Shown: positions 1 through 64,000 of the stretch, in pieces
How the letters are laid out: each line of letters begins with the position of its first letter
Numbering within the stretch: position 1 is the first letter of the stretch
NCBI RefSeq assembly: GCF_900156735.1
Contig: NZ_FTOL01000002.1
Location: 434,001 to 498,000 of the forward strand
Direction: 5' to 3'
Length of the DNA stretch: 64,000 bases
From: Chryseobacterium ureilyticum
GTDB taxonomy: Bacteria; Bacteroidota; Bacteroidia; Flavobacteriales; Weeksellaceae
Notes under the pieces: model-generated
Database searches by the model: none
Seen by the model: only the letters and a program-made list of their open reading frames with translations
Told to the model about the DNA's origin: nothing
Position numbers and translations under genes: made by a program

Positions 1-2
1 AA

Positions 3-884
3 TGTTTTCAAAAAGTTCCAAAACAAACCAATCTTTCTCCGGATCAGTTTTCTGTAAAGGAATATCAGGACCTTCAAAACAATGTGGGAAATAATCTGAA
101 TTTCAAATTTCAAAAATTTTCCCTCGGAAAAATCGGAAAGATAAGCAACGGAATGGCTATCGGATTAAAATATGGTTTTGATTCTGGTGCTTCCCTGGAT
201 TATGTTTATAAAAACCAACCAAAAGGAAAGTTTGGTTTCGGAAAAATGATGGATAAAAATTACCTCAACGCTATTGGCTGGAGAGGAATCCGTATCAGAA
301 AACAGCATCTACTTCAACTTTTGGAAGAAAATATTCAAACCCTGAAGCAGCAAGGAAGAGTTGTTAAGATTTTAGATGTTGCAGGTGGAACGGGAAATTA
401 TTTATTTGACATTAAAGAAAAATATCCGGAAGCAGAAATCGTTATCAATGAGTTTGTAAAATCCAATATTGAAATCGGGGAAAAGGTGATCAGGGAAAAA
501 AGTTATCAACACATCCGCTTCACTAATTTCGATTGCTTTGATTCTGAAACTTATAAAAAACTGAATTTTGAACCTAATATTACTATTGTTTCCGGTATTC
601 TGGAACTTTTTGGTGATAATGAATTTGCCAGCAAAGCAATTCAGGGGATAACTTCTATCTCGGAAAAAGATTCTTATCTTGTTTATACAGGACAACCTTG
701 GCATCCGCAATTGAAAATGATTGCTTACGTTCTGAACAATCATCAGAATAAAGATTGGATCATGAGAAGACGTTCACAGAAGGAACTGGACAGAATTATG
801 GCTTTCAATACCGTTCAAAAGGAAAAAATGCTGATTGATGATTTTGGAATCTTTACTGTTTCTTCAGGAAAATTAAATCTATAA
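3..884 (+). CDS. Class I SAM-dependent methyltransferase C-terminal part (Methyltransf_20 type), cut by window edge
   Basis: The frame is open with no stop from base 3, so the GTG at 84 is internal and the true start lies outside the window. The visible part contains a SAM-binding motif I (ILDVAGGTGNY), preceded by the FDSGASLDYVYKNQPKGK block and NAIGWRGIRIRK. Both resemble the Methyltransf_20 family, which in many bacteria is fused behind an alpha/beta-hydrolase domain. It probably methylates a lipid or small hydrophobic substrate, but the substrate cannot be read from sequence. A bidirectional terminator follows the stop. Confidence 0.75.
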   Translation, partial: CFQKVPKQTNLSPDQFSVKEYQDLQNNVGNNLNFKFQKFSLGKIGKISNGMAIGLKYGFDSGASLDYVYKNQPKGKFGFGKMMDKNYLNAIGWRGIRIRKQHLLQLLEENIQTLKQQGRVVKILDVAGGTGNYLFDIKEKYPEAEIVINEFVKSNIEIGEKVIREKSYQHIRFTNFDCFDSETYKKLNFEPNITIVSGILELFGDNEFASKAIQGITSISEKDSYLVYTGQPWHPQLKMIAYVLNNHQNKDWIMRRRSQKELDRIMAFNTVQKEKMLIDDFGIFTVSSGKLNL

Positions 885-903
885 AAAGTATATTATTACC
901 CAT

Positions 904-941
904 AAAAAAAGGTTTCTCAAGCATATTGAGAAACCTTTTTT
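904..941. terminator. Bidirectional rho-independent terminator
   Basis: A perfect inverted repeat (AGGTTTCTCAA / TTGAGAAACCT, loop gcata) is flanked by A-run and T-run. It lies between two convergent genes and serves both. Confidence 0.85.
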
Positions 942-956
942 CACTTATCCAAAGGA

Positions 957-1526
957 TTATTTTTTGATTAATTCAAGATATACATCAATAGAAACATCTT
1001 TTGCAATTGCTGTTCCTGTAGGATCATATTTCAAATCATAATCGAAACGGTTAACAGAAAATTTAGTCTGTAATCCCATCATTTCTTTTCCTTCCTTATT
1101 TTTTGTCAAGCCTCCTAAAGTAACCGGTACGCTAACATCTTTTGTAACACCTTTGATAGTCAGTTTTCCTTTAAACACATACACTCCGTTTTTATCTTTT
1201 GTAACGGATGCTCCTTCAAATTTCATATCAGGATATTTATCTGCAGAGAAGAAATCATCGCTTTTAAGGTGTTTATCTCTCATTTCAACCCCTGTATTGA
1301 TGCTTTCAGTAGCAACTGTTACATTGAATGTTGAATGATCTAGATTAGACTCTTTAGTCGTAAGTGTTCCTGCAAATTTATCAAATCTCCCTTGAACAAA
1401 ACTGATTCCCATATGCTTGATATTGAAGTTCACAGAAGAGTGCATCGGGTCAATTTCCCAATTATTTTGAGCAAAAGTGAAAATGCTTAATAGCATAAAT
1501 GCGAAGGATAAGAATAATTTTTTCAT
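957..1526 (-). CDS. YceI family periplasmic protein
   Basis: A 189-residue protein with an N-terminal signal peptide ending in TFAQ. The mature part begins NNWEIDPMHSSVNFNIKHMGIS and has the YceI lipocalin-like order: DPxHSxVxFxIxH, then GTLTT, DDFFSADKYPDMKF and GKLTIKGVTKDV. The family binds isoprenoid-like lipids in an antiparallel beta-barrel in the periplasm. Length fits the family. It is monocistronic and convergent with the methyltransferase gene. The biological role in this organism is unknown. Confidence 0.9.
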   Translation of the reverse strand: MKKLFLSFAFMLLSIFTFAQNNWEIDPMHSSVNFNIKHMGISFVQGRFDKFAGTLTTKESNLDHSTFNVTVATESINTGVEMRDKHLKSDDFFSADKYPDMKFEGASVTKDKNGVYVFKGKLTIKGVTKDVSVPVTLGGLTKNKEGKEMMGLQTKFSVNRFDYDLKYDPTGTAIAKDVSIDVYLELIKK

Positions 1527-1663
1527 TGTATTATTTATTTAAATATTTTCAGCAAAGCTATAGCATTACGCTTACTCAATCCATTATCCTATGTTAACTT
1601 TTTATCACTAAAAAATTATCTCTGAGGTTCGGAAGAAAAATGCTTTTTTTATACCTTCGCAGT

Positions 1664-3013
1664 ATGGCAAAACTGAAAACAGCATATTTCTGTCAAAACT
1701 GCGGAACTCAATATTCTCAATGGATGGGGCAATGTAAAAATTGCGGACAATGGAACACATTAGTGGAAGAAGTGGTGGAAAAACCCAACAGTAAAGCAGT
1801 ACCTTTCTCAAAGACTAAGCAACATGTCATCAATATTATTGAGGTTGAAACAAGTGAAGAACCAAGAATAAAGACTCCTTCCGAAGAACTGAACCGTGTT
1901 TTGGGTGGCGGAATTGTTTTAGGGTCTGTTACACTGATTGGTGGTGAACCGGGAATTGGGAAGTCTACCCTTCTGTTACAGCTTGCCCTAAAAATGAAGA
2001 AAAAAATCTTCTATGTTTCCGGGGAAGAAAGTGCTTCTCAAATCAAAATGAGAGCTGACAGACTTACGGATATTCAAAATCCCAACTGTTTTCTTTTTAC
2101 TGAAACCTCACTAGAGAAAATTCTTCATGAGGCAAAAAAACTGGAGCCTGATTTCATGATCATTGACTCTATTCAGACATTGCAGTCACAGTTGATTGAA
2201 AGCTCACCAGGAACCGTTTCCCAAATCAGAGAATGTTCCAACGAAATTATTAAATATGCTAAAGAAAACAGTATTCCTGTATTTCTTGTAGGTCATATTA
2301 CCAAAGATGGTCAAATTGCCGGACCAAAAGTACTGGAACACATGGTGGATGTCGTTTTAAATTTTGACGGAGACAGAAATCACCTGTTCAGATTATTAAG
2401 AGCAAATAAAAACCGTTTCGGATCTACATCAGAAATTGGAATCTACGAAATGGTCTCTCAGGGATTAAAAGAAATTAAAAACCCTTCAGAAATCCTTATC
2501 ACAAAGAAATTTGAAGAACTTTCCGGTAACTCTGTTGCGGTAACTCTGGAAGGAAACAGACCGATGCTTCTAGAGATTCAGGCTTTGGTAAGCACTGCTG
2601 TTTATGGTACTCCACAAAGAAGTTCTACCGGATTTGATTCCAAACGACTGAATATGCTTCTTGCTGTACTGGAAAAAAGAGCAGGATTTCAATTGGGAGC
2701 TAAAGACGTTTTCCTTAACATTACGGGAGGAATAAAAACGGACGACCCTGCATTGGACCTTGCCGTAATTGCGTCTGTTCTTTCATCGAACGAAGATATT
2801 GCTATTTCTGAACATTATTGCTTTGCAGGAGAAATTGGTTTAAGTGGAGAAATTCGTCCGATTGCACAGGCAGAACAAAGAATTACCGAAGCTGAAAAAT
2901 TGGGTTACGAGAAAATTTTCATTTCCAATCTCAATAAACTTCCGAAGAAAAAATTTGGTATCAAGATTGAGGAAGTGAGTAAGATTGAAGATTTTCATGA
3001 AAGACTTTTTTAG
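1664..3013 (+). CDS. radA: DNA repair protein RadA
   Basis: RadA/Sms, a RecA-like branch-migration factor in recombinational repair. From the chosen ATG it has 449 residues. It shows a C4 zinc finger (CQNCG and CKNCG), a Walker A GGEPGIGKSTL, the RadA-specific KNRFGS motif (LLRANKNRFGSTSEIG), and a C-terminal Lon-protease-like domain (VFLNITGGIK, DPALDLAVIASVLSS, GEIGLSGEIRP). An in-frame ATG at 1640 would add eight residues not typical of the family. A TAnnTTCG-like box (ATACCTTCGC) sits directly ahead of the 1664 ATG, so the later start is preferred. Confidence 0.95.
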   Translation: MAKLKTAYFCQNCGTQYSQWMGQCKNCGQWNTLVEEVVEKPNSKAVPFSKTKQHVINIIEVETSEEPRIKTPSEELNRVLGGGIVLGSVTLIGGEPGIGKSTLLLQLALKMKKKIFYVSGEESASQIKMRADRLTDIQNPNCFLFTETSLEKILHEAKKLEPDFMIIDSIQTLQSQLIESSPGTVSQIRECSNEIIKYAKENSIPVFLVGHITKDGQIAGPKVLEHMVDVVLNFDGDRNHLFRLLRANKNRFGSTSEIGIYEMVSQGLKEIKNPSEILITKKFEELSGNSVAVTLEGNRPMLLEIQALVSTAVYGTPQRSSTGFDSKRLNMLLAVLEKRAGFQLGAKDVFLNITGGIKTDDPALDLAVIASVLSSNEDIAISEHYCFAGEIGLSGEIRPIAQAEQRITEAEKLGYEKIFISNLNKLPKKKFGIKIEEVSKIEDFHERLF

Positions 3014-3019
3014 AATTTT

Positions 3020-3110
3020 ATAATGAACAGTGAATTTGCTTCATAAGTCAATCGTTAATGAGAAAAGCCGATTAAAAAATTCACTGCAAAGCACATTCAC
3101 TATTCATTAT
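3020..3110. repeat. Intergenic inverted repeat
   Basis: ATAATGAACAGTGAAT (3020-3035) pairs with ATTCACTATTCATTAT (3095-3110), 15 of 16 positions. A second internal copy AAATTCACTG lies at 3077-3086. A related string (TTTATAATGAACAATGAA) occurs near 27955. It looks like a degenerate intergenic repeat of the host; function unknown. Confidence 0.5.
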
Positions 3111-3154
3111 TTATACCTGTTCTACTATTCACTTTTAATTCATACCTTTAAATT

Positions 3155-3748
3155 ATGAATTATCTGGCTCATTCCTATCTCACCTTCACTGACGGACAAA
3201 TTGTGGGTCAGTTTTTAGAAGATTTTATTAAAAACAGAGACCGCTTTTCTTTTCCGAAAGGCATACAGGATGGAATTACCCTGCATAGAGCAATTGATAC
3301 ATTTACAGATTCTCACCCTGCTATTCATGAGGCTAAAAAAGTATTTGCACCATTGGTAAGGCTTTATGCTGGTGCTTTTGTGGATGTTTCTATGGATTAC
3401 TTCGTAGCAAATGACCTTTCTTTACATTCTCTAGCCGAATGGAAAGCACATTCTCTGCGCGTCTACAGAGTTTTAAATTCTCATGAAGAATGGCTGCCTG
3501 AAAATTTCAAAAAAATGCTGGTCAAAATGGAACATGATGACTGGCTTTACAATTACCGTGAAGACTGGGGAATTAAATTTAGTATTCAGAATGTTCTGAA
3601 CAAAGCGAAATATCTGGAGAAAGATATTCCTGTTTTTGAGGCTTTTTTAAATAATAAAAAAATTCTGCAGGAATGCTATGATGATTTTTTTCCTGATCTG
3701 ATTGCTCATACTAAAGAGATAAACGCTCTTTTACAATTGGAAAATTAA
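3155..3748 (+). CDS. Acyl carrier protein phosphodiesterase (AcpH family)
   Basis: A 197-residue protein with the AcpH/DUF479 pattern: MNYLAHSYLT at the N-terminus, then GQFLEDFIKNR, GITLHRAIDTFTDSHP and VDVSMDYFVAND. AcpH removes the 4-phosphopantetheine group from holo-ACP. The conserved His/Asp residues expected to bind metal (HRAIDTFTDSH, DVSMDYF) are all present. The upstream box CATACCTTTAAATTATG suggests a very short leader. A hairpin terminator lies just downstream. No operon partner. Confidence 0.85.
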   Translation: MNYLAHSYLTFTDGQIVGQFLEDFIKNRDRFSFPKGIQDGITLHRAIDTFTDSHPAIHEAKKVFAPLVRLYAGAFVDVSMDYFVANDLSLHSLAEWKAHSLRVYRVLNSHEEWLPENFKKMLVKMEHDDWLYNYREDWGIKFSIQNVLNKAKYLEKDIPVFEAFLNNKKILQECYDDFFPDLIAHTKEINALLQLEN

Positions 3749-3758
3749 TTTAAAATCA

Positions 3759-3792
3759 AAAAAACACTTACCTAGCATAAGATAAGTGTTTC
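3759..3792 (+). terminator. Rho-independent terminator
   Basis: The stem AAACACTTAcCT / AGaTAAGTGTTT with loop agcata (one mismatch), followed by a T-rich run, closes the ACP phosphodiesterase gene. Confidence 0.7.
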
Positions 3793-3884
3793 TTAAATTT
3801 GTGTTATTAGAATTTTTTACGTCCGAATACTCTTTGGAAAAATTTGGGGAACTTCTTTCTATTAAAGTATTTTCTAAAGTAATA

Positions 3885-5669
3885 TTAATCACCAATTCTG
3901 AAAACTAAAAGCTGTGTTGAAGCTGCAGCTAAAGTCATTCCTGGACCTGTACAGTTTCCTGATTGTCCTCTTCCCAAACGGATAGGCCATGTTCTTCCAG
4001 CCGGAACTGTGGTAGAATAGGTAATAGTACCTCCGTGATTGGATAAAATTCCGGAGTTATGATATGCTGTACTGTGAATTCTCTGAGTGCCTGAAATACT
4101 GGTAGGGAAATCAACAATATATGAGCTGTTTCTGCATTTATCCGCTTCCACTGATGTTCCGTTATCATTGTTATGAAGTGCTTCATATACAAAAGTTATC
4201 TGATAAGTTCCTGCTGGAAACGTAATCGTACTGGTGGCTGCGTTATAACTCATCCCTGAGATTGAATTCTTTATTACAGACATTGGAACAGTGGACAAAC
4301 TCCCAGCCGAAAAACCATTAAGAAAATCTGTCTGAGCTGTCTCCAATCTGAAAAGAGCAGGGTTTGGAATTGATAATGCTCCAAGTGTACCAATGGTTTT
4401 CACAACACCATTACCATCCAATACCATAAGCGGGTCTGTAGTTGTATTTCCGGTCGTAGTTCCTTGCAAACGTAAAGGATCTGTGCCATTAATATGAAGT
4501 TTATTGGTAGGAGCAGCAGTTCCTACTCCTACTCTATCATTTGCAGCATCTACAGATAAAGTAGTACCATCTACAGAAAAAGCATTTACTGCTGTTCCAC
4601 TAAAAGCAAGGGTATTGCTTCCTTGTGTTACAGCGCGGTTGCCTGTTAAAGTTCCATCGGTATTATAAATATTAACAGAACTAGTTGCAGGAATTGCTTT
4701 CCAGGTTCCTATCCCTGTAGCATCAGAGGTAAGAACATATCCGTTATTTTGGTTTCCATCCACAATCTTTATGGCAGCTATAGGAGCTACAGATGTTCCT
4801 CCTGACTGTACATCTAGTTTTGTAGCGGGGGCTACGGTTCCTATACCTATATTTCCTGAAGACTTCACGGTTATTCTTGGTGCATAGTCAGTAGCATTTC
4901 TTGTGTAAATCTGAATCCCTGCATAGTTATTAACAGCATCCCGGTCTATTCCTATAATAGATGCTCCGGAAACTGAGGAAGGATTGTTAGAAGGAATAAA
5001 TTCAATACTTCCAAATAAAGGATTGGTAATATTATTATTATACAGTGTAATATTTCTCGGTGTTCCTTGCGCACATGGTACACCGCAGTTATCTATTCCG
5101 GCACTTAAAATATCTGTTATGGTTCCTGCTACAGGATTTAATACTGATAAGAAGCTGCCAGGAGCAGATGTACCGATTCCCACTCTTTTATTGAGAGCAT
5201 CAACTGAAAAGTTATTTCCATTGACGGAGAATGCATTAATTGCATTAGCGGTAAATGTTAATGTATTTGTACCCTGACTTACTATTCTATTGCCACTTAG
5301 AGTACCATTTGTATTATAAATATTGGCGGCTACGGCATTTGTTGGATTATGAAGCTTCACCCATACTGTACCATTGTAATAATAATATCCTACAGCATCA
5401 ATATTAATAGCTGTTCCTGTTTGGCTTCCATTAGTAACTCCATTTACGTAAATCATTGTAGAAACAGGTGTTCCTGTCATACTTTGAGCTCTTAACCGAT
5501 CTACGCGGGCTACTAAAAGACCATCTACTTCAGTAGACGTTCCCGTAGTATTCTTTGCAGTTATATCCATAGTGGCAGATGGACTAGGAGTATTAATACC
5601 TACCTGAGCGTAAATAATACTGCTAAAAGCAAGCAAAGCCAATGTTAAATTCGTTTTTCTCATGTTCAT
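3885..5669 (-). CDS. Secreted repeat-rich surface protein
   Basis: A 594-residue protein with a signal peptide ending SSIIYAQ, followed at once by VGINTPSPSATMDI, a start common to many large Flavobacteriia surface proteins. VGIGT/APxxKLDVQSGG strings recur as in bacteroidete tail-fibre-like proteins. An approximately 55-residue module is duplicated: residues about 115-170 (ANIYNTNGTLSGNR to VGIGTSAP) and 332-387 (VNIYNTDGTLTGNR to VGVGTAAP). The C-terminal 150 residues form a Thr/Gly-rich beta-type domain ending LLVFRIGD. No T9SS sorting domain is obvious. Function unknown; an adhesin or envelope role is an inference. The start could also be the second Met. Confidence 0.7.
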   Translation of the reverse strand: MNMRKTNLTLALLAFSSIIYAQVGINTPSPSATMDITAKNTTGTSTEVDGLLVARVDRLRAQSMTGTPVSTMIYVNGVTNGSQTGTAINIDAVGYYYYNGTVWVKLHNPTNAVAANIYNTNGTLSGNRIVSQGTNTLTFTANAINAFSVNGNNFSVDALNKRVGIGTSAPGSFLSVLNPVAGTITDILSAGIDNCGVPCAQGTPRNITLYNNNITNPLFGSIEFIPSNNPSSVSGASIIGIDRDAVNNYAGIQIYTRNATDYAPRITVKSSGNIGIGTVAPATKLDVQSGGTSVAPIAAIKIVDGNQNNGYVLTSDATGIGTWKAIPATSSVNIYNTDGTLTGNRAVTQGSNTLAFSGTAVNAFSVDGTTLSVDAANDRVGVGTAAPTNKLHINGTDPLRLQGTTTGNTTTDPLMVLDGNGVVKTIGTLGALSIPNPALFRLETAQTDFLNGFSAGSLSTVPMSVIKNSISGMSYNAATSTITFPAGTYQITFVYEALHNNDNGTSVEADKCRNSSYIVDFPTSISGTQRIHSTAYHNSGILSNHGGTITYSTTVPAGRTWPIRLGRGQSGNCTGPGMTLAAASTQLLVFRIGD

Positions 5670-6094
5670 ATTAAGTTATTTAATGATTAGATTTTTGTGA
5701 TAGAAGATTTTATTACTGCAATCAACTGAAAATATAATTTCAGTTTTATAACATTTATAATGTTGGTGTGGGGGATATTTTAATTCTATATATAAAACAT
5801 TGTCTCGGTATAATTCAAAATTAATAATAAAAATCAAATAAAAAAACAAAATAAATTATAAATTAAAATCAATTTAATAGAATTAAAAACAATAAATAAA
5901 CTCAATAACACTTAATTTTAAATAAATATAACCAACAATTAACATAAATAATTAACAATAATTCAAAAATAATTTTTTATAAAAAAACCAATTAATTAAA
6001 TTTTATCAACATTGCGTGATTTAAAATTGTTTTACATTAAAAAAAGCAACAATTATAACTGCTGCTTCAAGTAATATTTTATTTAATAATTAGA
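5670..6094. other. AT-rich intergenic region
   Basis: 425 bases, very AT-rich, with no credible ORF. It contains an inverted repeat AACTGAAA / TTTCAGTT (5724-5745) in the leader of the downstream minus-strand surface-protein gene. At its right edge is the terminator of the DUF6702 gene. No other structure seen. Confidence 0.5.
6038..6067 (-). terminator. Terminator of the DUF6702 gene
   Basis: Read on the minus strand, AAGCAGCAGT-TATA-ATTGTTGCTT forms a stem (with G-U pairs) followed by a run of seven T. It is nearly the same stem as the terminator at 6634-6666. Confidence 0.7.
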
Positions 6095-6610
6095 TTAAAA
6101 GTTCTTAAAAAGATAACGATTTGGGTAAGTCATTTTCTCACTTTTCCTGTCCCCATTGACGATGATGTGAACAATATTGATCTGATCATCAAAAAGGTTG
6201 TATAAAAAACTTACGGCAGCTTCCACTTTTTTAGGATTAGCGACAGGTTCAGATTCAAGGTAAACGTTTACAGATTCCTGATCTTCCTCATATCCTACAT
6301 AATTTACCTTAAGAAACTTATTATCTGCTTTTAATTTAAAGTACTCCTGACAATACTTCTGTAATGCTTCATTGAGCTTAGCTTTATATTTATCATCATT
6401 AAAATGATAAATTCCGCCATATTTCTTCCCAAGAGCATTTTCCAGATCATCCAGAAAAAACCTGCCTGTTACTTCAAATGTTTTAGACTTTGAACTGTAA
6501 TTAATTTCCACAGATCCTACGTGATAAGGATGTAACGCATCGCTGCTTACAAAACTTTGAAATATCATCATAAAGGACAAAAGGAATCCAAAAAAAAGTC
6601 TACCGGACAT
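6095..6610 (-). CDS. DUF6702 family secreted protein
   Basis: A 171-residue protein with an N-terminal hydrophobic segment, then LHPYHVGSVEINYSSKSKTFEVTGRFFLDDLENALG. This opening resembles the DUF6702 family of Bacteroidetes, often found near M1 peptidase and HupE/UreJ genes, as here. Function is not established. It is flanked on both sides by related hairpin terminators, so it is transcribed alone. Confidence 0.65.
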   Translation of the reverse strand: MSGRLFFGFLLSFMMIFQSFVSSDALHPYHVGSVEINYSSKSKTFEVTGRFFLDDLENALGKKYGGIYHFNDDKYKAKLNEALQKYCQEYFKLKADNKFLKVNYVGYEEDQESVNVYLESEPVANPKKVEAAVSFLYNLFDDQINIVHIIVNGDRKSEKMTYPNRYLFKNF

Positions 6611-6633
6611 TCGTTCTATTTTACAGCAAATAT

Positions 6634-6666
6634 AAAAAAAGCAGCAGTTATAAAACTGCTGCTTTT
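6634..6666 (-). terminator. Terminator downstream of the subtilase gene
   Basis: GCAGCAGTT / AACTGCTGC stem with A-run and T-run flanks; minus-strand transcription of the S8 peptidase ends here. Confidence 0.8.
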
Positions 6667-6688
6667 CATTACCTAATTTTTTAATATT

Positions 6689-9600
6689 TTATTGTTTAAT
6701 TATTTTCTTAGTAATCTTTTGGTTATCATCTACATCAATAGTAAACATGTAGGTTCCTTTTACCAATTCCGAAACCTCTATTCTACCAGAATTTGAATTG
6801 ATATTTACTGTTTTAACCAATTTTCCAGAAGCATCATAAATCGTTACAGAAGCTTTGGAATATCTGCCTAATGAAACATTTACAAAGTCTTTCGCCGGAT
6901 TTGGAGTAATATTAATATCAGAACTTAGTTTAATATCTTTTGTTCCCAATGTTCCGTTTGTTTTAACAAAATAACCACCAAAACCTGCTGCCTGGAAACT
7001 TACTTCCCAATATTTATATGTATCATTCCATACAATATCATTTACATCCGGAGTAATGAAAGTTGCAGCGCTTCCAAAAGAGCTTACTGTACCAATATTT
7101 CCGGCACTTGTTCCACTATACTTTTCAATAACAAGGTTTGCTTTGTTTGCTATGTCTGCTGGCGAAGTAGGCAATTTAACACTGCTGATCGCATTATAAG
7201 CATCAAAATCAGCTTGTTTAAAATATAAAGTCACTTTTCCTGTTGCTGTCGCAGCATTAGTATCCGGATTGATTTCATATCTTCTTGATACATAGTTTGG
7301 CTGTACATTATCAACCCAAACTTTAGAAGTTATATTTCCTGTAACAGTGCTGGCTGTTTCTTTTTCCACTCTTGCGATAAGCTGACATGAGTTGGTAAAG
7401 TAATTATACCCTGTAGCTACAGCATTTGCTTTCGTTTGATTGGCAGTTGCCAGGTTTTTCACTTCAGCCACGTTTTCATAAACAGTAGCTCTCATTTTAA
7501 GGTCAAAATTTCTGGTAATCCAGCTCGTACCGTCTGTTGAAGTTTTACTTCTTCCGCTTACAGCGATATTTTCATATTTTACAGCAATTCTTCCAGCCAG
7601 ACCATTGATTACAATATAAAAATCTTTTCCGGTAGTTGTCTGAATATTTAAGCTGGACAAGTCTATATAATTCCATGTAAATCTCTGGACATCATTGATC
7701 CATGATGAAACTGTTTTAGTAGCTATAATATCACCAGGATCTCCGTTTGCATTTACTTTTCTTATCTGAATATCCACTGCAAGATCGGTAGGAATAGTTC
7801 CTGACCCTGCCGTGAAAGAAAACCCACCTAGTTTTCCAGTTAATGTCGGTGTATATCGAACAGCTAAAGCGGTGTTATCGAAATTACTGCTTGCGCTATT
7901 ACTTTCTGTATTCACAATAATATAAGGTTCATCATAGGTTAATGCTTCAAAATTAGATTTCACACAACCTAATTCATCTGTAACAGCCTTATAAATGTCA
8001 AGTTTTCCAGCTCCCCATCTCATATTAGGAACAGTACCGGTGGCACCATCCATTCTAGCATTTGCCATCAGACGGGATTTCACCTGTGCAGCCGTTAAGG
8101 TAGGATTTGCCTGAAGCAATAGCCCTACAGCTCCCGCTACCCCTGGAGAAGACATACTTGTTCCTTGATTTTTCACATAGTAATTGGTCCCTGTAATAAT
8201 ATCAGTAGTAGCTGGTAAAGAATTACTAGATCTTGAAGAAATCACATTTTGACCGGAAGCTGTAATATCAGGTTTTGCAAAACCATCTACCCTTGGTCCC
8301 TGTGAACTAAATGATGATATGGATTCCTGAGGAGTTGTTGTTAAATAACCCCCAATGCTGCTATACCAGCTTCCTCTTCCCATATATGATGCAACCGTGA
8401 TAGCATTGGATGCATTTCCAGGGCTTCCAACGATATACTCGTTATCACCATTTTGCATTGTAGTAGACACTCCCTGACTATAAAGCCAGCTGTGAGCCGT
8501 TATTGGCTGTGTCCCATTATTGGTAACTTCTAATGAATAATTTCCTTGACAATTTGCCGTTGATCCTGAAACTCTGTTGATAACAAGCTGAACATAACGT
8601 TTATTATTATCTGTTCCCCAATAATTGTACATGGTAGCCGTAAACCCTCCACCTAAAATACTATGAGAAGTAGTTGTACTTATATTTTGAATATACTGCT
8701 GACCATCAGGGGTTGTAAGTTTAGCTGTAACAGGGCTGTTATCATTTGCATACATGATAAATGAAAATACTGACGCTGCTGTGGTATTACTTGCTACAGT
8801 AAAATTATACGTTTGGGAAGTATTCGGTTCCATGTCCACCTTTCTATGGATATTGGGACCATAATCATTACCTGCTGAAATTACAACTACTCTTCCAGGT
8901 CCTGAAGTGGTAAAATTATTCACCGCTACTTCATGAGATGAAGTTCCGTCATGAGCAGTAGACTGCCCTCCAATACTCATATTGACAACGATTGGTTTAT
9001 TCAGTGCAGTAGCTACATTTTGAAAATATGTTAAAGCATTAATCGTATTTGTTGTTGGGAAAGATCCATTACCTCCTTTTACAAAGACAATGTCTGCATG
9101 AGAAGAAAATCCTTTATGTCTTTTATCTGCAAACGCAGCTCCATTTCCTGCTGCGGTTCCTGATACGTGAGTTCCGTGACCATTGGTATCATTTTCACGT
9201 ACAAAGCCTGTTGGAGTTCCGTCCAGTTCATCTTCAATCTGAGCTCTTGTATATTCTACTCCTGTTGAGAATCCTGTAGGTGTTGTTTCTCCTGCCTGTG
9301 CAGTTAATGTCTGATCCCAAATAGAAACAATTCTACTTTTTGTCTGATCATCTGCTTTTCTGAAATCCGGATGCTTCCAATCGATCCCTGTATCATAGAT
9401 TCCTACCAAGACACCCGTTCCGTTATAGGCTGTATTATTAAAAGCTCCATCCTGTAAAAGACTAGCTCCGGACTGTGCTCTGCTTACATCATTATGAAGC
9501 TCATCAAATGTAGGAGCCATAACAGAGGTCACATAAGGAAGTTTCGTCAATTTCTCAATATCTTCAATAGTAACTAAAGCTGTGGAAAAAGTAGGCAATT

Positions 9601-9934
9601 GAGTTTGAACTAAAAATCCGTCTAACTTTAGTTTTTCCGGGTCTTTCGTGTAAATGATACAAGAATACATCGTTTGAGCTCCTTTAGATGTCACCACCAG
9701 ATGCTGATCAAGTTTCATATCAACATGTTCCATTTCTTTGATAGTCTGACCTCTTGTAATACTCTCTTTATTCTTCAGAAGAACATCGAAGCGAGAATCC
9801 AGTTTCTGTACCTGAGCATTAAAACCGTAAGAATACAGTCCTAAAAAGGCAGCCGCAACATTTCTAAGAAGCTTCGCTTCTCTAGGTGAAATGTTTACTT
9901 TTGTAAAAAATAATTTTTTAATATCCATTTTCAT
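6689..9934 (-). CDS. T9SS-exported S8 (subtilisin-like) serine peptidase
   Basis: About 1081 residues from the chosen ATG (an ATG at 9958 adds eight). The signal region ends GFNAQ, and a propeptide-like region follows. The S8 catalytic triad is complete: Asp181 in GIYDTGIDWKHPDF, His253 in NGHGTHVSG, Ser593 in GTSMSSPGVAG. Beta-rich domains follow, and the last about 75 residues are a type A T9SS sorting domain (ITPNPAKDFVNVSL to KKIIKQ). The enzyme is therefore expected outside the cell or on its surface and probably degrades protein for nutrition. It is monocistronic, divergent from the HupE/UreJ gene across about 145 bases. Confidence 0.92.
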   Translation of the reverse strand: MKMDIKKLFFTKVNISPREAKLLRNVAAAFLGLYSYGFNAQVQKLDSRFDVLLKNKESITRGQTIKEMEHVDMKLDQHLVVTSKGAQTMYSCIIYTKDPEKLKLDGFLVQTQLPTFSTALVTIEDIEKLTKLPYVTSVMAPTFDELHNDVSRAQSGASLLQDGAFNNTAYNGTGVLVGIYDTGIDWKHPDFRKADDQTKSRIVSIWDQTLTAQAGETTPTGFSTGVEYTRAQIEDELDGTPTGFVRENDTNGHGTHVSGTAAGNGAAFADKRHKGFSSHADIVFVKGGNGSFPTTNTINALTYFQNVATALNKPIVVNMSIGGQSTAHDGTSSHEVAVNNFTTSGPGRVVVISAGNDYGPNIHRKVDMEPNTSQTYNFTVASNTTAASVFSFIMYANDNSPVTAKLTTPDGQQYIQNISTTTSHSILGGGFTATMYNYWGTDNNKRYVQLVINRVSGSTANCQGNYSLEVTNNGTQPITAHSWLYSQGVSTTMQNGDNEYIVGSPGNASNAITVASYMGRGSWYSSIGGYLTTTPQESISSFSSQGPRVDGFAKPDITASGQNVISSRSSNSLPATTDIITGTNYYVKNQGTSMSSPGVAGAVGLLLQANPTLTAAQVKSRLMANARMDGATGTVPNMRWGAGKLDIYKAVTDELGCVKSNFEALTYDEPYIIVNTESNSASSNFDNTALAVRYTPTLTGKLGGFSFTAGSGTIPTDLAVDIQIRKVNANGDPGDIIATKTVSSWINDVQRFTWNYIDLSSLNIQTTTGKDFYIVINGLAGRIAVKYENIAVSGRSKTSTDGTSWITRNFDLKMRATVYENVAEVKNLATANQTKANAVATGYNYFTNSCQLIARVEKETASTVTGNITSKVWVDNVQPNYVSRRYEINPDTNAATATGKVTLYFKQADFDAYNAISSVKLPTSPADIANKANLVIEKYSGTSAGNIGTVSSFGSAATFITPDVNDIVWNDTYKYWEVSFQAAGFGGYFVKTNGTLGTKDIKLSSDINITPNPAKDFVNVSLGRYSKASVTIYDASGKLVKTVNINSNSGRIEVSELVKGTYMFTIDVDDNQKITKKIIKQ

Positions 9935-10079
9935 TTTTTTAGCAATACAATTATACAATATTTATCTTATTGAAGAATAAACAAATTCATTTATATTTTT
10001 TATGTTAAAAAATTAAATTAAAACAAATCAATTAACTCATTTTAACACAATACATAAAACCAATAATCTATTATTAAAA

Positions 10080-10658
10080 ATGCAGGATTTTCTATTCTAT
10101 TTAAACCTTGGATGGGAACATATTATTTCCCTTGATGCTTTGGATCATCAGCTGTTTGTACTGGCATTAATAGCCGTTTATTCTTACAGTGACTGGAAAA
10201 AAATTCTCATTCTGGTTACCGCATTCACCATTGGACATTCCATTACACTCGCGTTAAGCATTCTTGATATTTTCAGAGTTCCCTCAGATTGGGTTGAATT
10301 TCTCATTCCATTGACGATCGTTCTGACTTCTCTGGACAATATTATCATGAAAAATCAAAAACAAACCTTGATGCGTGCAAATTATTACCTTGCTTTAATC
10401 TTCGGTCTTGTTCACGGAATGGGATTTGCCAATACAGCAAGAGTTATGATAGCCAAAAGCCAAAGTATTGCCCTTCCTCTTCTTGGTTTTAACATCGGGT
10501 TGGAACTAGGGCAGATCGTTATTGTCTTTGGTATCCTCATCGCATTGTTTATTCTTCTTACTATTTTTAAAGTCAACAAAAAAGACTGGATCCTCTTTGT
10601 TTCATCCGGAGTCTTTGCTTTATCCTTAAAAATGACATTGGAAAGAATTCCGTTCTAA
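10080..10658 (+). CDS. HupE/UreJ family membrane protein
   Basis: A 192-residue polytopic membrane protein with about six hydrophobic segments. HupE/UreJ-type motifs are GxxHIxxLDALDHQLFVL near the N-terminus, TIGHSITLAL, and GLVHGMGFANTARVM with conserved His residues. Family members are linked to nickel or metal transport, but there are no hydrogenase or urease genes here, and in Bacteroidetes this gene commonly neighbours an M1 peptidase. The role here is uncertain. Confidence 0.8.
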   Translation: MQDFLFYLNLGWEHIISLDALDHQLFVLALIAVYSYSDWKKILILVTAFTIGHSITLALSILDIFRVPSDWVEFLIPLTIVLTSLDNIIMKNQKQTLMRANYYLALIFGLVHGMGFANTARVMIAKSQSIALPLLGFNIGLELGQIVIVFGILIALFILLTIFKVNKKDWILFVSSGVFALSLKMTLERIPF

Positions 10659-10725
10659 ACGTGAAATATTTTTATTATTTCAACAGCTTATTATTATCTT
10701 TGACAATTATTAAATCATTTCGGTT

Positions 10726-13107
10726 ATGAAACTAAAAGTTGTTATACTTTCACTTTCTGTATTTGCATATACAGGTTTCACCGCACAAAATATACAGAAT
10801 AACCCGGGCAGCAACCATGGAAACAAGTTTGAGCAGCTGGGAACAATTCTTCCAACACCCAATATTTACAGAACAGCTTCCGGAGCTCCAGGACATGCAT
10901 ATTGGCAAAACAGAGCGGATTACAATATCACGGCTTACCTTGATGAGAATAAAAGAAATTTGAAAGGTTCGGAAACAGTTACTTATTACAACAATTCTCC
11001 TGACGAACTGGAGTACATCTGGCTGCAGCTTGATGAAAATGAACATTCAAGTATAAAAAATGCAGGATATGATACATCTTCCATCATTCGTCCTTCAACA
11101 ACGGAACAGCTTAAAGTAACGGAACTTCCGATAAAGGATAACGGGTATGGAGTAAGTCTTGAAAAAGTTACCGATGCTTCAGGAAATCCTTTAAAATATA
11201 CGGTCAATAAGACAATGATGCGTATTGACCTTCCAAAAGCGTTGAAAAAAGGTGAAAAGTTTGTTTTCAAAGTAGATTGGAATTACAATATCGGAAACAG
11301 GATGAAGATGGGCGGTCGTGGCGGCTATGAAAACTTCCCTGAAGATGGTAATGATCTTTACACAATGGCACAATGGTATCCTAGAATGTGTGTATACAGT
11401 GACTTTCAGGGCTGGCAAAACCATCAGTTTACCGGAAGAGGTGAATTTGCACTGGTTTTCGGAAATTTTAAAGTTTCTATGAATGTTCCTGCTGATCATA
11501 TTGTAGGCGGAACCGGTGAATGTAAAAATTATGATCAGGTATTAACTTCTGATCAGCTTTCTAGATACAAAAAAGCTGAAAATGCTTCTGAACCTATAGA
11601 AATTGTAACATTAGATGAAGCAAAAAAAGCAGAGAAAAATCATTCAAAACAAAGAAAAACATGGGTTTTCGAAGCGAATGATGTAAGGGATTTCGCATGG
11701 ACTTCTTCCAGAAAATTCATCTGGGACGGAATGCGCGTTACTATTCCTGAAAATAATAACAAAGTAATGGCAATGAGCTTTTACCCTAAGGAATCTTACG
11801 GATTGTATAGAAAGTTTTCTACAAAGGCAGTTGCTCATACAATTAAAACCTATTCGGAATTCACAATTCCTTATCCATATCCTGTAGCTCAATCTGTAGA
11901 AGCTGCCAATGGTATGGAATATCCTATGATCTGTTTCAACTTCGGAAGAACTGAAAAAGACGGAACTTATTCGGAAGGAACCAAAAACGGAATGATCGGA
12001 GTAATCATCCATGAAGTAGGACACAACTTCTTCCCTATGATCATCAATTCTGATGAAAGACAGTGGGCTTGGATGGATGAAGGTCTGAACACTTTCACAG
12101 AATACCTTACAGAAGAAAAATGGGATAATAAATTTCCTTCCAAAAGAGGACCGGCTTGGACGATCGTAGATTATATGAAACTTCCGAAAGACCAGCTGGA
12201 GCCGATCATGAGTAATTCTGAAAATATTATCCAATACGGACCAAACGCTTATTCAAAACCGGCAACAGGGCTGAATATTCTTCGTGAAACCATCATGGGA
12301 AGAGAACTTTTTGATAAAGCATTCAAAACTTATTCAAAAAGATGGGCATTCAAACATCCAGAACCAGCGGATCTTTTCCGCACGATGGAAGATGCCAGCG
12401 GTGAAGACCTTGACTGGTTCTGGAGAGGTTGGTTCTACGGAACTGATCCGGTAGATATTGCTATCGATAAAGTAACAGTTGCAACTCCTAATTTAGATAC
12501 TGATCCAAAAGCTGCTCAGGAAATCAAATATCAGGTTGAAAAACCATTGGTAAACAGTTTTGAAGATCTTTCAAAAATCAGAAACAGACAAGATAAGAAT
12601 ATTACGTTCTATGTTGATCAGGATAAAGATGCTCAGGATTTCTACTATAGATATGACAGAGGACAGGAAAAAGTAAACACAAAGGAATATACATCCAAAG
12701 TAGAGGCTGGACTTCCTTTAGATACCAAGGATAAAGAAAAATTCAAAAATATTACAGCATACCAGATCGATTTTGCAAATAAAGGTGGATTGGTAATGCC
12801 AATCATTCTTGAGTTTACATTTGAAGACGGATCGAAATTATATGATAAGTCATCTGCTCAGATCTGGAGACTGAATGAACAGAAGGTTTCCAAGACCTAT
12901 TATTTTGATAAAAAATTAAAATCTATTCAGCTGGATCCAATGAGAGAAACGGCTGATATTGATACAAACAATAATTTATGGACCAGTAATGGTTCCGGAA
13001 CTGAAACTTCAAAGTTCCAACTTTTCAAACAAAAACAGGAAGGTAATTCCGCAAGAGGAAGCTCAAACGGAAAGGTAAACCCAATGCAGGCGGCAGGAAA
13101 AAGCTAA
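10726..13107 (+). CDS. M1 family metallopeptidase, secreted
   Basis: A 793-residue protein with a signal peptide ending in TGFTAQ. The zinc site is the gluzincin signature HEXXH-X18-E: His429-Glu430-Val-Gly-His433 and Glu452 in WMDEGLNTFTEYL. The substrate N-terminus-binding motif is present as ANGMEYP. The family consists of aminopeptidases; the C-terminal 250 residues are divergent. It probably acts in the periplasm or outside. It is followed after 21 bases by a secreted protein of unknown function, so the two are likely cotranscribed. Confidence 0.92.
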   Translation: MKLKVVILSLSVFAYTGFTAQNIQNNPGSNHGNKFEQLGTILPTPNIYRTASGAPGHAYWQNRADYNITAYLDENKRNLKGSETVTYYNNSPDELEYIWLQLDENEHSSIKNAGYDTSSIIRPSTTEQLKVTELPIKDNGYGVSLEKVTDASGNPLKYTVNKTMMRIDLPKALKKGEKFVFKVDWNYNIGNRMKMGGRGGYENFPEDGNDLYTMAQWYPRMCVYSDFQGWQNHQFTGRGEFALVFGNFKVSMNVPADHIVGGTGECKNYDQVLTSDQLSRYKKAENASEPIEIVTLDEAKKAEKNHSKQRKTWVFEANDVRDFAWTSSRKFIWDGMRVTIPENNNKVMAMSFYPKESYGLYRKFSTKAVAHTIKTYSEFTIPYPYPVAQSVEAANGMEYPMICFNFGRTEKDGTYSEGTKNGMIGVIIHEVGHNFFPMIINSDERQWAWMDEGLNTFTEYLTEEKWDNKFPSKRGPAWTIVDYMKLPKDQLEPIMSNSENIIQYGPNAYSKPATGLNILRETIMGRELFDKAFKTYSKRWAFKHPEPADLFRTMEDASGEDLDWFWRGWFYGTDPVDIAIDKVTVATPNLDTDPKAAQEIKYQVEKPLVNSFEDLSKIRNRQDKNITFYVDQDKDAQDFYYRYDRGQEKVNTKEYTSKVEAGLPLDTKDKEKFKNITAYQIDFANKGGLVMPIILEFTFEDGSKLYDKSSAQIWRLNEQKVSKTYYFDKKLKSIQLDPMRETADIDTNNNLWTSNGSGTETSKFQLFKQKQEGNSARGSSNGKVNPMQAAGKS

Positions 13108-13128
13108 TACATTTTTTTAACTATAACC

Positions 13129-14019
13129 ATGAAAAAACTCAATGCATTATTGCTGTTCATTGCAACAGCTTCTACTCTATGCGCCCAATCTCTGCAATTT
13201 TATACGGGCAAAAGAGATTTCCTTCCCATTGAAATCCTTATGGAAGACGGAAGTACAAAAAAAGGATTTGCTCAGGACTTTATGCTTCCTGACGTAGCTA
13301 CATTTCAGATGATTGGAAAAAGTAGCGAGAAAAGCGCTCATTTAGATAGAAAAGAAGTTAAGTTTAAGTCATCAAAAGACGACAAAAACATTCAGCTTAT
13401 TCAGGTTTCTGACATTAAAAGTCTTATTTATACCAATGAAGATACACAGGAAACATTTCAGCTGGATAAGCGAATTGTAAAGGAAATCAATAATAATCTT
13501 GAATTGGAATCCGAAGGAAGAGTACTTATGCTTCCGTTAATGGAAAAAGGACCGATCAATCTTTACGGATACAGAAGTATGACGTGCAGAGCCAATTTCG
13601 GGAATAGTTTTTCTTCAGGATTTGACGGAAACGAAGACACCTGTCAATTAATGTATGTCATGACTTATCTTAGCAAGCCTAATGAAACAGTTGCTATTGC
13701 TCCGGTAGATTACAGTTCACTAAGCCCACTGGCATTATTCAATATGAAAACGCTTTACAAAAAGTTCTATAAAGCTTATGAAATTGTAGGTGCCGATTGC
13801 CCGGAGTTTCTGAAAAAGGTAGATGAAGCGAGAAAAAATGAATATTTCTCCAATAAAACCTTTAAGGAAAATAAAAAAGAATCCGACACGGAAAGAAAAG
13901 CAATGATCAAAGGAAAAAAAGGAGCAGAAGCAGCAAAGATCAATATGCATTACAAAACCGAGTTATACACTAAAATGTTCAGAAAGCTCATTGACGATTA
14001 CAAACAAACCTGTCAATAA
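13129..14019 (+). CDS. Secreted protein of unknown function
   Basis: A 296-residue protein with a clear signal peptide (ending TLCAQ). The body begins LQFYTGKRDFLPIEILMEDG, includes a Cys-containing stretch GYRSMTCRANFG, and has a very Lys-rich C-terminal part (KENKKESDTERKAMIKGKKG). I do not recognise a named family. It sits 21 bases behind the M1 peptidase gene and is closed by a terminator, implying a two-gene operon. Confidence 0.65.
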   Translation: MKKLNALLLFIATASTLCAQSLQFYTGKRDFLPIEILMEDGSTKKGFAQDFMLPDVATFQMIGKSSEKSAHLDRKEVKFKSSKDDKNIQLIQVSDIKSLIYTNEDTQETFQLDKRIVKEINNNLELESEGRVLMLPLMEKGPINLYGYRSMTCRANFGNSFSSGFDGNEDTCQLMYVMTYLSKPNETVAIAPVDYSSLSPLALFNMKTLYKKFYKAYEIVGADCPEFLKKVDEARKNEYFSNKTFKENKKESDTERKAMIKGKKGAEAAKINMHYKTELYTKMFRKLIDDYKQTCQ

Positions 14020-14028
14020 AATTAAAAT

Positions 14029-14057
14029 AAAAGTTCACCCATTCGGTGAACTTTTTT
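14029..14057 (+). terminator. Rho-independent terminator
   Basis: AGTTCACC / GGTGAACT stem, loop cattc, then a T-run. Ends the M1 peptidase operon. Confidence 0.85.
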
Positions 14058-14152
14058 CTTTACAAAGAGCATCAATCTACATAGAAAAGCATTAAAAATC
14101 AAAAAGATGTAACTTTTAACAAGGATAACACTACTTATCATAAAAAAAGACC

Positions 14153-14872
14153 ATGAGAACATTTATTTTACTTTTACTATTATGTACTGCTAATCTTTTT
14201 TCACAGAACCTTCTTACTCCGAAAAATATCAAAATTGATCCGAACCTGATAAAAAACGAAGTATCAGAATCTATATGGTATCTGGAGCGTGATGGGAAAA
14301 AATTGGAGTTTGGCAGAGTGATTACTGAACTCAGAAAGCTCAATTCTACGGATCTTCTTATCAAAATTAATGTAAAAATGACACCTGAACGTGATACCAA
14401 ATATGTAGATTCCAGTGTGGTAAAAATAGCCAACTTCCAACCGGTCTATCATTCATCTTTTAACCCGCACAGATCTATAGAACTTAAATTTGGAAAAACT
14501 CATGTCACCGGATACTATGCCGACACACACGGCGGTAAAAAAGAAAAAATTAATATCGCAGCATCCAATTATTTCGACAGCAGCATCTACCCTGTCCTCA
14601 TCAGATTTATTGAATTTAAAAAAGGATATACTCCGGAGCTTGTTATTTTTAATTATACCTCAGATATTGTGAAAGGAATACAGAGAGCTTATATAAAAGA
14701 CGTTCAGGAAACACTACTGGAAGGAAGAAAAGTCTGGGTAGTAAAAACCACCGATGATATTACAGATCTTGAATCATGGGTGACTCATTTTATTGATGCT
14801 GAAACAAGAAAAGTCATCAGGCAGGATATAAAGCTGGGAGAAACAAAAATGAGTATGGAAGTCATCAAATAA
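14153..14872 (+). CDS. Secreted protein of unknown function
   Basis: A 239-residue protein with a signal peptide ending NLFSQ. The body is beta-rich with SESIWYLERDGKKLEFGRV, then TGYYADTHGGKKEKINI and a C-terminal WVVKTTDDITDLESWVTHFIDAETRKVIRQDI. The last part resembles the end of DUF3108-type or outer-membrane lipid-carrier proteins, which read an ester or lipid in a beta-barrel; this is a weak similarity. Single gene with its own terminator. Confidence 0.6.
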   Translation: MRTFILLLLLCTANLFSQNLLTPKNIKIDPNLIKNEVSESIWYLERDGKKLEFGRVITELRKLNSTDLLIKINVKMTPERDTKYVDSSVVKIANFQPVYHSSFNPHRSIELKFGKTHVTGYYADTHGGKKEKINIAASNYFDSSIYPVLIRFIEFKKGYTPELVIFNYTSDIVKGIQRAYIKDVQETLLEGRKVWVVKTTDDITDLESWVTHFIDAETRKVIRQDIKLGETKMSMEVIK

Positions 14873-14879
14873 AAAAATC

Positions 14880-14920
14880 AATAAAGTTTATCAATATGGT
14901 AAACTTTATTCTTTTTACAG
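14880..14920 (+). terminator. Rho-independent terminator
   Basis: AATAAAGTTTA / TAAACTTTATT stem (11 bp), followed by CTTTTT. Confidence 0.8.
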
Positions 14921-15033
14921 AAATCCTCTATTTAAGGACATTACCTAAACAAAAAGACCGCTTAAAAACTGATAACCAAACCATTGAATAAAAAATCATA
15001 TTTAAATATATCACAACGAAAGGAAAAAATAAT

Positions 15034-15041
15034 TAACTTTG
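15034..15041 (+). promoter_or_regulatory. Candidate -7 promoter box for the GG-leader peptide
   Basis: TAACTTTG matches the Bacteroidetes TAnnTTTG box. No good TTG at -33 is seen, so this is tentative. It lies about 80 bases ahead of the peptide ATG. Confidence 0.4.
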
Positions 15042-15122
15042 AGTAATACTTAAACACCAAATGTCAAAATCCTGATTGACGTAAAACGTTCAGGAAGTAA
15101 AACCAACTCAATATTATTAACT

Positions 15123-15257
15123 ATGAAAAATGCCAAATTACTAAGCAGAGATGCTCAGAAAACAATCAACGGTGGAGCGGCAGGACGTTTTTGCTGCGAG
15201 TACAATTACAAAGGACAATGTATTTTATGGATCGGTCCGGGACAATATTGCCCGTAG
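15123..15257 (+). CDS. GG-leader (bacteriocin-like) 44-residue peptide
   Basis: A short ORF starting ATGAAAAATGCC. The leader is MKNAKLLSRDAQKTINGG, matching the LSRxxxKxIxGG double-glycine leaders common in Chryseobacterium. The predicted 26-residue core AAGRFCCEYNYKGQCILWIG and its end has four Cys (residues 24, 25, 33, 43). GG leaders are cut and exported by C39-peptidase ABC transporters; none is nearby, so export would be in trans. A strong terminator lies 36 bases after the stop. Function, bacteriocin or signal, is unproven. Confidence 0.75.
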   Translation: MKNAKLLSRDAQKTINGGAAGRFCCEYNYKGQCILWIGPGQYCP

Positions 15258-15292
15258 AAAATGCATCTATAAAACTAAACACTTACAATTAC

Positions 15293-15318
15293 AGCCGGAA
15301 TCTTCCGGCTTTTTGTTT
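15293..15318 (+). terminator. Rho-independent terminator of the peptide gene
   Basis: AGCCGGAA-tc-TTCCGGCT stem followed by TTTTTG and further T-runs. Confidence 0.85.
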
Positions 15319-15437
15319 TTTATTTTTCTGCCAAATTTTCACATTCGGGAATAAAAGTCTGCCATTTCAGCCATCTAGGTTTCATGGCATACATTTAGAG
15401 AATTACAACACAGAAATAATTAAAAAATAAATATATT

Positions 15438-15716
15438 ATGTCAGTAAACTTTAAACCATTGGCAGACAGAGTTCTGGTAGAGCCAATCGCAGCAGAAACT
15501 AAAACAGCTTCAGGAATCATTATCCCGGATACTGCAAAGGAAAAGCCGCAAGAAGGTACTGTAGTAGCAGTAGGTCCTGGTAAAAAAGATGAGCCTACAA
15601 CTGTTCAGGTAGGTGACAAAGTACTTTATGGAAAATATTCAGGTGCTGAATTGAAGCTGGAAGGAAAAGATTACTTAATCGTAAGAGAGGCTGACTTATT
15701 AGGAATCATCGGATAA
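15438..15716 (+). CDS. groES: Co-chaperonin GroES
   Basis: A 92-residue GroES (Hsp10) with the mobile loop [21 protein letters not shown] and the end [14 protein letters not shown]. It caps GroEL and helps fold cytosolic proteins. It is first in the groES-groEL pair; the 103-base spacer to groEL is filled with short AT-rich repeats (see findings). Confidence 0.97.
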
Positions 15717-17445
<1,729 letters not shown>

Positions 17446-17476
17446 CAACGTGTCGTTGAGACAAATTTAATATATA

Positions 17477-17508
17477 AACCGCTCTGCTTTTTGTGGAGCG
17501 GTTTTATT
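17477..17508 (+). terminator. groESL terminator
   Basis: AACCGCTC / GAGCGGTT stem followed by TTATTTT. It marks the edge between core genome and the accessory islet that follows. Confidence 0.85.
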
Positions 17509-17535
17509 TTCAAAAACTAAAAACTTATAAAAAAC

Positions 17536-19089
17536 ATGGGTGAACCAAAACTTGAGCCTCTATTTAAAAGAGAAAAACAAACATCAACATTAGAAAAATT
17601 TGAAAAAACATTAACGGAAGAATTAATTTTTGGAATTTGTTCTCCAATTGGCTCATTAAAAGAGAAAGTTATTGAAAAGCTTAAACAGAAAATTGAGACT
17701 GATTATCTTTATGAAGTAAGAATAATTAAATTAAGTGATTTTATTGATTCACATAATTTTTCTGAAGAAGAAAAGTCTGAGATTCCATCAACTCCAACTG
17801 GAACCAAAGTATTTATGCAATACTTTGAAAAAATTAATAAAGGTAATATAATTAGGAAATTTCATAGAAATGAAAGATTAGCAGAGTATGCTGTAAAAAA
17901 AATACACATTGATAGAGTAACACATACAAAGGCTGAAAAACAATTACATGAAAATCCTAAATCAACAGATTATGAGTCTAAAAGAATTTGTTATATTCTA
18001 GATTCAATAAAAACAAAAGAAGAATTAATTCTGTTAAAAAAAATTTATTCAGAAAATTTTTTTTCAATCAGTATATTTTCTCCTATGGAAGATAGAAAAT
18101 CAAATCTTAAAGCTAAAAGATTTGAAAATGCTGAAATTGAAACAATTATAGAGATTGATGATAAACAAAAGGATAAGTTTGGACAGAACGTTAGAGATGC
18201 TTTCGTGGAAGGAGATCTATTTGTAAGAACCTCTAAAGATAACATTACCAAGATTGAATCAAAAATAACAAGATTTTTACATTTGATTTTTGAAACATCT
18301 ATTATTACTCCAACAATTGAGGAAATTGCAATGTATAATGCAAAAGCTGCTGCAGGAAATTCCGCCTGCTTATCTAGACAAGTAGGAGCTGCAATTATTG
18401 ATGATAAACATACAGTTGTATCTATTGGATGGAATGATGTGCCAAAATTTGGGGGTAATCTTTATACATCAAACTCAGAATATGATCATCGATGCTTCAA
18501 TCATGAAGAATGTAGTAATGATTCCCAAAAAAATGTAGTTGTAGAAAATATTGTTGAATCAATCCTTAATGATACTACCTTTTCATCTTTAAATAATATA
18601 CCCAATATTGAGACTTTATTAATTGAGAAAATACGTAATAATACCAAAGTAAAAGATTTAATTGAATTCTCCAGATCTGTACATGCAGAAATGCACGCCA
18701 TTTTACAGGGAGCATTAACTGCTGGTAACAAGATTATCGATGGTAGATTATTTTGCACAACTTATCCATGTCATAATTGTGCAAGACATATAGTTGCTGC
18801 AGGCATTAAAGAAGTATATTATATAGAACCCTACGTAAAAAGCTTGTGTTTAACTCTACATGCAGATTCAATGACCGAGGATGAAGATTCAGAAGGTAAA
18901 GTTAAAATTTTAATTTTTGATGGTATTTCTCCTAAAAAATATTTATCTTTTTTCACTAATATTGCAGAAAGAAAAATTAATGGAAAGTTAGCTAAAAAAG
19001 ATATGAAAAAAGCTAAACCCAAAACTAGTAAATCTTTACAAGCTTTGTCCACATTAGAAGAACAGGCGGTAATTTCTTTAGAAGAATAG
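17536..19089 (+). CDS. Antiphage dCTP deaminase (AvcD-like)
   Basis: A 517-residue two-domain protein. The N-terminal half (about 1-270) is a degenerate P-loop NTPase-like domain (FGICSPIGSLKEKV near residues 32-45, lacking a GK[ST]). The C-terminal half is a cytidine-deaminase fold with zinc ligands His383 (HAE), Cys412 and Cys415 (PCHNC) and catalytic Glu385. An insertion YDHRCFNHEEC adds more Cys/His. This matches the antiphage dCTP deaminase / AvcD family, which depletes dCTP during phage infection. The gene is markedly AT-rich compared with groEL and lies right after its terminator, in keeping with horizontal acquisition. In Vibrio the AvcI RNA antitoxin sits upstream; here only about 27 bases separate the ATG from the groEL terminator. 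Confidence 0.88.
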   Translation: MGEPKLEPLFKREKQTSTLEKFEKTLTEELIFGICSPIGSLKEKVIEKLKQKIETDYLYEVRIIKLSDFIDSHNFSEEEKSEIPSTPTGTKVFMQYFEKINKGNIIRKFHRNERLAEYAVKKIHIDRVTHTKAEKQLHENPKSTDYESKRICYILDSIKTKEELILLKKIYSENFFSISIFSPMEDRKSNLKAKRFENAEIETIIEIDDKQKDKFGQNVRDAFVEGDLFVRTSKDNITKIESKITRFLHLIFETSIITPTIEEIAMYNAKAAAGNSACLSRQVGAAIIDDKHTVVSIGWNDVPKFGGNLYTSNSEYDHRCFNHEECSNDSQKNVVVENIVESILNDTTFSSLNNIPNIETLLIEKIRNNTKVKDLIEFSRSVHAEMHAILQGALTAGNKIIDGRLFCTTYPCHNCARHIVAAGIKEVYYIEPYVKSLCLTLHADSMTEDEDSEGKVKILIFDGISPKKYLSFFTNIAERKINGKLAKKDMKKAKPKTSKSLQALSTLEEQAVISLEE

Positions 19090-19095
19090 TTAGTT

Positions 19096-19326
19096 ATGAA
19101 AAAAATGAAAGAAAGTTCTAAAAGCATTTATATTCAATTAGAATTAAATTTTAATTCTGTTGATAAGACTATGATAATATCAAAAAATGTAAAAGAAAAT
19201 ATTTCATTTCAATGCTCATCTTTTAGGGGAGAAATTATTAATTTAACTGATAAAATTAAAGAAATTGAAAAATTAAGAGAAAAAGAAATTATCGATTATA
19301 TTTTAACAAATTCTAAAAGATTTTAA
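19096..19326 (+). CDS. Small protein of unknown function, downstream of the dCTP deaminase
   Basis: A 76-residue AT-rich ORF starting 6 bases after the deaminase stop, so probably cotranslated. It begins MKKMKESSKSIYIQLELN and ends in a charged helix (INLTDKIKEIEKLREKEIID). I do not recognise it. Its position suggests a partner or modulator of the deaminase, but this is inference. It could also start at the second Met (19105). Confidence 0.5.
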   Translation: MKKMKESSKSIYIQLELNFNSVDKTMIISKNVKENISFQCSSFRGEIINLTDKIKEIEKLREKEIIDYILTNSKRF

Positions 19327-19392
19327 ATATTATATATTTCCGCTACAAAGTTTCCTGACTTTGCGCCAAATAAAATAAATCTATTAAAAAAT

Positions 19393-19424
19393 AAACTCCG
19401 GAGTCTGAAGACTTCGGAGTTTGG
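19393..19424. terminator. Bidirectional terminator
   Basis: AACTCCGGAGTC / GACTTCGGAGTT stem with a TGAA loop lies between the deaminase operon and the convergent HTH gene; A/T-rich runs on both sides. Confidence 0.75.
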
Positions 19425-19426
19425 TT

Positions 19427-19651
19427 TTATTCTATTTTAAAATCAAACAATTCCTGAGGATGAACTTCTAAGCCTTTAGCGAGTTCCTGTATCGTTGATA
19501 TCCTTAAATCAACTTCTCCTTTTTCAATTTTGCTGATATTACTATGGTCTACGTCGCATTTTTGAGCTAACTCCCGATAGCTTAATCCCATCTTCTTTCT
19601 AAATTTTTCAACTCTTCTTCCAAAAGCTATTCTAAACTCAATTCTATCCAT
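19427..19651 (-). CDS. XRE-family HTH regulator (small)
   Basis: About 74 residues from the MDRIEF start (an upstream ATG at 19669 adds six). It is a single XRE helix-turn-helix: GRRVEKFRKKMGLSYRELAQKCDVDHSNISKIEKG. The size is like the controller (C) proteins of restriction-modification systems. It lies 31 bases downstream of another XRE gene on the same strand and is convergent with the deaminase operon. Target unknown. Confidence 0.8.
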   Translation of the reverse strand: MDRIEFRIAFGRRVEKFRKKMGLSYRELAQKCDVDHSNISKIEKGEVDLRISTIQELAKGLEVHPQELFDFKIE

Positions 19652-19700
19652 TGCAAATACCATTATCAAAGCAATTTGGAAAATTTATAATAAGAAAATC

Positions 19701-19997
19701 CTATCTACTCTGAGATTTTTTCTTTATTTCTATCTCTTTTACAAACTCGTATTTCTCTTCCAAAATTGGGTGCTCCGGCCAGAATTCTTTTGGAGAGCAT
19801 CCCAAAACCTTTGATATTAAATTTAAGCTTTTAATATTATATTTCGCTGTTTTGGAATGTGCTTCAATATCTGAAATATAACTGGTACTCTTACCAATCG
19901 CTAAAGAAAGAGAAGTTTGACTAATACCTCTCTTTTCTCTTATCTCTTTCACTTTTGAAATTATATATCGCTCTATTTCGTCTAAAGAATCATGCAT
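19701..19997 (-). CDS. XRE-family HTH regulator
   Basis: About 98 residues from MHDSLDEIER (an ATG at 20021 adds eight). The HTH is VKEIREKRGISQTSLSLAIGKSTSYISDIE, followed by a charged tail. A box CACTTTG lies immediately before the chosen ATG, favouring this start with a very short leader. A perfect palindrome (20034-20047) lies about 40 bases upstream and is a likely autoregulatory operator. First gene of a two-regulator operon. Confidence 0.8.
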   Translation of the reverse strand: MHDSLDEIERYIISKVKEIREKRGISQTSLSLAIGKSTSYISDIEAHSKTAKYNIKSLNLISKVLGCSPKEFWPEHPILEEKYEFVKEIEIKKKSQSR

Positions 19998-20033
19998 AAT
20001 GACAAAGTGAGCCAAAAACAAAATAAAAAACTA

Positions 20034-20047
20034 AGGACTATAGTCCT
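20034..20047. promoter_or_regulatory. Perfect palindromic operator AGGACTATAGTCCT
   Basis: A 14-bp perfect palindrome containing GACT-AT-AGTC, the same half-site layout as C-boxes bound by XRE-type controller proteins. It lies between the divergent XRE operon and the promoter at 20070-20101, so one protein could act on both. Confidence 0.6.
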
Positions 20048-20069
20048 GTATATTGAAAATATTATTATA

Positions 20070-20101
20070 TTTGGAAAAGATTACTCATTAGAGTAATTTT
20101 G
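20070..20101 (+). promoter_or_regulatory. Canonical Bacteroidetes promoter with internal operator
   Basis: TTG (20071-20073), 20 bases, then TAATTTTG (20094-20101) fits the TTG-N17-23-TAnnTTTG consensus. An inverted repeat ATTACTC-atta-GAGTAAT (20080-20097) lies in the spacer and overlaps the -7 box, which is where a repressor would block. The predicted transcript starts near 20108. Confidence 0.7.
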
Positions 20102-20142
20102 CGATACTTCAACGAAATATAGAAGCTATTGCTTAGAACCTT

Positions 20143-20251
20143 GCTTTTGAAAACTGGTAATTTTTATGCACGCAAGATGATAAGCAGGAAGCTCACGACC
20201 TAGGCGTGGGCTCTCTTATCTGTGTGCAGGGTATACCAGTACCTCAAAAGC
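20143..20251 (+). ncRNA. Structured RNA element / leader hairpin
   Basis: The 109 bases fold as one segmented stem. Outer GCTTTTGA/TCAAAAGC (20143-20150 with 20244-20251); ACTGGTA/TACCAGT (20153-20159 with 20234-20240); GCACGCA/TGTGTGC (20168-20174 with 20221-20227, one G-U); GATAAG/CTTATC (20179-20184 with 20215-20220); AGCTCACG/CGTGGGCT (20190-20197 with 20205-20212, one G-U), with loop ACCTAGG. About 36 pairs in all. It lies about 35 bases after the predicted start of transcription and about 260 bases ahead of the 187-residue gene. It may be a cis-regulator, a separate small RNA, or a DNA hairpin. No known family recognised. Confidence 0.55.
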
Positions 20252-20340
20252 GGATATTGTAGAGTCTCATGCCGTTTTTATTTTCATGCTGTTCTGCTTT
20301 TCTACAATCATATTTTTCTAAGCTTGCTTTACAACATAAA

Positions 20341-20379
20341 GTATCATGATACGGTACAATGGGGTGTACAATCCATTGT
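20341..20379 (+). other. Second hairpin cluster in the leader
   Basis: A perfect palindrome GTATCATGATAC (20341-20352) is followed by the hairpin ACAATGG / CCATTGT (20356-20362 with 20373-20379). Both lie within the long leader of the 187-residue gene. Confidence 0.45.
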
Positions 20380-20508
20380 GGCTTTCGGGCTTTTAGAGAA
20401 ACACAAATTCTATCCTATTCATTCGGCTTGTATAGACAGGAAGTTCAGACATTTCAGAACTTACCTCTTTATTGCTGAGTAAAATCATACAACAAAAAAT
20501 ACACACTC

Positions 20509-21072
20509 ATGAAAAAAATCAGAACAGACTTTCAATCCACCTTGGGGAAAAGTCCCAAGAAGCATTCCGGCGTACAGCTAATGGAAACATTTTTTCAGCT
20601 CAATGATCTCGCTGCAACCAAAGAGCTGTTAAACACCATTATGAACTATGCTGTAAAAAGAAATAGCTGGATAAAAGAAGATCCGTCCGTCATTTATCAT
20701 TTTCATCAGGCGATGCGTTCATTCATCCGTGCAGGCTACTTTATCATGTTGAAGGAAAAGAAATTGGTGGTCAATACTCAGTGGGAAGATGTCTCTCCAT
20801 TGGTTCTTGGCTTGCTTTCTGAGAAAGAATATCAAAATCCTATGTTGGTGTTTAAAAAAGCATTCAGGGAATACAGCATCAAAGAATTTGATTATTTCAT
20901 TTCCGGAATGGTTTATTTCTCACTCGGCATCTATGACAATCTACCGGAAAGGAATATGATAAGCCCATACATACATCTCACCAAAATGCTGGATGCCGCA
21001 TACCTTATTATCGAAAGGAAAAATATAAAGCCCGCTCCGCAAAGTCGGGAAATTTTACCCGCAAAAAAATAA
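20509..21072 (+). CDS. Protein of unknown function behind a structured leader
   Basis: A 187-residue, probably all-helical cytosolic protein (MKKIRTDFQSTLGKSPKKHS; LMETFFQLNDLAATKELLNTIMNYAVKRNSW; YHFHQAMRSFIRAGYFIMLKEKK). No signal peptide or recognised motif. It is the only convincing ORF behind the promoter at 20070-20101, with a leader of about 400 nt that holds the structured element. A strong hairpin lies 84 bases after the stop. Its position beside defence genes suggests an accessory role, but function is not visible. Confidence 0.6.
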   Translation: MKKIRTDFQSTLGKSPKKHSGVQLMETFFQLNDLAATKELLNTIMNYAVKRNSWIKEDPSVIYHFHQAMRSFIRAGYFIMLKEKKLVVNTQWEDVSPLVLGLLSEKEYQNPMLVFKKAFREYSIKEFDYFISGMVYFSLGIYDNLPERNMISPYIHLTKMLDAAYLIIERKNIKPAPQSREILPAKK

Positions 21073-21155
21073 AATCCACAGCCATAAATTTCAAACATCA
21101 GAGTAAAAAACCGCTCTTATCCTCTTCTATACCGCATCCAGTTACTTTAATACCC

Positions 21156-21187
21156 GTCTTTAGCCCCTTCGCAAAGGGGCTAAAGAC
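21156..21187. other. Perfect 14-bp hairpin
   Basis: GTCTTTAGCCCCTT-cgca-AAGGGGCTAAAGAC. Its strength fits a transcription stop for the 187-residue gene, but no T-run follows, so it may be a repeat end instead. Confidence 0.55.
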
Positions 21188-21200
21188 ACTTTCATAACCA

Positions 21201-21426
21201 CCTAGAACCCCTTACCTAAGGGGATACACACCCTTAAAAACTCCCTTCAGACCGTTGAATAACTGGGTATACCCCCTTATACAACCCTCTCTACACCCTT
21301 CTATAATTCCCTAGAGCTATTTACCTAAGGGGATGTCCCCCCTTCGGAACTACCTATACCCCATTAACCAACCGGGTACCCCCCCTTATGCAACCCCCTC
21401 TCCCCCCTTAGGTAAGGGGGTAATCC
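21201..21426. repeat. Tandem degenerate repeat, unit about 109 bp
   Basis: Two adjacent copies (21201-21309 and 21310 to about 21426) share CCTAGA, TTACCTAAGGGGAT and AACYGGGTAYMCCCCCTTAT blocks in the same order and spacing. The C-rich composition differs from both flanks. The second copy ends in CCCCCCTTAGGTAAGGGGG, a hairpin. No convincing gene lies between 21073 and 21602; this region looks like decayed repeat DNA. Confidence 0.65.
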
Positions 21427-21602
21427 TACCTGAAAAAGCAGATCAAGGTGAGATAAATACTGATAGACTGATCAAAAGATCATCATCCGAAGAAAAGGAA
21501 ATACTACTCCACCAAAGCTTCCTACTTTACGCAAATGCTCCTTATTTCTTATAGCTGAGAACATCTTTATAATTCGTAGATTTGAGGATTAATAACCATA
21601 TT

Positions 21603-22250
21603 ATGACCGCTCAGGAACTTGAAACTTTACTCACCGAAAGAGTTCAAAAGTTTGATCTAAAAAAGATTGCATTTGACTCTCTTCATCAAATACTCTCAGA
21701 GACTCCTGAAGAACTTATCGGAGGATTTGAACCTCATGAAATTACCTACCAATTTGATGGTTATAAATATCTGATAGATAATAGAGACCATGATCCCATT
21801 ATCCGAACAAGTATAGGATTCTACGTGAAAAATGATATTTATCATGATAATTTAGAACCTATTGGCTACTATGAACTTGATACAAATTGGAATGGTGAAG
21901 TGGTAGATGACTGGTTTGTCATAGAAAAGGAAAAATATTTGAAAGACATTGGCATCATTTCCTATTTTCAATGGATGAATAAAAAACTTCCACCTCAATA
22001 CCTGGAAACAGATCATGTTCAATACGAATTTGTATCCTATATTTCTATGGTTGGAACATTATTTATCAGCAAAGCATTTCAAAGTACAGGAGTTTTTGTT
22101 CATAAAGCAAAAACCTATTTAGAAACAACTGATAATTCTTTACCTGATAAAGATTATTTAAAGGCGTCCAAGAAATTTTTGAAAATAATAGGTACTTATT
22201 TGATAGGAAACAACTTGATCACTGAAGATCTGAAGCAAAAATTAATATAG
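21603..22250 (+). CDS. Cytosolic protein of unknown function
   Basis: About 215 residues from MTAQELETL (an ATG at 21582 adds seven). Rich in acidic and aromatic residues (TYQFDGYKYLIDNRDHDPI; YYELDTNWNGEVVDDWFVIEKEKY). No signal peptide, membrane segment or known motif. The composition and size resemble immunity-type proteins, and it opens a run of such genes. Function unknown. Confidence 0.55.
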   Translation: MTAQELETLLTERVQKFDLKKIAFDSLHQILSETPEELIGGFEPHEITYQFDGYKYLIDNRDHDPIIRTSIGFYVKNDIYHDNLEPIGYYELDTNWNGEVVDDWFVIEKEKYLKDIGIISYFQWMNKKLPPQYLETDHVQYEFVSYISMVGTLFISKAFQSTGVFVHKAKTYLETTDNSLPDKDYLKASKKFLKIIGTYLIGNNLITEDLKQKLI

Positions 22251-22330
22251 AATAATGAATCGTAATTCATCAATTCAAATACTATAATATAAATTCAAAT
22301 TTGAAAATCACCTGTCTACATTTGAAAACC

Positions 22331-22918
22331 ATGAAAAACTTTACTCTGCTATTATGTTGTCTTGCACTTCTACTTTCCTGTGGTAAGAAAAATAATGACC
22401 ATAAATCTGAAAAACCTAAACCTGTTCTGATAAAAATCGGATACTATCCTACATTTCATCTTCCTGCTGAAATCATCTTAAATTTTAATGAAAAGTATTT
22501 GATTTTTTATAATCCCGTTTCCTATAGTCCACCTCCTCCTCCTCCACCATTAAAAGAAAATGGTGAAAAACGGAGTATCGAAGAAAAAAAGGAATACCTG
22601 AAATATATCGATGAAAGACCAGAACTTCAGCCCTTCAAAATTAACCTGTCACAAAATGATATTGAAAGAATTCAGCGAATTTCAGATTCTTTCCAGTCAG
22701 AAGATTTTAATGATAAAGATTTAAAACCAGGAATAGATGGCATGTCAACAAACATTATTATTTTATATTCCGACGGAAAATTAGTTCAAATCAATCCTAT
22801 GAATTCTCCCAATGAAAAGCAACAAGCATTATATGGAGAGATTTTAGATCTTCTCATTGAAAAGAATACAAATAAGAATAATGCTATTATTTTGCAAAAA
22901 ATAAAAGGATACCACTAG
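22331..22918 (+). CDS. Lipoprotein of unknown function
   Basis: About 195 residues from MKNFTLLL (an ATG-type start at 22301 adds ten). A lipobox LLLSC puts the lipid Cys at residue 17, so it is membrane anchored. The mature part is Lys-rich, then has a seven-proline run near residues 70-76 (YSPPPPPPPLKENGEK) and a Glu/Lys-rich end. No family recognised. Confidence 0.6.
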   Translation: MKNFTLLLCCLALLLSCGKKNNDHKSEKPKPVLIKIGYYPTFHLPAEIILNFNEKYLIFYNPVSYSPPPPPPPLKENGEKRSIEEKKEYLKYIDERPELQPFKINLSQNDIERIQRISDSFQSEDFNDKDLKPGIDGMSTNIIILYSDGKLVQINPMNSPNEKQQALYGEILDLLIEKNTNKNNAIILQKIKGYH

Positions 22919-23023
22919 ATAGTCCTTACTTTAGTAAGTTAAAATATATTGGATAGCCAAGAGCAACAGGAATTTTATACCTTTATAAACTGAGATCAAA
23001 GCAATAGATAAACCGTATTTAGT

Positions 23024-23434
23024 ATGATACATCTCCGGATCGATAAAATCAAAGAGACATGGACAAGTGAAAATATAAAACTGAGCCCACCTGCCACCCC
23101 CGAACTCATTAAAACAACAGAAGAAATTATTGAGTTTCAGTTTCCGAATGATTTTAAAGAATTTTATTTGCAACTTGATGGCTTCGTAGATTGGGGCTGG
23201 ACCAAAAATATGTTTTCTATCTGGCCATTAGCAAGAATACTGGAAGAATACCATCATGAAAATGACAAAAGTTTCATTGTATTTGCAGATTATCTGATCA
23301 ATGCAATTCAGTTCGGTTTTGTGAAGGGAAAACATGGAGTATTTAAAAATAGTGGTGATACACATGAGTGGATTGCAGATACATTTTCTGAAGCGATCTT
23401 TCTTATCAGTTCAGATGCAGATATTCTCTATTGA
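23024..23434 (+). CDS. SMI1/KNR4 (SUKH) family protein
   Basis: A 136-residue protein with SUKH-type features: LSPPATPELIKTTEEIIEFQFPNDFKEFYLQLDGF, then FSIWPLARILEEYHHEND and a C-terminal WIADTFSEAIFLI. Bacterial SUKH proteins often serve as immunity proteins against polymorphic toxins. No toxin gene is next to it, so it may be an orphan immunity gene. Confidence 0.75.
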   Translation: MIHLRIDKIKETWTSENIKLSPPATPELIKTTEEIIEFQFPNDFKEFYLQLDGFVDWGWTKNMFSIWPLARILEEYHHENDKSFIVFADYLINAIQFGFVKGKHGVFKNSGDTHEWIADTFSEAIFLISSDADILY

Positions 23435-23561
23435 TGTAAATTTCTATTATCCTACTTTACCACAACCTCAGAAACAATTTTTCGCAAAAAATATCTCGTC
23501 AGCTTTTTCCTATCTTTAAACCACTATTTCCTCATCACAATTTAAACTAAAATCCACACCA

Positions 23562-24737
23562 TTGAAAACAAAATTATTATTCCTTTCATTTTTGGGTTCA
23601 TTATTCACCCATGCACAAACCCTTAAGTTTCAAAATCTCGCTAATATGTCTGCAGGCAGAGGAGGCACAATCAGTGTAATAGTGAACGATAATATCTATG
23701 TGAGCAACGGGTATCAGGAAAACAGCAGTAATGCAAAATATATTGAAAAATATAATATTGCTGATAATAGCTGGAGTATTCTCAATTCTACCCTCCTTCC
23801 CAAAAGATTTGCTAATTCGGAAGCTTACGATAATAAAATTTATATTTTTAATGGATGGGGAAATAGCCATCTTGAAATTCTGGACCTTGCAACCAATCAA
23901 ATAACGAAGGGCGCTACTAATCGTTCCTATACAGGAAATGCAGGCTCTGCAATCTATAATGGCAAAATATACGTGTTTGGTGGCAGCGGGCTAAACGGTG
24001 CGGCAACCACAGTATTTTCTGATAAATTTCAGTATTACGACATCGCATCCAATACATGGAATCCCTTACCGGATATGCCTACAGCCAGAGAAACAAAGGG
24101 TAAAATCGTAAATGATAAGCTATATGTAATTGGTGGTTTTAATGGTACTTCATCCCGTCTGATCAATGTTTTTGACCTCAAGACTAATCTTTGGACCGAT
24201 AAGTATATCATGCCTTCCGGGATATCCGGACACTCATTAGCTGTATCCGGTAATAAGATTTTTATTATAGGGGGTTATAATAATCAAACTTTTCTAGCCT
24301 ATTTTGATACAACAACCAATAAAGTACATCAGCTATCATCCAATATGATTCCCAGAAGGCACGCTGCAGCAGAAGTATATGACGATAAACTATACATCAT
24401 CGGCGGAAGTACAACATCTCTACTTAAATCATCCATTAAAAGCATTCAAGTAGCCGATATTAATGAAAGTGTACTTTCTTCAACAGCAACCAATGACGAT
24501 CATGAAAGTAAAACAAGAGTCTACACCAGTGCCAATAGAGACGGTTTTGTTATCAGTAATAAAAACAACAGCAATCAATTTGAATATACGATTTACCCAA
24601 CAGACAGGAAACATATCATCAATGGTGTTGCCTATTATAATAAAACCATAGATTTATCAAGTGTGCCAAAGGGAACCTACATTTTCAGTTATAAAAATGA
24701 AAAAGGAGTGTTACAGCAGGTAAGGATTATAAGATAG
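23562..24737 (+). CDS. Secreted Kelch-repeat protein
   Basis: A 391-residue protein starting at a TTG codon; this start is needed for the signal peptide (MKTKLLFLSFLGSLFTHAQ). At least five Kelch-like blades are seen (NNIYVSNGYQE, NKIYIFNGWGN, GKIYVFGGSG, DKLYVIGGFNG, NKIFIIGGYNN, DKLYIIGGST), giving a beta-propeller. The tail IDLSSVPKGTYIFSYKNEKG resembles the end of a T9SS sorting domain but is short. Probable surface or secreted binding protein. Ligand unknown. Confidence 0.8.
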   Translation: MKTKLLFLSFLGSLFTHAQTLKFQNLANMSAGRGGTISVIVNDNIYVSNGYQENSSNAKYIEKYNIADNSWSILNSTLLPKRFANSEAYDNKIYIFNGWGNSHLEILDLATNQITKGATNRSYTGNAGSAIYNGKIYVFGGSGLNGAATTVFSDKFQYYDIASNTWNPLPDMPTARETKGKIVNDKLYVIGGFNGTSSRLINVFDLKTNLWTDKYIMPSGISGHSLAVSGNKIFIIGGYNNQTFLAYFDTTTNKVHQLSSNMIPRRHAAAEVYDDKLYIIGGSTTSLLKSSIKSIQVADINESVLSSTATNDDHESKTRVYTSANRDGFVISNKNNSNQFEYTIYPTDRKHIINGVAYYNKTIDLSSVPKGTYIFSYKNEKGVLQQVRIIR

Positions 24738-24809
24738 AAACGCCTAAACATTCATACCAATTCCACCATACAAGATAGAGAGACTTTTGAGCAAATAAAT
24801 CCCCCTAAT

Positions 24810-25358
24810 ATGATAGACGAAGCTTTAGTACAAAAAATAATAGAAGAGGAAATAAATCCAAATTATACCATCTTTAAATATTATGATACAGAACCTTATA
24901 CCTTTATTTTTTGGAAGCATAAAAAGTATGATAAAGATGATGAACGAGGAATGTTGATAGGAGTAGGACCCGTTGTGTATGATAAAAACCTGAAAAATTA
25001 TACGGTTTTAGGCTCCGGATCAAACAATGAGCATTATTACAAACATTTACCCGATAATCTGTTTGCTGAATATACAATCATCAATACTTATGAAAGCATT
25101 AAAGCCGGAATTTTAAGAAGAAAGTATGTGAATACTGATGATGTTGACAGATTATGCCAAATTATAACGAACGGCTGGGGGTATGTTGATTTTGATATGT
25201 ATTACTCTCAGGATTACGATATAAAAGACCATATCATAGTTGTTTTGAAAGATAAAAACCAACAAGAGGAACTACTTAATTTCTGGAATGAAATAAATTA
25301 CAACTATAAAAGATTAAGCGCCACGGAAATTTTACTTTGGAAAGAAAAAGACGTATAA
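24810..25358 (+). CDS. Immunity-like protein (Imm35/YrhB-like)
   Basis: A 182-residue cytosolic protein. GVGPVVYDKNLKNYTVLGSG is like the GNGPIIVDK-type motif of the Imm35/YrhB family, preceded by the basic loop WKHKKYDKDDERG. The similarity is partial. Next gene is a GNAT acetyltransferase after about 48 bases. Function beyond this is unknown. Confidence 0.55.
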   Translation: MIDEALVQKIIEEEINPNYTIFKYYDTEPYTFIFWKHKKYDKDDERGMLIGVGPVVYDKNLKNYTVLGSGSNNEHYYKHLPDNLFAEYTIINTYESIKAGILRRKYVNTDDVDRLCQIITNGWGYVDFDMYYSQDYDIKDHIIVVLKDKNQQEELLNFWNEINYNYKRLSATEILLWKEKDV

Positions 25359-25406
25359 AAAAATAAATTTTAATAAAGCTATTAGACGCAAAAACAAAAG
25401 TATAAA

Positions 25407-25940
25407 ATGTTCAATAAGATCTTAACCACTTTTCCAATATTGACAACTGAACGATTGACGCTTCGTCAGCCGTCACAAAGTGATGTTCAAGAAATATTCT
25501 CCCTCAGATCTGATGTAAATGTGAATAAATATCTTGGTCGCTCACTCACCGAAACTACAGATGAAGCATTAACCTTTATTCAAAAAGTGAATGAGGGTTT
25601 CAAAAATAATAAAGGACTTTATTGGGGCATTACAATCTCTGATAATAAAAAACTTGTTGGAACCATTTGTCTTTTTAATTTTTCAGACGACCTTAAAACA
25701 TGTGAAATTGGATACGAGCTTTTACCCGATTATCAGCAACAGGGAATCATGAATGAAGCATTAAAAAAAATTCTTGATTTTACTTTTCAGACTCTTGAAA
25801 TTCAAACAATTGAGGCTTTTACCCATAAAGATAATCTAAGTTCAACCCAGCTTCTTGAAAAATTTCATTTTGAGAAAACGACATTTATTGATGAAACTGA
25901 TCCCAATTTAATAGCATTTTACTTATCAAATAAAAAATAA
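25407..25940 (+). CDS. GNAT family N-acetyltransferase
   Basis: A 177-residue RimJ/RimL-type GNAT with TERLTLRQPSQSDVQEIFSLRSD at the N-terminus, GYELLPDYQQQGIMNEALKKILDF (acetyl-CoA-binding region) and AFTHKDNLSSTQLLEKFHFEK. It acetylates an amine on an unknown substrate. Complete length for the family. Confidence 0.88.
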   Translation: MFNKILTTFPILTTERLTLRQPSQSDVQEIFSLRSDVNVNKYLGRSLTETTDEALTFIQKVNEGFKNNKGLYWGITISDNKKLVGTICLFNFSDDLKTCEIGYELLPDYQQQGIMNEALKKILDFTFQTLEIQTIEAFTHKDNLSSTQLLEKFHFEKTTFIDETDPNLIAFYLSNKK

Positions 25941-25996
25941 TCTGACCTCGGACAACAACCTGATCACACAGAAAAGCGTCAAAAATCCTTACCCAC

Positions 25997-26656
25997 ATGA
26001 AAAAAGCATTTGAATTTCTCAACCAATTAAAAGAAAATAACAATCGGGAATGGTTTTCCAAACACAAATCAGAGTATGATTCAGTTGTAAAAGAAAACAA
26101 AACTCTTTTCAATCAGATCTATAATGAACTTCAGGAATATGATCAACTCAAAGGAATTCATATTTTCAGAATTTACAGAGATGTTCGTTTCTCAAAAGAT
26201 CAAACACCTTATAAAACCAATTTCGGTGTCGGATATTCCCGTTCAAAACCCATGTTGAGAGGTGGATATTATATTCAGCTGGAACCCGGCAACAGCTTTG
26301 TAGGTGGTGGCTTTTGGGGACCTGAGGCAAAAGATTTACTTCGTATCCGTAAAGAATTTGAAATCAGTACTACAGAAATTGAAAAAATTATTTCTGATAA
26401 AACTTTTGTAAAATATTTCGGAGAGCTACAGGGCGATTCGGTAAAAACAGCTCCGCGAGGCTTTGAGAAAAACCATCCTGCAATAGATTTAATCAGAAAA
26501 AAACAATTCGTCGTGATGCGAAAATTTACTGATAAAGAGGTTTTCTCAGACAGCTTTCAAAAGGAAGCTTTACAAACTCTTTTGGCTATGCGTCCGTTTT
26601 TCGATTATATGAGTGAAGTACTGACAACTGATCTCAATGGAGAACCTTTATATTAA
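25997..26656 (+). CDS. DUF2461 domain-containing protein
   Basis: A 219-residue protein matching the DUF2461 family throughout: FLNQLKENNNREWFSKHKSEYD, HIFRIYRDVRFSKDQTPYKTNFG, YYIQLEPGNSFVGGGFW and the end FDYMSEVLTTDLNG. A conserved but uncharacterised cytosolic family. Followed by a NUDIX gene after 38 bases. Confidence 0.85.
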   Translation: MKKAFEFLNQLKENNNREWFSKHKSEYDSVVKENKTLFNQIYNELQEYDQLKGIHIFRIYRDVRFSKDQTPYKTNFGVGYSRSKPMLRGGYYIQLEPGNSFVGGGFWGPEAKDLLRIRKEFEISTTEIEKIISDKTFVKYFGELQGDSVKTAPRGFEKNHPAIDLIRKKQFVVMRKFTDKEVFSDSFQKEALQTLLAMRPFFDYMSEVLTTDLNGEPLY

Positions 26657-26694
26657 AATTCATTATAGAACGACATCAAATATTATCGCTAAAA

Positions 26695-27102
26695 ATGCAC
26701 AACAAAACAATCATTGACAAACTCGCCTGGATCGAGCTAAAAGATAAATCTATTCTCTCCACAAAAAGCTACGGAAAAGAGAAATATTATATTCCCGGAG
26801 GTAAAAGAGAGACTGGAGAAACCGATGAACAGGCTCTAGTTCGTGAAATATGGGAAGAATTAAATGTAATTATCGACGGCAAAACATTGCATTATATCGG
26901 AACTTTTGAAGCTCAAGCTCACGGACATGAAGAGGGCATTATTGTAAAAATGACTTGCTATTCTGGAGAATATTCCGGAGAATTAAAAGCCAGCTCTGAA
27001 ATTGAAGAAATGAAATGGCTTAACTATTCAGACAAAGACAAGGTATCTGAAGTTGATAAAATAATCTTTGACAGTTTACATCAGAATAATTTATTGGATT
27101 AA
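26695..27102 (+). CDS. NUDIX hydrolase
   Basis: A 135-residue protein with a complete Nudix box GGKRETGETDEQALVREIWEEL (G-x5-E-x7-REUxEE). It likely hydrolyses a nucleoside diphosphate derivative; substrate not readable. Terminator about 52 bases downstream. Confidence 0.88.
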   Translation: MHNKTIIDKLAWIELKDKSILSTKSYGKEKYYIPGGKRETGETDEQALVREIWEELNVIIDGKTLHYIGTFEAQAHGHEEGIIVKMTCYSGEYSGELKASSEIEEMKWLNYSDKDKVSEVDKIIFDSLHQNNLLD

Positions 27103-27153
27103 TTTTCTTATTCCACATCTCCATCAATCACAACCTTATCAATTATAAAAACA

Positions 27154-27184
27154 AAAGCCGTTCTGGAAAACAGAGCGGCTTTCA
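27154..27184 (+). terminator. Rho-independent terminator
   Basis: AAAGCCG / CGGCTTT stem with CTG/CAG inner pairs and a GAAA loop, then TTCATTT. Confidence 0.65.
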
Positions 27185-27294
27185 TTTATTAAAGATAGTA
27201 GTATAAATTCCCTACAGATAAGGGTTCCCGTAAGGTATCATCTATCATTCGTTTTACTTTTGGTTTTCAATTTTTGATTATTAAAAATAAAACA

Positions 27295-27855
27295 ATGAAA
27301 CAAGTACTATTAATTTTTACGCTTTTAATTTTTGGAATTTCTTATTCTCAAACAGCTCCAATATTTGAAAATGATACACTCGTTACTTCAACGGGTTTTA
27401 AAGTGTATGAAGGTTTGGATCTGAAAATCGGGACAGGTTCTATGAATGATGGAGATTTTAAATTTATCAGAACCAATGCTTCTTCGTTATTCAATTATTC
27501 TTCAACCACAGGCTATCAAGGTCTTGCGAATCAGGCAAATTCTTTTAAAAGAAGTAATTCCGGGCTGACATTTAAAGTGAAAAAAATAATGCCGAGAGGA
27601 AACAAAAAAAATGGCTTCGTGTACTATGCTAAAATCGGAAGCGGTCTCATGAACTATGAAGTAGATCTGGAAAATGCAATCAGATCAGGCGAAGTAATTG
27701 TTCCCGATGAATTTTTACCTAAAGAAAAATCTCAACATATAAATTCAGAAACAAAATATGACCGACTGAAAAAAATCAAGGAACTCAAAGATTCAGGAGT
27801 TTTATCTGAAGAGGAATTCCAAAAGGAGAAAGATAAAATAATGGCTGAAAAATAG
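27295..27855 (+). CDS. Secreted SHOCT-domain protein
   Basis: About 186 residues from MKQVLLIFTLL (an ATG at 27274 adds seven). A signal peptide ends ISYSQ. The last 29 residues (YDRLKKIKELKDSGVLSEEEFQ) are a SHOCT short helical domain, a motif often at the C-terminus of oligomerising proteins. The central region is unrecognised. Single gene with terminator. Confidence 0.75.
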   Translation: MKQVLLIFTLLIFGISYSQTAPIFENDTLVTSTGFKVYEGLDLKIGTGSMNDGDFKFIRTNASSLFNYSSTTGYQGLANQANSFKRSNSGLTFKVKKIMPRGNKKNGFVYYAKIGSGLMNYEVDLENAIRSGEVIVPDEFLPKEKSQHINSETKYDRLKKIKELKDSGVLSEEEFQKEKDKIMAEK

Positions 27856-27864
27856 CTTTTATGC

Positions 27865-27899
27865 AAAACCGTTCTGTTTTCAGGGCGGTTTATTTTTTT
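27865..27899 (+). terminator. Rho-independent terminator
   Basis: AAACCGTTCTG-tttt-CAGGGCGGTTT (two G-U pairs) followed by a T-run. Confidence 0.8.
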
Positions 27900-28039
27900 C
27901 CTAACATCTAAAGATATTTTACTCTATTTTTACAAACATCTAAAGCAGGATAAATTTATAATGAACAATGAAGTTTTTTATAAAAAATCACTGACTTCAG
28001 ATAGTCAATAAACTTATAACTAACAGGCACAAAATAAAT

Positions 28040-29065
28040 ATGCAGAATTATTGTAAACAACTGTTTTTACTTTTCACCTCTTTCCTTCTTCTTTCTAATC
28101 TGCTATTTTCCCAAACAAAAAAAGCTGTACAAATTGATTCTTTAATGAAACAGTTCAGCCAAAGCGGAACTTTTAACGGAAATGTTTTAGTTTCAAAAGA
28201 TAATAAGATCATTTATAATGCTTCTTTTGGTTTTACGGATGCTACAAAAACAAAGAGACTGACGGGTGAAGACAGGTTTAATATAGGTTCGATCACAAAA
28301 GAATTTAGTGCTGCTGCTATATTACAATTACAGGAGCAGGGAAAATTGAAAACAGAAGATCATGTTTCTAAATATATTCCGGAATTACCCAAATGGGCAA
28401 ATGATGTTACCGTAAAAGATTTATTGCAATACACAAGCGGTATTCCCGATGTAAACTGGAAAAAAATTAAAAATGATAAAGATCTTTTCGATGGTTTATT
28501 GCTTGTAGATTCCCTGGAATTCAAACCTGGAACGGATTACGGTTATAACAATAATAATATATTTCTACGTCATTTTATCGTTGAACGATTAACAGGAATT
28601 CCCTTTAATCAATATGCAGAAAAATTTATTTTCAAGCCTTGTCACATGACTTCTTCTATGATGACTCCTTTTGAGAATGAGCAAAATATGGCTAAAGGAT
28701 TTAATATTGATTTAGTGCCAGACAAAGCTGATCTGCCTATTACCGGAGGAACTTATTTAACGACTACAGATTTATTAAAATGGACAAAATGCCTTCATTC
28801 AAATAAAATAATGACCGAAATTTCTTTATTTGAACTGGGACAGCAATTTAATCTCCCGGAAACTCAATCATCTATGGGGGAAGCAAAATTTAAAAACAAA
28901 AAATTGGTTGAGCATATACATGATGGAAGAGCCGGAAACTATGAAGCTCTTTTGGTTTCTGATCTGGACGAAAAGCTGACCATTATTCTGCTGGGAAATA
29001 ATTATCACGGAAAGCTATTTGAAATTTCTGATGCAATTAAAGTTATTATGAATAATAAAAAATAG
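28040..29065 (+). CDS. Serine hydrolase (beta-lactamase family)
   Basis: A 341-residue class C-like serine hydrolase with a signal peptide ending LLFSQ. The nucleophile is Ser84 in SITK (SxxK); the second motif is YNN near residue 169; HDG near the C-terminus stands for the KTG box. Family members are penicillin-binding-protein-like esterases or peptidases in the periplasm. Related to the larger paralogue at 34.65 kb. Confidence 0.82.
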   Translation: MQNYCKQLFLLFTSFLLLSNLLFSQTKKAVQIDSLMKQFSQSGTFNGNVLVSKDNKIIYNASFGFTDATKTKRLTGEDRFNIGSITKEFSAAAILQLQEQGKLKTEDHVSKYIPELPKWANDVTVKDLLQYTSGIPDVNWKKIKNDKDLFDGLLLVDSLEFKPGTDYGYNNNNIFLRHFIVERLTGIPFNQYAEKFIFKPCHMTSSMMTPFENEQNMAKGFNIDLVPDKADLPITGGTYLTTTDLLKWTKCLHSNKIMTEISLFELGQQFNLPETQSSMGEAKFKNKKLVEHIHDGRAGNYEALLVSDLDEKLTIILLGNNYHGKLFEISDAIKVIMNNKK

Positions 29066-29141
29066 TATTTTTCAATACGTCATTAAGTCAAATAAATACT
29101 TATTGAGTAATTAATATAACAGTTATAGTGATCTAAAAATT

Positions 29142-29567
29142 ATGACCATTCAAGACCAAATCAAAGAATATATCAATAGCCAACCAGAGCCAAAACGTAA
29201 TGATATGATGGAACTTCATCATAACATTCTGGAACTTATGCCGAACTGCAAACTCTGGTTTCTGGATGGAAAAAACAGTGAAGGTAAGATTGTTTCCAAC
29301 CCTAATATCGGATACGGAGCTTATACTATTTCATATACTGACGGAACTACTAAGGAATTTTATCGCATTGGAATAAGCGCCAATACAACAGGAATTTCTG
29401 TGTATATTATGGGTATTGATGATAAAACTTATTTAGCACAGGCATTCGGAGAAAAAATAGGCAAGGCTAAAGTGACAGGATATTGTATTAAATTTAAGGC
29501 ATTGAAAGATATTCATATTGAAGTTCTCAAAACTGCAATACAGTATGGTTTTGCACAAAATTCTTAA
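29142..29567 (+). CDS. DUF1801 domain-containing protein
   Basis: A 141-residue small cytosolic protein with the DUF1801 pattern (EYINSQPEPKRNDMMELHHNILELMPNCKLWFLDG; IGYGAYTISYTDG; RIGISANTTGISVYIMG). Uncharacterised family. Followed by a membrane-anchored gene after 35 bases. Confidence 0.7.
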   Translation: MTIQDQIKEYINSQPEPKRNDMMELHHNILELMPNCKLWFLDGKNSEGKIVSNPNIGYGAYTISYTDGTTKEFYRIGISANTTGISVYIMGIDDKTYLAQAFGEKIGKAKVTGYCIKFKALKDIHIEVLKTAIQYGFAQNS

Positions 29568-29602
29568 AATTGACACATCAAAACCATTAAAATTTAAAGA
29601 CC

Positions 29603-30274
29603 ATGAACATAAAAAAAATTCTAAAAACCATAAGTATTACCCTTGGAATTATTATCATATTTCTTATCGCAAGTAACTTTATCTGGCTGAATGACAGGGA
29701 AAACCTTCTATACAAAATACAACAGTACATTACATACAATGAAGAAGACTGGAAAAACTATGAAACCAATCAAAAAATTCTGGCAGAAAACCCTTCCGGA
29801 ACAAACCAGACAGTTGTAGTAGAATCGGTTCCAGATTTCCATCCTTATAATATTGATCTATTAACCGGAAATACGAAAAAAGAGGAATTAAAGAAAATTG
29901 AAAATGCTCATTTTGAAAATTTAGTCCCGGCAAGAAAGAGTCCGGATGATGAAGATGCTCAAATTGCTCTGATCAAATTAACACAAAGACGATTGACCGA
30001 TGTTATCATCAATCAAAAATTAAGCATCAAGATCGGAAAATGCTACGAGAACCCTGATAAAGGAGAAAACTATAGTTGTGTAAGCTGTATGATCCTTCTG
30101 TACAATAGAGAAAAAAATGATTGGCAAGAGGCTCCGGACGGAGAGAATTTCCTTGATAACTCTTATGATTTTTATCAGACCTCTGAAGGTGGAGAATGGG
30201 AAGCAAAAGATTTGTCAATGTATATTCCTTATGATGATGCCCTATTTAAAAAGTATGAAAACAAATCCAGATAA
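29603..30274 (+). CDS. Membrane-anchored protein of unknown function
   Basis: A 223-residue protein with one N-terminal membrane helix (LKTISITLGIIIIFLIASNF). The external part has a Cys pair (ENYSCVSC) and an acidic C-terminus. No family recognised. Twenty-nine bases before the next gene, likely cotranscribed. Confidence 0.55.
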   Translation: MNIKKILKTISITLGIIIIFLIASNFIWLNDRENLLYKIQQYITYNEEDWKNYETNQKILAENPSGTNQTVVVESVPDFHPYNIDLLTGNTKKEELKKIENAHFENLVPARKSPDDEDAQIALIKLTQRRLTDVIINQKLSIKIGKCYENPDKGENYSCVSCMILLYNREKNDWQEAPDGENFLDNSYDFYQTSEGGEWEAKDLSMYIPYDDALFKKYENKSR

Positions 30275-30303
30275 ATTCTGATAATAATTAAAATAAACCG
30301 ATA

Positions 30304-31245
30304 ATGTCAGACGCAGAAAAAATCATTAATGATATCAATATATTTTTAGAAAAATCCATGTTGAAAACCTCGCAAATTACCAAGGAGGAAATTATTGATT
30401 TTATTGAGAAAAAATGGGCTGAAGCTGATGAAGAAAAATATGAAAATTATTCGGCATATATAATCAGCAGCAGAATGATTCACGAATATATGTGGAAAAA
30501 GGATTTCAGCAATATGATGCGGTGGCTAGACATTTTAAATCTTCACAATGCTTCCAGAAATACCCCTTCCTATTTCCGTCATTACTATGCCGGAAAATGT
30601 TGCCTGGAATGTGGTAATGAAGAAAAAGCACTCGAATATTTCAATCTATGTTATACTGAAAACGCAGATTATATTTTTTCTCAGGATTCGTTCTGCTATG
30701 AATTTTTCAACAGACATCTTGAACACCCAAGAGATCTATCCCACAAAGAAATTCAGGAATATGAATCCGCGGATTATACTCCATTGAAATTAGAATACTG
30801 GCAATCTTTTTTCAATGAAGACAACGACGAATTTGACTATGAAATTTGGGATGAAAATGATGAATACACAGATGAACCAACACGGGAACAACACAATGGA
30901 TTTGATTATTTACAAATAAATCAAAAGATGATCTTAGAAAACATCTTATCTGAACTGTTAAAAAAATATCCTGAATTACAAAAAATATATAATTATCCGG
31001 AAGAAGACAAAGTTGATTTTATGCCGGATTTAAATAACATTCAAGGTTTTGCTACTCTCTTATCTCCAAACGGTTTTTATATTACTTCAATAATTAAAAA
31101 TAATCACCCGTATATTGGTATCAGCTTTTCATGCTCATGGGATTGTGAACACGGGCTTGGAATAATGACTCATAAAAATAAAGTGATTGAAATTGGAGAA
31201 GCAGATGTTGCTTTTAGTAGCTGGGCAGCTGAGGATGATTTATAA
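30304..31245 (+). CDS. Protein of unknown function with a DUF6985-like C-terminus
   Basis: A 313-residue cytosolic protein. The N-terminal half looks TPR-like (YYAGKCCLECGNEEKALEYFNLCY). The C-terminal section HPYIGISFSCSWDCEHGLGIM resembles the Trp-Asp-x-Glu-His-Gly segment of DUF6985-type domains. Highly acidic linker (EDNDEFDYEIWDENDEYTDE). Possibly an immunity or sensor protein; not certain. Confidence 0.5.
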   Translation: MSDAEKIINDINIFLEKSMLKTSQITKEEIIDFIEKKWAEADEEKYENYSAYIISSRMIHEYMWKKDFSNMMRWLDILNLHNASRNTPSYFRHYYAGKCCLECGNEEKALEYFNLCYTENADYIFSQDSFCYEFFNRHLEHPRDLSHKEIQEYESADYTPLKLEYWQSFFNEDNDEFDYEIWDENDEYTDEPTREQHNGFDYLQINQKMILENILSELLKKYPELQKIYNYPEEDKVDFMPDLNNIQGFATLLSPNGFYITSIIKNNHPYIGISFSCSWDCEHGLGIMTHKNKVIEIGEADVAFSSWAAEDDL

Positions 31246-31299
31246 TTCATTCAAAGTCCAAAGTTCTGTGCTTAATTTTCAAAAATTCAATCAATATCA

Positions 31300-31968
31300 A
31301 TGAAATTTATTTTTTTCCTATTATCTCTTCTTTTTCCATTACATATTTTAGCCTGTAAGTGTGATGGTGAGCCCACTTTAAAAAGTTCTTTTAAAAATGC
31401 TACGTTTGTTTTTATCGGCGAAATCTATGATATAACTGAAGTTCCGTCCGGATTCAAAACTTCTCAAAATATATTAAGCAAAGTAAAAATTAACACCATC
31501 TATAAATCTGATTATCCAGATGATTTTTATACAGAAAATGCAACTTTAATAGGCTCTCCGCTTAACTCTTGCCATGTTCAGTTCAAAGAAAAAGGAAAAT
31601 ACCTGATATTTGCATATTCTCAAAAAGACACAGATTTTCTATACTCTGATCACTGTTTTGTTCAAAAAAAACTTCAGGAAGTTTCTCCAGATGACTTAAA
31701 AGAACTGCAAAAATTAAGCAATGATCACCTTAAACAATTACAGGATCAAAATACTCCAACAGAGATCGTTGAAATTATTGATAAAGATTTTCATTCACTT
31801 ACTCATACCAATAAAAAATTGAGAAAAGAAATTTCAAAAATCAATGATGAGAATAAAAAATTAAAAGTAACTGTATATTCTGCAATTATTATTTTAATAT
31901 TTTTAATTATCATTTTGATACTATTTAAAAGAAAAATATTTAACTATAATTCCGAAGGAAATATATAA
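31300..31968 (+). CDS. TIMP/netrin-like secreted protein with a membrane tail
   Basis: A 222-residue protein with a signal peptide, then a mature N-terminal CKCDGEPTLKSSF and later Cys residues, like the CxC start of TIMP-type NTR domains. A coiled-coil region and a single C-terminal membrane helix (YSAIIILIFLIIILILF) follow, so the protein is held in a membrane with the Cys-rich domain outside. The TIMP assignment rests on the CxC start and is tentative. Confidence 0.55.
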   Translation: MKFIFFLLSLLFPLHILACKCDGEPTLKSSFKNATFVFIGEIYDITEVPSGFKTSQNILSKVKINTIYKSDYPDDFYTENATLIGSPLNSCHVQFKEKGKYLIFAYSQKDTDFLYSDHCFVQKKLQEVSPDDLKELQKLSNDHLKQLQDQNTPTEIVEIIDKDFHSLTHTNKKLRKEISKINDENKKLKVTVYSAIIILIFLIIILILFKRKIFNYNSEGNI

Positions 31969-32013
31969 TTTCTGGATCATATTTTACTTACTTTTATCAT
32001 TCAATTTTCCACG

Positions 32014-32775
32014 ATGAAACTCAGATTATTTTTTATTTTTTTCACTTTTTCAATTATAAAAATCCTTGCTACAGGGCAGGTACCGGACAGAATCATTATT
32101 AACAATAAAGAATACAAATTATTAAATAATCCTCTCGAAAAATATTTTGATGAGCATCCGGATGAACATCCCGTTTATGGAAATAAAGACTTAAAAGAAG
32201 GAATAAATGAAGTAATAACGATAGGTACAAGCTCAAATCACCGAGGCTATATCGCGACATTTAAAATTGAAAATAATATCCTGAGTGTAGTAGATATTAA
32301 GATTCTAGATGTAAATTCAGATAAATACGAATATATTTCTGTTTTCAAAAAAACATTCGGTGACAAAAAAATAGAACTCAATTATTCTGGAGTATTGATC
32401 ATTCCACAAGGAAAACTGATTCAATCTGCGGATTTCGGTTACTCATCTTTATATGATAAATATCAGGTAATAACCGTTCAGCGCGATAAGATTGTAAAGG
32501 ATAAAGAGCTGGATCAGGATGGTTTTATAAGGTTTAAAGTTGATCAGTTTGAAGCCTATAAAAAGACTGAAAAGTATAAAGCCGATGTTAAAAAATATCT
32601 TGAAGACTGGAATGACAGTAAAAAATCGGATCTATCCAGAGAAAACACCCGTGGAATGTCAAAAAAAGAAATTGCTCAACTGAAAAAAGAGTATGAAACA
32701 CCACCTAATGAAGAATATATTGAAAATTTTCTTTTCGTAATTGAAAACCTGGATGATATTATAGTGGATTACTAA
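32014..32775 (+). CDS. Secreted protein of unknown function
   Basis: A 253-residue protein with an N-terminal signal-like segment (LFFIFFTFSIIKILATGQ). The middle has GYIATFKIENNILSVVDI and IELNYSGVLIIPQG, and the C-terminal part is charged and helical. No recognised family. It starts 45 bases after the upstream TIMP-like gene and precedes a glycosidase lipoprotein by 18 bases, so these probably form an operon. Confidence 0.5.
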   Translation: MKLRLFFIFFTFSIIKILATGQVPDRIIINNKEYKLLNNPLEKYFDEHPDEHPVYGNKDLKEGINEVITIGTSSNHRGYIATFKIENNILSVVDIKILDVNSDKYEYISVFKKTFGDKKIELNYSGVLIIPQGKLIQSADFGYSSLYDKYQVITVQRDKIVKDKELDQDGFIRFKVDQFEAYKKTEKYKADVKKYLEDWNDSKKSDLSRENTRGMSKKEIAQLKKEYETPPNEEYIENFLFVIENLDDIIVDY

Positions 32776-32793
32776 ATATATATTTTATTTCAT

Positions 32794-33513
32794 ATGTTTA
32801 AAACACATGCTTTTCTTCTCATTCTCCTACTCGTTCTCTGCACAGGCTGTAAAGAAAAAATAAAGCATGATGATCATTTTGTAATCTATCAGGTAAATCC
32901 TAAAACACAAAACATAAAATTCTACTGGAAAAATAATAGAAATGAAACTCTGAAAAGTATCGAACATTTAAAAAATGAAGTAGAATCCGGCAATGAAAAA
33001 TTAATATTTGCCATGAACGGAGGAATGTTTGAACCGGACAACTCCCCGAAAGGACTTTATATTGAAAATTTTAAAATCCTCAAATCAATAGATACTCTCA
33101 ACGGTTCCGGAAATTTCTATCTGCCTCCCAATGGAATTTTTTATATTACCAAAGACAACCAGGCTGGGATTGTAGAAACAAAAAAATACAAACAAAATAC
33201 AGCGACCAGATATGCTACCCAATCCGGTCCGATGCTGCTGATCAATGGTAAAATAAATCCAATATTTAAAGAAGACTCTAAAAATCTGAATATCAGAAAC
33301 GGTGTCGGAATTTCAGAAAATGGAGACGTTATTTTCGCGATGTCTAAAAAGGAAATTAATTTTCACAACCTTGCGCAACTCTTCAAAGAAATGGGCTGTA
33401 AAAATGCTTTATATCTTGATGGATTTGTTTCAAGAACTTATCTTCCTGAAAAAAACTGGATTCAGAAAGATGGAAACTTTGGAGTGATCATAGGAATTAC
33501 AGCACCTCAATAA
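32794..33513 (+). CDS. Phosphodiester glycosidase family lipoprotein
   Basis: A 239-residue protein with a lipoprotein signal (CTGC, Cys19). The NAGPA-type domain has LIFAMNGGMFEPDNSPKGLYI, PPNGIFYI, ATQSGPMLLINGK, NGVGISENGDVIFAMS and NALYLDGFVSRTY. Family members hydrolyse phosphodiester glycosides, such as the mammalian uncovering enzyme or cell-wall modifications in bacteria. Substrate here unknown. Confidence 0.8.
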   Translation: MFKTHAFLLILLLVLCTGCKEKIKHDDHFVIYQVNPKTQNIKFYWKNNRNETLKSIEHLKNEVESGNEKLIFAMNGGMFEPDNSPKGLYIENFKILKSIDTLNGSGNFYLPPNGIFYITKDNQAGIVETKKYKQNTATRYATQSGPMLLINGKINPIFKEDSKNLNIRNGVGISENGDVIFAMSKKEINFHNLAQLFKEMGCKNALYLDGFVSRTYLPEKNWIQKDGNFGVIIGITAPQ

Positions 33514-33593
33514 ATTCTTTTTTCCACCATAAAATATACTTAACTTTCTTCAGAATTTTAAAGACAAATTAACTTCATCACTAACTATTAAAC

Positions 33594-34148
33594 ATGAAAA
33601 AAATCATATTAGATCTTGCAACCACCCTAGATGGATTTATTGAAGGACCCAACGGAGAAATTGATTGGTGCATTATGGATGATGATATGAATTTTGATGG
33701 TTTTATATCCGAAATTGATACTATTTTCTATGGAAGAGTAAGCTATGATGCATGGGGAAATTATGAACCTACTGAAAATGCAGCTCCGGAAGAATTGGAA
33801 TTCTGGAAAACCATTCATGCAAAGAAGAAATATGTATTTTCAAGCCAAAACCGGGAAGATGAGAAGGCAACATTCATCCATTCTGAGCTTGTGGAAAAAG
33901 TTTCGGAAATCAAAAAACAGAGTGGAAAAGATATCTGGCTGTATGGCGGAGCAGGTCTTATCAAAACTTTTATTGATAATAATCTGATTGATGTTTACAG
34001 AATATCTGTACATCCGATTGCATTAGGGAGTGGCAAACCTCTTTTTGAAGATTTAAAAGAAAGGTTAAATTTAAAACTGGTTGAAACAAATGTATTCAAA
34101 TCCGGCGTGGTACAACTTATTTATCAACCAATTATTCCTCTGAAATGA
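33594..34148 (+). CDS. Dihydrofolate reductase family protein
   Basis: A 184-residue protein with RibD-C/YyaP-type features: KIILDLATTLDGFIEGPNGEIDW, then YGRVSYDAWG, KKYVFSSQN, IWLYGGAGLIKTF and LIDVYRISVHPIALGSGKPLF. Probably a NAD(P)H-dependent reductase of unknown substrate. It overlaps the next gene by four bases (ATGA), so the two are translationally coupled. Confidence 0.88.
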   Translation: MKKIILDLATTLDGFIEGPNGEIDWCIMDDDMNFDGFISEIDTIFYGRVSYDAWGNYEPTENAAPEELEFWKTIHAKKKYVFSSQNREDEKATFIHSELVEKVSEIKKQSGKDIWLYGGAGLIKTFIDNNLIDVYRISVHPIALGSGKPLFEDLKERLNLKLVETNVFKSGVVQLIYQPIIPLK

Positions 34149-34519
34149 ATATAAAATTTGACTCCATTATCCTCTATGTTCAAAATATCAATGTATTGAA
34201 GTATTTTTATGTTGAAAATTTTAACTTAAAAGTACTCGAAGAAGATAATGTATGGATTCTGATGAATACAGGATCTATAAATATTGGACTTCATAAAATT
34301 GGAGAACAATATCTTGAAAAAATGGCAGAAGGACATCAGTTTGACAATAATACAAAGCTCGTTTTTCAAATAGATACAGATATTGAATCAGCAAGAAATG
34401 AATTACTCTCAAAAAATGTTCAGATGAGAGAAATCAAAACTTTTGAGGGGTATGATTTCTGGTTATGTGACGGAATAGATCCGGAAGGAAATGTTTTTCA
34501 GCTTAAATGTAAAAAGTAA
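34145..34519 (+). CDS. VOC family protein (glyoxalase/bleomycin-resistance fold)
   Basis: A 124-residue VOC fold protein. SIILYVQNINVLKYFYVENFNLKVLEED opens it, and the metal-like Glu lies in DPEGNVFQLKCK. Start overlaps the reductase stop (ATGA). Could bind a small toxic compound; function unknown. Confidence 0.82.
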   Translation: MNIKFDSIILYVQNINVLKYFYVENFNLKVLEEDNVWILMNTGSINIGLHKIGEQYLEKMAEGHQFDNNTKLVFQIDTDIESARNELLSKNVQMREIKTFEGYDFWLCDGIDPEGNVFQLKCKK

Positions 34520-34649
34520 ATAATGATTTATCTTAAATCAACAGGCAATCCTATATCATAGTTGAATAAAAAGATCGGCTGAATGGCTAAATTGTATTAA
34601 ACAGATGTAATAGACCTTCTCTTACAACTGTCTTATAATAAAAAAATAC

Positions 34650-36260
34650 ATGAAATCTATTTTAGCATGCCTTATTTTACTATTGGCAGCTCAGCCTGTT
34701 TTTTCACAAAAGGCTAAACAGCTTGAACAATTATTCAATGCTTATGACAAAATGGGCGGCTTCAGCGGATCTGTTCTTGTTGCAGAAAAAGGAAAAATTA
34801 TCTTCGAGAAAGGTTACGGCTACAGAAACGGTCCCAAAAAAGACAAAAATACAAACAACAGTCTTTACCGTGTTTTCTCCACCACCAAAATGTTTACTGC
34901 AACTGTTATTCTGAAACTGGAAGAAGAAGGAAAATTATCTTTAAATGATAAACTGTCCAAATACTACCCTACTTTTCCTAAAGGAGACAACATTACCATT
35001 GCCAATCTTCTTTCTCATACCTCCGGAATTCCCGATGAAACCTCCTCAGAAAATACAGTAAATGAAGAAATACTGATGAAATATCTTGCTTCAAAGCCAT
35101 TAGATTTCTCACCGGGAACCCAATGGAACTATTCCAATTCCGGATACTATATTCTTGGACATATCATAAAAAAAGTAACGGGAACAGACTATGATAAAGC
35201 TATTGAAAATTACATTCTCAAGCCTTTACAGATGAATAACAGTGGTTTTCATTTCAATGAAGTTACTGATGAAAATAAAGCTTTGGGATATGAGTTTTTA
35301 TCAGATAAAATGTCCAACGAAGCTTTACGTTTCAAAACAGATCACCCTTTTGCGGCAGGAGCTATGTACTCTACCGTTGGCGATATTTTTAAATTTAACG
35401 AAGCTTTTAAAAACTATAAAATCCTGAAAAAAGAAACTGTTGAGAAAATGATCACTCCTTACCTTAATGATCATTATGGATTCGGTTGTGATACTTCGAT
35501 CATAAATGGTAAAAAAAGAATTGGACATGATGGTGGCGGACCTGGTTACCGAAGCAGATATTACAGAATTCCTGAAGATGACATTTGTGTTATTGTACAA
35601 TCAAATTACAACTTATCATTCACAGAAATGATTGTTCCACAGATTGAAGATATACTATACAACAGACCTTATAGCATTCCTACTAACAAAAATATTAATC
35701 TACAGGAACTGAAAAAGCTGGAAGGAACTTATATTGCTGATGGCACAAAATATTATATCAATATCATAGACGGACAGATTATTTTAAATGGAGGAAATTA
35801 TGCAAGACTTCCTTTGCTTCCGATTACCAATACAAAACTTCAATTTAGTGAAAAGTTCACTTTTACATTTCAGCCTGACAAAACGGGAAAAATTGAAAAC
35901 ATTACCATTCATTTCTTTGATGGCAGTGTAAAGACCGGTAAAAAAACGAATACGACTCCTGTATGGGGAATTATCGGCGATGCGACTCCTGCGGGATGGG
36001 GAGAAACCGATATTCCGTTACAGACAGATACCCAAAAACCAAACGTCTATTTTCTTAAAAATTATAAAATGAAAAAAGGTGGGTTCAAATTCAGATGTGA
36101 TAATCGCTGGGGCTATAATTTTGGATTGAATAACGATGGTAAAAGCATTGCCATTGAAGCCTACGATTTCCAGATAGAAGAAGATGGTATGTATGATATT
36201 GTATTTGATATGACCAATAAAATGATCCCTCAATACAGCATAAAAAAATCTGTTCTATAA
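34650..36260 (+). CDS. Secreted serine hydrolase (beta-lactamase family)
   Basis: A 536-residue protein with a signal peptide ending PVFSQ. Class C-like hydrolase: Ser77 in STTK, YSN in WNYSNSGYYILG, and HDGGGPG near residue 290 in place of KTG. About 200 extra C-terminal residues form a DUF3471-like beta domain (LEGTYIADGTKYYINIIDGQIILNGG). Periplasmic or secreted esterase/peptidase; substrate unknown. Confidence 0.85.
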   Translation: MKSILACLILLLAAQPVFSQKAKQLEQLFNAYDKMGGFSGSVLVAEKGKIIFEKGYGYRNGPKKDKNTNNSLYRVFSTTKMFTATVILKLEEEGKLSLNDKLSKYYPTFPKGDNITIANLLSHTSGIPDETSSENTVNEEILMKYLASKPLDFSPGTQWNYSNSGYYILGHIIKKVTGTDYDKAIENYILKPLQMNNSGFHFNEVTDENKALGYEFLSDKMSNEALRFKTDHPFAAGAMYSTVGDIFKFNEAFKNYKILKKETVEKMITPYLNDHYGFGCDTSIINGKKRIGHDGGGPGYRSRYYRIPEDDICVIVQSNYNLSFTEMIVPQIEDILYNRPYSIPTNKNINLQELKKLEGTYIADGTKYYINIIDGQIILNGGNYARLPLLPITNTKLQFSEKFTFTFQPDKTGKIENITIHFFDGSVKTGKKTNTTPVWGIIGDATPAGWGETDIPLQTDTQKPNVYFLKNYKMKKGGFKFRCDNRWGYNFGLNNDGKSIAIEAYDFQIEEDGMYDIVFDMTNKMIPQYSIKKSVL

Positions 36261-36279
36261 TATTTAATACTAAAAAATT

Positions 36280-36308
36280 AAAAACCGTTCTTTTCGAGCG
36301 GTTTTTTT
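36280..36308 (+). terminator. Rho-independent terminator
   Basis: AAACCGTTC / GAGCGGTTT stem (one G-U) then TTTTTT. Confidence 0.8.
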
Positions 36309-36387
36309 GATTTGAAACTTTGGGTTAATATTTTTCTTACTTTTATATAATCCAAAATCACCATTGAAACCAATAAATATTAATATT

Positions 36388-36891
36388 ATGAGCCTAAAAG
36401 CATTAATCACCAAAACTGTTCAATACAATAATTGGGTTGTGAATAAATACATTGACTGGTTATCCACAAAATCTGATGAACAGCTTAACCAGGAAACAAT
36501 TTCCAGCTTCCCTACCATTTTAATAACTCTGCATCATATCTGGCAGACACAGGAATATTGGTGGAGCCATATTTCTGAAAACAATAACTTTGATTTTGCA
36601 AAAACAACTGCTGAAACAAGTAAGGAAGAAGTTTTTAGAAACATCAAAAACAATTCACAAAAATTGGTGGATTATGTGGAAGGTTTATCCGAAGAAGAGC
36701 TTTCAAAAAATGTCAAGATTGAATCCCAATGGTTTCAGTGTGATTTCTCAAAATATGAATACATCCAGCATGTGATTCTTCACGGAACTTATCACAGAGG
36801 ACAAATTGTAACGATAGGAAGAAATGTAGGCATAACCGATGCTCCAATGACGGATTTCAACTATTGGAATATTTATAAGGATAAGGAATAA
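36388..36891 (+). CDS. DinB family protein
   Basis: About 167 residues from MSLKALITK (a TTG at 36364 adds eight). DinB four-helix bundle: ITLHHIWQTQEYWW and VILHGTYHRGQIV supply the three His metal ligands. Family members are metal-dependent thiol or nucleotide-linked enzymes; role here unknown. Two DnaA-box sequences lie inside this gene (36439 and 36460). Confidence 0.8.
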   Translation: MSLKALITKTVQYNNWVVNKYIDWLSTKSDEQLNQETISSFPTILITLHHIWQTQEYWWSHISENNNFDFAKTTAETSKEEVFRNIKNNSQKLVDYVEGLSEEELSKNVKIESQWFQCDFSKYEYIQHVILHGTYHRGQIVTIGRNVGITDAPMTDFNYWNIYKDKE

Positions 36892-37046
36892 GATCTAAAA
36901 AGAATTTCGTTCAATATAGATCATGAAGGCTGCAAAAAATATTATCAATCGTTTTACTTAAGATTACTTTGAATATATCGTAGAAAAAAATATTTATTTC
37001 CTTCTCTATTTATTTTTTTTCGCATATTTTCGTTCAAAAATCAACC

Positions 37047-38105
37047 ATGAAAAAAATCTTAAAATTCTTAAAGTACGTTGTACTTTTTGCTGTTACTGCT
37101 ATCTTAATATCAATCCTCTATGTATTCATAAGCAATAAAATTTTTATAGGAGGCAAAGACTCTGCATTTACAGATTATCTCAGTAAAAATAACGTACAGC
37201 TTACGGATAAAATAGACGGTAAATTATTTGACAGTGATTTTTACAATTCTCAGGTTATACTTTTAGGTGAAGTTCATGGATATGCCGACAATCAAAAGCT
37301 GGATCAGTATTTTCTGAAATTTTTGAACCAAAAGGCAGGAATCAGATATTATATTGCTGAAATAGATAGTGCGAATTCTCATAAACTTAATCTTTTTCTT
37401 CATGGCAGCACAAAAGATCAAAATCTGCTTAAAGAAGTAGTAATCGCTATTCAGAAAAGAATTCCTCAGCAATCCAGTAAAGAGCTATTGGAAAAATGGA
37501 ATGACATTTATGATTACAATCAGACATTAAAAGATTCTTTAAAAATATCAGTGATTGGCGTTGACACAGATTTCAATGATAATTCCCATAAGATCTCCAG
37601 AGATTCGGCAATGATTGTTAATTTTAAAAACTCAGTAAAAAAACTAAATATTGGAAACGAAAAATTTTATGGACTTTTCGGGTTTTATCATGTTCTTCAA
37701 CATGCTATAAAAAAAGATGGAAAACCTTTTGCCGAAAGACTTAAAAATTCAGGATTCAAAACATCCAGCATTGTAAGCTATACTTTAGACAGCGAAATGT
37801 ATCTTCCGAAAAATCCACAGTTCCCTACTCCTGAGGATCAAAAAATAGACTGGATCAATGCTGATGGACCCTTTATGCTGGTAAAAGGAATTAATGATTT
37901 TAAAGAATTAACGCAACCGAACTCCATGACTTTATTCAAACTAAATTCTAAAGATTCGCCTTATCAAAATTCAGATAAACTGATTTCTATTAAATCCAGA
38001 ATGTTTGGAGAAAGTTTTACACCACAAGAGAAAACCAACACTCTGGATTATTTTCAATATATGGTATTATTGAAGAATTCAAAGGCATTAACACCAATAC
38101 AATAG
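37047..38105 (+). CDS. Erythromycin esterase/ChaN-like hydrolase, membrane-anchored
   Basis: A 352-residue protein with one N-terminal membrane helix (residues about 10-30). VILLGEVHGYADNQK and the pattern of later Glu/His residues (YYIAEIDSANSHKLNLFLHG, FGFYHVLQHAIKKDGK) resemble the erythromycin esterase / ChaN superfamily, whose LGExHG motif holds the catalytic residues. No resistance substrate can be inferred. Confidence 0.6.
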   Translation: MKKILKFLKYVVLFAVTAILISILYVFISNKIFIGGKDSAFTDYLSKNNVQLTDKIDGKLFDSDFYNSQVILLGEVHGYADNQKLDQYFLKFLNQKAGIRYYIAEIDSANSHKLNLFLHGSTKDQNLLKEVVIAIQKRIPQQSSKELLEKWNDIYDYNQTLKDSLKISVIGVDTDFNDNSHKISRDSAMIVNFKNSVKKLNIGNEKFYGLFGFYHVLQHAIKKDGKPFAERLKNSGFKTSSIVSYTLDSEMYLPKNPQFPTPEDQKIDWINADGPFMLVKGINDFKELTQPNSMTLFKLNSKDSPYQNSDKLISIKSRMFGESFTPQEKTNTLDYFQYMVLLKNSKALTPIQ

Positions 38106-38131
38106 ATATTTTACAACTGCATATTATTTCA

Positions 38132-39145
38132 ATGAAAAAAATTATTCCGTTTTTATTACCGTTCATGATTCTTTCCTGCTCAACGAGGAAAACAGCATCT
38201 AATGTTGATAAAAATTTTGATTACAACAGACTAGAAAAGGTGCCTGACAGTGTAAAAGTTGAAAATATTGTTATTAAAAACCTTTTCAAGCATCAGCTGC
38301 TTGCCAATAGAGACACTCAATACGACTCAACAAGGATTGTTAAAAATGTTTATCTGCCTCATAAAAAACTATGGGACAGCTGCTATGGGGTAATTTTCGG
38401 TGATGAAAATGCTCATCTTTTCAACAATCCTAAAGGTATGATTACATGGAATAAAAGTCTGTATGAAAAAAATAAGCAGGATTTTGAAAATAAAGCCAAT
38501 ACCGTTTTAAGTATTGATCTTAAAAAACAGCTTAAACAAACCCTGACTAAATTCAACAAACTGGTTCCCTATAAGCCTACAGCAAAAATAAGTTTGATCT
38601 TTACGCCCATCACAGGAATTATTTTCGGAGGATGTAATAATGATCAGTTTGCTTTGGAACTGAATTATAAAGGTGCCGATCTTCTGTATACAATTGAAAA
38701 AGGACTTCCTCATGAACTGAATCATATGGTTTATGAACATTTCAGGAATGCTGACCCCAATAGAAATACCGCTCTGAATCAAACCATTGACGAAGGATTT
38801 GCATGCTATTTTACATATGAATTCTTTGACAGAAAAATCCCGAAGTATGAAACGGTCAGTATTTCTCAACAAGATTGGGATTGGTTTATCAAAAATGAAA
38901 AAAAGCTTTACACTGAATTAAAACCTTACTTTTCTGATACTTCAGGAAAAAATCCATTGCTTCAGAATGATAAGATAAAATTATTTCCTGATGCTCCGAA
39001 AAATATTAATTACTGGATGGGATTCAGAATTATCGAAAAGTATGTTGAAAAAAATGGTCCCGATTCCTGGAAAGATGTTTACCAGTTATCTGTGAGAGAT
39101 CTTTTGGAAAAAAGCAATTATGAAAAATTCATAGACAGTTTATAG
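38132..39145 (+). CDS. DUF2268-type Zn-metallopeptidase lipoprotein
   Basis: A 337-residue lipoprotein (lipobox ILSC, Cys16). The active site is HELNH (His194-Glu195...His198) with a distant Glu221 in TIDEGFACYF, a gluzincin layout. This agrees with the DUF2268 predicted Zn-protease group. Membrane-anchored in the envelope. It starts 26 bases after the upstream esterase-like gene. A terminator follows at 39193. Confidence 0.72.
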   Translation: MKKIIPFLLPFMILSCSTRKTASNVDKNFDYNRLEKVPDSVKVENIVIKNLFKHQLLANRDTQYDSTRIVKNVYLPHKKLWDSCYGVIFGDENAHLFNNPKGMITWNKSLYEKNKQDFENKANTVLSIDLKKQLKQTLTKFNKLVPYKPTAKISLIFTPITGIIFGGCNNDQFALELNYKGADLLYTIEKGLPHELNHMVYEHFRNADPNRNTALNQTIDEGFACYFTYEFFDRKIPKYETVSISQQDWDWFIKNEKKLYTELKPYFSDTSGKNPLLQNDKIKLFPDAPKNINYWMGFRIIEKYVEKNGPDSWKDVYQLSVRDLLEKSNYEKFIDSL

Positions 39146-39420
39146 TTATCCACAATTTCTAAAGCAAATAAAATCGTCATAAAACCTATATTTCCCTCTT
39201 CCAGAGGGGTTTTTCATTGATATCCGTTCCTAATTGTTCAAAAGTATGTGGATAACTTTTCCACATTGATCTCAGCTTTATCAACAAAATGTGGATAACT
39301 TTTTAAACACTCTCAAAAATAGCAAACAAAACACTAATAATCAAAACATTAAATTAATTTACTTATTCACAGTAGTTTTCCAACAAATAAAAATCAATGT
39401 GAATAATTGATTGTGGATAA
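39146..39420. other. Cluster of six perfect DnaA boxes (oriC-like or DnaA-titration region)
   Basis: Perfect TTATNCACA matches: + strand at 39146-39154 (TTATCCACA) and 39363-39371 (TTATTCACA); - strand at 39247-39255, 39290-39298 and 39412-39420 (TTATCCACA) and 39398-39406 (TTATTCACA). The region is AT-rich, and an even more AT-rich tract follows (39421-39560) that could be a DNA unwinding element. dnaA itself is not in the window; in Flavobacteriia oriC need not be beside dnaA. Confidence 0.6.
39193..39215 (+). terminator. Rho-independent terminator
   Basis: CCCTCT-tcc-AGAGGG then GTTTTT, ending the metallopeptidase gene. Confidence 0.65.
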
Positions 39421-39589
39421 CTTTTTTAATCGATTTTATTATACTTACTCATAAAGACAATACTTTAACAAAGTATATTTTAAAATATTCCTATACAGAA
39501 GCTTATTTTAAAAATTTATATTTTGTTTTTTCGTAAGTTCGTTCTACAAAAAAATCACCCATTCTTACTCTTCTGCTAATAAAAATGAG

Positions 39590-40579
39590 ATGAAAAAAAT
39601 ATTATTCGGGATTTTATTATTTATTTTTCAATGGAGTTTTTCTCAGAACTTACCTTCTTATGAGAATTTTAAGCACTACTCAATTCTTAAAAAAAACGAT
39701 ACCATTAATTACTATGTATATTCGCCCGAAAAGATCAGTAATACAACCGGAATACTTTTATTCATACATGGATCCGGAGCTTTCCCGATGTTTAATATCA
39801 CTAAGGAAAATAAATCAGTCTCTGTAGTTTCAACGATTCCTTTTGATCTTGAGAAGCTTCCAAAAGATTATGCTTTCATTGTTGTATCCAAAAAATGTGT
39901 TCCCTTTGCAACGATTAATCAAGAATACCGTCCTTCAAAATGTTTTTATGAAAATGAATCTCTTGATTACAGAGTTTGGCAATATGATAATGTTATCAAT
40001 GATCTCAATAAAAAAATAAAGACTCCTAAAAATACAGTAGCAATTGGGCATTCGGAAGGAAGTGATGTTGTTGCAAAACTGGGAACAGTGAACAAAAATC
40101 TTACTCATATTGGTTTTTGGTCAGGAAGCGGTAACAGTCAATACAATGATTTTGCCTTAATGATCAGGAAAGAAGTAAGCAAAGGGAAGATTGATGAAAA
40201 TCTTGCAGCCAAAAAATTAGACAGTCTTTACGAAAAATTAAGTGAAATAGAAGCTCACCCTAATGACATTGATAAATTTTGGCAGGGTAATACGTACAGA
40301 AGATGGCATCAATTCTCAGAACCCGCTGTTGAAAACCTGTTAAAAATAAACGTTCCTATTTTCGTTGCTATTGGAACCAAGGATCAGGCAGTTCCTGTTG
40401 AATCCTCTCTCCTGATTAAGTCTGAGTTTATCAGAAGACATAAAAAAAATCTTATATTCAAAACATATTCTGATTATGATCACGGATTTGAAACAGTTCC
40501 CAAAGATCCTAATGAAGAACCACAGGACAAATGGATGGATGTTTTTAAAGAATTTATGGATTGGGTTGAAAAAAAATAA
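39590..40579 (+). CDS. Secreted alpha/beta hydrolase
   Basis: A 329-residue protein with a signal peptide ending WSFSQ. ILLFIHGSGAFPMF is the oxyanion-hole region, Ser in GHSEGSDVVAKLG is the nucleophile, Asp in VAIGTKDQAVP and His in DYDHGFET complete a catalytic triad. Likely esterase or peptidase; substrate unknown. Confidence 0.8.
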   Translation: MKKILFGILLFIFQWSFSQNLPSYENFKHYSILKKNDTINYYVYSPEKISNTTGILLFIHGSGAFPMFNITKENKSVSVVSTIPFDLEKLPKDYAFIVVSKKCVPFATINQEYRPSKCFYENESLDYRVWQYDNVINDLNKKIKTPKNTVAIGHSEGSDVVAKLGTVNKNLTHIGFWSGSGNSQYNDFALMIRKEVSKGKIDENLAAKKLDSLYEKLSEIEAHPNDIDKFWQGNTYRRWHQFSEPAVENLLKINVPIFVAIGTKDQAVPVESSLLIKSEFIRRHKKNLIFKTYSDYDHGFETVPKDPNEEPQDKWMDVFKEFMDWVEKK

Positions 40580-40659
40580 GCCAATAACGATCTCCATTTG
40601 TAGAATTTAATTAATTTAATCTACTGAAAATCAAATTAAAAAAAGTTATCAACCTGCAA

Positions 40660-41418
40660 ATGATCGTATTCATTAAAAATATATTCATCATTTTATTTTC
40701 TCTCACCATAATGAGTTGCAGTACTCAGCGTAAGGAAAATTTTAAGGCAAAAGAAATTTATAAGTCTGAAAACTTAATTATTACTCAGATTTCAGAGAAC
40801 TCTTATATTCATACTTCTTTTAAGCAAACCAATGATTTTGGGAATGTTCCCTGCAATGGGCTTATTGTTAAGAATAATCACGAGACCATTGTTTTTGATA
40901 CTCCTACCAATAATCAAAACTCGGAAGAATTAATTCATTGGATCACTGAAAATCTTCATTCTAAAATAAATGCTGTTATTCCCACTCATTTTCATGATGA
41001 CAGCTTGGGAGGATTACAGGCTTTTCACTACAAAAAAATTCCTTCTTATGCCTATTCCGGAACTATTTCTTTAGCAAAAGAAAATAATTTCGTGGTTCCT
41101 GAGAACAGTTTTAATGATTCTATTGTTTTAAAAGTGGGTAATGAAAAAGTTATCGTCAAATTTTTCGGTGAAGGTCATACAAAAGATAATAGTATAGGTT
41201 ATTTTCCAAGTGAGAATATTCTTTTCGGAGGGTGCCTTTTAAAAGAGCTTGAAGCGACCAAAGGTTATCTGGGTGATGCGAATGTTTCACAATGGTCTGC
41301 AACTGTTGAAAAAGTAAAGAAAGAATATCCGAATGTACAAATTGTAGTCCCGGGACATGGTGAGTATGGAAATAAACAATTACTTGATTATACTATAAAA
41401 CTATTCGGAATTCAATAG
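40660..41418 (+). CDS. Subclass B1 metallo-beta-lactamase, lipoprotein
   Basis: A 252-residue protein. The lipobox IMSC puts the lipid Cys at residue 20. All six B1 zinc ligands are present: His110, His112, Asp114 (HFHDD), His173 (GHTKDN), Cys192 (FGGCLLK) and His233 (PGHGEYG). The middle is CcrA/CfiA-like (SYAYSGTISLAKENN). It would hydrolyse beta-lactams, carbapenems included, in the periplasm. Lipid anchoring is unusual for B1 enzymes but known for NDM. Promoter not clear. Confidence 0.9.
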   Translation: MIVFIKNIFIILFSLTIMSCSTQRKENFKAKEIYKSENLIITQISENSYIHTSFKQTNDFGNVPCNGLIVKNNHETIVFDTPTNNQNSEELIHWITENLHSKINAVIPTHFHDDSLGGLQAFHYKKIPSYAYSGTISLAKENNFVVPENSFNDSIVLKVGNEKVIVKFFGEGHTKDNSIGYFPSENILFGGCLLKELEATKGYLGDANVSQWSATVEKVKKEYPNVQIVVPGHGEYGNKQLLDYTIKLFGIQ

Positions 41419-41594
41419 AAATTACCATCATTCTACTGAATATCAAAGAACATAATTTTCATTTTAGTATAATTTGATTCTTCTCTTTTTCTTATAAAAT
41501 CAGGATTACAGCAAGATATTCTTCGTTTTCCAAAGGCTTTTTGTAATTTAGATTTCTTTAAAACCAATTCAACCTCATCATAAAATAAATTTCT

Positions 41595-42374
41595 ATGGAA
41601 AAATATGCAGTATCATCGGATCGACAGAAAATTCATTATAAGGAATCCGGAAATGGAAATACAGCAATCATACTGATACACGGCTGGCTTGGCAATGCTG
41701 AATGGTGGGCAGACCAGGAAAATTATTTCAAAAATGATTATCGTGTGATACAAATGGATCTTGCCGGGCACGGAAAATCTGATTCTACACGAAAAGACTG
41801 GGCAAGTGCTTTGTATGCAGATGATATTAAAGCAGTTGCAGAAGCTGTAGATGCTCCGGAAATTATTCTTGTGGGACATTCCATGTCAGGAGCTTATGTT
41901 CTTGAAGCATCATTGAAAATTCCAAACGTAAAAGCCATTGTTTTGGTAGACACATTAAAGGATCTTGATGAGTCTTTTACAAAAGAGCAGGCAGAAGAAA
42001 TCATGTTCACTCACTACCGTCGGGATTTTAAATATGCTGTAGAAAACTTTCTTCCTCAATATCTTTTTGCAGAGCAAACACCGAACGCTGTAAAAGAAAG
42101 ATTGCAGCATGAGTTTCTTCAAAATGATTCGGAAAAGGCAATCAATGTACTCAAACCTTTATATGCAACAGATTTCAAAAGAATTGCAGAACAGGTTCAG
42201 ATCCCGGTAATAGCTATTAATTCTGACGCATCACCCACCAGCCTTGAAAATAACCGTAAGTATTTAAAAAACTATGATTATGTAACAATCAAAGGTGTGG
42301 GGCATTATCCAATGCTTGAGAAGCCTGAAGAATTCAATGTAATCCTTGACGGAGTTTTAAAAAAATTAACCTAA
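41595..42374 (+). CDS. Alpha/beta hydrolase
   Basis: A 259-residue cytosolic alpha/beta hydrolase: [17 protein letters not shown], the nucleophile elbow GHSMSGAY, and the late His in [15 protein letters not shown]. No signal peptide. General hydrolase; substrate unknown. Followed by DUF2200 after 25 bases. Confidence 0.85.
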
Positions 42375-42399
42375 AAACCTCAATTCACGGCTGCAAATC

Positions 42400-42750
42400 A
42401 TGCAAAACACTAAGATATTTACCACCGCTTTTGCCAGTGTTTATCCACATTATGTTCAGAAAGCAGAAAAGAAAGAACGTACCAAACAGGAAGTAGATGA
42501 AATTATCTGCTGGCTTACCGGATATGATGAAAAGGGTTTACAGAAACAACTGGATAAAAGAACTGATTTTAAAACTTTTTTTGAACAAGCTCCTCAGATG
42601 AATCCTAATGCATCATTGATACAAGGCGTGATCTGTGGTTATCGTGTAGAAGAAATAGAGGATGAACTGATGAGAAATATCAGGTATCTGGATAAAATGA
42701 TCGATGAGCTAGCGAAAGGAAAAAAAATGGAAAAGATTTTGAGAGAATAA
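42400..42750 (+). CDS. DUF2200 domain-containing protein
   Basis: A 116-residue protein matching DUF2200: [37 protein letters not shown] and [25 protein letters not shown]. Uncharacterised small cytosolic family. A DnaA-box sequence occurs within it (42441-42449). Confidence 0.85.
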
Positions 42751-42815
42751 TTTTCTGCGATCTTAATTATTAAAACTGCAGAAATAATCTACTATAGATA
42801 TTTTAACACAATTAA

Positions 42816-43400
42816 ATGAAAAAATTACAACGAGAAGACATTCAGATTCTCAGCAGATACAGTGATTTGTCTGAGAAAGATGTCAGTGAAATTCTTAACC
42901 AGAATATTTACAATCAAAAACCAGCGTGGGAAAAATTCTTAAAGCTGATTTTTATAAGCCTTGGTATAGGTTTTACTGTATCCGGGATTATTTTCTTTTT
43001 TGCCTACAACTGGGCAGAATTACCAAAGTTTGCAAAAATCGGATTAACGGAAGCATTAGTTATAGCAACTACTAGCTTAGCTTTATTTCTGAAAATCAAT
43101 AATAATATTCGGAACATTATTCTTACGGGAGCATCGGCGCTTGTAGGAGTTTTATTTGCTGTATTTGGACAGATTTATCAGACGGGAGCCAATGCCTATG
43201 ATTTCTTTCTGGCATGGACTATTTTCATCACTCTTTGGGTAATTGTAGCTGAATTTGCCCCTTTATGGCTTATGTTTATCGCCCTGGTGAATACTACATT
43301 GGTTTTGTATTCACAACAGGTCGTTAAGGATTGGGACGGATCAATTGTCACGACTTTGCTTTTTATTTTAAAGTTTTCAGGAAAAACCTATATCGGTTGA
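42816..43400 (+). pseudogene. DUF2157 membrane protein, 5' part, split by element insertion
   Basis: The first 185 codons are host DUF2157: an N-terminal cytosolic stretch LQREDIQILSRYSDLSEKDVSEIL and several membrane helices. The frame then runs nine codons into element DNA (KFSGKTYIG) and stops. The C-terminal part resumes at 60727. Joining 42816-43372 to 60727-61129 gives 960 bases with one open frame. It is the first gene of the DUF2157 / DUF4401 / GDYXXLXY operon, so insertion probably also cuts transcription of the downstream genes. Confidence 0.92.
43362..43372. repeat. attL core direct repeat
   Basis: TTTATTTTAAA, identical to the copy at 60716-60726. It is the left junction of the element with the host DUF2157 gene. 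Confidence 0.9.
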
Positions 43401-43434
43401 ATACAAGTCTTTTATAGAGATTCTCAAAGAAGTC

Positions 43435-43453
43435 AAGTAACGATTTGGTAACG
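43435..43453. other. Left end motif (candidate integrase arm site)
   Basis: AAGTAACGATTTGGTAACG. A near copy in the same orientation, AAGTAACGTTTTAGTAACC, lies at the other end (60570-60588). Confidence 0.5.
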
Positions 43454-43546
43454 GTGCTTATTGCTTTGCTTTTCAACGTGTTTCCGTTAGCTCAAAGCAA
43501 ATATACAAAATTTTAATTTTTCGTTATCAATATATTTATGCAGTTT

Positions 43547-44449
43547 CTACTCTTCATATATACTTTGAATATTTCTAACAGTTGATTTTAAATCATCAAT
43601 CAAGCTTTGAGGTTTAAGTACTTCAAGGTTTTCTCCAAAGGATAAAAGTTCCATAAAGAAATCGTGTGTAATGAATAGTTTGAGCTGTATTCTTAATTCA
43701 TGTTCATTGTCTATCAAAATTTGTTGAGAATCGTGTAACGGTAATGATTTGATATATTTCCCTTGGAATGCATTGAAAGAAAGAATTACATCTTCTGGCT
43801 GATGACCGTTCGGACTGATAATACCAAAGCAGTATCTATAATGTTCATTTACATCAAAATCCTTTGGGAAGTTGAATTTCTTATTCAAAATTTCTAAATC
43901 TGTTAAACGGTCAAGGGCAAAACTCTTTATCTTATCATCACCTAAATCTTTTGATAAGACATACCATCTGTTTTTGAATTCTTTCAGAGCATATGGTTCT
44001 ACTATGCGTTCAGTTAACTCATCTTCCCAATATTTTTGATACACAAATTTTATTTGAATCTGATTTTTAATAGCATGAAGTACTCCATACAGATGTTCAG
44101 TACCTTGAGGTTTCCGTTTTTCAAAATGAATATGCTTAGAAAGCCTATCTGTTAAATTCAAAGCATTAAAGGTGTCGAAAGCTTCTAATATCCTTTCATT
44201 TGCTTCTGGTTGTTCATCAAAATCTATGTAATAGACTTTTTTAGAAAAGTCAAACAAAATATCGATATTGTATAAAGAACGAATATCGTCTCTATCTCGT
44301 TGAAATGTACGCTTTGAAATATTGAAATTGTAAGCTTGAATTTCTGATTCCAAGGCAAGATATTCTTCAATTTCAGCAAATGTTGCAGGTCGTTTTCTTA
44401 ATTTTTTTATGATGATATTATACCTTGCTATTGATTCTCTTTTTGACAT
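43547..44449 (-). CDS. WYL-domain transcriptional regulator
   Basis: A 300-residue regulator. The N-terminal winged helix (KLRKRPATFAEIEEYLALES; FNISKRTFQRDRDDIRSLYN) is followed by a WYL domain (IKFVYQKYWEDELTERIVEPYALKEFKNRWYVLSKDL) and a C-terminal WCX-type part. Such proteins (BrxR/CapW type) repress defence operons and sense ligand or nucleic acid. It is the last gene of the AAA / phosphoesterase / WYL operon, overlapping the phosphoesterase by 22 bases. Confidence 0.85.
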   Translation of the reverse strand: MSKRESIARYNIIIKKLRKRPATFAEIEEYLALESEIQAYNFNISKRTFQRDRDDIRSLYNIDILFDFSKKVYYIDFDEQPEANERILEAFDTFNALNLTDRLSKHIHFEKRKPQGTEHLYGVLHAIKNQIQIKFVYQKYWEDELTERIVEPYALKEFKNRWYVLSKDLGDDKIKSFALDRLTDLEILNKKFNFPKDFDVNEHYRYCFGIISPNGHQPEDVILSFNAFQGKYIKSLPLHDSQQILIDNEHELRIQLKLFITHDFFMELLSFGENLEVLKPQSLIDDLKSTVRNIQSIYEE

Positions 44450-45000
44450 AACTTATGATAAATAGATGCGTTAATATACTGAATGTTTTTGTATTTTGTT
44501 TTTCCATAGTTGGAATGATTGTGACCAAATATGTGGTATTTTGGTGCCAACTGAAATATAAAATTACTAATTTCTTCACTGCCAAATCCATTGTCTAGAA
44601 TACCGTAAGGAGGGTAATGTGACGCAATGATGTCAATTTTATTTTTCGTTTCAATACCATTATAAAAAGGGAAAGCACTGATTCCCATTATGTTTATTTC
44701 ACTTATTACTATCGCTTCGTCATTTAACCAAATAATGTCTTTAGGAATCAATCTTTTACCCCATTCTGGTTCAAACTCGAAAGGCAAATCATGATTTCCG
44801 TGAATAAATATTTTATGAGGTATTTCTAATTGAGCGTACCATTTAAAAAAATCCAAAACTTCATCCATATCTCCTGCATTACAAATATCTCCACAATGAA
44901 TTACAATCTGAATGTTTTTAGGAATATCGATTAAACGATGTTTGCCATGCGTATCTGATAACAATAAAATGTTTTGGCTTTTAATTTTAATCGTGTGCAT
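44428..45000 (-). CDS. Metallophosphoesterase
   Basis: About 190 residues from MHTIKIKSQN (an ATG at 45012 adds four). All five calcineurin-like motifs are seen: LSDTHG, HCGDICN, HGNHDLPF, IIASHYPP and GHNHSNYG. It hydrolyses a phosphoester, perhaps a nucleic acid or a nucleotide. It overlaps the AAA ATPase gene upstream and the WYL gene downstream, so the three are translationally coupled. Confidence 0.88.
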   Translation of the reverse strand: MHTIKIKSQNILLLSDTHGKHRLIDIPKNIQIVIHCGDICNAGDMDEVLDFFKWYAQLEIPHKIFIHGNHDLPFEFEPEWGKRLIPKDIIWLNDEAIVISEINIMGISAFPFYNGIETKNKIDIIASHYPPYGILDNGFGSEEISNFIFQLAPKYHIFGHNHSNYGKTKYKNIQYINASIYHKLCQKENQ

Positions 45001-46660
45001 AGCCAAATCCAATTTTAGTTGTTTTTGTTATTATGGATTCCTCGCTACAAAATGAATGTATTTCTTCAAAGTTGGTCATTGTGCCGTGAACGATTTCCTG
45101 TATTTCACTTTTACGAATAATATTATCTATCTGTCCACCTGAAAAGTCAAATTTATCTGCGAGTATTTGACAACTCTTTTCATCTAAATGTGATAATTTT
45201 GATTTCCATATTTTAGCTCTTACCTTTTTTGTGGGTTTCTTGAACTGTACTTTAAATAAAAATCTTCGTTCAAAAGCAGTGTCCAAATTATTAGCTAAGT
45301 TGGTAGTTGCCATTAAAATACCTTCAAAGTTTTCAAGCTCTTCCAGTATAATATTTTGAATAGCATTTTCAGTTTGAGCCACATTGGAATTACTGTTTTC
45401 TTTCCTTTTAGAAATAATGGCATCAGCTTCATTGAAAAGTAAAATAGGTGTTAGTTTAGATTCTTTTGCATAAGCTCTGTAATCTGTGAAAATACGTTTA
45501 ATGATTTTTTCACTTTCGCCAAACCACATGGATTTTGACTGACTGATTTCCACTTTCATTATTTCTCTGTCTGTAGCTTTTGCCAATTGTTTTACAATTT
45601 CGGTTTTTCCTGTTCCAGGTGCGCCATGTAACAAAACTGCAATTCCTTTGGGTAAACCTTTATTTGTTAGTCTTGTCTGTGTTTCATTAAACTTGTCTTC
45701 TTGAAGTAAATTTTGAAGTGTTTCTAATTGATTCATCTCGCCCCTATCAAAAACCAATTCACGATAAACAATTTCCGAGGGAATAATGATATTATCTTTT
45801 CTCTTTTTGTTTAGAAAAAGTTTAATGTCACAATCATTCAGAAGTTGAAGAGAAGTGTCCGTCAATCTCATTTCTGTATCATTGAAAAATTGAGCTTCTA
45901 TAATTTCAACCAAATTATTGTTAATAAGGATATGATTGCCAGATAACAATTTTTGTACTTCATTTACTCTCTCTGATGGACTATCATAAATACCATCCAA
46001 AGCTCTTCCAATATCTGTAGATTCATTTCCTGATACTGTTTTCCATATTAGGTACAAAAACATATAAGCATCCTCTGTGCTAAAGTTGAATTGCTTTACT
46101 TTTTCTATTAACGGAAAATGTGTGTTGTCTGCAATCAATTTTTCAACTTCTCGAAATAGTTCAAAGGTTGAAATTTTATCATCGTCCCGTTGGTCGCCCA
46201 GTTTGTATAACTGTTCTAACAAATCTATTATACCATTTATCTTCTTCTTGTTGATTTTGGGCAAAGGTTTGTTTTGCAAAATAGCTTCTGTTATTTTTTC
46301 GTGAATAACAAATTGGTCATTAGCTCCCGCCAATTTCACACGGTGTCTTGATTTCTTTTTTTCAAAAATCCCAACTTTATGTAAATACTCAAAATCATCG
46401 CTGTATTCCAAAATTTTCATTGGATTACAATCAAAATACTCTATCAAATCGTTCAAATCAACAGTGTCTCCTTTGTAGTTTAGAGCAAAAACCATTGCAA
46501 TAAAAAAGGTTTGATTATCCGATGTTTTGAAATATTGGGAAAGTGTATGTAGTTCAGATTTTATGCTTTCAAAAAATAAATTTTCAAGCTTACAATTTTT
46601 TGATTGTTCGTACACTTTCCCAATGCTTTCCAGAATTTGTTTCTTTGTAATACTTGTCAT
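44987..46660 (-). CDS. AAA-family ATPase
   Basis: About 557 residues from the chosen ATG; the longer frame from 46702 would start inside the promoter. The first about 290 residues carry no known motif and are helical. The AAA module follows: Walker A GAPGTGKT, Walker B LLFNEAD (Asn in place of the usual Asp before Glu), sensor 1 ATTN and the box FERRF. The C-terminal part is the AAA lid. Likely a remodelling or sensing ATPase of the operon. It is first in the operon and has a good promoter right before it. Confidence 0.85.
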   Translation of the reverse strand: MTSITKKQILESIGKVYEQSKNCKLENLFFESIKSELHTLSQYFKTSDNQTFFIAMVFALNYKGDTVDLNDLIEYFDCNPMKILEYSDDFEYLHKVGIFEKKKSRHRVKLAGANDQFVIHEKITEAILQNKPLPKINKKKINGIIDLLEQLYKLGDQRDDDKISTFELFREVEKLIADNTHFPLIEKVKQFNFSTEDAYMFLYLIWKTVSGNESTDIGRALDGIYDSPSERVNEVQKLLSGNHILINNNLVEIIEAQFFNDTEMRLTDTSLQLLNDCDIKLFLNKKRKDNIIIPSEIVYRELVFDRGEMNQLETLQNLLQEDKFNETQTRLTNKGLPKGIAVLLHGAPGTGKTEIVKQLAKATDREIMKVEISQSKSMWFGESEKIIKRIFTDYRAYAKESKLTPILLFNEADAIISKRKENSNSNVAQTENAIQNIILEELENFEGILMATTNLANNLDTAFERRFLFKVQFKKPTKKVRAKIWKSKLSHLDEKSCQILADKFDFSGGQIDNIIRKSEIQEIVHGTMTNFEEIHSFCSEESIITKTTKIGFGYAHD

Positions 46661-46677
46661 AAACCTATCTTTTTTGA

Positions 46678-46685
46678 CAAAGGTA
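46678..46685 (-). promoter_or_regulatory. -7 promoter box of the AAA/phosphoesterase/WYL operon
   Basis: On the minus strand TACCTTTG (plus strand CAAAGGTA) matches TAnnTTTG. Transcription would start about 10 bases before the ATG at 46660, which rules out the upstream ATG at 46702. No TTG at ideal spacing. Confidence 0.55.
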
Positions 46686-46753
46686 TATCGAGAGTAAGAC
46701 AAAGCATGGCGTGGTTGTGAAGATAGAATGCTTGTTATTTATGTAAAACCAAA

Positions 46754-46783
46754 CAATTCCGATATTTCTAAATATCGGAATTG
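46754..46783 (-). terminator. Terminator hairpin overlapping the DUF262 stop codon
   Basis: CAATTCCGATATT / AATATCGGAATTG, 13 bp perfect, with the stop codon of the DUF262 gene in the loop; followed on the minus strand by TTTGGTTTT. It separates the two defence operons. Confidence 0.75.
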
Positions 46784-49059
46784 CTCTCATAAAGATTTAA
46801 AACTTCAACAAGAGGGATTAATTCATCAATTAAGTTTTCACAACTTAAAATATAGCAGTTTCTCTCTTCCTCAAATTTAAAAGATGAATGATTGAATTCT
46901 TTATCCAAATTGTAAACAACCCAACTGTTATTGATTTGTTCCAATTCAACACCATTTTTTAAATGTAATCTGCTAAAATTTGAGTATTGAGCACAAGAGT
47001 CAGATTCATTGATATGAATTCTAACATTTTGTGGGCTATGATATCTAAACCAAAATACAAACGGATTATGATGATAAGAATTCAAACTTTGGTTATAAAA
47101 AATTTCAACTTTATTCTCATAATTCTTTGTATAAATAGGGTGGTCAAGTATAGTTTTATACTTGGGGTTTAAACAGTACCATAACCAACTATCTTTATAG
47201 CTTTCTATATTTTCTGAAACTTTGGTTTCAATAAAATTTTGCCAATCACTAATGTTTTCTTTGGAAAATATTTTAAATAACTCTTCAAAATTTGACTTAA
47301 TTTCTTCATCTGGCGATGCTAACACCCGATGCCATTTTCCTTTCTGTCCGAAAAATCTAAACTCTCCCAAGTTTGAGTATCCTACATTTATGGAATAATC
47401 TCCGAAACACAATAATAGACGGATAATATCTTGATAAGATACTTCTCTATACAAGCTATAAAAATTATCTGTAATGTTTTGTAACTCATCATTGGTATAT
47501 GAAGTAAAATCAAAATTGAAAATCAACCCTCTTAATGTTGAATGGTCTTCAATCTTGAAAATTAAATCTTTTCGAAAAATATCATCTTGAAAAAGATTAT
47601 ATTTTGCTATTTCGTATTGAATATACTCTTTTCTAAAAGATACTGGTGTAGTATTCAGATTTTGAAAAGGATTAGATATTGATAACGAAAAAACAGTGTT
47701 TAGTATATCGTTGTAATAATCTGTTCTTAATTCTGAATCTAAAGATGTTTTGTTTTTCTGATTGATATTGTTGATGTAATTTCTAATAATTCGTAAAAAG
47801 TCTTTTAAGTCAGAAGTGACATTTATAGAATCTGCTTTTGCGATATAATTTAACCATCCAAATAATAAAAGATTTTCAAAATGTGAGAAATTATCATTGT
47901 TAAATATTTTCAGAATGGGATTTAGTGATGGCTGGTTAATTGCTATTCTGTCTTTCTGAAATTTTTCAGAGAAAATATCACCAAAATAATCTACCCATTC
48001 GTTGTACCCAAGCCCAATTACTAAATCAAAGATTTGAATTAATATTTGCAGGTTTTCTTCTTTTGAATAAATAATATCAATAGCTACATCATTGAATTGA
48101 TAATTTCTACCAATATTATCTTTATAGTATAGATATTCGGTTATTTTTCTGATAAATGAAAGCATCAATTCATCACATCGCTTCGTGAATTTAGAAACAT
48201 CTTGTTCTACATCGACCGTTTTATTGAAACTTTCAATCGTGAATTTCCAAAAAGCATCTAACCATACACCATCTATTTTTTCTATGAAAAATTTAGATGA
48301 TTTATGTGATGATATTACATTTTCAAAAGAAGCCTTAAAATTTTCAAAGTCTGCAAGAGGTTTACCTCTTGCATTCATTTTTATGTATAAATTGTCGCCT
48401 AATCCGTATTCATTAATTTGTAAAAAGTGAAAATTAACAGGTCGTTTTTCTTTTAATGTTTCGAATGAAATATCTGAAAAAAGTTTTGATACCTCTTCCA
48501 ATGTTTGTAGAATGCCTTTTACAGTTGGGTCATAGTCCCAATTAAGATTGTACCATGGCTGGTTTTTTATTGTACAAACTATTTTTTGCGTGTTTTCTTC
48601 TGTTTCAATTCTTATTTTTTCTATGTTTTCATCTTTATTTAATGATTTTAAAAATTCTTTAGCAGATTGTCTCGTCTTGTAACTAAACAAGTGTAGACCA
48701 TTTTCATAAAAAGACACATCGTCTTTAAAAGCAAGAAACCAATAGATAATATACAGCGTGGTTAATCTTTGCTGACCATCAAGAGGAATAAAAGTTGAAT
48801 TTTCAATATAACCATACACAAAATCTAAATTCAGATATTTATCACTTCCATTTTGACTTTCTCGCATAACGCTGTGTAAATCTTTAAGAAATTTTTCTCG
48901 GATATAAGCCGTTTTTTCATCATTTCGACCTTGAGCATAATCTCTCTGAATCATTGGGATTTCTATTCCATTTTCGATTTGAATATGTTCTTTTGCGATA
49001 TTTTTCCAAACAAAGATATTATTGGTTAATATATCTAAGAGCGTATAATTAATATTCAT
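46768..49059 (-). CDS. DUF262 domain protein (ParB/Srx-like nuclease family)
   Basis: A 763-residue protein. The DUF262 motifs are EIPMIQRDYAQGR and LDGQQRLTTLY near the N-terminus; KMNARGKPLADFENFK follows. The long remainder is AT-rich with no clear second domain and no HNH motif seen. DUF262 proteins such as GmrS/SspE use the DGQQR motif to bind and hydrolyse NTP and control a partner nuclease. It lies six bases after the DUF262-HNH gene; the two likely work as a pair. Confidence 0.82.
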   Translation of the reverse strand: MNINYTLLDILTNNIFVWKNIAKEHIQIENGIEIPMIQRDYAQGRNDEKTAYIREKFLKDLHSVMRESQNGSDKYLNLDFVYGYIENSTFIPLDGQQRLTTLYIIYWFLAFKDDVSFYENGLHLFSYKTRQSAKEFLKSLNKDENIEKIRIETEENTQKIVCTIKNQPWYNLNWDYDPTVKGILQTLEEVSKLFSDISFETLKEKRPVNFHFLQINEYGLGDNLYIKMNARGKPLADFENFKASFENVISSHKSSKFFIEKIDGVWLDAFWKFTIESFNKTVDVEQDVSKFTKRCDELMLSFIRKITEYLYYKDNIGRNYQFNDVAIDIIYSKEENLQILIQIFDLVIGLGYNEWVDYFGDIFSEKFQKDRIAINQPSLNPILKIFNNDNFSHFENLLLFGWLNYIAKADSINVTSDLKDFLRIIRNYINNINQKNKTSLDSELRTDYYNDILNTVFSLSISNPFQNLNTTPVSFRKEYIQYEIAKYNLFQDDIFRKDLIFKIEDHSTLRGLIFNFDFTSYTNDELQNITDNFYSLYREVSYQDIIRLLLCFGDYSINVGYSNLGEFRFFGQKGKWHRVLASPDEEIKSNFEELFKIFSKENISDWQNFIETKVSENIESYKDSWLWYCLNPKYKTILDHPIYTKNYENKVEIFYNQSLNSYHHNPFVFWFRYHSPQNVRIHINESDSCAQYSNFSRLHLKNGVELEQINNSWVVYNLDKEFNHSSFKFEEERNCYILSCENLIDELIPLVEVLNLYESNSDI

Positions 49060-49065
49060 AGGTTT

Positions 49066-50820
49066 CTAAATTTTGGTTTTTACAAAATTCATCTGCTCCT
49101 GAATTTTGAATAAGTATTCATCTCTGTCTTCTAAAGTCCAATAATTAAGGTGTTTTGGATAATCTGAATAGTACTTTAAGAAAGAGTTTTTTGTTGCGTT
49201 TGGTATGTAAAGACCGTTTAGCTCAAAATCAATTATTGACTTTCTTTTCACCCCAAATGCACTATTTCCTAATGAAGAATTTTTTTTCGTATCCAATAAT
49301 GCCATATTAGAAATATGATGTTCTCCAATCAATTTTTCAAATGGTATCTTTGATTTTTTACTGATACTTTCCATATTGTTCTCTTTGTAATCAAGATTTT
49401 CTAAAACTTCTCTGGATAAATCTTCAAATTGTAGTTTAAGGTTTTTTGCATTTGTGTCCTTTAATTCTACAATAAGGTTTTCTATTCTATCAGTTAATTC
49501 ATCATCAGAATCTATTGTTTTAAGAACTTTTTTGTGGTCTTCAAGCCATTGTGAATACTCACTTTGTTTTACATCTAAAGCATTTTGTGGATGGATGTGT
49601 TCCAAACTCCATTTAATTTCTTTAACTTTTAATTGCTTGAAAGGAAATCTATTAGTTTTGGAACGGTATACTTCCATTACATTGAAGAATACTAATGTTT
49701 TTTCAACTTGATTGTAAGAATTTTTATAATCTAAATCTTCAATCTTAATATAACAAAAACGTTCTTCTATTTCCTTGAAAAGGTACTTGACAAATAATGT
49801 CTTGTTGGATTCTTGATACTCCTTTATAAGAATTAGTAGATCGGCACCATCCCAAATAAGTAATCCTACTAAATGATAATATTCGTGATTTGAATACCAA
49901 TCTTGAAGGATGGTAAAATATAAGTCAATTTCATTCCAATTCGACTCAATAAAATCATATTCTTTAGACTCTCTAGATTTAACATAAAGCGGATAGTAAT
50001 ATCTAAAGACATCAAACTCTTCTTTTATCGCTATATTTTTATTTCGTACAATTAGTTGAAAGATATAATCTATTCTGGTTGCTAATTTGTTTTCAGATTT
50101 AGTAATAAAATTCCAAAAATCATCGTTTTGTAAGGCATTTTCTATTTGATTCCATTTGTTAGAAATATCTAATTGATGCGTATATATATCTTTTGATTGA
50201 TTTTCAAAATTCGCTTTACTCAAAAACAATGCTTTTATTAATTCTGCATTAGTTAAACCTATCTTTCCACTATTCAATCGGGTAAATACTTTTACAAGTT
50301 CTTCTCTGTTGCTTTCTTCGACATCGTACCAAATTACTTCAACTTTTTCCAACAGAGTTTGAAAAATATTCATTTCGATATTAGAATCAATTTTTGTTTC
50401 TTTCTTAATGTTCAGCCAAGAATCAATTACTTTGTAAGCATTTGATATGTGTGAGAAATCGGGATTGGAGTAATCAAAAATTCCTGTGTCTAATTTTTTG
50501 AAAAAATCTACACAATTTTGCCTTACTTCAAAATCTAATTGGAATTTTTCATCAATAAATCGTTTGAATCGAGTCAACAATATGTATATGGTTGTTAATC
50601 TCTGCTGTCCATCAATTATTTCATACTTGTTTTCTTCAATCTTACTTACTACAATAGGTTGCAAGCAATAGGACTCTTGTTTAGTCACATACACTTCATA
50701 GATATCATCTAAAAGTTCTTCAACTTGTTTTTTATCCCAACGATAGCCTCGCTGATAGGAAGGGATAAAATAAATATTATCCGAGAAATTTATCTCTTTA
50801 ATTTTTTTAGGTTCTATCAT
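49066..50820 (-). CDS. DUF262 + HNH (DUF1524-like) protein, GmrSD-related
   Basis: A 584-residue protein. IPSYQRGYRWDKKQVEELLDDI and IIDGQQRLTTIYILLTRF are the DUF262 (GmrS-like) motifs. Near residue 400 the segment KWSLEHIHPQNA is the GmrD/DUF1524 His-x-x-Pro nuclease motif. GmrSD proteins are type IV enzymes that cut modified DNA. It is flanked closely (6 bases each side) by the exonuclease and by a second DUF262 gene. Confidence 0.85.
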   Translation of the reverse strand: MIEPKKIKEINFSDNIYFIPSYQRGYRWDKKQVEELLDDIYEVYVTKQESYCLQPIVVSKIEENKYEIIDGQQRLTTIYILLTRFKRFIDEKFQLDFEVRQNCVDFFKKLDTGIFDYSNPDFSHISNAYKVIDSWLNIKKETKIDSNIEMNIFQTLLEKVEVIWYDVEESNREELVKVFTRLNSGKIGLTNAELIKALFLSKANFENQSKDIYTHQLDISNKWNQIENALQNDDFWNFITKSENKLATRIDYIFQLIVRNKNIAIKEEFDVFRYYYPLYVKSRESKEYDFIESNWNEIDLYFTILQDWYSNHEYYHLVGLLIWDGADLLILIKEYQESNKTLFVKYLFKEIEERFCYIKIEDLDYKNSYNQVEKTLVFFNVMEVYRSKTNRFPFKQLKVKEIKWSLEHIHPQNALDVKQSEYSQWLEDHKKVLKTIDSDDELTDRIENLIVELKDTNAKNLKLQFEDLSREVLENLDYKENNMESISKKSKIPFEKLIGEHHISNMALLDTKKNSSLGNSAFGVKRKSIIDFELNGLYIPNATKNSFLKYYSDYPKHLNYWTLEDRDEYLFKIQEQMNFVKTKI

Positions 50821-50826
50821 ATTTTA

Positions 50827-51309
50827 TTATAAACTATTACTTTGCAAATGTATCAAAAACAATTCAGCACAGGCTTTAGCATCACTTAAAGCATCATGAT
50901 GATTTAATGAAATTTTATACTGATTACACAATGACGCTAAATTTTGTCTAAAAAGACGATACGTGCAATGTTTTTCATATTTGGGGTTTTCCATGCCATA
51001 ATATTCCAATGTTTTTTCTAAAACTGGAAAATCAAAGGACAAACCATTGTGAGCTACAACGGCTTGTCCTTTGATATAAGGTTCTAATTTATGCCAGACT
51101 TTGTCAAATGTGAGGGCTTCTTTTGTCATATCTGGAGTAATGCCATGAATATCTATAAATCGATCCCAGTAATAATTATTAGGAGGTTGTATTAATAAAT
51201 TGATTTCATCCGTGACAATACCATTATTGACACGAACAAGCCCAACCTGGCAAATACTCCAACGATAACCTTGTGCAGTTTCAAAGTCTATTGCTGTAAA
51301 ACACTCCAT
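50827..51309 (-). CDS. DEDDh 3'-5' exonuclease
   Basis: A 160-residue DnaQ-like exonuclease: FTAIDFETA (Exo I), VAHNGLSFDFPVL (Exo II) and HHDALSDAKACAE (Exo III with its His). Short, single-domain, like defence-associated exonucleases. Its ATG lies directly after the stop codon of the Cys/His-repeat gene, so coupling is tight. Confidence 0.88.
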   Translation of the reverse strand: MECFTAIDFETAQGYRWSICQVGLVRVNNGIVTDEINLLIQPPNNYYWDRFIDIHGITPDMTKEALTFDKVWHKLEPYIKGQAVVAHNGLSFDFPVLEKTLEYYGMENPKYEKHCTYRLFRQNLASLCNQYKISLNHHDALSDAKACAELFLIHLQSNSL

Positions 51310-51561
51310 TTATAAAGCAGGTGCGTGTTTCCCCTTACCAACACCATTTGGATGTCTATTACAGGTACCACTTGTTAGGCTTGAAAGAGAAGAATACTTT
51401 GTTCCACAATACTTACAGACATACTGCGATTTCTCGCTTCCCTCATATAGTTTATGTTTCCCCTTACCAGCACCATTAGGATGTCGATTACACGTGCCAC
51501 TTGTTAGACTTGATACGCTGGAATACTTTGTTCCGCAATACTCACAATAATAATTTGCCAT
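51310..51561 (-). CDS. Small Cys/His tandem-repeat protein
   Basis: An 83-residue protein made of two almost identical 43-residue units: Y-C-x-Y-C-G-T-K-Y-S-S then T-S-G-T-C-N-R-H-P-N-G and GKGKH. The spacing is C-x2-C-x14-C-x2-H, a zinc-finger-like unit with a basic tail. Probably binds nucleic acid or a partner through zinc. First gene of a four-gene operon (this, exonuclease, two DUF262 genes). Confidence 0.75.
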   Translation of the reverse strand: MANYYCEYCGTKYSSVSSLTSGTCNRHPNGAGKGKHKLYEGSEKSQYVCKYCGTKYSSLSSLTSGTCNRHPNGVGKGKHAPAL

Positions 51562-51696
51562 AATCTATAATATTTTATATTATGCCTACTCTCAAAGTTT
51601 TCAGCTTTCCTTATTTTACATAGCAAAAATACTTAAAGACTAAGTCAATCCGTGTCACACTCTAAATTAAAAAAAATAGCACTAAGAATCTGTATA

Positions 51697-52962
51697 TTAT
51701 CTTCTATGTTTTGGATGTTTTTTCTTCTTCATCCGATTAGCAAACTGCTCTTCTTCGTAATCCTCGCCTTGTGCATCGGATAACAGGCTAAACAATCCCA
51801 AATCGGTATTAGGCGAATGTTCCTGTGAGAGAAACTCAAAAAGGTCTTTTGTCGGTAGATTGTCTATTTCATTTGCTTTAGAAACAGGGTTATCTTGTAT
51901 CTTCAATTCGGGTTTATTGTCATTGTTCCACCAATCGTTAAACATATTTGCCGATAAGTTTCTGTCTAATTGTGAGCCGTTCCAAACGGTTCGAACTTCG
52001 TGATCAATAAAGGTCATACCGTAAATTCGTCCTTCACTATTACGCCTTACAACTGTATTAATACCCTGCTCGGTCAACTGCTTTTTAAAATCTGTTTCGT
52101 TGCTTGTGGTATGTATGGCAAGCTCCACCGTGTTTTTTAGAACAGACCTTGCAGGATTCGCTTTCATTTTCTCTTTGGACTGTTCAAAGTGTTTTTGGAG
52201 TTGTGCCACGCCTGCGTCTTTTCCGAATAAAGATGCTTTGAACGGATTACTTACTTTGTTCCCATTTTCGTCCAATGCCACATAAACCAATCCGTTTACG
52301 GTTTCACCGTTCCGTTCGCCTTTGACTTCTTCCGCTGTGATGTTGAACAGAGACAATAAAGCATTGTAACTGCCCATAGTTGAAAAGCTGTAATATTTTG
52401 GCAGATGCCGTACTACCGAAGCAATCTGACTTTTGATGTCGCCTTTGTGGCAATCCACAGGTTTTAAAACTTTGTTGGCTTGTTTCTGCTCCTGTTGGGT
52501 GGCTTTTTGCAGATTGTATTTCGTTTCCAAATCCCTACAGATTGCCATTGAGCGTTTGTGGTCGTAATCATCGGGTATTTTCTTTCCGTCAATACCTACA
52601 CAAGTTGAAACAATGTGTATATGCGTTCTGTCAATATCCGTATGCTTGAAAACTATGTAAGGTTGATTGCCGTATCCCATACGTTCCATATACTCCTGTG
52701 CCATCGCCGTAAACTGTTCATCGCTGACTTTATCCGCAGGATCTGGGTTCAGTGATATATGCCGTACCGTCTTTTCAGTTTTAATATTTGCAGACAAATA
52801 TGGCTCAAAGCACTTATTAAAATAGGCTAAGGAATACCTGCCGTCCACCGTATCGGGTATCTTGTTCAGTAATAAAACCGCTCCGTTTTCATTGTCCACT
52901 TTCTGCTGATTATATAAAATTGCACCATACATATTGCTTCCTTTTCCAATTTTTGCAATCAT
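51697..52962 (-). CDS. MobB-type relaxase
   Basis: A 421-residue relaxase/mobilization nuclease. N-terminal MIAKIGKGSNMYGAILYNQQKV and the HxH metal motif in HTDIDRTHIHIVSTCVG are typical. It nicks oriT and pilots the strand. The C-terminal part is Lys-rich and charged. It starts 4 bases after MobA, in operon. The Bacteroidetes mobC coupling gene that usually follows is missing; the defence cargo lies there instead. Confidence 0.9.
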   Translation of the reverse strand: MIAKIGKGSNMYGAILYNQQKVDNENGAVLLLNKIPDTVDGRYSLAYFNKCFEPYLSANIKTEKTVRHISLNPDPADKVSDEQFTAMAQEYMERMGYGNQPYIVFKHTDIDRTHIHIVSTCVGIDGKKIPDDYDHKRSMAICRDLETKYNLQKATQQEQKQANKVLKPVDCHKGDIKSQIASVVRHLPKYYSFSTMGSYNALLSLFNITAEEVKGERNGETVNGLVYVALDENGNKVSNPFKASLFGKDAGVAQLQKHFEQSKEKMKANPARSVLKNTVELAIHTTSNETDFKKQLTEQGINTVVRRNSEGRIYGMTFIDHEVRTVWNGSQLDRNLSANMFNDWWNNDNKPELKIQDNPVSKANEIDNLPTKDLFEFLSQEHSPNTDLGLFSLLSDAQGEDYEEEQFANRMKKKKHPKHRR

Positions 52963-52966
52963 ATTT

Positions 52967-53410
52967 TTATTCTTTATTTAGATATTTCTTTTCAAATTCT
53001 TCGGTAAGAATTAAAACCTTTTGCAATAATTCTTTCATTTCTTTGGTCTCCTTTTCCAATTTAAAGAGGTATGCAGATGCTTTTTTATCTGAAAAGTTGG
53101 CGTTCAAAAGCTTTACAATTTGATTGTAATTCGTTGCTATTCCTCGAAACTGACCGAAAAACTTGGTCAAACCTGCGTGGTATTCTATCGCATCCATATC
53201 AATTTTTACGGTCTTTACCGTCTTCTGAAAGATGCTAGCCGTAATGAAATGAGCCGTTACTTTCATTCCCGACTGGTCAAAAAGTGCAAGAAACTTGGCA
53301 CTGTCCTCATCATTCAGATTAAAGGAATACCGATGAACCGCAGGGTCAATCTTCGGTTTTCGCCCTGTCTTTTTAATCTGATTTCTATTTTTCTCTTCCA
53401 TAATATCCAT
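52967..53410 (-). CDS. MobA-type relaxosome protein
   Basis: A 147-residue basic protein: GRKPKIDPAVHRYSFNLNDEDSAKFLALFDQSG opens a ribbon-helix-helix-like domain and a coiled-coil tail follows (LEKETKEMKELLQKVLILTEEFEKK). Such proteins bind oriT beside the relaxase. It could start at MEEKN (53401). The hairpin cluster lies immediately upstream. Confidence 0.85.
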   Translation of the reverse strand: MDIMEEKNRNQIKKTGRKPKIDPAVHRYSFNLNDEDSAKFLALFDQSGMKVTAHFITASIFQKTVKTVKIDMDAIEYHAGLTKFFGQFRGIATNYNQIVKLLNANFSDKKASAYLFKLEKETKEMKELLQKVLILTEEFEKKYLNKE

Positions 53411-53462
53411 TTTTAATTTTTAATAAACGTGCGACTTCGGAGCCGTTTCCAGCCCCCTGCAA

Positions 53463-53560
53463 GGGCAAGTGCTTTTGAGGTGCCGAAATTCATTTCGAGT
53501 ACCTCAAAAGATAACTTGCTCTGAACAGGAGTTCAGAAAAATCCGTTTTGCAAACGGATT
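53463..53560. other. oriT-like hairpin cluster
   Basis: Three hairpins in a row ahead of mobA. (1) 53463-53521: GGGCAAGT/ACTTGCTC outer arms, CTTTTGAGGT/ACCTCAAAAG and CGAAA/TTTCG inner arms. (2) 53521-53536: CTGAAC-agga-GTTCAG. (3) 53540-53560: AATCCGTTT-tgc-AAACGGATT. A fourth inverted repeat GCTGATTGG/CCAATCAGC lies at 53722-53759. The 500-base gap between mobA and DUF3408 has no gene and is the natural place for an oriT. Nick site not identified. Confidence 0.6.
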
Positions 53561-53930
53561 GTAGTTAGCAGGGAAAACCCATAGCTTCCATTACAAATTT
53601 CGGTAAGACTATTTGAATAACAGATATTTACAATCACGACAATGAACGCCAAATGCTACCTTTGAGTGCCACATCAACATAGACTGGAATTGCTTTCGCT
53701 TCCTTTGTATATGGTTAGCTGGCTGATTGGTTATAACCTTAACTATGTAGCCAATCAGCATAAATCCCGACAGCAAATCTGCGTGATTGAATGCAGACGA
53801 ATTACAGATTTTTGAGTTAATGAATTAACCAATTAAGGGTATGCAGGTGCTTAGGTAGTTACATAAATACAACAGTATATACAGCTGATTGCTTAGTTAA
53901 CCAAACAGCTAATTGGATATAATATTAAAA

Positions 53931-54434
53931 ATGAGAGATATGATACACGAAGAAAACAAAAATCAGCAACCCGAAAAAGAGGATTTCTCTATTGAAAATT
54001 TCATAACTGATGAAAATAAACAATCTTTCACGGAACAACAGGCAGTAACACATCGGGAAGATTTTGTCAAACCCAAAGTAGATGAGGAAGCTATTATGCG
54101 TGTAATGGCAGGCGAAGAACCTTCGGAAACTGAAACGGAAAACACAAAAACACCTGAGAGTAATACAAAAAGGATGACTTACAAGCCAAAGAAGCTGACC
54201 AAAGAGGACTACTGCGGACGGTTCTTCAAAATTCCCACGACAACGGCAAGCAGGGGGAAATCAGTGTATGTACGGCAGGAACACCACGAAACATTTAACA
54301 GGCTTACAAATATTATGGGCATCGACAAACTGACGATTTATGCGTATCTGGACAACATTATCGAATACCACTTTCAGGAGTTCGGGGAATTGATTAGGGA
54401 AATCTATGACGAGAAACACAAACCGTTGTTTTGA
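53931..54434 (+). CDS. DUF3408 domain-containing mobilization protein
   Basis: About 167 residues from MRDMIHEENK (an upstream start at 53913 adds six). Acidic N-terminal half, then the DUF3408 region YCGRFFKIPTTTASRGKSVYVRQEHHETFNRLTNIMG. The family is common in Bacteroidetes conjugative elements (TraB-like). It is divergent from mobA across the oriT-like region. Confidence 0.75.
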   Translation: MRDMIHEENKNQQPEKEDFSIENFITDENKQSFTEQQAVTHREDFVKPKVDEEAIMRVMAGEEPSETETENTKTPESNTKRMTYKPKKLTKEDYCGRFFKIPTTTASRGKSVYVRQEHHETFNRLTNIMGIDKLTIYAYLDNIIEYHFQEFGELIREIYDEKHKPLF

Positions 54435-54571
54435 TAACTATACGTGGTGGGTGGTACGTTTCTACCTCTTAAAATTATTTTCCAAAAGAAAAAAACAGAA
54501 AAAAAAGAAAGCCATTTTAACAAGGGGGAAAGGCGGAAAAACCAAAAGGAAACGGAATAAGTCCCGAAGGG

Positions 54572-54620
54572 TGGCAGGGCACACAACAAACTCGGCGAAG
54601 CCACCATATTTGCCCTGCCA
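54572..54620. repeat. 10-bp inverted repeat
   Basis: TGGCAGGGCA (54572-54581) and TGCCCTGCCA (54611-54620), perfect. It lies in the gene-poor stretch behind DUF3408. Role unknown; an alternative oriT or recombination site is possible. Confidence 0.5.
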
Positions 54621-54719
54621 TTATGCCGTAGTCTTTTGGTTGGGTGGTGCGGTGGCTGTCCACCTTATCTTTGCTCCCTTTTTTATTCTTTTTTTAATCA
54701 ATTCCAATCAAAGAAAGGG

Positions 54720-54779
54720 TACAAAAAACACGTAAGGGCTAAGGATAGGGTGTTTTTTGTATGCTTTCCTTTATCCTTA
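54720..54779 (+). other. Potential H-type pseudoknot
   Basis: Stem A: TACAAAAAACAC (54720-54731) with GTGTTTTTTGTA (54750-54761). Stem B: TAAGGATA (54740-54747, in the loop of A) with TATCCTTA (54772-54779). The two interleave, as in an H-type pseudoknot. It lies upstream of the 54943 gene. The region 54435-54942 otherwise holds no gene I can support. Confidence 0.45.
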
Positions 54780-54942
54780 CAAAACTCTTTAAATGTGTGA
54801 GGGCTTTGCGAGGAAAATTTAAAGTGTTTTGAGGATTACTTTCTATTCATGTTGTGCCAACATAAGCTAAATACTGCCACATAATGCCAAATGAAAACAA
54901 TACATTCCCTTGTGTTCTATATTGGGTGCAAATTTTGAACCT

Positions 54943-55308
54943 ATGGCACAAAAAGTAATACCTGACAAAGAGCAGAAAGAGAAAGAACATAGTCCTTTGA
55001 TACAGGTTGATAAGCAGAGCGACCCGATTTCCAATTTCATCGCTAATTTAAAACGTCAGTTCAGGGAAGCAAAAGGCTTAATAGATTGGAACAAACTATT
55101 CGGGGGAAAACGTACTGAACAACAAAAGCAGACTTCCGAACCTGAAAGCATAATAGGTGCGACAAAAACGCTTATCCGTTCGGACTTCAAAAATGAAGAA
55201 AAAAATCAGGCTATACAGACCAATAAAAAGCCTGCTTTAAAAAAGGAAAATACAATCATAACGCAACAGTCTCGTCCTAAAAGTAATAAACCAAAGTTAG
55301 GATTATAG
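54943..55308 (+). CDS. Element protein of unknown function
   Basis: About 121 residues from MAQKVIPDKEQKEKEH (a TTG start at 54910 adds eleven). Highly charged, no membrane segment or motif; FIANLKRQFREAKGLIDWNKLFGG is the only structured-looking part. Found between DUF3408 and the HTH pair, so probably an element maintenance or mobilization gene. Confidence 0.5.
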   Translation: MAQKVIPDKEQKEKEHSPLIQVDKQSDPISNFIANLKRQFREAKGLIDWNKLFGGKRTEQQKQTSEPESIIGATKTLIRSDFKNEEKNQAIQTNKKPALKKENTIITQQSRPKSNKPKLGL

Positions 55309-55312
55309 CCTA

Positions 55313-55338
55313 GTATTTGGCAACTGTACGCCAAATAC
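55313..55338. promoter_or_regulatory. Inverted repeat ahead of the HTH pair
   Basis: GTATTTGGC-aactgtac-GCCAAATAC, 9-bp perfect arms, 22 bases before the first HTH gene. Candidate operator or Xis-binding site. Confidence 0.5.
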
Positions 55339-55360
55339 CGCCATCGGATGCAACATTAAA

Positions 55361-55705
55361 ATGACCTATGTGAATAGCTTTTATTTTAGAGGTTTAAATG
55401 ATGCAGATATGGAAATAACAGTTTTAGACATTCAGATTTTGAAAGCATTGCATAGGGAAGTTAAGGAAGTTTCCAATTTGATAGCGGAAATGACTACACC
55501 CTACAAAGCACTGCAACAGGCAACTAAATGGCTCGACCAACAGGAAGCCTGCCAATTGCTCAACATCAGCAAAAGAACGTTGCAGACGTATAGGGCAAAA
55601 GGCATTCTTGGAGCAACGCAAATTAATCGGAAAACGTATTTCAGATTATCCGAAGTGGAGTTAATTATGCAGGGAGAGCGACCATTAAAAAAGCAAAAGA
55701 AATGA
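55361..55705 (+). CDS. HTH (excisionase-like) protein 1
   Basis: A 114-residue protein with the MerR/excisionase-type HTH WLDQQEACQLLNISKRTLQTYRAKGILGATQINRKTYFRLSEV. In Bacteroidetes elements pairs of such proteins control excision and mobilization. Four-base overlap (ATGA) with the next HTH gene. Start may be later (55409). Confidence 0.8.
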   Translation: MTYVNSFYFRGLNDADMEITVLDIQILKALHREVKEVSNLIAEMTTPYKALQQATKWLDQQEACQLLNISKRTLQTYRAKGILGATQINRKTYFRLSEVELIMQGERPLKKQKK

Positions 55706-55983
55706 AACAGATTGGAAATTCAAACGAAGATACGCTTGCCTTGCTCGAAACTGTGGTAGGCATCAAAAATGAACTGTTGTATATCAGAGAATATTTCCAC
55801 CCATTACTAAAAGGGGAAATCTACCTGTCAGGCGAACAGGTTTGCGAGATGTTACATATAAGCAAACGGACATTGCAACAGTACAGAGATGACGGACTGA
55901 TACCTTTTATCAAACTCGAACGGAAAATCCTTTTCCGTGAAAGCGATATTGTAAAAGTATTGGAAGATAACTATCAGCGTTAG
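55702..55983 (+). CDS. HTH (excisionase-like) protein 2
   Basis: A 93-residue paralogue of the gene before it (YLSGEQVCEMLHISKRTLQQYRDDGLIPFIKLERKILFRESDIVKVLED). Translationally coupled through an ATGA overlap. Likely works with the integrase as a recombination directionality factor. A terminator lies about 50 bases downstream. Confidence 0.8.
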   Translation: MKQIGNSNEDTLALLETVVGIKNELLYIREYFHPLLKGEIYLSGEQVCEMLHISKRTLQQYRDDGLIPFIKLERKILFRESDIVKVLEDNYQR

Positions 55984-56032
55984 CCCATTAAATGAATGCT
56001 TTGAAACTGTAACCCGTATCGGTCAATTAAAG

Positions 56033-56065
56033 AAACAGCCCACTGCTTAAAGCGGTGGGCTGTTT
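56033..56065 (+). terminator. Rho-independent terminator
   Basis: AACAGCCCACTGC / GCGGTGGGCTGTT stem (one G-U) with a TTAAA loop, then TTTTA. Ends the HTH pair, convergent with mcrC. Confidence 0.8.
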
Positions 56066-56097
56066 TACATTATATAACTTACTTTATTAATGTTAAA

Positions 56098-57135
56098 TCA
56101 AACGTTTATTATTTCTTTAAGCCTTGTCGATATATTTTTCCAATTTGTGTCAAGATTAACAGTCCGTATCTGAATTTTATGATTGTCATATTTAAAATCT
56201 AAATCATAATCTCTCTCAATAGTTGGGTACAAAAGTATTCCAGTTGCCATTTTAGTTTTTTCACTACCATCTTGCTGATTTAATAAATAACTAAATAGCT
56301 GATATAGGTTAGATGACCTAATTCGCTCTTTGTCGTAATTGACAGTCATTGTCTCTTTATAGTATTTAGCATCAATAATTATCTTTTTTTCTTCATTTTC
56401 CAATGAAATATCAGTTTCCATTTGAGGTAGATACTGATGACTTTCAATATCATCTTCTTGAAACTGCCATTTAATTATTTCTTTTTTAACAGTATTAAAT
56501 TTTCTCTGCTCAATACGATAAAAATTTCTAATAAACGCTTCAAACAACTGATTCATTTTCTTTTCATCCCTTGTAAAGTCAGAAAATTTGTATTTTCCTT
56601 TTTCTTCTGATGGTAATGTACTTTGAAAAATAAGATGACATACATTCATCACAAAACCATAAAAACGATTATTTCTGTTTAACTTGATTTGTTTAAAGTG
56701 ACTTCCTTTGATTTCAATTAAGTCAACTCCGAGTAACATTTTTTGCAATTTTGCTAATTCCATTTTTAGGATAGGGTCAATGCCTTTTGTTCTTGTGAGC
56801 CTATAAATTGTTGAGACCAAAATTTGATTTGTGATTATATTGGCAGAGAAATCATCATAAGTACAAACAGTTTTTTGTTTGAAAAGTAAATTTCCCTTGA
56901 GAGTCTGACTGATTTCAATTTTGCCTTTAATCCCTGAAATTTCTTCTTGGTGGTCAATATAGCTTTTATCGATTCCTCTTTTGAGTAAAAGCTTTGAAGA
57001 TGTAATTAGTACCTTAGCAAATAAATCAAGTAATTCTGTTTTGTCATCTATAGAAACATCAACACGCTCTTTTTCGTCTAACTTATTCCAAGCATAGCAA
57101 AGCAAAAAGTATATATTTTCAATTGGGATTGCCAT
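56098..57135 (-). CDS. mcrC: McrC-type nuclease subunit (type IV restriction)
   Basis: A 345-residue McrC. N-terminal IPIENIYFLLCYAWNKLDEKE is typical; the PD-(D/E)xK core is LPQMETDISLENEEKKIIIDAKYYK near residues 235-260. McrC cuts DNA once McrB has translocated between modified sites. It starts 3 bases after mcrB, in operon. Confidence 0.85.
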   Translation of the reverse strand: MAIPIENIYFLLCYAWNKLDEKERVDVSIDDKTELLDLFAKVLITSSKLLLKRGIDKSYIDHQEEISGIKGKIEISQTLKGNLLFKQKTVCTYDDFSANIITNQILVSTIYRLTRTKGIDPILKMELAKLQKMLLGVDLIEIKGSHFKQIKLNRNNRFYGFVMNVCHLIFQSTLPSEEKGKYKFSDFTRDEKKMNQLFEAFIRNFYRIEQRKFNTVKKEIIKWQFQEDDIESHQYLPQMETDISLENEEKKIIIDAKYYKETMTVNYDKERIRSSNLYQLFSYLLNQQDGSEKTKMATGILLYPTIERDYDLDFKYDNHKIQIRTVNLDTNWKNISTRLKEIINV

Positions 57136-57138
57136 TTT

Positions 57139-59031
57139 TTATCTTGAAAGCTGTTTTAATATATCAGAAACTTTTGAAAGATCGTCAAACCAAATCTCTT
57201 CCAGCAACGGCTTTAGTTCATAATTTAATATGTCCGACCACCATATATTTTCAATTCCAGCATTTGAGTATGTACAAAAATAGCTATGTCCAATTTGAAA
57301 GCCTTCTCCAAGGTTAACATCTTCTCTTATTTTGATATTTAATTTTGAAATTGAAGTGCATATGTGTTCAATAATTCCCTCTGATAAACCTTTGTCACTT
57401 AAAAACGAGCGAAAGTTTAGACCATAATCAGGCTGTAAAGAAACAAAAGCAAATCTTCTTCTCAAAGCATAATCTACTATTGCAAGAGAACGGTCAGCTG
57501 TATTCATTGTGCCAATTATATACAGATTTTCTGGAACATAAAATCGGTCTTCTTCATCTTCTGAATATGTAAGTTTTAATGCAAATTTTTCATCTCTTTT
57601 ATCAGCTTCAATTAACATCAATAACTCGCCAAATATTTTACTTAGGTTACCTCTATTGATTTCGTCAATTATGAAAAAGAAAGGACGGTCAGGATGAGCC
57701 AACGCTCTTTGACAAAATGAGTAAAAAATCCCATCTCGTAAATCAAAACCTCCTTTTTGGGTAGGGCGTAGACCTTGTATAAAATCCTCATAACTATAAG
57801 ATTGATGAAATTGAACCATTTCAATATTAGTATCTTTTATCTCTTGCATAATTTCATATGCAAGTTTTCTAGCGATAAAAGTCTTTCCTACACCTGGAGG
57901 ACCTTGTAGAATTATATTTTTCTTCCGCTTTAATAGAGAAACGGTATTCGAGAAATCTTCTTCACTGATAAATGGTTTGTCTGCATCTTCAGAAAATTTG
58001 TAACTCTTGATGTTTTCAGACTGAAGGAGTTTTTCTGTGATAATATTTTTATTATCAATGATCTCTCTTATAATTTCATATTCTTCCTCTGTCAACTTGA
58101 ATAAACTTCCTTGGTTATTTATAAAAACTTCACATTCTTGAAGCGAGGGATTGTTTTTCAAATCATTCCAATGAATAGGAATTTCTAATTTTTCAATCAG
58201 TTCAAACTCAATTTCTTCTCCTTTGACTGTATTATGAATTCCTTGTGTAATTTCATAAATAGCTTTTATTTGCTTAGTAGGGGTGCTTTCATACCCAATC
58301 ATTAAATCACCTCTTTTGGTAGCTTCGAAATGTTTGTAGATTCTTCTTTTGTTTCCTTTTTCATTATGGGTGGTATAGGTCTGTTTCTCCCCAACATTAT
58401 GTTTACTAATTGACCAAATTTTTGGATTTGCATTTAACCACCAATAATTTATGTCGTCATCTGGTTCGTGAGTAGTATCTTGTGGTAATTCAATATCTCT
58501 ATTCTCTTTAACTTGCAATGTTCTGTTCAATAAACTATGAAACTTGTCTTCGGGTATGATTAATTCTTCTGTAAGATTAAATTTTTCAAAAGTCTCTATA
58601 AATATTTTCCACTCGTTTGAATAGAAAGAGTTAATTATTTTTATGAAATCTGTTTCAGGATAATGCTTATAATAATTGCCTTTACCTTTTTTTTCGAATC
58701 CTCCTATTTTCTCAATTATTTCTTCATAAGCTTGTATAATTTGTGTATCTTTTTCTGATTGAAATGCTAACTCAAGATAGGCGTTGGGATTTTCAATATC
58801 CCAAAAATTAAATACCAAACCTGCTTGTCTAGTTTTGTTTTTCCAATCACCTTTATTTACCAAACCGAGAAAAATGTAATGACTTCCTTGAAACCAATAT
58901 CCTTTTCTAAGTCTTTCACTATCTTTTTTTCTAAGCCAAAAAGTTAGGTCAGTATATTTTTCTTCTTTGAGTTTCAGTAAATGTTGAAGGATTTTATCGC
59001 TCCAATTTATTATCAGTTCTTCTTGTGTCAT
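57139..59031 (-). CDS. mcrB: EVE-domain McrB-type GTPase (type IV restriction)
   Basis: A 630-residue protein. Residues about 195-325 form an EVE (PUA-like) modified-base reader (YWWLNANPKIWSISKHNVGE; HFEATKRGDLMIGYES). Then the McrB AAA+ GTPase: Walker A GPPGVGKT (377-384), FFFIIDEINRGNLSKIFGEL and the McrB signature GTMNTADRS. It restricts DNA with modified cytosine together with McrC. The N-terminal about 190 residues are unassigned. It lies next to the integrase in the element. Confidence 0.9.
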   Translation of the reverse strand: MTQEELIINWSDKILQHLLKLKEEKYTDLTFWLRKKDSERLRKGYWFQGSHYIFLGLVNKGDWKNKTRQAGLVFNFWDIENPNAYLELAFQSEKDTQIIQAYEEIIEKIGGFEKKGKGNYYKHYPETDFIKIINSFYSNEWKIFIETFEKFNLTEELIIPEDKFHSLLNRTLQVKENRDIELPQDTTHEPDDDINYWWLNANPKIWSISKHNVGEKQTYTTHNEKGNKRRIYKHFEATKRGDLMIGYESTPTKQIKAIYEITQGIHNTVKGEEIEFELIEKLEIPIHWNDLKNNPSLQECEVFINNQGSLFKLTEEEYEIIREIIDNKNIITEKLLQSENIKSYKFSEDADKPFISEEDFSNTVSLLKRKKNIILQGPPGVGKTFIARKLAYEIMQEIKDTNIEMVQFHQSYSYEDFIQGLRPTQKGGFDLRDGIFYSFCQRALAHPDRPFFFIIDEINRGNLSKIFGELLMLIEADKRDEKFALKLTYSEDEEDRFYVPENLYIIGTMNTADRSLAIVDYALRRRFAFVSLQPDYGLNFRSFLSDKGLSEGIIEHICTSISKLNIKIREDVNLGEGFQIGHSYFCTYSNAGIENIWWSDILNYELKPLLEEIWFDDLSKVSDILKQLSR

Positions 59032-59207
59032 ACTTTCTTTTTTGCTCCTGATTTCGGTATTTTCTTTGCTGTTTGTATAACCCCGAAACTGGTCAATATT
59101 TATACTATTTTAACTTTTGGTAGATATTATTTTTATCAATGCCTAAAGTACAAAAAAAGCCAAAGCGGTTAGCATTGACTTTAATACTTATAATTTATAA
59201 TGATTTT

Positions 59208-60464
59208 TCAGAGGCTCGCAACAAAGGACTCCTCCATACCCTTAAATTTATGCGATACCTTTTGCATATCCTTTCCGACTTTCTCGTTGAGTATCTTGGC
59301 GTAAATCTGAGTGGTAGCAATGTTTTTATGCCCTAGCATCTTGCTCAAACTTTCAAGCGGAACACCCTCGCTTAAAAACAGAGTGGCAAACGTATGACGT
59401 GCCAAATGAAAGGTTACTTTCTTTTCTACAAGGCAGTCAATCAGTTGAGATATTCTCTTTAAGCTGTCATTACAAACCGTATTTGATGGTACAGGAAATA
59501 CCTTTCCGTCCTTTGACAATCCTGCATATTTTTCAATAATCATTTTCGGAATATCCAAGAGCATCACGTTTGACGATGTAGCCGTTTTCTTTCTACGTAC
59601 AATAATCCACTGGTTACCATCAAAGAAATCCTGAATATTACTGTTTTTAAGTCCTTTCATATCCGAATAGGAAAGCCCCGTAAAACAACTGAAAACAAAC
59701 ATGTCTTTAACTAATTCGTCTTTCTTTTTCTCGCAGTTGAACGTTACGAGCTGTTCCAATTCATTACGCAACAGATAACCACGGTCTTTATCCTTTTTGG
59801 TATTCTTGTACTCGCTGAACGGATTAAAAGCAAGGTGCTTTCTGCTCATTGCCAATCGGCAAAGTGTAGTAAATCCAATCATATACAGCCAAATGGTGTT
59901 GTGTGTTAAACTTTGGTCGTCACGCAGGTAGTAATCAAAGTCCTGCACAAAATCAGGTGTAAGGTCGTTAAAGGGCACATCGGAATAGCCGTATTTTGTA
60001 AGTGCAAAATTTTGAAGATGTTTCAAAAGTATTTTGTATTTACTGCGTGTGCCATTCACTCGAAGTCCACTATTAACCTTTTTCTCATAGTCGGACAGGA
60101 ACTGTTCATAGAATTTGAAAAAGGTCAATTCTCCGCTTTCCATTCCAAGAACGGCATTTTTAAGTTTAGCACTGTTTACAGCTCCCTCGTTCTTCAGGAT
60201 TTTGGAATAGCATTCCTCAATACCCGAACGAATTTTGTCAAGTTTGCTGTTTGTGTCTTGGGCTTCTCGGCTTTTACCTAAAACCCTGCCGTACTTCAAA
60301 TCCCAATTTGTTGCGGAAATATCCAGCTTTGTACTGAATGCAGACTGTTTGCCGTTTACGGTAATCCTGCACATAACCGTGACTTTTCCGTTTTTCTTTG
60401 GGGCGTTCTTTTTAAGGTAGAACAATACCTTAAACGTTGATTTTTTTGTCGTTTCCATACTCAC
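59208..60464 (-). CDS. Tyrosine site-specific integrase (IntDOT-like)
   Basis: A 418-residue integrase with an arm-binding N-domain, a SAM-like core-binding domain and a catalytic domain. Catalytic residues: Arg356 in FHLARHTFA, His379 in MLGHKN, Tyr388 in TTQIYAK. The first catalytic Arg is replaced by Ser265 (CFTGLSYSD), the same change known in IntDOT of CTnDOT. It drives integration at and excision from the 11-bp core. It is next to the right end of the element. Confidence 0.93.
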   Translation of the reverse strand: MSMETTKKSTFKVLFYLKKNAPKKNGKVTVMCRITVNGKQSAFSTKLDISATNWDLKYGRVLGKSREAQDTNSKLDKIRSGIEECYSKILKNEGAVNSAKLKNAVLGMESGELTFFKFYEQFLSDYEKKVNSGLRVNGTRSKYKILLKHLQNFALTKYGYSDVPFNDLTPDFVQDFDYYLRDDQSLTHNTIWLYMIGFTTLCRLAMSRKHLAFNPFSEYKNTKKDKDRGYLLRNELEQLVTFNCEKKKDELVKDMFVFSCFTGLSYSDMKGLKNSNIQDFFDGNQWIIVRRKKTATSSNVMLLDIPKMIIEKYAGLSKDGKVFPVPSNTVCNDSLKRISQLIDCLVEKKVTFHLARHTFATLFLSEGVPLESLSKMLGHKNIATTQIYAKILNEKVGKDMQKVSHKFKGMEESFVASL

Positions 60465-60569
60465 AATTCTTAATGATAAAATTAAACCTATGTGAGCTAC
60501 GGAACAATATGAAAAACTATGCAGAAAGCTGAAATACAGTATTTTAAAACGATTGTTTCTAATATTTAA

Positions 60570-60588
60570 AAGTAACGTTTTAGTAACC
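60570..60588. other. Right end motif (candidate integrase arm site)
   Basis: AAGTAACGTTTTAGTAACC, near copy in the same orientation of 43435-43453. Confidence 0.5.
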
Positions 60589-60643
60589 TTACTTTTGCCA
60601 AACCTCGCTTTTTCCTGCTTTTTGCCTCATTACCAAAAAATCA

Positions 60644-60680
60644 CAAAACGGCTGTAAAGCCTTTATTTACAACCGTTTTG
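60644..60680 (-). terminator. Hairpin near the right end of the element
   Basis: CAAAACGGCTGTAAA / TTTACAACCGTTTTG, 14 of 15 pairs; on the minus strand it is followed by TGATTTTTTGG. It could end transcription entering the element from the host side or be part of the integrase-binding region. Confidence 0.6.
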
Positions 60681-60715
60681 CCTGTTATTAATCTTTAATG
60701 TATTTTTACTGAAAC

Positions 60716-60726
60716 TTTATTTTAAA
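60716..60726. repeat. attR core direct repeat
   Basis: TTTATTTTAAA, identical to 43362-43372. Confidence 0.9.
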
Positions 60727-61129
60727 TACAGCAGTTCTTATTGGTTCACTTCTTCTTTCACATTATAAAAAGTCTGTTCAGGTTCCGAACTGGTTTTCCA
60801 ATATTTTGTCATTAGCAATTGTCTGCATAGCAACTTTTGGAGTGTCCTTAGGAATTATAGACAGACACACTTCTTCATCATTTTTTATTTTAAGTGTTCT
60901 CAGCATTATCACATATGCATTGGGAATCTGGTATGGGCTGAGAACTAAAAATAGTTTTTATTTTGCCATTATTCCTTTCAGTATTGTCTTTATTATTTGT
61001 TCAGCAATATTCAGAGTGGCAGAGAATGAAGGAACATACCTTGTCGTTTCTTTATTTGTGATTGTCAGTATTACGCTTATCATTAAAAACCTGATGAACC
61101 TTCAAAAAAAATGGAAAAATGAGAAATAA
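60727..61129 (+). pseudogene. DUF2157 membrane protein, 3' part, split by element insertion
   Basis: Continues the 42816 gene in frame (NTAVLIGSLLLSHYKKSVQV and more membrane helices, ending MNLQKKWKNEK). The TTG at 60806 only gives a truncated frame. It overlaps the DUF4401 start by 11 bases. A promoter inside the element end would be needed for its expression. Confidence 0.9.
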
Positions 61130-62186
61130 AGAAGATATTAAAAAACTGATGAATGAGCTTCAGGCAGGAAGTCATAAAGAGATTCGTTTTGATGAAGAAG
61201 CTGTTTTTGCAGCTTATGAAGAGAAAAACACGAACCATCAATCATTATCCATTAAAATATTATCCATTTTTGGTGGGCTGCTAGCCTGTATTACGTTCCT
61301 GGCATTCATGTTTGCAACCAATATGTTTGAATCGGAGACAGGAATGATAATAACCGGGCTTATCTGTATTACAGGATCTTCTCTTGTCAGCAGATTATCA
61401 AAAAAAACAATTATGGATACGTTGAGTGTTACTTTTTTCATCACGGGGTTTGCATTACTTGCTTTTGGTTTATCTAAGGATGAGAATAGTATTTACATAT
61501 CTTTCAGTATTCTGGCATTATGTACAATTTTGTTTGTACAGAGTTACATACTTTCTTTTATCTCAATATTAATTATAAATGGATGCATCGTAACATTTGC
61601 AATAAGCAACGATCTTAATATCCTACTACATATCATTATTGCTGTTCAGGCACTGTTCATTACTTTCCTATTTTTACAGGAAGCAAAAATAATTACCACC
61701 AATAAAATATTTTCAAAACTATACGACCCTATCCGGACGGGAATGATGTTTTCATTTATTTTTACTTTGGCTACTTTAGGAATAGATCTTATCAGAAATA
61801 TTGATATTTCTTTTAACTGGATTCCTTCTGCCATTATCGTTCTTGCCATTCTGTATGTAGTCTCGCTTTTATTTAAAAAACTAGAAATTACTAATACAAC
61901 CCATAAAGTTATTATCTACATTTCCACTGTTTCAATGTTATTACCTACTTTATTAACTCCTACCATAGCGGGAGCAGTTCTTATTCTTCTGTTAAGTTTT
62001 TTCGTTAATTATAAGACAGGATTCGTACTGGCGATCATTGCCCTTATTTACTTTATTGGTAAATTCTACTATGATCTATATTTTACTTTACTGACAAAAT
62101 CCATAATTCTGTTTGTTTCCGGGGTTATCTTTTTGGCAATTTATTTCTTTACTCACAAAAAACTGACAGAAAATGAAAAAATATAA
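61119..62186 (+). CDS. DUF4401 domain membrane protein
   Basis: A 355-residue polytopic membrane protein (about nine hydrophobic segments) with a charged N-terminal MRNKEDIKKLMNELQAG. It is the second gene of the DUF2157 / DUF4401 / GDYXXLXY set and overlaps both neighbours (11 and 14 bases). Function of the set is not known. Confidence 0.82.
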   Translation: MRNKEDIKKLMNELQAGSHKEIRFDEEAVFAAYEEKNTNHQSLSIKILSIFGGLLACITFLAFMFATNMFESETGMIITGLICITGSSLVSRLSKKTIMDTLSVTFFITGFALLAFGLSKDENSIYISFSILALCTILFVQSYILSFISILIINGCIVTFAISNDLNILLHIIIAVQALFITFLFLQEAKIITTNKIFSKLYDPIRTGMMFSFIFTLATLGIDLIRNIDISFNWIPSAIIVLAILYVVSLLFKKLEITNTTHKVIIYISTVSMLLPTLLTPTIAGAVLILLLSFFVNYKTGFVLAIIALIYFIGKFYYDLYFTLLTKSIILFVSGVIFLAIYFFTHKKLTENEKI

Positions 62187-62661
62187 ATGGATCATCATAC
62201 TTTTAAATTTAGTACTGCTACTTGTATACTTCAATTATTCCGTGGCAGAAAAAGAAACTTTACTAAAAGAAGGGCAACCCATTTTATTAAAGCTTGCACC
62301 CGTTGATCCCCGTTCACTCATGCAGGGCGATTACATGAACCTGAGATATGATATTTCAAATAATATTAATGCTGAGCAAATCCCAAGACGAGGCTATTGT
62401 GTAGTAACACTTGATCCAAAAGGCATTGCCCAATTTGTTCGTTTTCAAAAGGACCAAACTCCATTAAAAACCAGTGAACACCTCATCAAGTATACTTCTC
62501 CCAACCAATGGAATATCAATATTGGTGCAGAATCTTTCTTTTTTCAGGAAGGACATGCAGAAAAATATAGCAATGCAAAATATGGTGGAATAAAAACAGA
62601 TAAAGACGGAAACAGTCTCTTGATAGGATTGTATGATGAACAATTAAAACAAATTAAATAA
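62173..62661 (+). CDS. GDYXXLXY domain protein
   Basis: A 162-residue protein with one N-terminal membrane helix (WIIILLNLVLLLVYFNYSV) and the signature LMQGDYMNLRYDIS (GDYxxLxY). Family partner of DUF2157/DUF4401 proteins; the globular part would lie on the outer face. Next gene after 3 bases. Confidence 0.9.
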   Translation: MKKYKWIIILLNLVLLLVYFNYSVAEKETLLKEGQPILLKLAPVDPRSLMQGDYMNLRYDISNNINAEQIPRRGYCVVTLDPKGIAQFVRFQKDQTPLKTSEHLIKYTSPNQWNINIGAESFFFQEGHAEKYSNAKYGGIKTDKDGNSLLIGLYDEQLKQIK

Positions 62662-62664
62662 AAA

Positions 62665-63150
62665 ATGTATAAAATATTGTTAGTTAAATTTCTACTTCTT
62701 TTTACAAGTATGAATTTCTATTCTCAAAACATCAATCTAAATGAGTATGAAGTTTACCTTGGAGATGTTTTAATCTATAAGCAAGATTTCATAGAGCAAA
62801 ACAAATCTTTTAGTGAAGAACAATTAAAGACGATTCAATTCAAGCCTATTACAGATGGTTTTAAGAAAACATATTATTTAAGTGGTAAAATATCTTCAAG
62901 TGGTAAGATTGAAAATTTAAAAGAAAATGGAACTTGGGAATACTGGCATCCTAACGGTCAGATAGCACGTAAAGGTGAATTCATTGATGGAAAACCAAAT
63001 GGAAAACACGAATATTGGTATGAAAACGGAAATCTTAGAGCTATTGGAAATTGGAAAAATGGAGTATATGACGGAAAATGGGAAATGTATAGTGAAGATG
63101 GAAAGCAGAAAATTATTCAAAATTATGAGAACGGAAAAGAGATTTTATAA
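62665..63150 (+). CDS. MORN-repeat (YwqK-like) secreted protein
   Basis: A 161-residue protein with a signal peptide (ending NFYSQ). At least three MORN-type repeats of the YwqK family: NGTWEYWHPNGQIARKGEF, NGKHEYWYENGNLRAIGNW, DGKWEMYSEDGKQKIIQNY. The YwqK label antitoxin is a family name only; no toxin is seen here. Confidence 0.82.
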   Translation: MYKILLVKFLLLFTSMNFYSQNINLNEYEVYLGDVLIYKQDFIEQNKSFSEEQLKTIQFKPITDGFKKTYYLSGKISSSGKIENLKENGTWEYWHPNGQIARKGEFIDGKPNGKHEYWYENGNLRAIGNWKNGVYDGKWEMYSEDGKQKIIQNYENGKEIL

Positions 63151-63332
63151 AAACTCCTTAATAAATTTATAACTATGTTAGCTCTTCACATTGAGTACCT
63201 TGTATGAAGAATCCATAACTTATTGATAAAAAAAATTGAAGACACTTCGCCATTTCAAAAAACTTCCCGAAATTAGCAGCCTGTGCATTAAATTTATTCA
63301 ATGAAATAAAAATTTAAATCAAAACATACAGT

Positions 63333-63351
63333 AAAACTTAGTATAAGTTTT
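63333..63351. other. Palindrome ahead of the FMN riboswitch
   Basis: AAAACTTA-gta-TAAGTTTT, perfect 8-bp arms ending at the first base of the riboswitch. Possible operator or a 5' hairpin of the RNA. Confidence 0.45.
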
Positions 63352-63470
63352 CTTCGGGGCAGGGTGAAATTCCCTACCGGCGGTTACAGTCCGCGACTCC
63401 TTTCTTTTGAAGGGACTGATTTGGTGAAATTCCAAAACCGACAGTTAAAGTCTGGATGGGAGAAGAAAAT
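63351..63470 (+). promoter_or_regulatory. FMN riboswitch (RFN element)
   Basis: Conserved RFN blocks in order: TTCGGGGCAGGGTGAAATTC, CTACCGGCGGTTACAGTC, CGCGACTC, GGTGAAATTCC, CCGACAGTTAAAGTCTGGAT and GGGAGAAGAAAATG. It binds flavin mononucleotide and turns down the riboflavin gene that starts 93 bases later. Confidence 0.97.
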
Positions 63471-63563
63471 GAGATGAACAGTAAGATTCCTTATGGGCTC
63501 TTATTGTGGCGTATTTCATTTCCATGTACCGAAGACTATTTTAACTTTTAAAAGTAAAATAAC

Positions 63564-64000
63564 ATGGAAAAATTATTAGAACAATTTGGAGCAACCTCCA
63601 AAGAACGTGTAGAAAAAGCACTTTCAACTTTACAACAGGGAAAAGGTATTCTTTTAGTAGATGACGAAAATCGTGAAAACGAAGGCGATATCATCTTTCC
63701 CGCTTCCACTATTACAGAACAGGACATGGCACTTTTGATCCGCGAATGCAGCGGCATCGTTTGTTTATGCATTTCCGAAGAAAAAAGTAAGCACCTGAAC
63801 TTACGTCCGATGGTGGAAAACAACAATTCAAAAAACCAGACAGCATTTACCATCTCTATTGAAGCTAAAGAAGGTGTAGAATCAGGAGTTTCAGCAAAAG
63901 ATCGTGTCACTACAATCAGAACGGCTGTAGCAGCAAATGCTCAGGCAGAACATATCGCCAGCCCGGGACACGTTTTCCCTTTAATCGCGAAGAAAGAAGG
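63564..64000 (+). CDS. ribB: 3,4-dihydroxy-2-butanone 4-phosphate synthase (partial)
   Basis: The first 145 codons of RibB, open to the window end. The acidic active-site loop [16 protein letters not shown], and later [11 protein letters not shown] and [12 protein letters not shown] are characteristic. It makes the four-carbon unit of riboflavin from ribulose 5-phosphate. A C-terminal GTP cyclohydrolase II domain (as in RibBA) cannot be excluded since the gene is cut. Controlled by the FMN riboswitch. The start ATG follows TAAAATAAC. Confidence 0.95.

What the first reader, a model, noticed from the sequence alone, without database searches (positions are those of the whole stretch)
43547..46685. 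AAA ATPase / metallophosphoesterase / WYL regulator operon: candidate undescribed defence system
Three overlapping genes with their own promoter and a hairpin terminator behind the upstream operon, inside an element rich in defence genes. WYL regulators (BrxR/CapW type) often control defence operons. The pairing of a large AAA ATPase that has Asn before the Walker B Glu with a stand-alone five-motif phosphoesterase is not one I can name as a described system.
Basis: partly seen in the sequence, partly recalled or inferred. Interest (0 to 1): 0.75.

Follow-up and report, generated by a model that had tools for sequence, protein, structure and literature searches.

The report
WYL-linked AAA and phosphodiesterase defence-island module
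Three overlapping genes on a mobile DNA element, for a protein-unfolding motor, a phosphodiesterase and a nucleic-acid-sensing regulator, belong to a set of genes that keep turning up together, in changing combinations, in bacterial anti-phage islands; I found no described defence system that matches them, and whether they protect against phages has not been tested.

Summary
In detail: AAA (44987-46660), phosphoesterase (MPE, 44428-45000) and WYL regulator (43547-44449) overlap by 14 and 22 nt, with a -7 box upstream and a hairpin behind the preceding gene. They ride on a 17-kb mobilizable element inserted in a DUF2157 gene. Immediate AAA-MPE-WYL order was seen only here and in two near-identical copies. 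The recurrent core is AAA+WYL: WYL within 10 kb of 4 of 11 AAA loci other than the window's, 0.15 expected. The MPE is an optional partner: WYL near 12 of 22 MPE loci, AAA near 6 of 22, window included. A cREC 'cyclic-phosphate' domain is fused to two MPE relatives or lies near AAA/WYL in four other loci. The neighbouring DUF262 pair is exchanged while the trio stays 98% identical. Best reading: a WYL-switched accessory module of defence islands, in which a Vps4/p97-like unfoldase acts on partner defence proteins and the MPE hydrolyses a cyclic-phosphate signal. Protection is untested.

The parts
44987..46660 (-). AAA ATPase, 557 aa: N-terminal helical region (winged-helix-like by my reading of the model), then a classical AAA domain with Walker A GAPGTGKT, Walker B LLFNEAD (Asn-Glu), pore loop MWFGESEK, sensor 1 ATTN, arginine fingers ERRF
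44428..45000 (-). Metallophosphoesterase (MPE), 190 aa, closest solved structure by sequence profile MPPED2; all five motifs intact; PADLOC PDC-S10
43547..44449 (-). WYL transcription regulator, 300 aa: N-terminal winged helix, WYL, WCX; fold closest to DriD, then PafBC, BrxR, CapW
46678..46685 (-). Bacteroidetes -7 promoter element TACCTTTG, 25 nt before the AAA start
   Evidence: consensus TAnnTTTG recalled
46751..46786 (-). 16-pair hairpin behind the DUF262 gene, terminator-like with a weak T tail
46768..49059 (-). DUF262b (GmrSD_N, DGQQR motif, no EHIxPQ): neighbouring cargo, exchanged in the Myroides copy
49066..50820 (-). DUF262a (GmrSD_N plus weak GmrSD_C, DGQQR and EHIHPQ motifs): neighbouring cargo, exchanged in the Myroides copy
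50827..51309 (-). DEDDh 3'-5' exonuclease, neighbouring cargo
51310..51561 (-). Small zinc-finger protein with two near-identical repeats, neighbouring cargo
51697..53410 (-). MobB relaxase (51697-52962) and MobA (52967-53410) of the carrier element
59208..60464 (-). Tyrosine integrase of the carrier element
43362..43372 (.). Element end, 11-bp direct repeat TTTATTTTAAA; homology to both relatives starts at 43360
60716..60726 (.). Other copy of the 11-bp direct repeat; the joined flanks give one 319-codon DUF2157 frame

Best explanation
The trio is an operon of overlapping genes with a probable promoter of its own, carried as defence cargo by a mobilizable element. Its recurrent core is AAA + WYL; the phosphodiesterase is an optional partner that also pairs with WYL on its own. 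Proposed working: (1) inferred: the WYL protein, folded like DriD, binds a nucleic-acid or nucleotide ligand made during infection (ssDNA most likely) and switches the cassette on. (2) inferred: the AAA protein forms a hexameric Vps4/p97-type unfoldase that threads and remodels a protein substrate, most likely an effector or restriction protein encoded next door (DUF262 pair, type I R-M), which keeps it in check or activates it. (3) inferred: the MPE, like the cREC domain that is fused to two of its relatives, hydrolyses a cyclic-phosphate ligand (cyclic nucleotide or RNA 2',3'-cyclic end) and so resets or processes the signal. Shown: gene structure, conserved catalytic residues, recurrent co-location, and exchange of the DUF262 pair beside a constant trio. 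Not shown: expression, any enzymatic activity, any ligand, any phage protection.
For: Co-location: WYL within 10 kb of 5 of 12 AAA places in the phylum sample (0.16 expected); without the window's own, 4 of 11 (0.15 expected, Poisson P 2e-5). In 53 AAA loci of at least 15 kb against 40 control regions: WYL 22 v 0 (P 4e-7) and MPE 7 v 0 (P 0.016); any window-derived exemplar other than WYL 14 v 0 (P 2e-4), and without L035 and L036 12 of 51 v 0 of 40 (P 5e-4). WYL starts 0-12 nt behind the AAA on the same strand in 7 loci. From the MPE side, window included: WYL in 12 of 22 loci, AAA in 6 of 22. At E 1e-20 the only 2 MPE-bearing plasmids of 72,556 are both among the 15 AAA-bearing ones, 8-9 kb apart. 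Sibling elements carry defence genes behind MobB. cREC: fused to MPE in L131 and L269, directly upstream of the AAA in the Myroides copy L035, also in L060, L127 and L032; 6 of the 30 cREC loci fetched have a WYL within 1.5 kb; a published prediction links cREC, cyclic phosphates and WYL (PMC7824862, passages). Unfoldase: nearest folds are proteasomal ATPases/PAN, ATAD1/Msp1 and Vps4, with a nearly invariant pore-loop tryptophan. WYL fold: DriD first. Module independence: DUF262 pair swapped in L035 while 43360-46716 stays 98.2% identical; DUF262a and b identities covary (rho 0.73) but hardly with the AAA (rho 0.19 and 0.20).
Against: In L119 and L120 (one genus) the AAA lies between the same neighbours without WYL or MPE, so it may have a non-defence role there. 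7 of the 12 AAA places of the phylum sample have no WYL within 10 kb (one of these, in G355, has a stop inside the frame). In that sample the window is the only one of the 12 with an MPE in its 20 kb. MPE relatives outside the near-identical copies are mostly of another subfamily, and the Kaistella-type loci L270-L272 share one arrangement, so they are not independent. cREC is common in the family (104 of 246 genomes), so the link holds for a minority of cREC genes. Nothing shows that the AAA acts on DUF262 or R-M proteins; AAA and DUF262 identities hardly covary. Walker B Asp to Asn could weaken ATP hydrolysis.
Confidence: 0.45

Rival explanations
1. Stand-alone defence system, the first reader's reading: AAA+MPE+WYL alone protect against phage. 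The WYL senses infection, the AAA activates the MPE, and the MPE attacks nucleic acid or depletes a nucleotide.
For: Overlapping genes, probable own promoter, constant sequence while the DUF262 neighbours are exchanged; trio adjacent in another arrangement in L087 and within 10 kb in L132, L270-L273; PADLOC lists the MPE family as candidate PDC-S10.
Against: AAA-WYL most often lacks the MPE; MPE-WYL and exonuclease-MPE occur without the AAA. No nuclease motif recognised beyond the MPE.
Confidence: 0.22
2. One seven-gene system: zinc finger, exonuclease, DUF262a, DUF262b, AAA, MPE and WYL work together as a multi-part restriction system with exchangeable DUF262 specificity.
For: All seven are co-directional and fill the stretch between MobB and the element end; the C. 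balustinum plasmid keeps the order zinc finger-exonuclease-DUF262a-DUF262b-AAA-(small gene)-WYL; DUF262 pair with AAA in 10 fetched loci besides the window.
Against: Probable promoter and hairpin between DUF262b and AAA; DUF262 and AAA identities hardly covary; many AAA-WYL pairs have no DUF262 nearby.
Confidence: 0.2
3. Passenger genes: the AAA is a housekeeping protein-quality ATPase, and the three genes are merely co-carried by island turnover.
For: AAA without WYL or MPE between fixed neighbours in L119 and L120; variable order and partners; sibling elements carry unrelated genes there.
Against: AAA-WYL co-location is about 27 times background in the context-blind sample without the window, and starts are coupled within 0-12 nt in 7 loci.
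Confidence: 0.1
4. A divergent IetAS-type or TRIP13-type remodeller.
For: PADLOC IetA 2.2e-26 and TRIP13 3.3e-14, over the AAA domain and its close surroundings only.
Against: No subtilase beside it; score far below the IetA curated cut-off (83 v 510 bits); a true IetA, with IetS, lies behind MobB in L288 and is only 26% identical to this AAA.
Confidence: 0.03

Closest known systems
DriD / PafBC / BrxR / CapW WYL transcription factors
   Same: Winged helix + WYL + WCX architecture; fold matches in the order DriD, PafBC, BrxR, CapW; placed at the end of a defence-island operon
   Different: Not shown to regulate anything; sequence match to PDB entries only over the WYL part
MPPED1/2 class III cyclic-nucleotide phosphodiesterases
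   Same: All five catalytic motifs; best solved matches 3rl4, 3rl3, 3rl5 (MPPED2, E 2.8e-46 to 3.4e-43 with a profile)
   Different: Shorter than most relatives, lacking about 15-25 residues in the middle; substrate unknown. The class III label for the MPPED family is taken from an abstract in a listing (PMC10547211)
IetAS (IetA ATPase)
   Same: AAA domain family; an IetAS pair lies behind MobB in a sibling element
   Different: No IetS subtilase, different N-terminal region, Asn-Glu Walker B, WYL partner
Vps4 / Msp1(ATAD1) / p97 unfoldases
   Same: Classical AAA fold with pore-loop tryptophan, sensor 1 and arginine fingers
   Different: Walker B Asp replaced by Asn; N-terminal region without a Pfam match
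PADLOC candidate PDC-S10
   Same: The MPE scores 3.2e-49
   Different: Named there as a candidate of its own; the tool's output shows no link to AAA or WYL, and no paper naming it was found

Membership tests
IetAS defence system | IetA ATPase over its curated score | tested here: not met
   NF042959 83.3 bits against a cut-off of 510
IetAS defence system | Adjacent IetS subtilisin-like protease | tested here: not met
   Neighbours are MPE, WYL and DUF262; no peptidase among the 19 proteins of the element and its edges scanned with Pfam
CBASS with TRIP13 | CD-NTase and HORMA partners beside the AAA | tested here: not met
   None among the 19 proteins scanned with Pfam or the 6 with PADLOC
WYL transcription factors (BrxR/CapW/DriD type) | N-terminal winged helix, WYL, WCX | tested here: met
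   Pfam WYL+WCX; model with helices 2-18, 23-37, 45-59 and wing strands, mean pLDDT 85.9; fold hits
WYL transcription factors (BrxR/CapW/DriD type) | DNA operator binding and ligand response | not testable with these tools
   Needs EMSA or reporter assays
Class III cyclic-nucleotide phosphodiesterase | Five metal-binding motifs | tested here: met
   DTH, GDI, GNHD, ASHYP, GHNH; motif set recalled
Class III cyclic-nucleotide phosphodiesterase | Hydrolysis of cyclic nucleotides | not testable with these tools
   Needs enzyme assay
Classical AAA unfoldase | Walker A, sensor 1, arginine fingers, aromatic pore loop | tested here: met
   motif roles recalled
Classical AAA unfoldase | Walker B Asp-Glu | tested here: not met
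   Asn-Glu, invariant in the 52 rows of A3. 44 of these rows were gathered with patterns one of which holds NE; 7 come from the whole-protein search, and one is the window
Anti-phage defence system | Located among defence genes above background | tested here: met
   Window-derived exemplars other than WYL in 12 of 51 AAA loci (L035, L036 left out) v 0 of 40 controls
Anti-phage defence system | Protection against phage | not testable with these tools
   Needs plaque assays

The most novel reading that the evidence does not exclude
A new signal-gated immunity module: an Asn-Glu AAA unfoldase and an ssDNA-sensing WYL switch form the core, with interchangeable cyclic-phosphate-processing partners (MPPED-like phosphodiesterase or cREC domain) that reset the signal. 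It controls exchangeable DUF262 restriction pairs carried beside it on mobilizable elements.
Probability: 0.2. Interest if true: 0.78.

Novelty: new variant of a known kind. Interest (0 to 1): 0.52.

Why it matters
If right, it ties together three loosely known pieces of bacterial immunity (WYL sensors, MPPED-like phosphodiesterases and the predicted cyclic-phosphate-processing cREC domain) and gives a concrete, testable ligand question. It also shows an AAA unfoldase family, marked by an unusual Walker B, travelling with restriction genes that are exchanged beside it. That suggests a control or self-protection role, which I did not find described for DUF262 enzymes in the searches made.

Tried and rejected
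IetAS and CBASS-TRIP13 readings fail the partner test. BREX was not pursued; no BREX gene appeared in the window proteins scanned.

Phage origin: no match to the AAA in 50,697 phage records at E 1e-15. The BFVD fold search gave generic AAA-type hits in the 50 rows shown, some of them unnamed.

Papers: PDC-S10, metallophosphoesterase + AAA ATPase + WYL + defence system, DUF262 + anti-phage (listing only), tandem DUF262 phrasings (listing only), MPPED + antiphage, AAA ATPase + WYL domain + Bacteroidetes + defense. Searches found no papers. One search found 15 and one search found nine; I opened none of these, and no title names an AAA-WYL or AAA-MPE system. Only the held open library was searched. 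The RNA-repair review cited for cREC was not held.

Not counted as evidence: sigma-70-type promoter matches (59 found, 47.1 expected). Single-gene tests for DUF262b, exonuclease, HsdR, McrB and the two Fic types are not significant alone; McrC and the two Leo genes gave 0 of 53. One search also gave 20 of 53 v 0 of 40 for all eleven exemplars other than WYL. Five of these exemplars came from AAA loci, two of which (L066, L071) are among the 53 and so match themselves; I therefore rely on the recount with window-derived exemplars only (14 of 53, 12 of 51 without L035 and L036).

Rows dropped or uneven: searches used 53 of the 91 loci L035-L125 (those of at least 15 kb). One search clustered 98 loci, of which 96 hold an AAA gene called by my simple ORF picker; L078 and L093 lost theirs. 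Control regions were placed by me at round coordinates on long contigs of genomes already in hand. The pairs of loci behind the correlations are not independent.
Full report
OBSERVATION. The three genes exist as described, on the minus strand: AAA 44987-46660 (557 aa), metallophosphoesterase (MPE) 44428-45000 (190 aa), WYL 43547-44449 (300 aa). Overlaps are 14 and 22 nt. Pfam supports all three. The AAA has Walker A GAPGTGKT, LLFNEAD in place of a DE Walker B, pore loop MWFGESEK, sensor 1 and two arginine-finger candidates; the MPE has all five motifs. A TACCTTTG -7 box starts 25 nt before the AAA ATG, and a 16-pair hairpin lies behind the preceding DUF262 gene. The position of the -7 box is not chance in the family: 30 of 89 AAA genes have TAnnTTTG within 120 nt upstream, 25 of the 30 at 22-36 nt, against a mean of 6.1 in shuffles.

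CARRIER. Homology to two near-identical relatives starts at 43360. An 11-bp direct repeat at 43362 and 60716 bounds a 17.35-kb element with MobA/MobB, a tyrosine integrase and McrB(EVE)+McrC. Joining the flanks at the repeat gives a single 319-codon DUF2157 frame. The relatives are in Myroides sp. N17-2 (L035) and Sphingobacterium alimentarium (L036). Among 395 genomes of the order, 8 (the window's own included) carry the Mob block at the threshold used. I looked behind MobB in 4 of the 7 others. In L286 a type IIG R-M gene and PDC-S06 follow MobB directly. In L288 IetAS lies about 6 kb further on, on the same strand. In L287 and L289 the four proteins that I scanned (three and one) gave no PADLOC match. 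The ends of these four elements were not mapped, so that the IetAS pair belongs to the element is likely but not shown.

THE DUF262 PAIR IS EXCHANGED. Between the window and L035, DNA identity is 98.2% over 43360-46716 (the trio) and 88.8% over 50722-55985. The DUF262 pair in between is only 32% and 29% identical at protein level. L036 keeps the window's pair (97% and 95%). Over 11 loci (window included), DUF262a and DUF262b identities covary (rho 0.73) but hardly follow the AAA (0.19, 0.20); the pairs of loci are not independent. The pair looks like a unit of its own, the trio another.

CONSERVATION OF THE TRIO. A whole-protein search of 395 genomes of the phylum with the AAA gave 12 AAA places in 11 genomes, the window included. 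WYL matches in the same genomes (26 in 41.7 Mb) lie within 10 kb of 5 of the 12 (0.16 expected); without the window 4 of 11 (0.15 expected, P 2e-5). In this sample only the window's locus has an MPE match in its 20 kb. Clustering 98 loci put a WYL-family gene in 47 of them, starting 0-12 nt behind the AAA on the same strand in 7. Against 40 control regions of 20 kb, 53 AAA loci of at least 15 kb had WYL 22 v 0, MPE 7 v 0, DUF262a 7 v 0. Window-derived exemplars other than WYL were found in 14 of 53 v 0 of 40, and without L035 and L036 in 12 of 51 (P 5e-4). All 5 MPE-bearing loci of those 51 also have a WYL. Starting from the MPE instead, two searches gave 22 loci with the window included: AAA in 6, WYL in 12. 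Three of the six (L270-L272) share one arrangement. The MPE directly follows a DUF262 gene in L126 and L266, and a DEDDh exonuclease in L128, L267 and L274. Among 72,556 plasmids, 15 hold the AAA and 2 the MPE at E 1e-20; the 2 are among the 15, with the genes 8-9 kb apart. Against the reading: immediate AAA-MPE-WYL order occurs only in the window, L035 and L036. The closest MPE clade is just the window, L035, L036 and L126. In L119 and L120 the AAA lies between the same neighbours without WYL or MPE.

WHAT THE PARTS ARE. AAA: the model (mean pLDDT 84.6, pTM 0.50) shows two helix-rich N-terminal segments that end in strand pairs, which I read as winged-helix-like (my reading; no search matched them), then an AAA domain. 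Fold hits are proteasomal ATPases/PAN, ATAD1/Msp1 and Vps4; sequence hits are VCP-like and AFG2. Asn410, Glu411 and the two arginines are invariant and Trp379 nearly so over 52 rows. MPE: profile match 2.8e-46 to MPPED2. WYL: winged helix, WYL and WCX; fold hits in the order DriD, PafBC, BrxR, CapW. WYL proteins of this group bind ssDNA: PafBC and DriD by titles and abstract starts in the listing, SiwR by its abstract, CapW by a PDB title. [quoted passage not shown]

CYCLIC-PHOSPHATE LINK. MPE relatives in L131 and L269 are fused to cREC_REC, PF20274; in L269 the fusion is followed by a WYL gene. The Myroides copy L035 has a stand-alone cREC gene (2.8e-27) directly upstream of its AAA. L060 (between AAA and WYL), L127 (beside a WYL, about 3 kb from the MPE) and L032 (about 6 kb from the AAA) also carry cREC; 0 of 40 controls do. 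The window itself has none. cREC is common in the family (104 of 246 genomes at E 0.001, 95 over the cut-off), mostly as a form of about 120-160 codons in the window's genus. Of the 30 cREC loci fetched, 6 have a WYL within 1.5 kb; one of these is L269 again, and two (L317, L318) look alike. The authors who named cREC proposed that it processes cyclic ADP-ribose or 2',3'-cyclic ends, and noted its association with WYL (PMC7824862, passages). This is the main reason why I assign the MPE to a cyclic-phosphate signal rather than to DNA.

MECHANISM. I commit to an accessory, WYL-switched module. The WYL protein senses ssDNA or a related ligand, the AAA unfoldase remodels a partner defence protein, and the MPE removes or processes a cyclic-phosphate ligand. 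Only the gene structure, the co-location and the residues are shown; every functional step is inference. The main alternatives are a stand-alone three-gene defence system and a single seven-gene system.

NOVELTY. Each part belongs to a known family, and PADLOC already lists the MPE family as a candidate. The AAA-WYL core with exchangeable MPE/cREC partners was not found described in the held library, which leaves out most subscription papers. I therefore file it as a new variant of a known kind: a defence-island module, not a categorically new one.

Noticed in passing
window 46768-51309: Exonuclease-DUF262a-DUF262b recurs as a cassette of its own, with a WYL just upstream in L030, L083 and L094 (the DUF262b of L083 is weakly matched); DUF262a has DGQQR and EHIHPQ, DUF262b only DGQQR, like a nuclease/non-nuclease pair. 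It may be an undescribed two-subunit GmrSD-like system.
   Followed up: partly
window 56098-59031: McrB with an EVE domain plus McrC in the same element.
   Followed up: no
window 51310-51561: Small zinc-finger protein made of two near-identical repeats, beside the exonuclease in L029, L035, L036, L040 and beside the MPE in L132 and L273.
   Followed up: no
L029 7953-14706: C. balustinum plasmid: the AAA gene is annotated as two CDSs, a 77-aa gene takes the MPE place, and LeoBC/LeoA dynamin-like defence genes follow the WYL.
   Followed up: partly
L071, L132, L273: In relatives of the window's family the AAA sits just behind type I R-M HsdR, in L071 and L132 with a YgjP-like metallopeptidase-family gene in between.
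   Followed up: partly
L276 5200-9647: Segatella hominis plasmid: an S8 peptidase gene and an ATP-binding protein gene (an IetAS-like layout, by annotation only) lie next to the MPE.
   Followed up: no
L119, L120: AAA family member between conserved neighbours without WYL or MPE, possibly a housekeeping version.
   Followed up: no
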